A DNA stretch of 35,781 nucleotides from Acetobacter cerevisiae (lineage in GTDB: Bacteria; Pseudomonadota; Alphaproteobacteria; Acetobacterales; Acetobacteraceae), in contig NZ_LHZA01000129.1 in assembly GCF_001580535.1 (NCBI RefSeq), positions 1 through 35,781 of the forward strand, read 5' to 3'. Each line of letters starts with the position of its first letter. Position 1 is the stretch's first letter. The translations under genes and the position numbers were made by a program. Shown here one piece after another: positions 1 through 35,781 of this stretch. The notes below the pieces were generated by a model. That model saw only the letters and a program-made list of their open reading frames with translations, did not search any database and had not been told where the DNA came from.

Positions 1-159
1 AGTGCACAGACCACATAGCTTCCACCAACACTGCCTTCTCAGGCCGTGACACCCTCACTGCGTTCAGAACCCGCCGCCAGAAGCAGAATATCGTCAATAT
101 TCCAGATCGGGCTCCTGTGGGATGACTGAATTCTACAAAATGACCCGAAATTGCCTCAA
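1..159. other. left flank, no recognisable complete gene
   Basis: This stretch lies outside the likely IS5 boundary. One plus-strand frame is open from the window edge to a TGA at 123-125 (about 40 codons) and could be the 3' end of a gene that starts before the window. The peptide resembles nothing I recognise. No promoter or repeat stands out. Confidence 0.3.
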
Positions 160-194
160 GTGTGAGAAATCCGCGTTGATGGGGAGAGCGTGCG

Positions 195-954
195 ATGGGG
201 ATCAAGCGATACGAATTGAGCACAGCGCAGTGGGAGCAGATCAGGGTTCTGTTGCCTGGGAAAGCGAGTGATCCTGGGCGGACTGGATCGGATAACCGTT
301 TGTTCGTAAACGGATGTTTATGGGTATTGCGATCCGGCGCCCACTGGTGCGACCTGCCTGAACGCTATGGAAACTGGAAGACAGTCCACCGGCGCTTTAG
401 TCGTTGGTGCCATGCGGGCGTGTGGGAGCGGGTATTCACTGCGCTGACCGCCGATCGTGACAACGCGTACCTGATGATCGATAGCACCATTGTCCGTGCC
501 CACCAGCACGCGGCGACCGGAAAAGGGGGGGGCGCAAAATCAGGCGCTGGGGCGTTCCCGAGGTGGATTAACCACCAAGATCCACATGCTGGCCGACGCC
601 CTAGGTCGACCGTTACGGTTCATTATCACCGGCGGTCAGGTTCATGACGCCACCCAGGCATCTTCATTGCTCGAAGGCCAGACTGCGGGCGCGGTCATCG
701 CCGATAAGGCTTATGACAGCAATGGGTTCCGTGAAAAGATTGCTGTCATGAACGCAGAGGCTGTCATTCCGTCAAAACGGAACCGTAAGGTGTTCATCCC
801 GCACGACCAGGCTCTTTACAAAGACCGGAACCGTATCGAGCGATGCTTCAATCGCCTCAAACATTTTCGTCGTTTCGCAACGCGCTACGATCGCAGAACC
901 ATCCATTTCACAGGCTTCATCTATCTCGCAGCAGCCATGATCTGGATCGCGTGA
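195..954 (+). CDS. IS5-family DDE transposase, two overlapping phases (frameshifted)
   Basis: The transposase is split over two plus-strand frames. The first (195-647) carries the N-terminal DNA-binding part and the first catalytic Asp in MIDSTIVRAH. The second (490-954) carries the second Asp in ADKAYDS and the catalytic Glu in RNRIERCFNRLKHF. Homology passes from the first frame to the second at the run of four A and eight G at 521-532. Joining them needs a shift equivalent to loss of one G (+1 or -2), after which the protein is about 250 aa, normal for IS5/IS427. Such A/G runs are known slippage sites in this family, so the gene may be active by recoding. Alternatively the extra G is an inactivating mutation. 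ATG 195 is preceded by GGGGAGAGCG. Confidence 0.85.
521..532 (+). other. A4G8 homopolymer, candidate slippage site of the transposase
   Basis: Four A followed by eight G mark the exact point where the transposase reading frame switches. Removing one G restores one continuous frame. It could be programmed transcriptional or translational slippage, or a simple indel. Confidence 0.55.
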
Positions 955-1044
955 ATGTCGATTAGCCCTAGAAAAAGGCAAGAGCAGATTCCACTCATTT
1001 CTGTTGGCTCTTATAGAAAAATACAATATTGATATATCGAAAAA

Positions 1045-1881
1045 TCAGAATCCTGCTCGTTTCCAACCTGCCGGTGTTTGTATTGCTTTCCCGCGTTTTT
1101 TTAGCTCTAGCAAGTAAGTTTCAAGCATCATTTCCGCCGCAAATCGCAATTTTTTGCTCAATTTTGGATATGCACGGTCAAAAATACTGGAAAACTCCTG
1201 AACCTCATGCATCAGAATATTTTCAATTTGATGCAGCTTTTCATATCTCTTTTCCAAAAGTTGTTCAATGAACGAATATGGTTTCAGAATCTCTGGCCCG
1301 TGCCCGGGCAGAAAAATTCGAGCGTTAAGAGCCTGCACGCGTTCCAGGCTTTCAATATAATCACCCAGATCACCATCCGGCGGCGGAGGAACCAAGGTGG
1401 TTGACCATCCCATCACATGGTCACCGCTCAGCAAAACTCCATCAGGCCGTTCAAGACAAATATGATCTTCTGCATGGCCTGGCGTATGAATAACCCGCAT
1501 ACCTGCAATTTCAGTCCCGTGAAGAAGGTCTTTGTCCCCTCTTAACGGGCCCGACGGAAACTTGAAAACAGGAACGTTAGCACGCAATGCAAGAGCACGG
1601 GCCCCGTCAAAATGATCATGATGCCAGTGCGTGACAATAACATGGCTGATTGTGCCCGAAACTCCGCAGATAGCGTCCAGATGCGCAGGATCATCCGTTC
1701 CTGGATCAACTACGGCGGTGCCTGCTGCATGAGTTATAAGCCACGTATTTGTTCCATGATACGTCATAGAGTGGGGATTAGGTGCTACAATGCGCCTGAT
1801 CCCATCCACAACATCCATGGGCTTTCCATAGACCGGGGTTTCTTCTCGTAACCGCCAATCTGTCTGCAACGCTGCTTTCAT
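1045..1881 (-). CDS. MBL-fold metallo-hydrolase (glyoxalase II/LACTB2-like)
   Basis: This 278-aa protein belongs to the metallo-beta-lactamase fold. The zinc-binding signature HWHHDH (HxHxDH) lies near residues 83-88, followed by the later ligands in TPGHAEDH, SGDHV and LPGHG in the usual order. The C-terminal helical part resembles LACTB2 and glyoxalase II-like proteins. Family members hydrolyse thioesters, lactams or phosphodiesters, and the substrate here cannot be read from sequence. The ATG at 1881 overlaps the stop of the upstream fused beta-oxidation gene by four bases (ATGA), so the two are probably translationally coupled. It is the last gene of the paaJ operon. A role as a CoA-thioester hydrolase that clears stalled intermediates is inference from this position only. 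Confidence 0.85.
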   Translation of the reverse strand: MKAALQTDWRLREETPVYGKPMDVVDGIRRIVAPNPHSMTYHGTNTWLITHAAGTAVVDPGTDDPAHLDAICGVSGTISHVIVTHWHHDHFDGARALALRANVPVFKFPSGPLRGDKDLLHGTEIAGMRVIHTPGHAEDHICLERPDGVLLSGDHVMGWSTTLVPPPPDGDLGDYIESLERVQALNARIFLPGHGPEILKPYSFIEQLLEKRYEKLHQIENILMHEVQEFSSIFDRAYPKLSKKLRFAAEMMLETYLLELKKRGKAIQTPAGWKRAGF

Positions 1882-3959
1882 GTTATTCCTGCGGTAAAAG
1901 AGCCGCCCGATTGCGCCAACTTGATCAATAAAGCCGAAGGTTCTGAACCTGCTCCCCCTACAGCGGCAGCAACTTCCACTTCCCTCAAAACATTAGGCAA
2001 ACCCATTTTATCAGCCGCAAACATCGGGCCACCCTGAAGACGGGGAAAGCCGTACCCATTTACAAACACGATATCGATATCAGACGCAGAGGACGCAACT
2101 CCGCTTTCCAGCACCTTGGCCCCTTCATTTGCAAGAACGGCAAGAAGACGACGTTGAATGGCTTCAGCACTCAATTTAACGTGACGACTGCCCGCCTGTT
2201 TTCTTCCTGCTTCAATCAGAGCACACGCTTCATCGTCCAGCTCGGGCGAAGCTGAGGCATAAGAATACCAGCCCTCACCGGTCTTTCTGCCAAGACGCCC
2301 TGCCTCACAAAACATATCAGGTATTTTCACATACCGCTCGTTCGGATTGCGTGTTGCACTCTGCCGCTTTCTCATGGCCCATGCAATATCCAGCCCGGAA
2401 AGGTCCGCTACAGCAAATGGCCCCATAGCAAAGCCATAAGATTGCATGGCCTGGTCAATTTCCTGCGGGGACACCCCATCTTCCATTAAATATTCTGCGT
2501 GCTTACGATAATGCGAAAATATTCTATTCCCAATAAATCCTTCGCCCACGGCGGCAACTACAGGGAGTTTCCGTATTTTCCGTCCTAAAGCAATCGCTGT
2601 TGCCAAAGCATCCGGTGCTGTTTTGGCGCCACGAATAACTTCGACCAAACGCATAATATGAGCAGGAGAGAAGAAATGCAGCCCCAGCACATTCTCTGGC
2701 CTTTCGGCACATCCTGCAATTGCGTCAAGATCCAGATAAGATGTATTTGTTGCGACAACCGTATGGGCCTGCACGACTTTATTAAGGCTACGGAAAATAT
2801 CTTCTTTTACTTCCATGGATTCGAATGCTGCTTCAATCACAAAGTCCACATTCTTTAACGCGTCCCACTCATGGGAAATCTGTATTTTTTTAAATCGTCT
2901 TTCTGCCTCTTCTTCGCTAATTCTTTTTGTTTCAATCTGTTTGGCATAAAGACTTGCAATGCGTTTCTGGCATGCAGCTACCGCAGCAGCATCACGCTCT
3001 ATAATCACAACGTTTAATGCTGCGTCGGCTGTGGTAACAGCAATTCCCGCTCCCATCGTTCCGCCACCAATAATCCCGATACGGGAAAAATAGCGCGGTT
3101 GGGCTTTTTCACTTGCCGGCAAACGTCCTGTAGCGCGTTCTGCAAGGAAAAGATAACGTAGCGCTTTTGCCTCATCACTTTCGCGCAACCGCAGGAAAGC
3201 CTCTCGTTCAAAGGAGAGCCCTTGTGCAAAAGGCGCTGTCTCGGCTGCCTTAACCACCCGCACGGCTTCCAGCACAGCCGTAGCCCCCTTGGCCCGCTTA
3301 AGGGTGCTCTTCTCTGCATCCTGAACATCAGTTTTCGAAGCACATGGCACATCATGCTCGGACAGCCTGCGCTTGGGAGTATTTTCCGCCAAAGCGATAA
3401 CGTCCGTTAACATTCTGTCCTCTGACATGAGCTCATCTAAAATACCAAGATGCAAAGCCTCTTTTCCAGAAATAATTTTTGCGCCTCCAATCAACTCAAG
3501 CGCTGTTGCTACCCCTGTCAATCGAGGCAAGCGTTGCGTACCGCCAGCACCGGGAATAACCCCCAGTTTTGTCTCTGGTAGCCCCACACGACTACGCTCA
3601 GTGCCAACACGAAGATCACATGCGAGGGCAAGCTCCAGCCCTCCCCCTAAAGCAGCACCATCAATGGCTGCAAGAATTGGTTTTTTCATTGCATCAATCG
3701 CAGCCACAACCTCTGGCAAAAATGGTTGAGCTGGCGGTCTGGACATCTCGCGAATGTCTGCCCCTGCAACAAACTGTCCATTCTGCCCTGTCAACACCAC
3801 AGCCGCTACGGTGGGGTCTTCCCCCAGTTCGGGAAGCACATGCACCAGTGATGCTCTTACTGTATCAGACAGAGCATTTACGGGCGGATTATCAATTGTC
3901 ACGACCGCAACGTTACCATAACGCAACACATAAACGCCAGGTTGAGATATGATCTGCAT
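1878..3959 (-). CDS. fused enoyl-CoA hydratase / 3-hydroxyacyl-CoA dehydrogenase (PaaF+PaaH equivalent, FadB/FadJ type)
   Basis: This is a two-domain beta-oxidation enzyme of 693 aa. An N-terminal crotonase domain (about residues 1-190) has GLELALACD and GLPETKLGVIPGAGGTQRLP, which contain the two acid/base Glu of the family. A 3-hydroxyacyl-CoA dehydrogenase part begins near residue 293 with the Rossmann motif GIIGGGTMGAG and includes the catalytic-His segment HFFSPAH and GFIGNRIF. It should hydrate 2,3-dehydroadipyl-CoA and oxidise 3-hydroxyadipyl-CoA, steps done by separate PaaF and PaaH in E. coli; neither is present separately here. I chose ATG 3959 because AAAGG lies nine bases upstream. 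A TTG at 3977 in frame is possible but would overlap the thiolase. It lies four bases after paaJ. Confidence 0.9.
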   Translation of the reverse strand: MQIISQPGVYVLRYGNVAVVTIDNPPVNALSDTVRASLVHVLPELGEDPTVAAVVLTGQNGQFVAGADIREMSRPPAQPFLPEVVAAIDAMKKPILAAIDGAALGGGLELALACDLRVGTERSRVGLPETKLGVIPGAGGTQRLPRLTGVATALELIGGAKIISGKEALHLGILDELMSEDRMLTDVIALAENTPKRRLSEHDVPCASKTDVQDAEKSTLKRAKGATAVLEAVRVVKAAETAPFAQGLSFEREAFLRLRESDEAKALRYLFLAERATGRLPASEKAQPRYFSRIGIIGGGTMGAGIAVTTADAALNVVIIERDAAAVAACQKRIASLYAKQIETKRISEEEAERRFKKIQISHEWDALKNVDFVIEAAFESMEVKEDIFRSLNKVVQAHTVVATNTSYLDLDAIAGCAERPENVLGLHFFSPAHIMRLVEVIRGAKTAPDALATAIALGRKIRKLPVVAAVGEGFIGNRIFSHYRKHAEYLMEDGVSPQEIDQAMQSYGFAMGPFAVADLSGLDIAWAMRKRQSATRNPNERYVKIPDMFCEAGRLGRKTGEGWYSYASASPELDDEACALIEAGRKQAGSRHVKLSAEAIQRRLLAVLANEGAKVLESGVASSASDIDIVFVNGYGFPRLQGGPMFAADKMGLPNVLREVEVAAAVGGAGSEPSALLIKLAQSGGSFTAGIT

Positions 3960-3963
3960 TGTC

Positions 3964-5172
3964 TCAAACCTTTTCAATCAAAGCGGCAATACCCTGTCCA
4001 ACGCCGATACACATGGTTGCCACGGCACGTTTCCCCGCTCCCTGCTCCATGGCATTTACTGCTGTCATAGCCAGCCGCGCACCCGACATTCCCAACGGAT
4101 GACCCAGCGCTATGGCACCCCCATGGGGGTTCACATGATCAGCATCATCAGGCAACCCAAGCTGACGCAAAACAGCCAGTGCCTGTGCGGCAAATGCTTC
4201 ATTCAGTTCCAGAACGTCGATATCGTTCACTGAAAGAGCGTTTCGCTGGAGCAATTTCTCCGTGGCGGGAGCCGGAGCAATCCCCATGACCCGGGGGGCC
4301 ACGCCCACAGTCGCCACTGAAACCAGGCGCGCTTTGGGTTGCAAGCCATGGCGGCGTATTCCGTCTTCACTTGCCAGAATAAGAATAGCTGCACCATCAT
4401 TCACGCCAGAGGCATTGCCAGCGGTCACGCTTCCACCATCACGAAATGGTGTTTTTAGCTTGGACAATGTTTCGGCGGTTGTTGAGGGGCGGATATGTTC
4501 ATCATCCGTTACCCAGCATTTTTCGCCTTTTACAGGGCCAGAGATCTGCACCGGCGAAATTTCACGCGTAAAGAAGCCACTTGTCTGAGCAGCGAATGCA
4601 CGTTTGTGTGAGCGAGCAGCAAAAATATCCTGATCGTGGCGAGAAATCCCAAACTGTTCCGCCACATTTTCGGCCGTTTCAGGCATAGAATCCACACCGA
4701 ACCGCGCCTGGAAAACGGGATTGATAAAACGCCAGCCGATGGTCGTATCATACATTTCGCAATGACGGCCAAATGCATGCGTTGCCTTGCCTGTTACAAA
4801 TGGAGCGCGTGTCATGCTCTCCACCCCACCAGCCAAAACCAGATCTGCATCTCCGGCAATAATGCGGTAGGCCGCCATGCCCACCGCATCCAGACCGGAA
4901 CCGCATAACCTGTTGATTGTAGTGCCCGATACGCTTTCTGGAAGCCCAGCCAGCAGAAGTGCCATGCGGGCTATGTTGCGGTTATCTTCCCCTGCCTGAT
5001 TGGCACACCCCAGAATCACATCATCAATGCATTCCCAATCCAGCGCAGCGTGCCGCTCACGCATGACACGCAGCGGATGTGCCGCAAGGTCATCTGTCCG
5101 AATATCGCGCAAAATACCTGCATAGCGACCGATGGGTGTACGCGTATAATCACAGATATAAGCATGCCTCAT
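3964..5172 (-). CDS. paaJ: 3-oxoadipyl-CoA / 3-oxo-5,6-dehydrosuberyl-CoA thiolase
   Basis: This is a thiolase of 402 aa, normal for PaaJ/PcaF. The nucleophilic Cys lies in NRLCGSGLDAVG, NEAFAAQ follows, the base His is in GGAIALGHPLGMSGAR, and the second Cys is in CIGVGQGIA. The N-terminus (AYICDYTRTPIGRYAG) is typical of the 3-oxoadipyl-CoA thiolase group rather than of acetoacetyl-CoA thiolases. In the phenylacetate route this enzyme acts twice, releasing acetyl-CoA and finally succinyl-CoA. ATG 5172 is preceded by AGGAGA at a good distance, so I prefer it to a 14-residue longer in-frame start. It is the first gene of a minus-strand operon with the fused hydratase/dehydrogenase and the MBL hydrolase, and is divergent from paaG. 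Confidence 0.93.
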   Translation of the reverse strand: MRHAYICDYTRTPIGRYAGILRDIRTDDLAAHPLRVMRERHAALDWECIDDVILGCANQAGEDNRNIARMALLLAGLPESVSGTTINRLCGSGLDAVGMAAYRIIAGDADLVLAGGVESMTRAPFVTGKATHAFGRHCEMYDTTIGWRFINPVFQARFGVDSMPETAENVAEQFGISRHDQDIFAARSHKRAFAAQTSGFFTREISPVQISGPVKGEKCWVTDDEHIRPSTTAETLSKLKTPFRDGGSVTAGNASGVNDGAAILILASEDGIRRHGLQPKARLVSVATVGVAPRVMGIAPAPATEKLLQRNALSVNDIDVLELNEAFAAQALAVLRQLGLPDDADHVNPHGGAIALGHPLGMSGARLAMTAVNAMEQGAGKRAVATMCIGVGQGIAALIEKV

Positions 5173-5379
5173 GAAATATCTCCTGCCCGACCGGGTATTA
5201 CGGGAATATTCCAAAACGGCTCTGTGCTTAGGCAGCTAACAGATCGTGAAAAGCAGTCTCTATCATGAGGGAACTCGCCCCGGCATTGATTCGTAAAGCG
5301 TGGGACAAATGCACCAAAGAAAAGCGCTTTCTGACATATCGGGTTATCATCCATCGGCTGCCTCCGTTTTTTTGATTTA

Positions 5380-5402
5380 TTGACAGATGTAGACTTCTGT
5401 CA
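5380..5402 (+). promoter_or_regulatory. -35-like TTGACA overlapping a 22-bp palindrome (TGACAGA-N8-TCTGTCA)
   Basis: A consensus TTGACA at 5380-5385 starts one base before a perfect 7+7 inverted repeat at 5381-5402. The candidate -10 region falls in the AT-rich start of the next palindrome, but no hexamer there matches well. It lies in the divergent paaJ/paaG intergenic region (5173-5501), so it is a plausible regulated promoter for paaG. Confidence 0.45.
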
Positions 5403-5403
5403 G

Positions 5404-5435
5404 AATATATCAACCATCCGGTTGGTCAATATATT
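5404..5435. promoter_or_regulatory. 32-bp near-perfect palindrome, candidate PaaR operator
   Basis: The core ACCAtCCGGtTGGT at 5413-5426 is symmetric except for one central pair. The outer arms AATATAT and ATATATT extend the symmetry, so 13 of 16 base pairs match across the centre. The core resembles the ACC-rich palindromes described for TetR-type PaaR regulators in proteobacteria, and a TetR regulator is encoded in this cluster. The site lies between the divergent paaJ and paaG genes, where it could control both. Confidence 0.55.
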
Positions 5436-5501
5436 AATACGTGATATCCTCCGCCTTAAACAAAAACAAGATCGGACTTACCGACCCACAAGGAATATCC
5501 C

Positions 5502-6290
5502 ATGAGTACAGTGCTCGTTGAACGGCATCCTGGCTGGCTTTCCATCACTCTTAACAGGCCGGAACGCCTCAATTCGCTTAACGATGAAATGCATGCAGCG
5601 TTACGGGCAACCCTGATAGAAGCGCGAGAAGACCCCTCATGCAGGGCCGTTCTACTTACAGGCTCAGGAAGAGGATTTTGTGCTGGTCAGGATCTTTCCG
5701 AGCGGCTCCGTGCACCAGATGCCGCGGCTCCGGACCTTGGGCATACTGTAGAGACATTTTATAATCCTCTCATCCGGCAACTTCGGTCCCTGCCCAAACC
5801 CATAGTATGCGCCGTCAACGGTGTGGCTGCGGGTGCGGGCGTAAATATTGCCTTGGCTTGCGACATTGTGATTGCAGGCAAAGGAGCACGATTTGTACTT
5901 TCCTTTGCTAAGCTTGGCCTTATCCCCGATTCTGGAGGCACCTACCACCTCCCTCGCCTTGTTGGTGAGGCGCGTGCTCGGGGACTCGCTTTACTGGGCG
6001 AACCACTCCCAGCAGAAACCGCTGCGGACTGGGGACTCATCTGGAAGACTGTTGAAGATGAAAATCTTCATGAACAGGCTTGTTCTCTTGCAAAACATTT
6101 TTCTGAACAACCTACTTTTGGCCTGGGACAAATAAAGTCTGCCCTCAATGCATCATCCCATAACACATTGGACCAGCAACTGGATCTTGAGCGTGATCTG
6201 ATGCGCCGTGCTGGGCAGACAGATGATTATGCTGAAGGGGTAGCCGCTTTCATCGAAAAGCGAAAGCCTCATTTCAGCGGTTTGGGATAA
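5502..6290 (+). CDS. paaG: 2-(1,2-epoxy-1,2-dihydrophenyl)acetyl-CoA isomerase
   Basis: This is a crotonase-fold protein of 262 aa that converts the ring epoxide of phenylacetyl-CoA to oxepin-CoA and also isomerises an unsaturated intermediate later in the pathway. The oxyanion segment GSGRGFCAGQDLSER and the segment FVLSFAKLGLIPDSGGTYHL are characteristic of PaaG and distinguish it from PaaF-type hydratases: the residue usually Glu in hydratases is replaced, and the Asp in IPDSGG is kept. The ATG is preceded by AAGGAATATCCC. It is the first gene of the plus-strand group paaG-paaK-paaZ. The 256 bases between it and paaK hold no credible gene. Confidence 0.92.
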   Translation: MSTVLVERHPGWLSITLNRPERLNSLNDEMHAALRATLIEAREDPSCRAVLLTGSGRGFCAGQDLSERLRAPDAAAPDLGHTVETFYNPLIRQLRSLPKPIVCAVNGVAAGAGVNIALACDIVIAGKGARFVLSFAKLGLIPDSGGTYHLPRLVGEARARGLALLGEPLPAETAADWGLIWKTVEDENLHEQACSLAKHFSEQPTFGLGQIKSALNASSHNTLDQQLDLERDLMRRAGQTDDYAEGVAAFIEKRKPHFSGLG

Positions 6291-6546
6291 TTGCTATGCC
6301 TTACGAAGACACTACCTGTTTTACAGTCTCCCTTGTGCAAAAAGGCGCAAAACCTTAGACTACGCCTTTCATGAAAAAGACCAAGCAGGAGAAAGCTACA
6401 ACATTTTTAGGGAAAGCCCGCATGTTATCAATGGTTTCTCTGCCCTGAAAAACACCATCTAACCGATACAGTTTTTACAGGACGAACGTTTTACAAGCCG
6501 AACCTTCCCAAAACAACAGCCTCGCAAAGAGGCGAATGAGGTTACG

Positions 6547-7890
6547 ATGAACGCCACCGTCTATACCGCAGCTTACCCCCACCCGGAAGCCATACATGAC
6601 ATCGCTGCGCTATCGCGCGATGAACTGATGTTCATTCAGCTTGAACGTATGAAATGGTCTCTTCGCCATGCCTATGAGAATGTCGCTTTATACCGTAACC
6701 GATGCATAGCGGCAGGCGTCCATCCAGACGATCTCTGCTCATTATCTGATCTTGCGCGGTTCCCGACAACAACCAAAGCAGATCTACGCGATACCTACCC
6801 TTTTGGAATGTTTGCCGTTCCACAGGAGAGGCTTGCACGCATTCATGGTTCTTCCGGTACCACAGGAAAACCCATAGTTGTCGGGTACACCCATGCGGAT
6901 CTGGATATGTGGGCGGGGATTGTAGGGCGCTCAATCCGCGCTGCAGGCGGACGGCCCGGCATGAAACTGCATAATGCATATGGCTATGGGTTGTTTACAG
7001 GCGGCCTCGGTATGCATTTGGGAGCTGAACGTATGGGCTGCACCGTTATCCCCATGTCTGGTGGCATGACTGAGCGGCAAGTGCAACTGATTGAGGACTT
7101 TAAGCCACAAATCATTACGGTCACCCCCTCCTACATGTTGGCCCTTCTGGATGAGTTCAGGCGACAGGGTTTGGACCCTCGGGCTTCTTCCATAAAATAT
7201 GGCATTTTTGGTGCAGAGCCGTGGACAAACAGCATGCGTGAAGAGATAGAGCAGGCATTCGATATGCATGCTGTTGATATTTACGGACTTTCAGAAGTTG
7301 TTGGCCCCGGTGTTGCTCAGGAATTTGTAGAAACAAAAGATGGTCTCCATTTCTGGGAGGATCATTTCTACCCTGAGATCATTAACCCGGAAACGGGTGT
7401 TCCCGTCGCGGATGGAGAGCCGGGAGAATTGGTCATTACATCACTTTCCAAGGAAGCTTTCCCTATCGTGCGCTATCGCACGCGTGACTTAACCCGCCTT
7501 TTACCGGGCACCATGGTGCCTGCAGTAAGACGAATAGAAAAAATAATGGCACGTTCAGATGACATGATTATTCTGCGTGGCGTGAATATTTTCCCTACAC
7601 AGGTTGAAGCGGCCCTTCTGCACTGTAAATGGTGCAGCGCACATTTTCAGATCGAACTGACCCATCATGGCCGCATGGATAACATGACCATTCATGTAGA
7701 GCCCCGGCCGGAAGCATGGAACCCGGCAGAAACGTCTCACCGTTCCCGCGAAATCATAAAAACCATCAAAAATACAATCGGTGTTTCTGTTCAGGTTTCC
7801 GTGAAAGAACCCGGCATGATCCCGCGCTCAAACGGCAAAGTAACCCGCGTGATTGATAACCGCGCCAAGGCAAGCAGTATTCTGGCCTGA
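6547..7890 (+). CDS. paaK: phenylacetate-CoA ligase
   Basis: This is an AMP-forming ligase of 447 aa that activates phenylacetate with ATP and CoA in the cytoplasm, the entry step of the pathway. The P-loop-like SSGTTGKP lies near residue 102. DIYGLSEVVGPG and the segments YRTRDLT and SDDMIILRGVNIFPTQVE match PaaK closely, and RSNGKVTRV near the C-terminus contains the acylation-step Lys. The length is normal for the family (about 440 aa). GAGG lies six bases before the ATG. paaZ follows with a 19-base gap, so they are co-transcribed. Confidence 0.95.
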   Translation: MNATVYTAAYPHPEAIHDIAALSRDELMFIQLERMKWSLRHAYENVALYRNRCIAAGVHPDDLCSLSDLARFPTTTKADLRDTYPFGMFAVPQERLARIHGSSGTTGKPIVVGYTHADLDMWAGIVGRSIRAAGGRPGMKLHNAYGYGLFTGGLGMHLGAERMGCTVIPMSGGMTERQVQLIEDFKPQIITVTPSYMLALLDEFRRQGLDPRASSIKYGIFGAEPWTNSMREEIEQAFDMHAVDIYGLSEVVGPGVAQEFVETKDGLHFWEDHFYPEIINPETGVPVADGEPGELVITSLSKEAFPIVRYRTRDLTRLLPGTMVPAVRRIEKIMARSDDMIILRGVNIFPTQVEAALLHCKWCSAHFQIELTHHGRMDNMTIHVEPRPEAWNPAETSHRSREIIKTIKNTIGVSVQVSVKEPGMIPRSNGKVTRVIDNRAKASSILA

Positions 7891-7909
7891 ACCTAAAAGG
7901 ACAATAGTC

Positions 7910-9949
7910 ATGACACCCATACTTGCCTCTTACGCACAGGACAGATGGCATAAAGCTGTTTCCGGTTTTGAAGATATACAGAGTGCGGTCAACGGGCAGA
8001 TCATCGCACAGGCATCCAGTTCAGGTTTGGATTTTGGAGGCCTTGTGCAACATGCACGCAACAAAGGCGGGCCGGCACTCCGCAAGCTGAATTTTCATCA
8101 GCGTGCAGATATGATAAAGAAACTGGCTCTCTATCTGACAGAACGGAAACAGACGCTTTACGATCTCTCTTTCAACACCGGCGCGACCAGCCGCGATAAT
8201 CTGTTTGACATTGACGGCGGGATAGGAACGCTTTTTGCCTATGCGTCAATGGCCAAGAAACACCTTCCAGACAAATATATTCTTGCCGAAGAGGTTGAAA
8301 CACTTTCTCGTAATGGCACATTCATGGGAACGCATATCCTTTCATCCCTGCAAGGAGTAGCCGTTCACATCAATGCCTATAATTTTCCCTGCTGGGGCAT
8401 GCTTGAAAAACTTGCGCCTGCAATTATTGCTGGCGTTCCCGTTATTACAAAACCCGCCACAGTGACCAGTTATGTTGCACATGCTGTTGCCCAAATGATT
8501 GTTGACTCCGGCATCTTTCCCCCCGGCGCTTTTCAATTTATTTGTGGAAGCACAGGCGACCTTTTGGATCATCTCGAAGGGCAGGACGTTCTGTCTTTTA
8601 CCGGTTCCATTACAACCTCCGAAAAATTACGTAATCACCCAATCATTTCTGCAAACGCTGTACGCTTTATCGCAGAACGTGATAGCCTCAATGCAGCCGT
8701 ACTTGGCCCTGATATTTCTCCCGATATGCCGGAATTTGATCTGTTTATTCGGGCGGTTACGCAGGAAATGACCGTCAAGGCAGGTCAGAAATGTACAGCT
8801 ATCAGAAGAATTATGGTGCCGGAGACCATCATCGCAGAGGTCACAACAGCACTAAAAGCACGGCTGGACAGGATTGTTGTGGGCGACCCACAGCATGAAG
8901 GTGTGACAATGGGCCCCCTCGCTGGCCTCGCCCAGCGTGAAGATGTTCGGCGTCATGTCGCTACTCTTGCACAAGAAAGCGAGATTGTTTTCGGGGACCC
9001 ACAGCACTGTGATCCACTCGGTGCATCTGATCAGAGCGGAGCTTTTATGAGCCCGGTCCTGCTCCAGAATCTGAACCCTCGTGATGCCACCAGTGTACAC
9101 CATACTGAAGCTTTTGGCCCTGTTGCGACCATCATGCCCTACACATCTTTGGCCGACGCAGCCTGCCTGGTAAAACGTGGTGAAGGAAGCTTGGTCGCAA
9201 CCCTCTGCACATACGATGATAATGTGGCAGCAGAGCTTGTGGCAAGTCTGGCTTCATTCCACGGGAGATTGCACATACTGGACCGGGATTGTGCCAAAGA
9301 AAGCACGGGCCATGGCTCACCCCTTCCCGCCTTGGTGCATGGCGGCCCCGGCCGTGCGGGTGGTGGAGAGGAACTGGGCGGCATACGGGGCATTCGCCAT
9401 TATATGCAGCGCACTGCCTTGCAGGCCTCTCCCACACGCCTCACACGGCTCACAGGGCGCTGGACCATTGGCGCGCAGGAAGCGTTGCGCAAGGAACATC
9501 CCTTCCGATACAATTTTGCCCAGCTAACTGTAGGGGACACCATCCATACTCAGCCGCGCACCATTACAGTGCAGGATATAGAGCATTTTGCTGAATTTAC
9601 GGGGGATACTTTCTACGCTCATACGGATGAGAAAGCAGCAGCCGCCAACCCGTTTTTCCCCGGTCGCGTTGCGCATGGCTATTTGCTACTCTCTTTTGCG
9701 GCCGGCCTGTTTGTGGACCCAGCGCCAGGTCCACTTCTGGCCAATTATGGACTGGAATCCCTTCGGTTTCTTAAGCCAGTGTCACCTGGAGATGCCATTC
9801 AGGTACGGTTGACTGTAAAGTCAAAAAATGCCGCTCGTGAACCTCATTATGGCGAGGTTCGCTGGGACGTAGAACTGTTTAACCAGAACAAGGAGACAGT
9901 GGCCCGCTACGACCTTCTGACCATGAGCGCACAACCTGCCGCAGCCTGA
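7910..9949 (+). CDS. paaZ: bifunctional oxepin-CoA hydrolase / 3-oxo-5,6-dehydrosuberyl-CoA semialdehyde dehydrogenase
   Basis: This is a fusion enzyme of 679 aa, against 681 in E. coli. The N-terminal aldehyde dehydrogenase domain has Glu256 in AERDSLN and nucleophilic Cys295 in GQKCTAIRR, at the same numbers as in E. coli PaaZ. The C-terminal MaoC/hotdog hydratase domain has FTGDTFYAHTDE with Asp566 and His571, five residues apart as in the known hydrolase site, followed by FPGRVAHGYLLLSFAAGL. It opens the oxepin ring and oxidises the resulting reactive aldehyde. ATG 7910 is preceded by AAAGGACAATAGTC. In-frame codons upstream overlap paaK and lack a ribosome site. A strong hairpin follows the gene. 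Confidence 0.95.
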   Translation: MTPILASYAQDRWHKAVSGFEDIQSAVNGQIIAQASSSGLDFGGLVQHARNKGGPALRKLNFHQRADMIKKLALYLTERKQTLYDLSFNTGATSRDNLFDIDGGIGTLFAYASMAKKHLPDKYILAEEVETLSRNGTFMGTHILSSLQGVAVHINAYNFPCWGMLEKLAPAIIAGVPVITKPATVTSYVAHAVAQMIVDSGIFPPGAFQFICGSTGDLLDHLEGQDVLSFTGSITTSEKLRNHPIISANAVRFIAERDSLNAAVLGPDISPDMPEFDLFIRAVTQEMTVKAGQKCTAIRRIMVPETIIAEVTTALKARLDRIVVGDPQHEGVTMGPLAGLAQREDVRRHVATLAQESEIVFGDPQHCDPLGASDQSGAFMSPVLLQNLNPRDATSVHHTEAFGPVATIMPYTSLADAACLVKRGEGSLVATLCTYDDNVAAELVASLASFHGRLHILDRDCAKESTGHGSPLPALVHGGPGRAGGGEELGGIRGIRHYMQRTALQASPTRLTRLTGRWTIGAQEALRKEHPFRYNFAQLTVGDTIHTQPRTITVQDIEHFAEFTGDTFYAHTDEKAAAANPFFPGRVAHGYLLLSFAAGLFVDPAPGPLLANYGLESLRFLKPVSPGDAIQVRLTVKSKNAAREPHYGEVRWDVELFNQNKETVARYDLLTMSAQPAAA

Positions 9950-9967
9950 GGCTGCTTGTTTTCTTTT

Positions 9968-9993
9968 ATCAAGGGGCCAACATACCCCTTGAT
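9968..9993 (+). terminator. rho-independent-like terminator after paaZ
   Basis: A perfect nine-base-pair stem, ATCAAGGGG and CCCCTTGAT, encloses an eight-base loop and is followed by TTTATTG. It ends the paaG-paaK-paaZ transcript and suggests that paaR has its own promoter. Confidence 0.7.
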
Positions 9994-10053
9994 TTTATTG
10001 GCATTTCTATAAAAAACTAGCATCTACTGACTATACATTAAAGGAAATCAATC

Positions 10054-10644
10054 ATGGCGCGACCTCGCGCAAGCGACTACGAAGAAAAACGCCTCATGAT
10101 TCTGGAGCGGTCGGCTCATTTATTTGCAAGCCTTGGATTTGATCGTGCTTCGATCAACATGATTGCCAAAGCCTGTGGAACATCCAAGGCTCTTTTTTAT
10201 CATTATTATACAGATAAACAGCAACTGCTGTTTGACCTGATCGAAACCCATCTGCAGGAGCTTCTGGTCGCAACGGATCCAACACAATGGTCAGGCCTAA
10301 CTGCGCAAGAAACACTTTACAGTATGACAGAAGCGCTCCTTAACGCCTACCGGAATGCTAATGCAAAACACAAGGTTCAGCTCAACCACATGGATCTGCT
10401 GGACCCTGAACAGCAAGACACCATCCGTATGATGGAGCGTGCTCTGGTGAGTCGATTTTCGGACGCCATCAATGCAGCACTCCCCTCCCCCGGCTCCTCT
10501 CCCATGTTACTGAAACCGTTGACAATGTCCTTATTTGCCATGCTGAACTGGGCCTATACATGGTTCAAAGAAGATGGTCCCCTGAGCCGTGCAGACTATG
10601 CCAGGCTCGCTGCGGGGCGTATTATTGGCGCACCACTCCCCTGA
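10054..10644 (+). CDS. paaR: TetR-family regulator, PaaR-like
   Basis: This is a TetR/AcrR regulator of 196 aa. The N-terminal helix-turn-helix (about residues 10-55) reads ILERSAHLFASLGFDRASIN through SKALFYHYYTDKQQLL, the classic TetR pattern. The C-terminal ligand domain is all-helical and not informative on its own. TetR-type PaaR proteins repress phenylacetate genes and are released by phenylacetyl-CoA; this assignment rests on position between paaZ and paaE. The palindrome at 5404-5435 is its probable operator. AAAGGA lies ten bases before the ATG, and the paaZ terminator precedes the gene. Confidence 0.8.
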   Translation: MARPRASDYEEKRLMILERSAHLFASLGFDRASINMIAKACGTSKALFYHYYTDKQQLLFDLIETHLQELLVATDPTQWSGLTAQETLYSMTEALLNAYRNANAKHKVQLNHMDLLDPEQQDTIRMMERALVSRFSDAINAALPSPGSSPMLLKPLTMSLFAMLNWAYTWFKEDGPLSRADYARLAAGRIIGAPLP

Positions 10645-10678
10645 AAAAAGAGTGGTGACAAACTGTGGTAAGAAAACA

Positions 10679-10700
10679 ATGACGCCTTACATGGCGTCAT
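10679..10700 (-). terminator. terminator at the end of paaABCDE, enclosing the paaE stop codon
   Basis: A perfect eight-base-pair stem, ATGACGCC and GGCGTCAT, has a six-base loop. Read on the minus strand the stem is followed by TTGTTTTCTT. The paaE stop (10687-10689) lies in the loop, and the last paaE codons form one arm. Confidence 0.6.
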
Positions 10701-11811
10701 AATCTACCGTAACGTGCTCTGTTGTCGGATGTGCCTGACAGGTAAGAACAAAACCTGCGTCGACCTCCCATTTTTCAAGTGAGAAATTAAGAGTCATCTC
10801 GGCCTTCCCCTCAGTCACTTTGGCGCGGCAGGTGCTACACATACCGCCTTTACACGCATAGGGAAGATCCAACCCGGAACGTAATGCAGCGTCCAGAAGC
10901 GTTTCTTCTTCAGCAACATTCACGTCTGCGCGCTTTCCATCCACAATTAAGGTGGCCACCACGCCGGTCTGCGACGCTTGCTCTGACGTAATTTTTGGAT
11001 GCAAACGCGGTTTTCCAGAAAACGTGGATATGAATCTTTCTATATGTATCTTGTCTTCCGCTACCCCTGCATCCTGAAGCACTGAAAGCGCATCATCGGT
11101 CATACCTGAGGGACCACACACAAAAACATGGTCCAATGTTTCGGTGGGTAGAACATGCAAAAGAATTGTTCTTATTTTTTCTGCATCCAGGCGACCATTC
11201 AACGCTGGAATATCCTGTTGTTCCTTTGAAAAAACATGAAAGATCGAAAACCGCTCCATAAACTGGTCTTTCAGATCTTCCAGCATTTCACGAAACAGCA
11301 TATCTCCGACTGATCTGTTCCCATAAAACAGGAAGAAGGAACTATCCGGTTCGGTCGCAAGCAATCCTCTGGCAAGAGATAAAACAGGCGTAATACCAGA
11401 ACCTGCGGCAAACCCCGCATAAACACGTTGCGCAGTGCTATCAGGCTGAATGCCAAAACGCCCCGTAGGAGTCATCACATCCAGAGTGTCACCTGCTGCC
11501 AGGCTTGTATTGGCCCATGTGGAAAATACACCATCTTCCACACGCTTAAGGGCCACGCGTAACTCGCCATCAGACGGCGCGGAGCAGATAGAGTAAGAAC
11601 GACGCACATCTTCTCCATCCAGCTTGGTTCGCAAAGTAAGATACTGCCCAGGCACAAAACTGTAAGCCTCAGCAAGATCGTCCGGCACGGTGAAAGCAAG
11701 AGAAACCGCATCTGGTGTCTCACGCCTTACATCAGCAATTTGCAATTTATGGAAGCGCGCTGTGCGTGCAACATGAGCACTTGATGCGTTAAGATTATCT
11801 GTTTGAGACAT
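10687..11811 (-). CDS. paaE: phenylacetyl-CoA 1,2-epoxidase, reductase subunit
   Basis: This NAD(P)H:ferredoxin-type reductase of 374 aa feeds electrons to the PaaABC oxygenase. The order is an FAD/FMN-binding barrel (RRSYSICSAP near residue 70), an NAD-binding domain (AGSGITPVLSLARG near 140, then VCGPSGM) and a C-terminal plant-type [2Fe-2S] ferredoxin domain. The ferredoxin cysteines are in CKGGMCSTC with a fourth about 30 residues later in LTCQAHP. This domain order and length are those of PaaE. It is the last gene of the paaABCDE operon, 40 bases after paaD, with AGGAA directly before the ATG. Confidence 0.95.
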   Translation of the reverse strand: MSQTDNLNASSAHVARTARFHKLQIADVRRETPDAVSLAFTVPDDLAEAYSFVPGQYLTLRTKLDGEDVRRSYSICSAPSDGELRVALKRVEDGVFSTWANTSLAAGDTLDVMTPTGRFGIQPDSTAQRVYAGFAAGSGITPVLSLARGLLATEPDSSFFLFYGNRSVGDMLFREMLEDLKDQFMERFSIFHVFSKEQQDIPALNGRLDAEKIRTILLHVLPTETLDHVFVCGPSGMTDDALSVLQDAGVAEDKIHIERFISTFSGKPRLHPKITSEQASQTGVVATLIVDGKRADVNVAEEETLLDAALRSGLDLPYACKGGMCSTCRAKVTEGKAEMTLNFSLEKWEVDAGFVLTCQAHPTTEHVTVDYDAM

Positions 11812-11851
11812 TTCCTATTCTTTCTTTTTTATGAAGTCTCATGCTTTGGGC

Positions 11852-12352
11852 TCAATGGCACCTAAAATAATCAAAGGGTTCGCGGCATGTATTGCAACGC
11901 CACAAAGCCTTGCAGGAGGTAGACCCAAATTCCGCCAACCTGCTGGTGTCTGTTGAGCCGCATTGGGGGCACGCCACCTCCACTGTCCCAAAAAGACTGC
12001 CACGCCCACTTCCTTCCTGTGGAGGCGCAATACCATATGCAAGAAGCTTCTGGCGGCCAGCTTCACTCAACCACGCGGTTGTCCAAGCGGGGGAAAGCGT
12101 TGTGTTTACGTGAAAATTTTCAATACCAGCGCGCGCAAGGGCTGTTTCAATATCCAGAGTAATCATGTTCATGGCTGGGCAACCTGAATAGGTAGGCGTA
12201 ATGGTCACATCCACCACACCATTATGCACTCGGACATCCCGTAAAATTCCCAAATCTGCTATTGTCAGAACAGGAATTTCTGGGTCAGTTACATCATCGA
12301 GAGCATGCAGTACCCTTGTGCGCAACAGGGCATCTGTCTGGGGTGTCACCAC
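11852..12352 (-). CDS. paaD: phenylacetyl-CoA epoxidase assembly protein, SufT/DUF59 type
   Basis: This is PaaD of 166 aa. The N-terminal DUF59/MIP18 domain has DVTDPEIPVLTIADLGILRDV and YSGCPAMNMI. The C-terminus adds the zinc-ribbon-like cysteine pairs CPQCGS and CNTC that are typical of PaaD. It is thought to help metal-centre maturation of the epoxidase. The start is GTG (12352, with a second GTG right after it). It overlaps the end of paaC by seven bases, and the GGGAG ribosome site lies inside paaC, so translation is coupled. Confidence 0.92.
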   Translation of the reverse strand: MVTPQTDALLRTRVLHALDDVTDPEIPVLTIADLGILRDVRVHNGVVDVTITPTYSGCPAMNMITLDIETALARAGIENFHVNTTLSPAWTTAWLSEAGRQKLLAYGIAPPQEGSGRGSLFGTVEVACPQCGSTDTSRLAEFGSTSCKALWRCNTCREPFDYFRCH

Positions 12353-13137
12353 ACAGCTCCCGGTTCAGAACGAGGGAGTTGCTGCATTTCAGCAAGCAAA
12401 AATCCAAGATGTTCTGAATGACGGCCGCTACGTCCACCTTTCTGCATCCATGCACTTTGAGGAAGGGTGAGAGTTGCACGGTCAAGGATAGTTTGCACCG
12501 TGGTGCGCCAGCCATCATGAATAACCGAGGCATCAATAATCATTCCCTCAGCCTGCAACATGGCTTCCGCTTCGTCCGTATCGAACATTTCTCCGGTATA
12601 AGACCAAAGAAACTCCAGAGCGGCTTGCATCCGATCATGGCTTTTCGGCGTGCCATCCCCAAGCCTGATAACCCATTCAGAGGTATAGCGAAGATGGTAT
12701 GCTGTTTCCTTCTCTGCTTTTTCTGCAATAGCGGCCAATTGTGCATCAGATGATTTCATCATCGCACGCCAATAGGGATCGATGAAAGCAGAATAAAGAA
12801 ACTGACGCATGATGATGCGTCCGAAATCACCATTTGGTAATTCACACAACAGAAGATTACGATACTGCCCAACATCACGCAAATAGGCATAGGTATCTTC
12901 TGTATTCGCACGACCACCTTCTAAAGAGGGCTCACGCAGTGCGGCAAGCGCATATAGCGCGCGCGCCTGACCAATAAGATCCAGCCCGATATTGGCCAGA
13001 GCCATATCTTCTTCCAAGGTAGGAGCGTGGCCACAGCATTCTGAAAGCCTGTGCCCCAATATGAGCGCATCGTCGGCTCGACGCAGCGCATAAAGCACCT
13101 GTGGGGTTTCTGAAACAGATATGGTATTTGTTACCAT
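12346..13137 (-). CDS. paaC: phenylacetyl-CoA 1,2-epoxidase, structural subunit
   Basis: This is PaaC of 263 aa, a ferritin-like helical protein that pairs with PaaA in the epoxidase core but does not carry out catalysis itself. ADDALILGHRLSECCGHAPTLEEDMALANIGLDLIGQAR is visible in pieces near residues 20-55 and matches PaaC, as does the segment DFGRIIMRQFLYSAF. The frame is open for 53 codons upstream, but ATG 13137 has AGGA nine bases before it and gives the standard N-terminus, so the longer version is rejected. It lies 52 bases after paaB. Confidence 0.93.
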   Translation of the reverse strand: MVTNTISVSETPQVLYALRRADDALILGHRLSECCGHAPTLEEDMALANIGLDLIGQARALYALAALREPSLEGGRANTEDTYAYLRDVGQYRNLLLCELPNGDFGRIIMRQFLYSAFIDPYWRAMMKSSDAQLAAIAEKAEKETAYHLRYTSEWVIRLGDGTPKSHDRMQAALEFLWSYTGEMFDTDEAEAMLQAEGMIIDASVIHDGWRTTVQTILDRATLTLPQSAWMQKGGRSGRHSEHLGFLLAEMQQLPRSEPGAVW

Positions 13138-13189
13138 AATATTTTTTCCTGCTCTTGCAGGCTTCGTGCCATGGCACGATAGCCAAAGG

Positions 13190-13492
13190 CTACATATGCC
13201 CGACTTCTTCAGGCACATTGTAAAAAGTCGGGTGCCTGTAAGCTTTAGAAAGCGCAGGCTCAAACAGCATGCCTTTCTCCGAAGGGTCTGAAGCAATAAT
13301 CAGGTGCGAGGGTACAACCCAGATTGAAAGCCCTTCGCCTCTGCGTGTAAAAAGATTACGGGCAGCCTGAAGCGCCAACTCAGCATCTTCAGCATGCAAA
13401 GATCCCACATGCTTGTGCGCAAGCCCGCTGCGGCTACGAATGAATACTTCCCACAATTGCACAGGCGGCGTTGCCTTAAGCGTTTTATTCAT
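13190..13492 (-). CDS. paaB: phenylacetyl-CoA 1,2-epoxidase subunit B
   Basis: This is a small protein of 100 aa, typical of PaaB, which bridges PaaAC dimers. The segments WEVFIRSRSGLAHKHVGSLHA, shown in part here, and ARNLFTRRGEGLSIWVV are family hallmarks. AGGAAATAGGACT precedes the ATG. It follows paaA after 12 bases. Confidence 0.94.
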   Translation of the reverse strand: MNKTLKATPPVQLWEVFIRSRSGLAHKHVGSLHAEDAELALQAARNLFTRRGEGLSIWVVPSHLIIASDPSEKGMLFEPALSKAYRHPTFYNVPEEVGHM

Positions 13493-13504
13493 AGTCCTAT
13501 TTCC

Positions 13505-14485
13505 TTAAGCGGCATGGCGGGAGACCTGCCGTGCAGCATAAGCTGCAGCAGCTTCTCTTACCCATGCACCTTCTTCATGAGCTTTCCTGCGGCTAGCGAG
13601 CCTGTCCTGATTACAGGGGCCGTTGCCGGCGATAACCTGCTTGAATTCTTCCCAGTCTATCTCGCCATACATCCAATTTCCGGTGACCTCATCCTGACGT
13701 AAATCCGGATCTGGAAGTGTCAAACCCAAGAATTGGGCCTGAGGTACGGTCGCATCCACAAACTTCTGACGCAGTTCATCGTTACTGAAACGCTTGATTT
13801 TCCAACGCGTAGACTGGTCTGAATGCTGGCTGTCAGTATCCGGTGGTCCAAACATCATCAGGCTGGGCCACCACCAGCGGTTCAGGGCATCCTGCGCCAT
13901 TGCTTTCTGACGTGCGGAACCTTTTGCCAGCGTCATCATAATTTCAAATCCCTGCCGCTGGTGAAAGCTCTCCTCCTTGCAGACACGAATCATCGCACGC
14001 GCATAAGGGCCATAAGAGCAGCGACAGAGCGGAATCTGGTTCATGATTGCCGCCCCGTCCACCAGCCACCCGATTGCACCAATATCGGCCCATGTCATGG
14101 TGGGATAATTGAAAATGGAGGAGTATTTGGCCTTTCCTTCCATGAGCTGGTCCATAAGAGCTTCACGGGATGCATTGAGTGTTTCTGCGGCAGCGTAGAG
14201 ATACAGGCCGTGCCCGCATTCATCCTGTACTTTTGCCAAAAGGGCCGCCTTGCGGCGCAAGGATGGTGCTCTGGTTATCCATGCCCCTTCTGGTAACTGT
14301 CCGATAATTTCAGAATGGGCATGCTGGCTGATCTGGCGTACCAAAGTACGCCGATAAGCTTCGGGCATCCAGTCATTTGCTTCAATCCGGTCTTCCGAAT
14401 CAATACGGGTCTGAAAATTTGCCATTTTTTCGGCATCTTCCAGATTATGCGGAGTCGGCAGATCGTTAAGTGCCTGCGTGTACAT
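13505..14485 (-). CDS. paaA: phenylacetyl-CoA 1,2-epoxidase, catalytic subunit
   Basis: This is the di-iron oxygenase subunit of 326 aa that inserts one oxygen atom into the ring of phenylacetyl-CoA. Metal-ligand motifs of the ferritin-like fold are visible in [12 protein letters not shown] (ExxH) and [13 protein letters not shown] (ExxH), and the N-terminal [20 protein letters not shown] matches PaaA. It is the first gene of paaABCDE, with AGGAGAACGCTT before the ATG. The 128 bases upstream, after paaX, are AT-rich and contain a weak inverted pair TTACA (14519-14523) and TGTAA (14549-14553) that might be a regulator site. Confidence 0.96.
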
Positions 14486-14613
14486 AAGCGTTCTCCTGCA
14501 AACTTACAGTCGAAAGCATTACATAATTTCCAAAATAATAGCGAATCTTGTAACATAAAATGCGCGTGATATCAGAACTGACCTTCCCTATTTTTCTTTT
14601 TCTGGAGCAAGGA

Positions 14614-15537
14614 CTATACAAAGTCTCCTGACTGCGCCTCTCTTACCTCTTGAAATCGCTTATAAAATGCTGGCGTTGGTGCTGGTAGCCGCCCAGCATC
14701 ACCGCCACGACCATTTTCCGTCAACCATGCTTCTGATGCTGGCAATAAAGCCCGATAGATTGTGGCGCATAAAGTCTGAGCTCTATATCCGGCCCAGTCA
14801 AATGGCATGAGCGCTTCTGGAAGACGCGGATCACGCAAGGCAACACGCCGATATTCATGAATGAGCAGAGTGCGCGCAACAACGGCACTCAGTCCATCCT
14901 GATGGAACGCCCCTTTTTGCTCCGCATGGTCTGTGCACATTTTGGCAAGAGGCGAAAATATCTTTTCAAACCGCAGATAGGATCGGGCTAGATCATCAAG
15001 TGAAAAATATGCAGCAAGACATTGCATGGCTACCTGAGAGCCGTCCACGTCAAGGCCGAAGATGCCATCAGGCAAAGTGCCGTCATCCACCCCAAGCCAT
15101 GCCCCTGGGGCAAATGCTGTATATCCAGCTTCCCTCATCCGTGTAGCCACAAGAGCGGCTTCATCGCCCACCAAAGACCTTACGGATGCCGATGCAACGG
15201 CCAAGCGCAGCTTACGCTGGGTTTTAAACAAGAACGTTCCATAGATTCTTGGCTCTGCATCACGCGAGAGCGCCATGCCGCGGGACGACAAACAATAATA
15301 AGCGTTGCGCCCAATACGTGTACGCTCAACCCATCCATCCGCAGAAAGCCGTGATAACGCTGTTCTGACTGTGCCAGAGCCCACATCCATGGCGTGAAAA
15401 AGACTTAAAAGCGTCGGCAGTCCAATCGAACCACCACGAGGAAGAACCATATCCCCAAAAAAAGTCATGACAATGGACCATGTTCGGCTTGGCTCTGCCT
15501 GAAACAGCCGCAATATATCTTTGAGCGGTTTATCCAT
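14614..15537 (-). CDS. paaX: PaaX-family transcriptional regulator
   Basis: This regulator is 307 aa, close to the 316 aa of E. coli PaaX. The N-terminal winged-helix region contains GSIGLPTLLSLFHAMDVGSG and VRTALSRLSADGWVERTRIGR, typical of PaaX. The long C-terminal domain (LDDLARSYLRFEKIFSPL, LLIHEYRRVALRDPRLPEALMPFDWAG) matches the PaaX_C type. PaaX represses paa genes and is relieved by phenylacetyl-CoA. It lies directly upstream of paaA in the same direction. ATG 15537 gives the conserved N-terminus; an in-frame start 16 codons earlier is possible but has no support. The cluster also encodes a TetR-type PaaR, so control is double. Confidence 0.93.
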   Translation of the reverse strand: MDKPLKDILRLFQAEPSRTWSIVMTFFGDMVLPRGGSIGLPTLLSLFHAMDVGSGTVRTALSRLSADGWVERTRIGRNAYYCLSSRGMALSRDAEPRIYGTFLFKTQRKLRLAVASASVRSLVGDEAALVATRMREAGYTAFAPGAWLGVDDGTLPDGIFGLDVDGSQVAMQCLAAYFSLDDLARSYLRFEKIFSPLAKMCTDHAEQKGAFHQDGLSAVVARTLLIHEYRRVALRDPRLPEALMPFDWAGYRAQTLCATIYRALLPASEAWLTENGRGGDAGRLPAPTPAFYKRFQEVREAQSGDFV

Positions 15538-16341
15538 GATCCTGATATTCCTCGGCCAAAGCTTTTTCTGTGTGCTGAAATGCAAGAAGAATGGCGGTCC
15601 TGTCTACACTTTCCTTCCCAATAAGCCCCACTGAGGAAAAAAAAGCTGCCACAAACAATCACCGCAAAGGTCAGAGACCTCGACTTAGAATAAATTTATC
15701 AAAACATCATCATATATGGGAAAAAATTTCCTGTTTCTCTTCAAAAAAAACAGTTTATATATTTCCTTATACTGCAATAAGCATAGTTCTATTCATACGG
15801 TGATTACAAACGCTGTTTATCTACCTCATCGAACGGCTTGTATGACCACTCAATCGGACCATTGAACCATCCACGTTTATTGTCACAACCTTATTCCTGT
15901 TACGATAAATTATGTATTTAAAACAGTTTTTACCAATAATTACAGATACATAGAAATATTTTCTCTTCTTCCTGCCGTCTGAAAAAGTGTATCCGAATAA
16001 CAGCCTAACGCTAGCAGAACATCGAGTTCCCCCTCCTCAAAACTGGGCTGCGCTTCAAAAGGAAAGTGGCAATTTAAGATCCTCCCTCAGAAGTGATGGC
16101 GACAGAGACAGAAACTCTGTAATGTCAGAATCGTTATTGATCGTCCAGACGGTTAATTAAAGACCGCGTTGGTCTGAGGCGGGAGTGCTTACGTGAAGCC
16201 AACCCTTTTTATAGTGCACAACAGCGCTACGCTTGCCTTAAACAGAGACAAGCTACGCACGACCTGTTTTCGCCAAGTATTTAGAGGAAGCTTCTTGGTT
16301 TTCGTAAAACAGCGCGTAACTCGGACCAATGGTAAAGCGAC
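15538..16341. other. 800-bp AT-rich intergenic region with several short palindromes
   Basis: No credible gene is visible. The part at 15690-15990 is strongly AT-rich. Short perfect inverted repeats occur at 15719-15731 (GGAAA-N3-TTTCC), 15731-15753 (CTGTTT-N11-AAACAG) and 16161-16175 (AGACC-N5-GGTCT). The last could be a regulator site for paaI or for the following genes. The region separates the minus-strand paaX operon from the plus-strand paaI, so it should hold both promoters, but no hexamer pair is convincing. It may contain decayed mobile DNA. Confidence 0.4.
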
Positions 16342-16773
16342 ATGACCCCAGAAGAACGTGCCCGCGCAGCAGCCAGAGCCTTATGGACCAATGACAGGGC
16401 AAGCAAAAGCCTGGGCATGGAAATCCTGGAAGTAGGACCCGGCTTTTCGATAGTTGCCATGAATGCAACCATTGAAATGGCCAACGGCATCGGCACAATC
16501 CATGGTGGCTTTATCTTTGCTTTGGCCGACAGCGCATTTGCTGTCGCGTGCAATAGCTACAATGATCGTACAGTCGCCGCGCATTGCTCCATCACTTATC
16601 TGGCCCCCGGCGTGGCAGGCAAGCGCCTCCTCGCAAGCGCCCGGGAAATCAGTCGCGCAGGACGTTCCGGCCTGTACGACATTGAAATCAGTCAGGAAGG
16701 AACCATCATAGCGCAATTTCGCGGGCATTCCCGATCCATAGGCGGCCCCCTGTTCTCCGAGCCGTCTTCATAA
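16342..16773 (+). CDS. paaI: hotdog-fold acyl-CoA thioesterase
   Basis: This is a PaaI-type thioesterase of 143 aa. The active-site loop GTIHGGFIFALADSAFAVACNS contains the HGG signature followed by the acidic residue of the family, and SITYLAPGVAGKRL is the usual second strand block. PaaI releases CoA from ring-hydroxylated phenylacetyl-CoA and so prevents CoA trapping. Here it stands apart from the rest of the paa genes, next to the outer-membrane channel and alcohol/aldehyde dehydrogenase genes. The ribosome site before the ATG is weak (GGTAAAG). Confidence 0.9.
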   Translation: MTPEERARAAARALWTNDRASKSLGMEILEVGPGFSIVAMNATIEMANGIGTIHGGFIFALADSAFAVACNSYNDRTVAAHCSITYLAPGVAGKRLLASAREISRAGRSGLYDIEISQEGTIIAQFRGHSRSIGGPLFSEPSS

Positions 16774-16788
16774 CGGTCTTAATCAATA

Positions 16789-16858
16789 AACACGAAAAGC
16801 GTGTTGATAATAAAAAACACGGCAAACGTGTTCGCAACAAAAGCACGGTCAACGTGCT
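16789..16858 (+). promoter_or_regulatory. three regularly spaced 17-bp palindromes before the outer-membrane channel gene
   Basis: Three perfect 6+6 inverted repeats with five-base centres lie in a row: AACACG-N5-CGTGTT at 16789-16805 and at 16816-16832, and AGCACG-N5-CGTGCT at 16842-16858. They start 27 and 26 bases apart and are separated by A-rich spacers. The last ends four bases before the GGAGGA ribosome site at 16863. They could be a three-site operator array, or three hairpins in the leader RNA. Confidence 0.65.
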
Positions 16859-16872
16859 ACATGGAGGAACTT

Positions 16873-17928
16873 ATGGCACTGCCTTATTCTGCTGTGTCGA
16901 AGGGTAAAGGTTTCGTTCAGTCTTGTCGTGCCGCACAAGGCACCTCGCGGGACGACATCATGGCGTTTCAGCGCAAGAAACTGAGAAAAATTCATGACTC
17001 TCTTTTCAAAAACACACTGCCCTTTGTTTTGATCACATTGGCAGCGTGGAGCTTGCATGCTGCGCCACGCGCGGCTTATGCCACTGAGGGAGGTGGCAGT
17101 ACCTACCCCATGGGGGTCAATACCGTTTTGCCGGCCATCATGCCAGATCTCGGGAAAACCGAACTTCTGAATTATCTTACTGATATTCCGCTGACATCCC
17201 TCAACGACAGCCACGGTCGTCATTCCCCCGAAGCATTTGGAGGGAATCTGTTCGCGTTTGCGCCGCGCCTTTTGCATACATGGAATTTTGCACTAGGGGA
17301 CTTTCATTTTTCTACCGGACTTTCGCCAGTTTTCCAGCGCAAATATGTAAGTGTCGGTGGCCAGAACAGCTATACTTTCAACATGTCATCATTCGACCTG
17401 CAGGCCCTCTATGTCACTTGGTCGAAAGGAGACTTGCATTTACTGTTCGGACAGGATTTCTGGTTTCCGGGCTCCTCCTACAACCACTCTGATTTCTCGA
17501 ATGTTACTGCCACGCGCGTGACGTTCATGGAAGAAGGCGCCGTGACATGGACTCCTGGAAACTGGGAGTTTTCTCTTGAAAATACAGTTCAGATGTCAAC
17601 CCGTAACCGTGATACAGGCTACCATGATGGTACATTGTTCAACATGGATTATGGTATTTCCTACCGCCCGTTCCCCAAATTGCGCAAACTGCAGTTTGGC
17701 GTCAACGGCAACTGGGCCTACCAGACAAGTAACGACACCCTGAACGGGCAACGTTATATGGACGGCTACAAGCTGCGCAACTTCACCATAGGACCGCAGA
17801 TTGTTTATGATTTTTCCCCCGGTACAGCCGTAGTCCTTAAATGGCAGCATGCCCTGGATGCCCGCAATACAATTGGCGGCGACCGTTACTGGGTGGAATT
17901 TGCCTTACCGATCCACCTGTTCGACTGA
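16873..17928 (+). CDS. outer-membrane channel, phenol MetA-pathway (SphA-like) type
   Basis: This is a 351-aa protein with an export signal (LFKNTLPFVLITLAAWSLHA ending near AAYA) preceded by an unusually long positively charged N-terminus. The mature part starts GGGSTYPMGVNTVLPAIMP and goes on with alternating aromatic/polar segments such as FAPRLLHTWNF, LQALYVTWSKGDL and WEFSLENTVQM, which fit the putative transporters annotated as phenol meta-pathway outer-membrane proteins. It probably lets a hydrophobic aromatic substrate through the outer membrane. I chose ATG 16873 for its strong GGAGGA site. A later ATG at 16960 would give a more ordinary signal peptide and cannot be excluded. It leads an apparent operon with the aldehyde and alcohol dehydrogenases. 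Confidence 0.75.
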   Translation: MALPYSAVSKGKGFVQSCRAAQGTSRDDIMAFQRKKLRKIHDSLFKNTLPFVLITLAAWSLHAAPRAAYATEGGGSTYPMGVNTVLPAIMPDLGKTELLNYLTDIPLTSLNDSHGRHSPEAFGGNLFAFAPRLLHTWNFALGDFHFSTGLSPVFQRKYVSVGGQNSYTFNMSSFDLQALYVTWSKGDLHLLFGQDFWFPGSSYNHSDFSNVTATRVTFMEEGAVTWTPGNWEFSLENTVQMSTRNRDTGYHDGTLFNMDYGISYRPFPKLRKLQFGVNGNWAYQTSNDTLNGQRYMDGYKLRNFTIGPQIVYDFSPGTAVVLKWQHALDARNTIGGDRYWVEFALPIHLFD

Positions 17929-17966
17929 TCAATAATATCTTCCGTTCAGAACAGGAAGTTTAAAAT

Positions 17967-19460
17967 ATGGTTGAAGTTTCCATACTACCCCAAGTTCGCG
18001 ATTTCATGAATCGGTTGAACGGTCAGTTCATAAACGGCAAAACTGTTGTTTCCCAGCAGGACGAAGTGATCACCATCACCAATCCCGCTACGGATGAGGT
18101 GATTGCACATGTTGCCACGGCCACGAGCGGAGATATCGACTATGCGGTAGACTCCGCTCACCGTGCCTTTCACAGTGGCTGGGCGGACGTTTCTCCAGCC
18201 CAGCGCGGCCTGGTGCTGAACCGGCTTGCCGATCTCATGATCGCCCATCGTGAAGAACTGGCACAGATTGAGACCCTGACTTCGGGAAAGCTGATTACTT
18301 TATCACGCGCTTTCGAGGTCGATTATGCCGTATCGTTCCTGCGCTATTATGCAGGCTGGACAACACGAATTGAGGGCAAGACTGTTGCACTCTCTATCCC
18401 TTCCGCCAGTGGCGAGAAATATACCGGGCTGACACTGCGTGAGCCACTGGGTGTGGTGGCAGGCATTGTACCCTGGAATTTTTCGATCATGATTGCGGTC
18501 TGGAAATTCGGGTCAGCGCTGGCGTGCGGCTGCACAGCCGTCATCAAGCCCAGCGAGGTAACGCCCCTCACCATGCTACGTGTTGCAGAACTGGCGATTG
18601 AAGCAGGAATCCCTCCTGGTGTTCTAAACGTGATCAACGGCCCCGGGCAGCAGGTGGGTTACGCCCTCACAACACATCCCAAAATTGCCAAAGTCACGTT
18701 TACCGGCGGCATGGAAACAGGGGAAATTATCGGCACAGCCGCCCTTCAATCTGGCTTCAAACGGGTCACTCTCGAACTCGGTGGCAAGAATGCCGCTGGT
18801 TTCTTACCTGATGTTTCGCCAGAGAAGACGGTAGAGGGCATTATTGAGGCCGGTTTTCTCAATTCGGGTCAAGTCTGTGCTTCTGCTGAACGCTATTATG
18901 TCCATCGCTCCCTGATCAATGATGTAGCAGAGCAACTCGGCAAGCGCCTGGCGACCCTCACACCGGGTGATCCGATGGATGATGAAAGCCGTTTCGGCCC
19001 GCTGGCAAACAGATCTCATTTTAACAAAGTGATCGGGTATTTCACGCGAGCGCGTGACCAGAATCTGACATTCATCCATGGCGGCGGCGCATTTGATCTG
19101 CCTGGTTGCTACGTACAGCCAACGGCAGTACTGGCGCGATCAGAGAATGACGAACTGATGCGTCAGGAAGTATTCGGTCCAGTCGCGTCTCTTCTGGCGT
19201 ATGACAGCGTGGACGAACTGGTGACACTCATGAACGACTCACCATACGGTCTGGCTGCCAGCCTCTGGACCAACAATCTATCGCAGGCCCTGCGGCTCAT
19301 TCCGCGTGTTGAAGCGGGTACAGTCTGGGTCAACATGCACAATTATCTCGATCCCGCCATGCCCTTTGGCGGTACAAAAGGATCTGGAATCGGTCGTGAA
19401 TTCGGAAGTGCGTTCATCGATCATTTCACGGAAATCAAATCAGTGATCATGCGATATTAA
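17967..19460 (+). CDS. NAD-dependent aldehyde dehydrogenase, phenylacetaldehyde dehydrogenase-like
   Basis: This is a standard aldehyde dehydrogenase of 497 aa. The catalytic Cys304 is in NSGQVCASAER, the general base Glu270 is in TLELGGKNAAG, and the cofactor segments PWNFSIMIAVWKFGSALACG and FTGGMETG are present. The overall sequence is closest, by my reading, to the FeaB/StyD phenylacetaldehyde dehydrogenase group. It has no signal peptide, so it acts in the cytoplasm. Its product, phenylacetate, would be the substrate of PaaK in this window. AGGAAG lies eight bases before the ATG. It sits 38 bases after the channel gene and 52 bases before the alcohol dehydrogenase. Substrate is inferred from context. 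Confidence 0.82.
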   Translation: MVEVSILPQVRDFMNRLNGQFINGKTVVSQQDEVITITNPATDEVIAHVATATSGDIDYAVDSAHRAFHSGWADVSPAQRGLVLNRLADLMIAHREELAQIETLTSGKLITLSRAFEVDYAVSFLRYYAGWTTRIEGKTVALSIPSASGEKYTGLTLREPLGVVAGIVPWNFSIMIAVWKFGSALACGCTAVIKPSEVTPLTMLRVAELAIEAGIPPGVLNVINGPGQQVGYALTTHPKIAKVTFTGGMETGEIIGTAALQSGFKRVTLELGGKNAAGFLPDVSPEKTVEGIIEAGFLNSGQVCASAERYYVHRSLINDVAEQLGKRLATLTPGDPMDDESRFGPLANRSHFNKVIGYFTRARDQNLTFIHGGGAFDLPGCYVQPTAVLARSENDELMRQEVFGPVASLLAYDSVDELVTLMNDSPYGLAASLWTNNLSQALRLIPRVEAGTVWVNMHNYLDPAMPFGGTKGSGIGREFGSAFIDHFTEIKSVIMRY

Positions 19461-19512
19461 AAACAATAACCGGAGCACTCTTCGCAAATCAGCACCGGTC
19501 GAGAGCAATATC

Positions 19513-21696
19513 ATGAAGCACTTTTTCCTGTTTAGGGCGACCTTATATATGGTCGTCATCCTTACCTTGTCCGCTACCCATCTATCGCAAAGCCAGGCTG
19601 CGACGGATGATCCTCTCGTCACACAAGCGGAGGAATCGCCACAGAACTGGCCGGCCCATGGACGCACCTATAACGAACACCGTTATAGCCCGCTAAACCA
19701 GATCAACACGGAAACAATTGGCCGGCTCAAACTGGCGTGGTCAAGCAACTTTGACACCAATCGCGGCCAGGAAGGCACGCCGCTGGTGGTCAATGGCATC
19801 CTCTACGCCACGACAAACTGGAGCAAGGTTCGCGCCTATGATGGAGCGAGCGGCAAGTTGCTCTGGAGTTATGATTCTCAAGTGCCGGGACCATCCGCCG
19901 TGCGCGGCTGTTGTGATACCGTTAATCGTGGGGCAGCCTACTGGAACGACAAGATTTTTGTAGGAACATTCGATAACCGTCTGATCGCTCTGGATGCTAA
20001 AACCGGCCACAAAATATGGGAGGTGGACACAATTCCAAAGGACGCGTGGCTGGGCGATATCAGATCCTACATTACCGATGGCGCACCACGCGTAGCCAAA
20101 GGCATAGTGATGATCGGCAATGGTGGGGCGGAGTTCGGCGTACGCGGCTTCGTCTCGGGCTTCGATGCTGAAACCGGGGCGCTGAAATGGCGCTTCTACA
20201 CCACGCCAAACCGTTCAAATCAACCCGACCACGCAGCATCTGACGCCCCCCTGATGACCATCGCCTATCGTACCTGGGGGCCGCATGGTGCATGGATCCA
20301 CTCCGGCGGTGGCGGAACGGTTTGGGATTCCATCGTTTATGATCCGCAGACCGATCTTGTCTATCTTGGCGTCGGCAACGGCTCACCGTGGAACTATAAG
20401 CAACGTTCTGATGGGATTGGGGACAATCTCTTCCTTGGGTCAATTGTGGCCATTCGACCAGAAACCGGTGAATATGTCTGGCATTTCCAGGAAACGCCTC
20501 AGGACCAGTGGGATTATACCTCGACCCAGCACATTATGACCGCCGATCTCGAAATCAACGGCAAAAAGCGTCATGTCCTGCTTCACGCACCAAAAAACGG
20601 TTTCTTCTACATTGTAGACGCGCAAACAGGTGAATTTATCTCCGCAAGGAACTATGTGCCTGTCAACTGGGCCAAAGAGATTGATCCCGTAACGGGCCGC
20701 CCCAACATCGTTCCTGACGCACTGTATTCACTTACGGGCAAACCTTGGGCAGGCCTTCCCGGGGATCTGGGCGGACATAATTTTGCAGCCATGAGCTATA
20801 GCGCCCAGACTGGCCTTGTCTATATTCCTGCCCAACAGATCCCGATGGTGTTTACCCCCGACGCCCACCCCTTGAAGCACAAAGGCTTGAACCTCGGAAT
20901 CAGCATGCAGGGCCTTCCCGATGATCCCGCTATCCGCGACGGTTTTCTCAAGACCCTCACAGGGTGGCTGATTGCGTGGGACCCCAAACAACAGAAGGAA
21001 ATCTTTCGGGTCGATCACAGGGGGCCATGGAACGGGGGCCTCCTTTCCACGGGAGGCAACCTGATCTTCCAGGGGCTAGCGAACGGCGAATTCCATGCCT
21101 ATGACGCAAGGAATGGTGCAGATCTTTTCAATTTCAATGCACAGAGCGGGATTATCGCACCGCCAATCTCCTATGAAGTGAATGGCAAGCAATATATTGC
21201 TGTAGAAACCGGTTGGGGTGGCATCTATCCATTGCTGATGGGACGAACCGCGCTATCCTCGGGCTGGACGGTCAATCATTCCCGTCTGCTCGTTTTCGCG
21301 CTGGATGGTACAGCAGAACTCCCACCACAAAATGACAGGGGGATGATACCGGTCAAGCCGCCAGAACAATTCGATGCACAGCAGGCTGCCGCAGGGTACC
21401 AGCTTTACGAAACGTTCTGTCAGGTCTGCCATGGTGACAACGCGCTTTCTGGTGGTGTCCTTCCGGACCTGCGCTGGTCTGGTGCCATTCATCACTTGGC
21501 GGGATTCCAGAATGTTGTGGGTCGAGGAGCCCTGACCGCGTACGGCATGGCACGCTTTGATGACATCCTTTCTCGCCAGGACATTGAAAAAATCCGCCAG
21601 TTCCTGATCAAACGGGCCAATGAGACCTACGCGCGAGAAGTAGCAGCCCGCGCCAACCCTCAAAACATCCCACAAGGCCGCGCGATTACCGAATAA
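19513..21696 (+). CDS. PQQ-dependent quinohaemoprotein alcohol dehydrogenase
   Basis: This is a secreted enzyme of 727 aa. A signal peptide (MKHFFLFRATLYMVVILTLS to about SQA) precedes an eight-bladed PQQ propeller with tryptophan-docking repeats (DAKTGHKIWEVD, DAETGALKWRFY, RPETGEYVWHFQ). The vicinal disulfide CC is in VRGCCDTVNRG, and the catalytic Asp334 is in QWDYTSTQ. A C-terminal cytochrome c domain has CQVCH (CxxCH, near residue 636) and the likely axial Met in YGMARF. This fits soluble type II alcohol dehydrogenases. Residue 336 is Thr, not the extra Asp of lanthanide-type enzymes, so calcium use is predicted. With the preceding aldehyde dehydrogenase it would oxidise a primary, probably aromatic, alcohol in the periplasm. 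The ribosome site is weak. Confidence 0.9.
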   Translation: MKHFFLFRATLYMVVILTLSATHLSQSQAATDDPLVTQAEESPQNWPAHGRTYNEHRYSPLNQINTETIGRLKLAWSSNFDTNRGQEGTPLVVNGILYATTNWSKVRAYDGASGKLLWSYDSQVPGPSAVRGCCDTVNRGAAYWNDKIFVGTFDNRLIALDAKTGHKIWEVDTIPKDAWLGDIRSYITDGAPRVAKGIVMIGNGGAEFGVRGFVSGFDAETGALKWRFYTTPNRSNQPDHAASDAPLMTIAYRTWGPHGAWIHSGGGGTVWDSIVYDPQTDLVYLGVGNGSPWNYKQRSDGIGDNLFLGSIVAIRPETGEYVWHFQETPQDQWDYTSTQHIMTADLEINGKKRHVLLHAPKNGFFYIVDAQTGEFISARNYVPVNWAKEIDPVTGRPNIVPDALYSLTGKPWAGLPGDLGGHNFAAMSYSAQTGLVYIPAQQIPMVFTPDAHPLKHKGLNLGISMQGLPDDPAIRDGFLKTLTGWLIAWDPKQQKEIFRVDHRGPWNGGLLSTGGNLIFQGLANGEFHAYDARNGADLFNFNAQSGIIAPPISYEVNGKQYIAVETGWGGIYPLLMGRTALSSGWTVNHSRLLVFALDGTAELPPQNDRGMIPVKPPEQFDAQQAAAGYQLYETFCQVCHGDNALSGGVLPDLRWSGAIHHLAGFQNVVGRGALTAYGMARFDDILSRQDIEKIRQFLIKRANETYAREVAARANPQNIPQGRAITE

Positions 21697-22080
21697 GACA
21701 CGGTATCATCTTGTGCCGGGCAAGTATCCAGAGAGAGCCGAGGGCGTAATCATGCTTCGATGGTATTATTGTTCTGGTGAAAATTTTCCTAATGTCGTGG
21801 AGGGAGACCATCAGATAAGTCGGGGTCACGCCAACGAAAATCCATCGTATAGCGAGCGCATTCGAGCACAACGAACTCAAACATTCGCTTTCCCTGTGAT
21901 CCGTTCTCTCTCCTGCTGCTCCAGAGACAAAGCGTTAACCTGGCAGGGCGGCAATTTTCCGGGCCCAATTTGGGCCCACCCCGATGTGATATCCAGTTGT
22001 ATCTAGTGACAGTCACTGATATTAAATACCTTGTTATCAATAATTTAAACGTACGAACCCGGTCATTTAGCTTATACTTA
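21697..22080. other. intergenic region next to the tRNA-Glu fragment, with two palindromes
   Basis: No gene is recognisable. Two perfect palindromes are visible: GGGCCCAA-T-TTGGGCCC at 21961-21977 and AGTGAC-A-GTCACT at 22005-22017. The following 30 bases are AT-rich and run into the tRNA-Glu fragment. The region may be the end of an integrated element and could contain recombinase-binding sites. Confidence 0.4.
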
Positions 22081-22129
22081 TCGCCCTCTCACGGCGACAA
22101 CACGGGTTCGAATCCCGTACGGGACGCCA
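22081..22129 (+). other. 3' fragment of tRNA-Glu (anticodon CTC), candidate island attachment site
   Basis: The segment reads as anticodon stem TCGCC, loop CTCTCAC (anticodon CTC at 22088-22090), stem GGCGA, a short variable region, T-stem ACGGG, loop TTCGAAT, CCCGT, then acceptor ACGGGAC, discriminator G and CCA. This is the 3' part of a bacterial tRNA-Glu with all stems intact. The 33 bases before it do not contain GTCCCGT to pair with the acceptor, nor a normal D-arm, so it is not a working gene. A detached tRNA 3' end is what a tRNA-targeting integrase leaves at the far end of an island. The intact copy would lie to the left of this window. Confidence 0.8.
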
Positions 22130-22192
22130 TATCTTCTCTGAAGATACACTGGCTAGTTTACTAAAAATTCCAGAATTAAAGCGATGATTTTG

Positions 22193-22210
22193 GATCCATG
22201 AAAATGGATC
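22193..22210 (-). terminator. hairpin downstream of nupC, possible terminator
   Basis: A perfect seven-base-pair stem, GATCCAT and ATGGATC, has a four-base loop. On the minus strand it is followed by CAAAATC, a weak U tract. It lies 116 bases after the nupC stop. Confidence 0.4.
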
Positions 22211-22325
22211 ACAAAGCCGCACGCTTTTTGCTCCGGCCTTTCGCCTGATGCGTAAAAGGCCTTAAGGGCACTGGGTTTCTCAGCGTTTGCCGCTTCGCTT
22301 TTTTCACAAAACGGCGTGTGCCGCC

Positions 22326-23561
22326 TTACGCAAGAATAATCCCCGCAATCGCAGCACTCATAAAATTGGAGAGCATGCCCGCCAGCACCGCACGGGCGCT
22401 GATCTGGGCCAGTTCTGCACGGCGCTCGGGGCACTGGCTCCCAAAGGCTGCCACAAGAATGCCAATGGAACTTAAATTGGCAAAGCCGCAGAGTGCAAAC
22501 GTCGCGATCGCCCCACTGCGTGCAGAAAGCACTCCATTCTGCAAAGACGGGGCAAGATGCAGGTAGGCGACAAATTCGTTAATAACGAGCTTCAGCCCCA
22601 GCACAGAGCCAACAATCGTGCATTCCCCGGCAGGCACACCCAACAGCCAGGCAATGGGGGAAAACAGCAGGCCGAAGAGATATTCCAAAGAGAGGAAAGG
22701 CTTATGAATGGCCTGCCCTAACGCCTGAAACCCACTGTTGATCAGCGCAATCAGCCCGATAAAAGCCACCAGTGTCGCCGCCACGGCGACGGCTGTTTTG
22801 GTGCCTTTCAAAGCGCCTTCGGTAATAGTTTCAAAAAAAGCCTGATTGTAGGAGGAACGCCCGGCGGCCAGCGTATCCACCGGACTGCCGGCTGGGCGGG
22901 GGGCAAGGATTTTTGCAAACATCATCCCACCCGGAATGGCCATGAAAGATGCTGCCACCAGATAATGAGCCGGCACCCCTAACCCAACATAGCCAACCAG
23001 CGTTGCGCCGGAAACGGAAGCCACACCACTGCACAGCACGCTGAACAGTTCCGTGGGGGCCATCGTCCGCAGGTAAGGGCCTAATGCCACCGGCAGCTCA
23101 CTCTGGCCGATAAAAATGGTGATGATCGCCCCAAAGGATTCAACCGGCGAGGTGCCCAGAATCTTCTGCAGGATCTTTCCTGTTGTGCGGGCAAAAATCT
23201 GCATGACGCCGACATGAAACAGGATGGCAATCAGCGCGCTAACATAAACCAGAGAGGGCAGCACCCTGAAGGCAAAAACGAAGCCATCATTCGGGAAGAC
23301 GGTCGCCATTTTGTCACTGGCCAGTGCGCCAAAAAGGAAACGCGCCCCCTCATCCCCGCAGGAGAGGATTTTTGTCACACCTTCGGACAGAGACCACAAA
23401 ATCTGCTGCCCCACAGGCACGCGCAGGACAAGCAGACCAATTGCGACCTGAGCCAGCAGGCAGCTCAGAACCGTGCGAAGGCTGATATTTTTCCGGTCTT
23501 TTGAAAACAAGACCGCAATACCCAGAAGCAGGAGAATACCGAGACATCCACGACTATGCAC
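22326..23561 (-). CDS. nupC: concentrative nucleoside transporter (NupC/CNT family)
   Basis: This inner-membrane proton-nucleoside symporter has 411 aa, with many hydrophobic helices from residue 5 on. Family motifs visible are FGAIITIFIGQSELPVALGPYL in part, PAHYLVAASFMAIPGGMMFAK, EGALKGTKTAVAVAATLVAFIGL and NEFVAYLHLAP, together with ALCGFANLSSIGI near the C-terminus; these are the nucleoside-binding helices of CNT proteins. The start is GTG 23561 with AAGGA eight bases before it. It follows the RNase T2 gene by 89 bases on the same strand, which couples nucleoside uptake with periplasmic RNA breakdown. Confidence 0.93.
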   Translation of the reverse strand: MHSRGCLGILLLLGIAVLFSKDRKNISLRTVLSCLLAQVAIGLLVLRVPVGQQILWSLSEGVTKILSCGDEGARFLFGALASDKMATVFPNDGFVFAFRVLPSLVYVSALIAILFHVGVMQIFARTTGKILQKILGTSPVESFGAIITIFIGQSELPVALGPYLRTMAPTELFSVLCSGVASVSGATLVGYVGLGVPAHYLVAASFMAIPGGMMFAKILAPRPAGSPVDTLAAGRSSYNQAFFETITEGALKGTKTAVAVAATLVAFIGLIALINSGFQALGQAIHKPFLSLEYLFGLLFSPIAWLLGVPAGECTIVGSVLGLKLVINEFVAYLHLAPSLQNGVLSARSGAIATFALCGFANLSSIGILVAAFGSQCPERRAELAQISARAVLAGMLSNFMSAAIAGIILA

Positions 23562-23650
23562 TGAATGATCCTTCTCTCAAGGTCTGCATTTCCACATCTC
23601 CTGAGCCCATGATGACAAAAAATGCGCCTGCTCGTACGTGCAGCAGGCTC

Positions 23651-24457
23651 TTACAGACGCACACCCGCAGCAGGCCATTGCGGAACAAGGAACTGCGCGG
23701 GGCAGTTATCCTGCATCTGAGGACTACTGAGGAACGCATCCGTTTTTGGAAATTTGTCCAGCGAAGACGGTTTGAGAGTGAACCAGATCTGGGAGAGAAC
23801 GGCCTCCCCTTGTGGCGTCTTGTTACACTGGAACTGCACACCCCGCTCCGGCAGAGGGCCGGTATCCACTTCAATCTGGCTGGTCAGTTCGGCTTTGGTA
23901 ACGCGCGTGCCTGCCTCAGTCGTCAGATGCTGCGCGGAGGGAAGTGCCGCAAACCGATCCCGCAGCCGGGAGGCGACGGAGAAAAACTGCTCTCCCTCCA
24001 TCCCGAAACACTGCACATGCTTGGTGTATTCATGCGCCACCAGACTGGAGTGCGTGTGAGCCACCACCTCTGACAGACGATGCGACAAACCCTCGGAAAG
24101 CGTGGGCGATGCAGACGCCGCATCTCCGTCATACAGGCTGCACCCTTTGCGCCACCATGTCGTAACGGGCACCTGCGCTCGTATGAGGTCAGACGGACGG
24201 GACGCCCAAAGCCCATGCAGCCCGATGAGCGGCGTCTGGGGTTGATCCGCCTGACAGCTATTCCCTTCCGGCCCCGTGCAAAAACCCGGTTGCCATGTGA
24301 GGGCAAGGGTATAATGCCCAAAATCTCCGTGTCGTGGCGCTGTGAGCAAGAGATCCCCCGCACCACCTGCAGGCGATGCAGAAGGATGCTGAGCGCACCC
24401 GGATAGCAGAAAACAGGCAGCCATCACGCCGGAAAAAAGAAACTGTACTGCCCGCAT
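23651..24457 (-). CDS. ribonuclease T2 family protein, lipoprotein
   Basis: This is an RNase T2 (RNase I-like) enzyme of 268 aa. The two catalytic blocks are present: LIGLHGLWAS (first His) and AHEYTKHVQCFG (second His, Glu and Lys region), with the preceding YTLALTWQPGFC block. The signal peptide ends in LLSGCAQ, a lipobox, so the protein is probably anchored in a membrane facing the periplasm. It cuts RNA to nucleotides through 2',3'-cyclic intermediates. It is upstream of nupC on the same strand and divergent from ndt-cdd, which supports a scavenging role. Confidence 0.9.
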   Translation of the reverse strand: MRAVQFLFSGVMAACFLLSGCAQHPSASPAGGAGDLLLTAPRHGDFGHYTLALTWQPGFCTGPEGNSCQADQPQTPLIGLHGLWASRPSDLIRAQVPVTTWWRKGCSLYDGDAASASPTLSEGLSHRLSEVVAHTHSSLVAHEYTKHVQCFGMEGEQFFSVASRLRDRFAALPSAQHLTTEAGTRVTKAELTSQIEVDTGPLPERGVQFQCNKTPQGEAVLSQIWFTLKPSSLDKFPKTDAFLSSPQMQDNCPAQFLVPQWPAAGVRL

Positions 24458-24561
24458 AATCTGTTTGATCCTTACGCAGAAAGGGGAAAGGAAAAAGCGC
24501 TATCCTGCTGATGTGGAAAGCTATTAATGTTGCTTACATCGTGTGCGGTGTCTATGATTTT

Positions 24562-24583
24562 TATAATGGAAACGTATTGTTTC
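24562..24583 (+). promoter_or_regulatory. TATAAT box followed by a 15-bp palindrome (GAAAC-N5-GTTTC)
   Basis: A consensus -10 hexamer TATAAT at 24562-24567 is followed at once by the perfect inverted repeat at 24569-24583, which resembles LacI-family operator symmetry. No good -35 lies at the right distance. A second possible pair is TTGCTT at 24530 with TATGAT at 24553. The site is in the divergent region between the RNase T2 gene and ndt. Confidence 0.4.
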
Positions 24584-24650
24584 TCATAAATTACAGAACA
24601 CTCTGCGCCAGCCAGAACAGCAGCACGGCCGTCTGAACAGGGAAGACTTT

Positions 24651-25283
24651 ATGACCGAAACCCCGGATTACCCCAAGGTTTACCTTGGTGGAGACCTTGT
24701 CTTCAGGAAAAACGCACAAGAGCTTTTCAAAGCCTTCAAAGAGATGTGTCTGGCCGTCCGCCTGCACGGCGTCTCGCCTTTTGATGGTCAGGATGAGGTC
24801 GAAGCCCTGCCGCCCGGCAAGGAAACCAGTCTGCTGATAGCCCGGCTGGATCGCGGCCTGATGGATGAGTGTGACGCCGCCCTGTTCTGTATCGATCCCT
24901 TTCGCCGCGCGGCGGATATGGACCCCGGCACCGCAGTGGAAATTGGCTACATGGCCGCCCAGAACAAGCCGATGGCGGGCTACACAGTAGATGGCCGCTT
25001 TTACCATGAAAAAGTGCAGACCTATTTTGAGCAGGCCTGGCACACACCGCTGACGGAAGAGCGCCCGCACGATGGAGCCAGAGTGCGCTGGCTGGATGCG
25101 GACAGCATGATCGTGCACTCGGAAGGCCTGTTACAAAACGCCATGGTGGAAGGCTTCATCCGGCAGGCGGGCGGCGATATCGCGGTTGCAGATAATATCA
25201 GGAGCGCGTTTCGTGCTGCCGCCTCTGATCTGGCGGGGCTGATTTATGGCACCGCTGAGAAAAAGGATACCTCCCATGGATGA
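24651..25283 (+). CDS. nucleoside 2-deoxyribosyltransferase
   Basis: This 210-aa protein belongs to the nucleoside deoxyribosyltransferase family, cytoplasmic enzymes that move deoxyribose between bases or hydrolyse deoxynucleosides. The start KVYLGGDLVFRKNA is the typical first strand and loop. DECDAALFCIDPFR and MDPGTAVEIGYMAAQNKPM contain the acid and the catalytic Glu (in VEIGYM). The length is slightly above the usual 150-170 aa because of a C-terminal extension. GGGAAG precedes the ATG. Its stop overlaps the cytidine deaminase start by eight bases, so the two are coupled. Confidence 0.9.
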   Translation: MTETPDYPKVYLGGDLVFRKNAQELFKAFKEMCLAVRLHGVSPFDGQDEVEALPPGKETSLLIARLDRGLMDECDAALFCIDPFRRAADMDPGTAVEIGYMAAQNKPMAGYTVDGRFYHEKVQTYFEQAWHTPLTEERPHDGARVRWLDADSMIVHSEGLLQNAMVEGFIRQAGGDIAVADNIRSAFRAAASDLAGLIYGTAEKKDTSHG

Positions 25284-25710
25284 GAAAACCGTAGCAACCC
25301 TGACGCAGAAAGCGCTGGCGGCTCGTAGCAATGCTTACGCGCCCTATTCCCGTTTCCTCGTGGGCGCCGCCTTAATCACAGAAGACGGTCAGGTTTTTTC
25401 CGGCTGCAATGTTGAGAACGCGGCCTATCCGGAAGGCGTGTGTGCGGAAGCCGGGGCGATTTCCGCCATGATCGCCGCAGGCGGGTCCCGCAAAATTGCA
25501 ACGATTATGGTCGCTGGCAAAGGACCTGCCCCCTGTTTGCCGTGTGGTGGGTGCCGCCAGAAAATCCGTGAATTTGCAACGCAGAGAACCTGCGTTCTGG
25601 TAGTGGATGAAAACGGCACAGAGTTGTTTAAAGACGACCTTCATGCCCTCCTCCCCCATTCTTTCGGCCCTGAAAACCTTGAGACCGGATCTGACAAAAA
25701 CCCGGCCTGA
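25276..25710 (+). CDS. cdd: cytidine deaminase
   Basis: This is a homotetrameric-type cytidine deaminase of 144 aa. YAPYSRFLVGAALITEDG and FSGCNVENAAYPEGVCAEAGAI hold the substrate-binding NxE and the first zinc ligand with catalytic Glu (CAE). PCLPCGGCRQKIREF supplies the other zinc cysteines. It converts cytidine and deoxycytidine to uridine forms. ATG 25276 lies inside the end of the deoxyribosyltransferase gene. A longer in-frame start is possible but lacks the normal N-terminus. Confidence 0.95.
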   Translation: MDEKTVATLTQKALAARSNAYAPYSRFLVGAALITEDGQVFSGCNVENAAYPEGVCAEAGAISAMIAAGGSRKIATIMVAGKGPAPCLPCGGCRQKIREFATQRTCVLVVDENGTELFKDDLHALLPHSFGPENLETGSDKNPA

Positions 25711-25746
25711 CGCGCATTACCAGATAGACTTTTGCAGGAATTCCGC

Positions 25747-26676
25747 ATGAAGATCATTATCGATACAGACCCCGGGCAGGATGATGCGCTCACCATCCTG
25801 CTGGCCCTCGCCAGCCCGGAAATTGAACTTCTGGGTGTGACGACGGTTGCCGGGAACGTGCCAGTTGCGCAAACAACTGAAAACGCCATCAAGACTCTTG
25901 ATCTTGCAGGCCGCACGGATATTCCCGTGCACGCAGGGGCAGATCGCCCCCTCATTCGCCCCGGTGTGACAGCAACGCATGTGCATGGCAAGACCGGGTT
26001 TGAAGGGGTTGATCTGCCCCCGCCGAGCCGCGAGGCAACACCCGGCCATGCCGTTGATTTCATTATCCGCACGGTTATGGAAAACCCGCCGGGTAGCATA
26101 ACACTTTGCACAATCGGACCGCTGACCAATATTGCTCTGGCACTCGCCAAAGAGCCTGCCCTGCGTGAGCGGATTGGGCAAATTGTCATGATGAGCTGTG
26201 CGTTTTCCGAAGTTGGGAATATTACCCCCACCGGGGAATTTAATATCTATGTGGACCCGCATGCTGCACGGATGGTGTTTGACTCCGGTGTGAAGATTGT
26301 CGTGTTCCCGCTGGATGTCACGCATCAGCTCCACACCAGCAAGGCGCGCCTTGAGCGTATTGAAGCCATCCCCAACCGGATTGGCCCGATTGTGGCTGCG
26401 TGGCTGCGGTTTGAAAAACGCTTTGAAGCCACAAAATATGGCACAGATGGCGGCCCGCTGCATGACCCCAACACCGTGCTCTGGCTGCTCAAACCAGAAC
26501 TCTACCGTGGCCGTCAGGTTAATGTGGAAATTGAGACCGACAGCGCGCTAACGCTGGGTATGAGCGTGGTGGACTGGTGGGGCATTACCGACAAAAAGAA
26601 AAATGCCTTGTTCATGCGGGAAGTTGACGTGGACGGCGTATACGATCTGATTATCGAACGCCTGTCTGCCCTGTAA
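25747..26676 (+). CDS. inosine-uridine preferring nucleoside hydrolase
   Basis: This is a nucleoside N-ribohydrolase of 309 aa. The calcium-binding signature DTDPGQDDAL is at the N-terminus (residues 6-15), and TVAGNVPVAQTTENA and the C-terminal histidine/aspartate block DGGPLHDPNTVLW complete the active site. It splits ribonucleosides to base and ribose in the cytoplasm; it could correspond to a Rih enzyme, but I cannot assign which. ATG 25747 is preceded by AGGAATTCCGC. It lies 36 bases after cdd, as the third gene of the plus-strand group. Confidence 0.93.
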   Translation: MKIIIDTDPGQDDALTILLALASPEIELLGVTTVAGNVPVAQTTENAIKTLDLAGRTDIPVHAGADRPLIRPGVTATHVHGKTGFEGVDLPPPSREATPGHAVDFIIRTVMENPPGSITLCTIGPLTNIALALAKEPALRERIGQIVMMSCAFSEVGNITPTGEFNIYVDPHAARMVFDSGVKIVVFPLDVTHQLHTSKARLERIEAIPNRIGPIVAAWLRFEKRFEATKYGTDGGPLHDPNTVLWLLKPELYRGRQVNVEIETDSALTLGMSVVDWWGITDKKKNALFMREVDVDGVYDLIIERLSAL

Positions 26677-26686
26677 CACAGCTCTG

Positions 26687-26711
26687 GTCGGAGCATAGAC
26701 CACGCTCCGGC
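26687..26711. terminator. hairpin between convergent genes, possible terminator
   Basis: An eight-pair stem, GTCGGAGC and GCTCCGGC (one G-U pair), has a nine-base loop and lies between the convergent nucleoside hydrolase and purine nucleoside permease genes. There is no clear T run on either side. Confidence 0.35.
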
Positions 26712-26760
26712 CTGCCTTATCAAACACCCGACAAAATCACCAAAAAACGCAATACATCCC

Positions 26761-27840
26761 TCACGGCGCTGTTGTGGCAACCGAGGGAATCTGCGTGCGG
26801 TAGCGGTCCCAATGCGCGACGAGTTCAGCAATGACCGAAGCGCCTGCGCGTTCGTTATTATCAAAAGCGACCACCTGCCCCGGCCCTTCATCCCCCATGG
26901 ATTGCGTAATGGACATATGGGGCGGCGGCATGCTGAAGTTGCTTCCTGAACGCAAAACCATGACCCTCTGCGGGTCAATCACGCCAAAGCGCGCCAGCAC
27001 GCGCATTTCCACCTGATTGGTCTGGCTTTCTTCATTGGTCATAACAAACTGACCCTTATTTCTGGTCCACAGACGCACCCAGTCCTCCGCCCATGTATTG
27101 CGCTGCGCCCCATGCCAGTAGCGGAGTGCGCCTAATGTTTCGCCTTCCAGAATAGCAGGCGGCTTCTGGGCATTCGGATACCCTGCCCACTGCGCCCGAC
27201 GCTCAGCCAGAGCAGGATCATCCCGCAGAGGCGTCGTGCGGCTAATGGTATAAGCCCAGTGCTCCAGTCCACGATTCAGCGGATAAGCTTTTGTCAGTTC
27301 ATCAACATCCGTCACAGACCCATAATGGTTGGGGTCACTGGGGAGCGTGTTGGGTTTATCGGCACCAATCGCATACAGGCCATAAGGCCAGCCTTTGGGA
27401 ATTGTGCGATCATCTATTTCACGCAGTGCATCTCCATCCACAACCCAGCGCGCCCATGCGACACTGCCTGCTGAGGCCACGTTCGGATTGACCCCGGAAA
27501 TACCGGTAAAAATCCAGTATGTATGATGAAGGTCAAAATGCGGATCAAGCGCCAGTGCTGCAAGGTCTGTCACCCCGTCCTTTAAAACAAGGCCATACAC
27601 CCCATCCGTGTTGCTCCGCAGAATCTGGGTCGGAATACCAGCGACCGGCATACGCTTGTCCATATGCAAACGCTCAACCCAGAACTGATATTCTCCCGGA
27701 GCGTCCCCGGTGTCCGCACCATTTTCCCACCCGGCAACCACAATCACTTTTGGTTCCAGACGGGGCGCAGCTGTTGCAACAGAGCATGGTGCAACAGCAG
27801 TTGTGACCGCCAGCCCGCAGCATAAGGCAAGAGCTTTCAT
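26761..27840 (-). CDS. purine nucleoside permease (NUP family), secreted
   Basis: This 359-aa protein has an N-terminal signal peptide (MKALALCCGLAVTTAVAP to about TAA). The mature part begins RLEPKVIVVAGWENGADTGD and contains HHTYWIFTGISGVNPNVASAGSV in pieces, then VMTNEESQ and LRSGSNFSMPPP, all characteristic of the NUP family named after a yeast purine nucleoside permease. The fold resembles nucleoside phosphorylases, so a periplasmic binding or cleaving role is as likely as transport. In-frame start codons also exist at 27852 (ATG) and 27858 (TTG); 27840 is preferred because GGA lies seven bases upstream. It adds purines to the neighbouring nucleoside genes. Confidence 0.85.
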   Translation of the reverse strand: MKALALCCGLAVTTAVAPCSVATAAPRLEPKVIVVAGWENGADTGDAPGEYQFWVERLHMDKRMPVAGIPTQILRSNTDGVYGLVLKDGVTDLAALALDPHFDLHHTYWIFTGISGVNPNVASAGSVAWARWVVDGDALREIDDRTIPKGWPYGLYAIGADKPNTLPSDPNHYGSVTDVDELTKAYPLNRGLEHWAYTISRTTPLRDDPALAERRAQWAGYPNAQKPPAILEGETLGALRYWHGAQRNTWAEDWVRLWTRNKGQFVMTNEESQTNQVEMRVLARFGVIDPQRVMVLRSGSNFSMPPPHMSITQSMGDEGPGQVVAFDNNERAGASVIAELVAHWDRYRTQIPSVATTAP

Positions 27841-27889
27841 TGTTTGATCCATACTCAAGAGACACTTTTTAGAGAATATTATGGTCTGA

Positions 27890-27920
27890 GACGGTATTTC
27901 GGAGAGCCCAAAATACCGTC
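27890..27920. terminator. strong hairpin downstream of pepN, possible terminator
   Basis: A perfect ten-base-pair stem, GACGGTATTT and AAATACCGTC, encloses 11 bases. The T tract (TTTTA) is on the plus-strand side, although both flanking genes are on the minus strand. It separates the aminopeptidase from the permease gene. Confidence 0.5.
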
Positions 27921-27975
27921 TTTTATCCGCATCAAAGTGCAGGAGAGCTAGCCCCTGCCCTATGGCAACCAGCGT

Positions 27976-30609
27976 TTAGTGCTGCGCACCCAGCCATGTC
28001 TTGAGCTGGGACTGAGCAGCCTGCATGGCCTCCTTACGCGCCCCGATTTCACTCAGGGCTTTTGCCGTAGCAATTTTACCACCCGTCGTTTTGCTGGAAG
28101 ACGGGTCTGCTTCAAGCGCCTGCGCTACGTCCGGATTGTCAGAATAGGCGGCAATCTGCGAAAGGAACCCATCCTGAGACCATGGGGCAAGATGCGTTCT
28201 GATTTCAGCCTCATGCTGCTTGACCAGCTGCCAGACCAGATCCGGGTTTTCGCTCTCATCCGCCACACGGGCCAGTGCCATGGCAATACGTCCGTTGGGA
28301 ATAGCGCCGCTGTAAGCCAGTGCGACGTTTTTCTCAATCAGAGTCGGATTGGTCGCCGCTGCCAGCGCATTGAACAGACGCAGCTTGACCTCTGTCGCCT
28401 GCGTGGTGCGAACTTTTTCAGCCATGACCTTATAGGTTTTCTCATCTGCGTGCGTCATGGCAATACGCGCCACAACACCGACCAGATCAGGCTTTAAAGA
28501 TGCCGGATCAGCCTGCCAGCGGGCAAAGCGCTTCCCTGCTTCCGCCACCACTGCCGGATCTTCAAACCTGCCGAGCACAGAAATAACGGACGGACGCAGC
28601 ATGGTATCCAGCACGTTTTCATCCGCTTTCTGGTCCCAGCCCAGACGCGCCAGAACAGGTGTGAGCTGCTTACGGGCGTAGGCGCGGAAGGTTGCGCGGT
28701 CCCGGCTGCCTTTCAGATACTGGTCCAGCGTTTCAAACCGGCCAATAATTTCCTGAAGAACAGCAATATCGCTTTCCTGCGCGGAGAGCAGGCTGTCCGC
28801 CAGATCCATATAAGCAGAAAGTGGGGCCTGCCCGGAACGGAACAGGGCGAACTGGTCCCCCAGCAGGTTGGCTCTGTCCACGGGTGCGAAATGCGTTGCA
28901 TTTTTCAGCAGGGATGCGAAGGCCGGTGCATTGTACTGCACGCGATAATAGCCGCTTTCTCCCAGATTCAGCTTGAGCGGTGCATCACACCCCACAACGC
29001 TGAGCGTCTGCGGCGCTTTACCCAGAACCAGCTTTTGTGTCGCCAGACCCGGGCCACCCGCCACAACAGGCACCATCCATGTCTGGGCCGCCGGATGCGG
29101 GTCATGAATAGTAAAGCGGCTTCGTGTCAGGGTATAAACCGTTTTGCCAGCCTTACAGGCAGACGCCACATTGACCAGTGGAATACCAGGCTGTTCGGTA
29201 AAGCTGCGAGCGACAGGGCCAACATCCAGACCGGATGTTTTAGACAGCGCCTGCCACAAATCCTGACTGGTGGTGCTGCTATAGGCGTGGGACTTCATGT
29301 AAAGACGCATCCCGTCACGGAAATGGTCTTCACCCAGCCAGCCTTCCAGCATGCGGATAACCAGTTCACCCTTGCCGTAACTGATGCTGTCAAAAGCCGA
29401 GTTGGCTTCACTCACATTATGAATGGTCTGCTGGATGGGGTGCGTGGATGGCAGGGCGTCCGTGCCCATGGTTTCCTCACGCGTTTCATGCTGACGCGGC
29501 CAGATGTCCCAGTCCGGGTTCATCTTGTCCGTTGCCTTGATCTCCATCCAGGAGGCAAAGCCTTCATTCAGCCAGATATTGTCCCACCAGCCCATGGTCA
29601 CGAGGTCACCCGACCACTGATGCGCCATTTCATGCGCGACAACTTCATAAATCAGCTCGCGCGTGCGCGGTGTACTGTTTTTAGGGTCAAACAGCAGGAC
29701 GTTGTCGATATAAGTCAGCAAGCCCCAGTTTTCCATCGCGCCGGCCTGATAGTTCCCGGGAATGGCTACCATGTCCATTTTGGGAAGAGGATATTTCACG
29801 CCAAAATAGCTGTTGTAATAAGGAAGAATTTTTTCTGAGGCATGCAGGGCATACTCTCCCTGCCCTTCCAGGCCGGACGGTGCATAAACGCCCAGCGGCG
29901 TGCCATCCGCCTGCCCCTGCACGGACTTCATATCCCCTGCAACCAGCGCCAGCAGATAGGTGGACATCCGCGGCGTTGTAGCAAAGGAGACGCGCTTCTG
30001 GCTCGTGCCCTCCGGCGTGCTCTGCGTCACCGGCATGTTGCTGACGGCAACAGCCTCTTTAGGCAGCGTGACATTTAGCTGGAAGGTTGCCTTAAAGGCC
30101 GGCTCATCCCAGCCGGGGAACATGCGGCGGGCATCGGCCACTTCAAACTGCGTGACCAGCATCCGCTTTGTCTCGCCGGAAGGGGCTGTGTAGTCATCCA
30201 CATAAATGCCGTTCGGCGTCTTCAGGATCGGCCCGGAATAGGTGATGACCAGCGTATGCGCACCTTTGCTGACCTTGGCCGGAAAATGCAGGGTCGCGGT
30301 CTCGGCCGCATCGTCCTGCGTAATGGTGGCCTTCACGCCATTATCCAGAACAGCCTCGGCCAGATGCAGGCCTGCCTGATTGAGGGTGACATCCGTTGTG
30401 GGGGTGCGCACATCAACCTGAATGGTTTCCTGCCCGGCCAGTTTCAGGTTGTCTATATCTGTTGAGATATTGATACCGTAAGAGACAGGCACAACAGTTT
30501 TTGGCAACTGCCCCCCGGCGCGCTGGAAGGAGAACACCTGTTCCGCACAGACCGGGCCAGCCAGCGGCAGCCCCGCCAGCAGGGTTGTCAAAGTCAGAAG
30601 CCGACGCAT
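27976..30609 (-). CDS. M1-family metalloaminopeptidase (aminopeptidase N type), exported
   Basis: This zinc aminopeptidase of 877 aa has a signal peptide (MRRLLTLTTLLAGLPLAGPVCA), so it acts in the periplasm or outside. The exopeptidase motif GAMEN is present (QAGAMENWGLLTY), and HEMAHQW with NEGFA 18 residues later gives the HExxH-x18-E zinc site. An N-terminal beta-saddle domain precedes it, and a helical ERAP1-like C-terminal domain follows (DRANLLGDQFALFRSGQ onward). It removes N-terminal residues from peptides. AGGAGA precedes the ATG. It is divergent from the nitrate transporter gene. Confidence 0.93.
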   Translation of the reverse strand: MRRLLTLTTLLAGLPLAGPVCAEQVFSFQRAGGQLPKTVVPVSYGINISTDIDNLKLAGQETIQVDVRTPTTDVTLNQAGLHLAEAVLDNGVKATITQDDAAETATLHFPAKVSKGAHTLVITYSGPILKTPNGIYVDDYTAPSGETKRMLVTQFEVADARRMFPGWDEPAFKATFQLNVTLPKEAVAVSNMPVTQSTPEGTSQKRVSFATTPRMSTYLLALVAGDMKSVQGQADGTPLGVYAPSGLEGQGEYALHASEKILPYYNSYFGVKYPLPKMDMVAIPGNYQAGAMENWGLLTYIDNVLLFDPKNSTPRTRELIYEVVAHEMAHQWSGDLVTMGWWDNIWLNEGFASWMEIKATDKMNPDWDIWPRQHETREETMGTDALPSTHPIQQTIHNVSEANSAFDSISYGKGELVIRMLEGWLGEDHFRDGMRLYMKSHAYSSTTSQDLWQALSKTSGLDVGPVARSFTEQPGIPLVNVASACKAGKTVYTLTRSRFTIHDPHPAAQTWMVPVVAGGPGLATQKLVLGKAPQTLSVVGCDAPLKLNLGESGYYRVQYNAPAFASLLKNATHFAPVDRANLLGDQFALFRSGQAPLSAYMDLADSLLSAQESDIAVLQEIIGRFETLDQYLKGSRDRATFRAYARKQLTPVLARLGWDQKADENVLDTMLRPSVISVLGRFEDPAVVAEAGKRFARWQADPASLKPDLVGVVARIAMTHADEKTYKVMAEKVRTTQATEVKLRLFNALAAATNPTLIEKNVALAYSGAIPNGRIAMALARVADESENPDLVWQLVKQHEAEIRTHLAPWSQDGFLSQIAAYSDNPDVAQALEADPSSSKTTGGKIATAKALSEIGARKEAMQAAQSQLKTWLGAQH

Positions 30610-30652
30610 GCCATAATTCTCCTAAAAATCCGTTTATCTTTTCGAAATCATT

Positions 30653-30681
30653 TTGACTTCGGATTATTCCGATCCTACTAT
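30653..30681 (+). promoter_or_regulatory. sigma70-like promoter of the nitrate cluster with an internal palindrome
   Basis: TTGACT at 30653-30658 and TACTAT at 30676-30681 are 17 bases apart. The spacer contains the perfect inverted repeat TCGGA-TTAT-TCCGA at 30659-30672, a candidate operator. It lies in the divergent pepN/transporter region, about 155 bases before the transporter start. Confidence 0.45.
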
Positions 30682-30836
30682 CTTAATATATTCACCATTC
30701 CGTCAACGGCGGCGGGGTGGCACGGCGCCTTATCCAAAGGCAGAGACGGCACACAGGGCGGATCAACGGCGGTTCGCTGGCTCATGGGAGCGATGGTTTT
30801 CCGCGCGGAACTGGCGGGCCATCTGGAAGACGTTCT

Positions 30837-32021
30837 GTGGATAAAGGGTTCCTCAAAGCCGGCCATACCCCGACGCTCATCGCCGCTTTCCTGTATTTTG
30901 ATGTCTCCTTTATGGTCTGGGTTCTGCTCGGGCCACTGGGCATTTCCATCGCGCATGACCTGCACCTGAATGCAGGCCAGAAGGGCCTGCTGGTCGCCAC
31001 CCCTGTTCTGGCAGGGGCAGGCTTACGCGTGCTGGCAGGCGCACTGGTTGATCTCTTCGGCCCCCGCCGCGTCGCCATTGGCGCGCAGATCAGCGTTATT
31101 CTCGGCCTGTGGCTGACGTGGTTTCTGGCCCCACACACCTACGCCAGCATGTTCTGGGTCGCACTGGTGCTGGGCATTGCCGGAGCCTCCTTCGCCATTG
31201 CGCTGCCGCTGGCCTCCGTATGGTATCCGCCGCGCTATCAGGGCACCGCGCTGGGCATTGCCAGGGCGGGGAATTCCGGCACAGCGCTTGCCTCCCTGTT
31301 TGCCCCCGGTCTGGCCGCCATGATGGGCTGGCTGAATGTGCTGGGGCTGGCCACCATTCCGCTCATTATCGTGCTGATTACCTTCCTGTTTCTGGCACGG
31401 GAGCCTGCCGCCCGCCCCACCATGCCCAGCCTTGCCGCATGGGGGCCGATTTTGAAATCCGGTGGCTGCTGGGCGCTGATGTTTTTCTACAGCGTCACCT
31501 TTGGCGGCTTTGTCGGGCTGGCTGCCTTCCTGACCATTTATTTTAATGACCAGTATCACCTGCCCCCCGCCATTGCCGGGGCCTGCACCGCTTTTGTGGT
31601 GTTTGCGGGCTCCTTCATCCGTCCGGTGGGCGGGGCAATGGCAGACCGCGTGGGCGGCACAAAGGCGCTGATGCTGCTTTACGGGCTCGCCGGGGTCATA
31701 TTCCTGCTGATCGCAACCGGCCTGCCGTCTGTCTATCTGGCATTCGGCGCGTTCTTTCTGGGCATGCTCACACTGGGTCTTGGCAACGGGGCCGTGTTCC
31801 AGCTGGTGCCCATCCGCTTCCCACAGCAGGTTGGCATTCTGACAGGACTTGTGGGTATGGCTGGCGGTGTCGGCGGGTTTTATCTAGCCTCGTCCCTCGG
31901 GGCCGCCCGCCAGATGACGGGCTCTTACGGACCCGGCTTTTTAACTTTCGCACTTGTCTGTCTCGTTGCATGCGGGTGCGTCACGGTGTGTCATCGCCGT
32001 TGGACGGAGAACGCTCAATGA
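30837..32021 (+). CDS. nitrate/nitrite transporter, NarK/NasA-type MFS
   Basis: This major facilitator has 394 aa from GTG 30837 and about 12 hydrophobic segments. Nitrate-porter features are visible: FDVSFMVWVLLGPLGISIA in helix 1, GLRVLAGALVDLFGPRR after helix 2, the glycine-rich GIARAGNSGTALASLFAP and the second signature GNGAVFQLVPIRFP. It brings nitrate (or exports nitrite) across the inner membrane. The frame is open 40 codons further upstream, but that part is Arg/Gly-rich, non-membrane and starts inside the promoter region, so I prefer the GTG with GGAAG before it. It overlaps the porin start by four bases (ATGA). Confidence 0.9.
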   Translation: MDKGFLKAGHTPTLIAAFLYFDVSFMVWVLLGPLGISIAHDLHLNAGQKGLLVATPVLAGAGLRVLAGALVDLFGPRRVAIGAQISVILGLWLTWFLAPHTYASMFWVALVLGIAGASFAIALPLASVWYPPRYQGTALGIARAGNSGTALASLFAPGLAAMMGWLNVLGLATIPLIIVLITFLFLAREPAARPTMPSLAAWGPILKSGGCWALMFFYSVTFGGFVGLAAFLTIYFNDQYHLPPAIAGACTAFVVFAGSFIRPVGGAMADRVGGTKALMLLYGLAGVIFLLIATGLPSVYLAFGAFFLGMLTLGLGNGAVFQLVPIRFPQQVGILTGLVGMAGGVGGFYLASSLGAARQMTGSYGPGFLTFALVCLVACGCVTVCHRRWTENAQ

Positions 32022-33565
32022 GACGTGTTATTCGCTGCTTTCAAAACTGGCGGTCAGGCAGCCTTGTTCTGAGTGTCGCCCTCACCGGCACGGCCTGGGC
32101 GGATGAGCAGACGCACCCGGCAACACAAAAGGCCGCCCCACCGGCTGCCGCTACGCCGCTGACCCCCGTGGTCCCGGTGCCTGTTCTGGTCAGCCCGGAC
32201 AAAAAGGCGATGCTGAAAGGCTCTCTCTACCATCCGGACTGGCAGATTTTTAACGCTGGCAGCAACGTCGCCTCCGGCTTTGGCGTGGTAAGCGGCTACG
32301 GTCAGACCCGGTGGTCGGAAGACTGGAGCGATCTGGCCCGCACGCCTTCAAACATTCGGAAAAATGACTGGTTCAACCGCCTGAAATATGTGCGGCTGAA
32401 TGACAGCGGTAGCATCTGGATGAGCTTTGGCGGCGAAGAACGCCTGCGCTATATTTTTGAAAATCAGCCCATGCAGGGGCAGGCGGGCAAGACCAACGCC
32501 AGCCGCGTTCTGCTGCGCAACCAATATGGGGCGGACCTGCATCTGGGTGAACATGTGCGGGCCTATGCGGAATTCCTGTATGGCGTGGCGGGTGGGTCCA
32601 ACACCTACGGCTATCAGACCGGTGCGCAGCGTGAAAGTCTGGACCTCCAGCAAGGAATTCTGGAAGTCAAAGGACGGCTACTGGGCGCTCAGATGGGGGT
32701 AATTGGCGGGCGGCAGGTCTTTCTGGATGCGCCGGTTTCCATGCAGTCCCCGCGCGATCTGACCAACGTGCAGCAAACATGGGACGGCTTCCGGGGCTAT
32801 GCTGTCTGGAACCGGTTCCGGATTGATCTGTTCGACTTCATGCAGACCAACAAGCTCCCGCAAAAGGTTTTTGCAGACGGCACTAATTACAATGCCCGCC
32901 TGTATGGTGCCTATACGTCCACCGCCCTGCCCTCTTTCCAGTTCATGGGGCAGAAAAGCCAGATGTTCGCGGATGTGTTTTTTCTGGGCTATCTGTACGG
33001 CGGCGCAGCTGCCTCCATTCCGGCGGCGGCTCCCGGCAGTGTACAGAAAGGCTCATCCCGGCGGGACAATGTGGGCATGCGGCTGTGGGGCAATGTCGGG
33101 CCTTTCAGCACCAGTCTGACCGGTATTTTTCAGGGTGGGGAATTCCGCCCGGCCAAAACAAGCCAGAGCACCCGCTCTGTGCGCGCTTATGCCGTGAATG
33201 GCAGTATTACGTACACACGCTCCGACTGGGCCGGTAAACCGGGCTTTGGTGTGCAGGGGGATCTGTTCTCCGGTGGTTCTGACCGCAGTCAGGACGGTGC
33301 CGTGGGCACGTTTTCCACCCCGTTTGTGCCGCTGCCGTATTACAATGACCTTTCACTTTCTCTCACATCCCAAAACCTGATTGGCGTTGGTCCTATCGCC
33401 AACTTTACCATGCTCCCCACCCTGCACCTTAAGCTGCACGTGCCCGTCTTCTGGCGTGCCAGCACGCAGGACGCCATTTATGGCGGGAACGGCAAAATCT
33501 ACAGCTGGCGCAATAACCTTCATGGCGGCTTTACGGGCGTGATGCCCTACACCCAGCTTTCCTAG
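32018..33565 (+). CDS. alginate-export-type outer-membrane porin, ended early by an in-frame TAG
   Basis: This 515-aa barrel protein has a signal peptide (SGSLVLSVALTGTAWA-DEQ) and a body of the alginate export family (FGGEERLRYIFENQP, LRNQYGADLHLGEHVRAYAEF, GGRQVFLDAPVSMQSPRD, DLFDFMQTNKLP). It ends at TAG 33563-33565. The same frame continues for 40 more codons to TAA at 33686-33688 and finishes in LEFKF, the aromatic C-terminal end expected of outer-membrane barrels. The TAG is therefore probably a point mutation (or an error) that removes the last strands, unless read through. ATG 32018 overlaps the transporter stop, with GGAGA upstream. A role in passing nitrate or other solutes is inferred from position. 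Confidence 0.8.
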   Translation: MRRVIRCFQNWRSGSLVLSVALTGTAWADEQTHPATQKAAPPAAATPLTPVVPVPVLVSPDKKAMLKGSLYHPDWQIFNAGSNVASGFGVVSGYGQTRWSEDWSDLARTPSNIRKNDWFNRLKYVRLNDSGSIWMSFGGEERLRYIFENQPMQGQAGKTNASRVLLRNQYGADLHLGEHVRAYAEFLYGVAGGSNTYGYQTGAQRESLDLQQGILEVKGRLLGAQMGVIGGRQVFLDAPVSMQSPRDLTNVQQTWDGFRGYAVWNRFRIDLFDFMQTNKLPQKVFADGTNYNARLYGAYTSTALPSFQFMGQKSQMFADVFFLGYLYGGAAASIPAAAPGSVQKGSSRRDNVGMRLWGNVGPFSTSLTGIFQGGEFRPAKTSQSTRSVRAYAVNGSITYTRSDWAGKPGFGVQGDLFSGGSDRSQDGAVGTFSTPFVPLPYYNDLSLSLTSQNLIGVGPIANFTMLPTLHLKLHVPVFWRASTQDAIYGGNGKIYSWRNNLHGGFTGVMPYTQLS

Positions 33566-33706
33566 AACTTTGCGCCGCACTGGGCCTGGACACACGATAT
33601 TGAAGGCATCCTGCTCTCCCGCGGGATGCGGGATGTCGGGGCCAAAGAGGGCGCGCTTTATATGCAGACGCTCGAATTCAAGTTTTAAAGGCAGGGGAGA
33701 AAACCC

Positions 33707-35781
33707 ATGACCACCAGAGGCAACATTATTATTGTCGGCAACGGAATGGTTGGCCATTACTGTGCGGAACAGCTCGTGATGCACGGCCTGCACGAAACCC
33801 ACCAGATTCATGTCTTTGGTGAAGAACGCCACCACGCCTATGACCGTGTGCATCTGACCGATTACATGACCGGGCAGGATGCACTGGCCCTGCGGCTGCA
33901 TCAGGAAGACTTCCACACCGCACACGGCATCACGCTGCACCTGAACAGCCGGATTACAGACATTGACCGCGCGGCAAAAACTGTCACGACAGAAAACGAA
34001 ATCCTGCCTTACACAACGCTGATTCTCGCAACCGGCTCCACGCCGTTTGTCCCGCCTGTTCCGGGCAATACCGGCACGGCAGGGCTGGTCTATCGCACAC
34101 TGGAAGATCTGGACCTGATCCGCGCCGCAGCCGAAGGCGCGCAGCATGGCACAGTAATTGGTGGCGGCCTGCTGGGGCTGGAAGCCGCCAATGCGCTCAA
34201 AGTGCTGGGACTGGATGTGAGTGTGATCCAGCTCGGCAGCCACCTTATGTCCGCCCAGCTGGATGAAGAGGGTGGACGCGCCCTGAAAAAACGGATTGAA
34301 GCGCTCGGTATTGATGTGCGCGTCCTGCACCAGACGCAGGAAATCGTGCCCGGCACCACACACCGCCATAAACTGATTTTTGCTGATAGTTCCTCGCTGG
34401 AAACAGACATGGTTGTCTTTTCCGCAGGGATCAAACCGCAGGACATGCTGGGCCGCGCCTGTGGGCTACAAATCGGTCCGCGCGGCGGCATTGTGGTCGA
34501 TAACCAGTGCCGCACGTCCGACCCGGATATTTTTGCCGTTGGCGAATGTGCCTTGTGGGAAGGCCAGATTTTCGGCCTTGTCGCCCCCGGTTACACCATG
34601 GCCCGCACCGTGGCAGCACTGCTGGCTGGTGATGCAGAAGCCGCCTTTACCGGCGCAGACATGTCCACAAAACTGAAGCTGCAGGGCGTGGATGTCGGCT
34701 CGATTGGTGATGCTCACGGGCAGGAACCCGGCTGCACCAGCTACCGCTTTATTGGCGAGGCAGACGGCTCCTACCGCCGCCTTGTGCTTTCCGCCGATGG
34801 CAGCCGCGTGACCGGCGCTGTTCTGGTTGGTGATAATTCTTACTACGACACCATTTTCCAATATGTGCAAAATGGCATAGCGCCCCCGGCTGACCCGGCA
34901 GTGCTGATCCTGCCGCGTGGTGAAGGCGCGGAACTGCTTGGTGCAGATGCCCTGCCGGATACCGCTCCCATCTGCTCCTGCCATAACGTGACCAAAGGGG
35001 CGATCAGCAACGCGATTGAGCAGGGCTGCATAGACCTCGCCACACTCAAAAAAGGCACAAAAGCCAGCACAGGCTGCGGCGGATGTTCTGCGCTGCTGAA
35101 AAGCGTTTTTGAAACGGAACTGACCGCGCGCGGCATTACGGTTGACCACAGCCTGTGCGAACATTTCTCCTACACACGGCAGGAACTCTATTCCCTCGTC
35201 CGCGTGCATAACATCCGCAGTTTTGAAGAGCTGATGGCGCAGTATGGCAATGGCGGTCTGGGCTGCGATATCTGTAAACCGACAGTCGGTTCCATTCTGG
35301 CCTCTGCCTGGAACAAACCCATTACGGACCCGCTCTATATCCCGCTACAGGATACGAACGATGCGTTCATGGGCAACATGCAGAAAAACGGCACCTATTC
35401 CGTTGTGCCGCGCATTGCCGGGGGTGAGATTACGCCCGACAAGCTGATTGTTCTGGGGCAGGTTGCCAAAAAATATAATCTCTACACCAAGATTACCGGC
35501 GGCCAGCGCGTGGACCTGTTTGGCGCGCAGTTGCATCAGCTCCCTGAGATCTGGCGCGAACTGCTGGATGCCGGTTTTGAAACAGGCCATGCCTACGGCA
35601 AATCCACTCGCACAGTAAAATCCTGCGTCGGCAGCACATGGTGCCGTTATGGCGTGCAGGATAGTGTAGGCAAGGCGCTGGATCTGGAAAACCGCTATAA
35701 AGGCCTGCGGTCTCCGCACAAGCTGAAATTTGCCGTCTCCGGCTGCACGCGGGAATGTGCGGAAGCGCAGAGCAAGGATGT
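33707..35781 (+). CDS. nirB: NAD(P)H nitrite reductase large subunit, 3' truncated by window end
   Basis: The frame is open from ATG 33707 to the end of the window (691 codons), and the family is usually 800-850 aa, so the end is missing. An FAD-binding domain (IIIVGNGMVGHYCAEQL) and NAD-binding domain (GTVIGGGLLGLEAANALK) come first. The BFD-like [2Fe-2S] cysteines follow in CSCHNVTKG (near residue 424) and GCGGCSALL. The sirohaem/[4Fe-4S] half has CVGSTWCRYG (near 640) and SGCTRECAEAQ (near 680). It reduces nitrite to ammonium in the cytoplasm. AGGGGAG lies before the ATG, 18 bases after the restored porin stop at 33688. Confidence 0.95.
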   Translation, partial: MTTRGNIIIVGNGMVGHYCAEQLVMHGLHETHQIHVFGEERHHAYDRVHLTDYMTGQDALALRLHQEDFHTAHGITLHLNSRITDIDRAAKTVTTENEILPYTTLILATGSTPFVPPVPGNTGTAGLVYRTLEDLDLIRAAAEGAQHGTVIGGGLLGLEAANALKVLGLDVSVIQLGSHLMSAQLDEEGGRALKKRIEALGIDVRVLHQTQEIVPGTTHRHKLIFADSSSLETDMVVFSAGIKPQDMLGRACGLQIGPRGGIVVDNQCRTSDPDIFAVGECALWEGQIFGLVAPGYTMARTVAALLAGDAEAAFTGADMSTKLKLQGVDVGSIGDAHGQEPGCTSYRFIGEADGSYRRLVLSADGSRVTGAVLVGDNSYYDTIFQYVQNGIAPPADPAVLILPRGEGAELLGADALPDTAPICSCHNVTKGAISNAIEQGCIDLATLKKGTKASTGCGGCSALLKSVFETELTARGITVDHSLCEHFSYTRQELYSLVRVHNIRSFEELMAQYGNGGLGCDICKPTVGSILASAWNKPITDPLYIPLQDTNDAFMGNMQKNGTYSVVPRIAGGEITPDKLIVLGQVAKKYNLYTKITGGQRVDLFGAQLHQLPEIWRELLDAGFETGHAYGKSTRTVKSCVGSTWCRYGVQDSVGKALDLENRYKGLRSPHKLKFAVSGCTRECAEAQSKD

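Follow-up and report, generated by a model that had tools for sequence, protein, structure and literature searches.

A displaced tRNA-Glu 3' fragment as the probable right attachment site of a genomic island carrying paa genes in Acetobacter cerevisiae

The Locus and its Features

The window analyzed here is the whole 35,781-nucleotide stretch of contig NZ_LHZA01000129.1 of Acetobacter cerevisiae (assembly GCF_001580535.1). Its features, listed from left to right, are the following:

1..967 (no strand assigned): insertion sequence (IS) with an IS4/5-type transposase ORF (195-647), CTAG on both sides, which splits the cargo
968..21713 (no strand assigned): cargo of the window, including paa genes, regulators, a thioesterase, a porin-like gene, an aldehyde dehydrogenase and a PQQ alcohol dehydrogenase
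10687..14485 (-): PaaE, PaaD, PaaC and PaaA genes, for phenylacetyl-CoA epoxidase
13190-13492: putative PaaB ORF, by resemblance judged by eye
17967..19460 (+): aldehyde dehydrogenase, the best NCBIfam match being phenylacetaldehyde dehydrogenase, below the cut-off
19513..21696 (+): PQQ-dependent alcohol dehydrogenase with a cytochrome c domain, TIGR03075, above the cut-off
21722..21781 (no strand assigned): IS-end remnant of 60 bases, between the cargo and the element end
21945..22081 (+): right end of an element family, conserved at 82-87% identity in 10 copies across 8 of the 49 genomes
22082..22129 (+): tRNA-Glu 3' part with anticodon CTC and A43, the probable right attachment site and the point of departure from the empty site of genome G047
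22130..35781 (no strand assigned): right flank, with nupC, RNase T2, cytidine deaminase, purine nucleoside permease, M1 peptidase and others

The tRNA-Glu Fragment

The anticodon arm (CTC), T arm, 3' acceptor strand and CCA of a tRNA-Glu all lie within 22082-22129, which we take to be bases 28-76 in tRNA numbering, base 22081 being, on the same assumption, T27. The fragment agrees with a 48-base tRNA-Glu 3' reference at 47 of 48 positions; elsewhere in the window the score reaches no more than 27, and in 30 mononucleotide shuffles no more than 29. The tRNA-Glu fragment is beyond chance. The window yields no tRNA calls in ARAGORN and nothing at the gathering score in Rfam, and no cloverleaf is obtained in the predicted fold of 22049-22129. 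The 5' half of the tRNA is missing, and the upstream bases are occupied instead by a conserved element end, in agreement with the earlier note, which had described a detached tRNA-Glu(CTC) 3' end with no 5' half upstream. That note had begun the fragment at 22081; the extent from 22082 to 22129 stands, but base 22081 is also part of the conserved element end, and is assigned to it here. A displaced 3' tRNA fragment is present at one end of the probable island.

The Conserved Element End

The approximately 137 bases directly upstream of the fragment form the end of an element family. A search of 49 genomes of the genus, the own genome included, with 21945-22131 as the query, returned 10 long matches, each of which terminates in the tRNA-Glu 3' part, while all the other matches cover the tRNA part only. 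The match begins further left in two relatives, at 21798 and 21817. A scan for the motif of this end recovered nine contigs, from Acetobacter tropicalis (three), A. indonesiensis, A. persici, A. fallax, Acetobacter sp. AN02 and Gluconobacter vitians (two).

At least three other kinds of upstream sequence, grouped by eye and each found in at least two genomes, abut the same tRNA part, and some fragments directly precede sequence of the kind found behind an intact tRNA-Glu at other sites, suggesting tandem arrays. The three tRNA-Glu sites of G056 are intact-looking or partial, and the element end of the window type is absent from this genome. Both tRNA-Glu genes are busy integration sites, which receive elements of several families and in tandem arrays.

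The single contig of G041 carries an element end with its tRNA-Glu fragment at about 3233.2 kb of C1 (L120 18255(-)), approximately 250 and 802 kb away from its two intact tRNA-Glu genes, and the distance from both suggests rearrangement. Eleven Acetobacter plasmid records also contain an unannotated 47-base piece of the tRNA-Glu 3' part (95.7%; for example, NC_013211.1, 148768-148814), which resembles an attachment site on the plasmid.

Empty Sites in Related Genomes

In G047, the right flank of the window borders the tRNA-Glu(TTC) gene, and so does, in G045, the part that begins with the M1 peptidase. The G047 site has an intact tRNA-Glu(TTC) in place of the fragment, and this tRNA is followed directly by the nupC flank (nupC, 100%), the window aligning without a break from 22082 to 28843, the end of the G047 stretch compared, at 97.2%. 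Left of 22082, the window has no alignment to G047 within the 40 kb compared. An own contig, C85, matches the opposite flank of this G047 tRNA (96.1% over 3.4 kb). The second empty site is found in G045, which lacks nupC, and in which an intact tRNA-Glu(TTC) lies between the C85 flank (86-88%) and the M1 peptidase (82%). The empty attachment site proposed in the earlier note, with tRNA-Glu joined to nupC, is therefore found in G047, and the same two flanks surround tRNA-Glu(TTC) in G045. The paaA gene is absent from both genomes. The alternative that the flanks were swapped in G047, and not in the own lineage, was set aside, since the same TTC flanks are present in G045.

Relatives of nupC occur in 16 of the 49 genomes, in nine cases at 85% identity or more. 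In G048, the gene lies 15.5 kb from a tRNA-Glu fragment, and in the stretches examined around nupC in G008, G056, G023, G009, G004 and G001, no tRNA-Glu was called, the contig of G023 starting 131 bases from the gene. Only close relatives are thus informative for this site.

The Integrase and the Left End

G012 contains a complete short copy of the element. An intact tRNA-Glu(CTC) is followed, within 40 bases, by the start of a 387-aa integrase ORF (PF00589), and the conserved end with its fragment lies approximately 5 kb on from the intact tRNA-Glu, with a second integrase ORF past that fragment.

In the own genome, contig C85 terminates in tRNA-Glu(TTC) and contig C96 in tRNA-Glu(CTC), both within the T loop; the two genes are intact as far as the contigs run, and neither contig reaches the window. 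The G012 integrase matches, with its 3' half, the extreme ends of own contigs C149 and C135 (90% identity each), and C15 holds a remote relative (31%). Beyond the last base at which they differ, C85 and C96 share their final 26 bases, and the same holds for C149 and C135. Two tRNA-Glu genes followed by the same integrase start, collapsed by the assembler, would explain all four contig ends. Since the tRNA-Glu and integrase genes stop at contig ends, it is from these ends that we infer their linkage to the left side of the window. As candidates for the intact tRNA-Glu and integrase that the earlier note had expected on the left, the own genome thus offers two tRNA-Glu genes cut at contig ends and two integrase 3' halves, all of them outside the contig of the window, to which the contig ends would link them.

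C149 also carries a second integrase and a RelB-like antitoxin (L074 5289-8285), and C135 a PIN-domain protein and pieces of a helicase (L075 42-3076). No conjugation genes were found among the genes scanned on the window, C24, C149 and C135. A further own contig, C101, a candidate for the right flank of the own CTC locus, matches material of G048 and G047 some kb from their CTC genes, and does not reach a tRNA.

The Cargo

The window encodes PaaA, PaaC, PaaE, PaaK, PaaZ, a 3-oxoadipyl-CoA thiolase and the PQQ alcohol dehydrogenase above the NCBIfam cut-off; PaaX and phenylacetaldehyde dehydrogenase are best matches yet below it, and PaaD was assigned through Pfam. The 968-21713 portion has counterparts at 96% identity in G008 and G056, in which the shared block extends over 34 kb. 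The other part of this cargo is found on own contig C24 (301-13733, 95% to G008), which encodes HpaD, HpaE, HpaH and HpaI above the cut-off and HpaA, HpaB and HpaG below it, two of its ten proteins having no match. C24 and the window meet at the CTAG-flanked IS, and the CTAG is single in G008 and G056. The first 176 bases of C24 are those of the window, which indicates more than one copy of such an IS sequence.

The paa and alcohol-oxidation genes of the island proposed to the left of 22080 are there, but the cargo is larger than the window, the block continuing on C24 with the hpa genes. The lower GC content anticipated for this side is confirmed (51.0% in 1-22080 against 57.2% in 22131-35781), and the codons agree, with a mean third-position GC of 0.49 in 12 genes on the left and 0.63 in 10 on the right.

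The paaA gene is found in four of the 49 genomes, that is, the own genome, G008 (100%), G056 (99%) and G009 (59%), and the cargo is accessory and shared across species. In G008, the block ends approximately 0.5 kb from a truncated integrase of the element family (residues 5-146, 84%), and in G056, neither a tRNA nor an integrase of this family was found within the 60 kb examined, the tie between cargo and element family being seen in two of three genomes. The segment adjacent to the cargo lies on its right side in G008 and on its left in G056 (L041 3117-3874; G056 C66 180770-181915), suggestive of a permutation or relocation of the block. By its genes, the cargo would probably support growth with phenylacetate and 4-hydroxyphenylacetate, and perhaps 2-phenylethanol, as substrates.

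Three other origins of the cargo were considered and rejected. Its insertion in the middle of an older element had been prompted by a match of window 673-845 near the G041 element end, and was dropped because, with the window flanks joined, the plus-strand alignment was limited to the element end; the match in G041 is an IS in the opposite orientation. For a plasmid origin, there were three plasmid records with short paaA matches, and for a viral origin, the element-end motif was found in none of the viral contigs scanned.

A Model of Integration

The segment at 22082-22129 is very probably the right attachment site of a tyrosine-integrase genomic island that uses tRNA-Glu genes. In this process, the integrase would recombine the tRNA 3' part of the element with a chromosomal tRNA-Glu gene, the copy brought by the element completing the tRNA on the left, while the displaced piece would remain on the right, beside nupC. 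The left end would comprise the tRNA-Glu of C85 or C96 and the collapsed integrase start, followed by C135 or C149, and C24, the IS and the 968-21713 cargo would all lie in one island. This model draws on the observed fragment, the element end, the two empty sites and the G012 copy, in which an integrase, an intact tRNA-Glu and the same end occur together; the rarity of paaA, the lower GC on the left and the truncated integrase near the G008 cargo also speak for it. Against it count the fact that no contig connects the window to an integrase or to an intact tRNA, the allele of the fragment, which is not that of the TTC gene at its flank, the IS-end remnant between cargo and element end, and G056, which lacks this element end and whose cargo has neither a tRNA nor an integrase of the family within the 60 kb examined. 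The right edge marked by a tRNA, as the earlier note had claimed, is borne out by the empty sites in G047 and G045, and by the conserved end in 8 of 49 genomes. For a genus of food fermentation, this would fix one edge of an acquired catabolic island.

The Anticodon Mismatch

The fragment has C34 and A43, whereas the TTC genes of own C85 and of G047 have T34 and G43, and the CTC gene of own C96 has C34 and G43. It agrees with the TTC gene of its site at 46 of 48 bases, and with the CTC gene of G048 at 48 of 48; identity also extends over 50-51 bases with the CTC genes of G018, G063 and G002, and over 45 bases with that of G023. The assignment of the source to a tRNA-Glu(CTC) gene stands as far as the anticodon is concerned, but the flank is that of tRNA-Glu(TTC), and the fragment is out of place there. 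A CTC fragment beside a TTC flank requires either that the exchange took place 3' of base 43 or that the two tRNA-Glu loci swapped sequence. The former, with the element bringing the CTC half, needs fewer events; the latter, a later joining of fragment and flank between the two genes, is the one that the sequences appear to favor, given the unlike fragments on alike element ends.

The island may have entered tRNA-Glu(CTC) first, and have acquired the TTC flank through a later exchange between loci within bases 44-76, for example, by inversion, a history that is plausible, if somewhat doubtful. It would account for the identity of the fragment to the CTC genes of the five genomes above, and the own CTC gene on C96 has G43 together with T27, which would fit the displacement of an A43 half of its own, but G014 and G015 show the same combination in TTC genes. 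The element ends most similar to each other (G041 and G019, 89%; G044 and C199 of G008, 89%) bear different, host-like fragments, which suggests that the fragment derives from the host, although the tree of the element ends is weakly supported. The two tRNA-Glu genes are opposed, and 73-92 kb apart, in G002, G003, G013, G018 and G046; the exchange itself would be an extra event, with no direct sighting.

Another reading accepts the fragment and the element end as real, and takes the paa cargo to be foreign to the element, the two having been brought together by an IS or a rearrangement. The IS-end remnant at 21722-21781, the sequence of which follows a three-ORF IS in G041 (with an IS66-like layout, and putatively of that family), lies between them, so an IS could have joined the two, and the cargo of G056 lies away from tRNA-Glu, with the neighboring segment ordered differently from that of G008. 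However, the G008 cargo also adjoins a truncated integrase of the element family, and the entire left side is missing from the empty site of G047, which makes this reading unlikely. It is highly improbable that the fragment is a decayed tRNA gene, or a remnant left by chance or by an IS, unrelated to integration: IS sequences do occur at 1-967 and 21722-21781, but G047 and G045 have an intact tRNA at that very base, and the upstream end is conserved in eight genomes.

On the preferred reading of an integrase-driven island, the mismatch raises a broader idea, which is distinctly unlikely as it stands, that the tRNA-Glu of acetic acid bacteria is a shared dock, at which elements exchange the anticodon-bearing 3' half and thereby rewrite the glutamate isoacceptor of a locus. 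The own genome, G047 and G045 have a CTC gene at a locus where G008 and G056 have a TTC gene, and this, together with the CTC piece at a TTC flank, would represent the traces of isoacceptor swaps, if the idea is true. Only TTC anticodons were counted by hand in 14 of the 44 genomes with at least two intact tRNA-Glu matches (L207, L208; of the 49, four have no match and one a single match), and point mutation explains these genomes equally well. The mismatch makes both the place of the integrase cut and a possible change of tRNA anticodon testable.

Comparison with Known Systems

No report of tRNA-Glu islands or paa islands in Acetobacter was found in the open-access literature searched. Islands are reported for A. 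cerevisiae KSO5 in a paper the text of which contains no word starting with "phenylacet" (PMC13209655). The cargo resembles known paa and hpa clusters in PaaA, PaaC, PaaE, PaaK, PaaZ, the thiolase, HpaD, HpaE, HpaH and HpaI, all above the cut-off, but differs from them in forming one mobile block of approximately 34 kb, together with the PQQ alcohol dehydrogenase, which is near-identical in 3 of 49 Acetobacter genomes. The paa-hpa block is thus a rare, exchanged trait in this genus.

The Islander collection comprises 3919 islands, of which 2083 have an anticodon-centered site and 1836 a T-stem site, with a table entry of 125 for tandems of two or more (PMC4383910). The probable island in the window shares with those described there a displaced 3' fragment as an end mark, probably with an intact tRNA as the other, a PF00589 integrase beside the tRNA (in G012), cargo in between, and tandem arrays (in relatives). 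It differs from them in that its left end has no physical link, and that the allele of its fragment does not match the tRNA gene of its flank. The replacement of a tRNA gene by that of the integrating element is noted for Sinorhizobium (PMC11476347). The end of an aromatic-catabolism island at tRNA-Glu is a classic layout, and the anticodon of the other tRNA-Glu gene is its unexpected trait.
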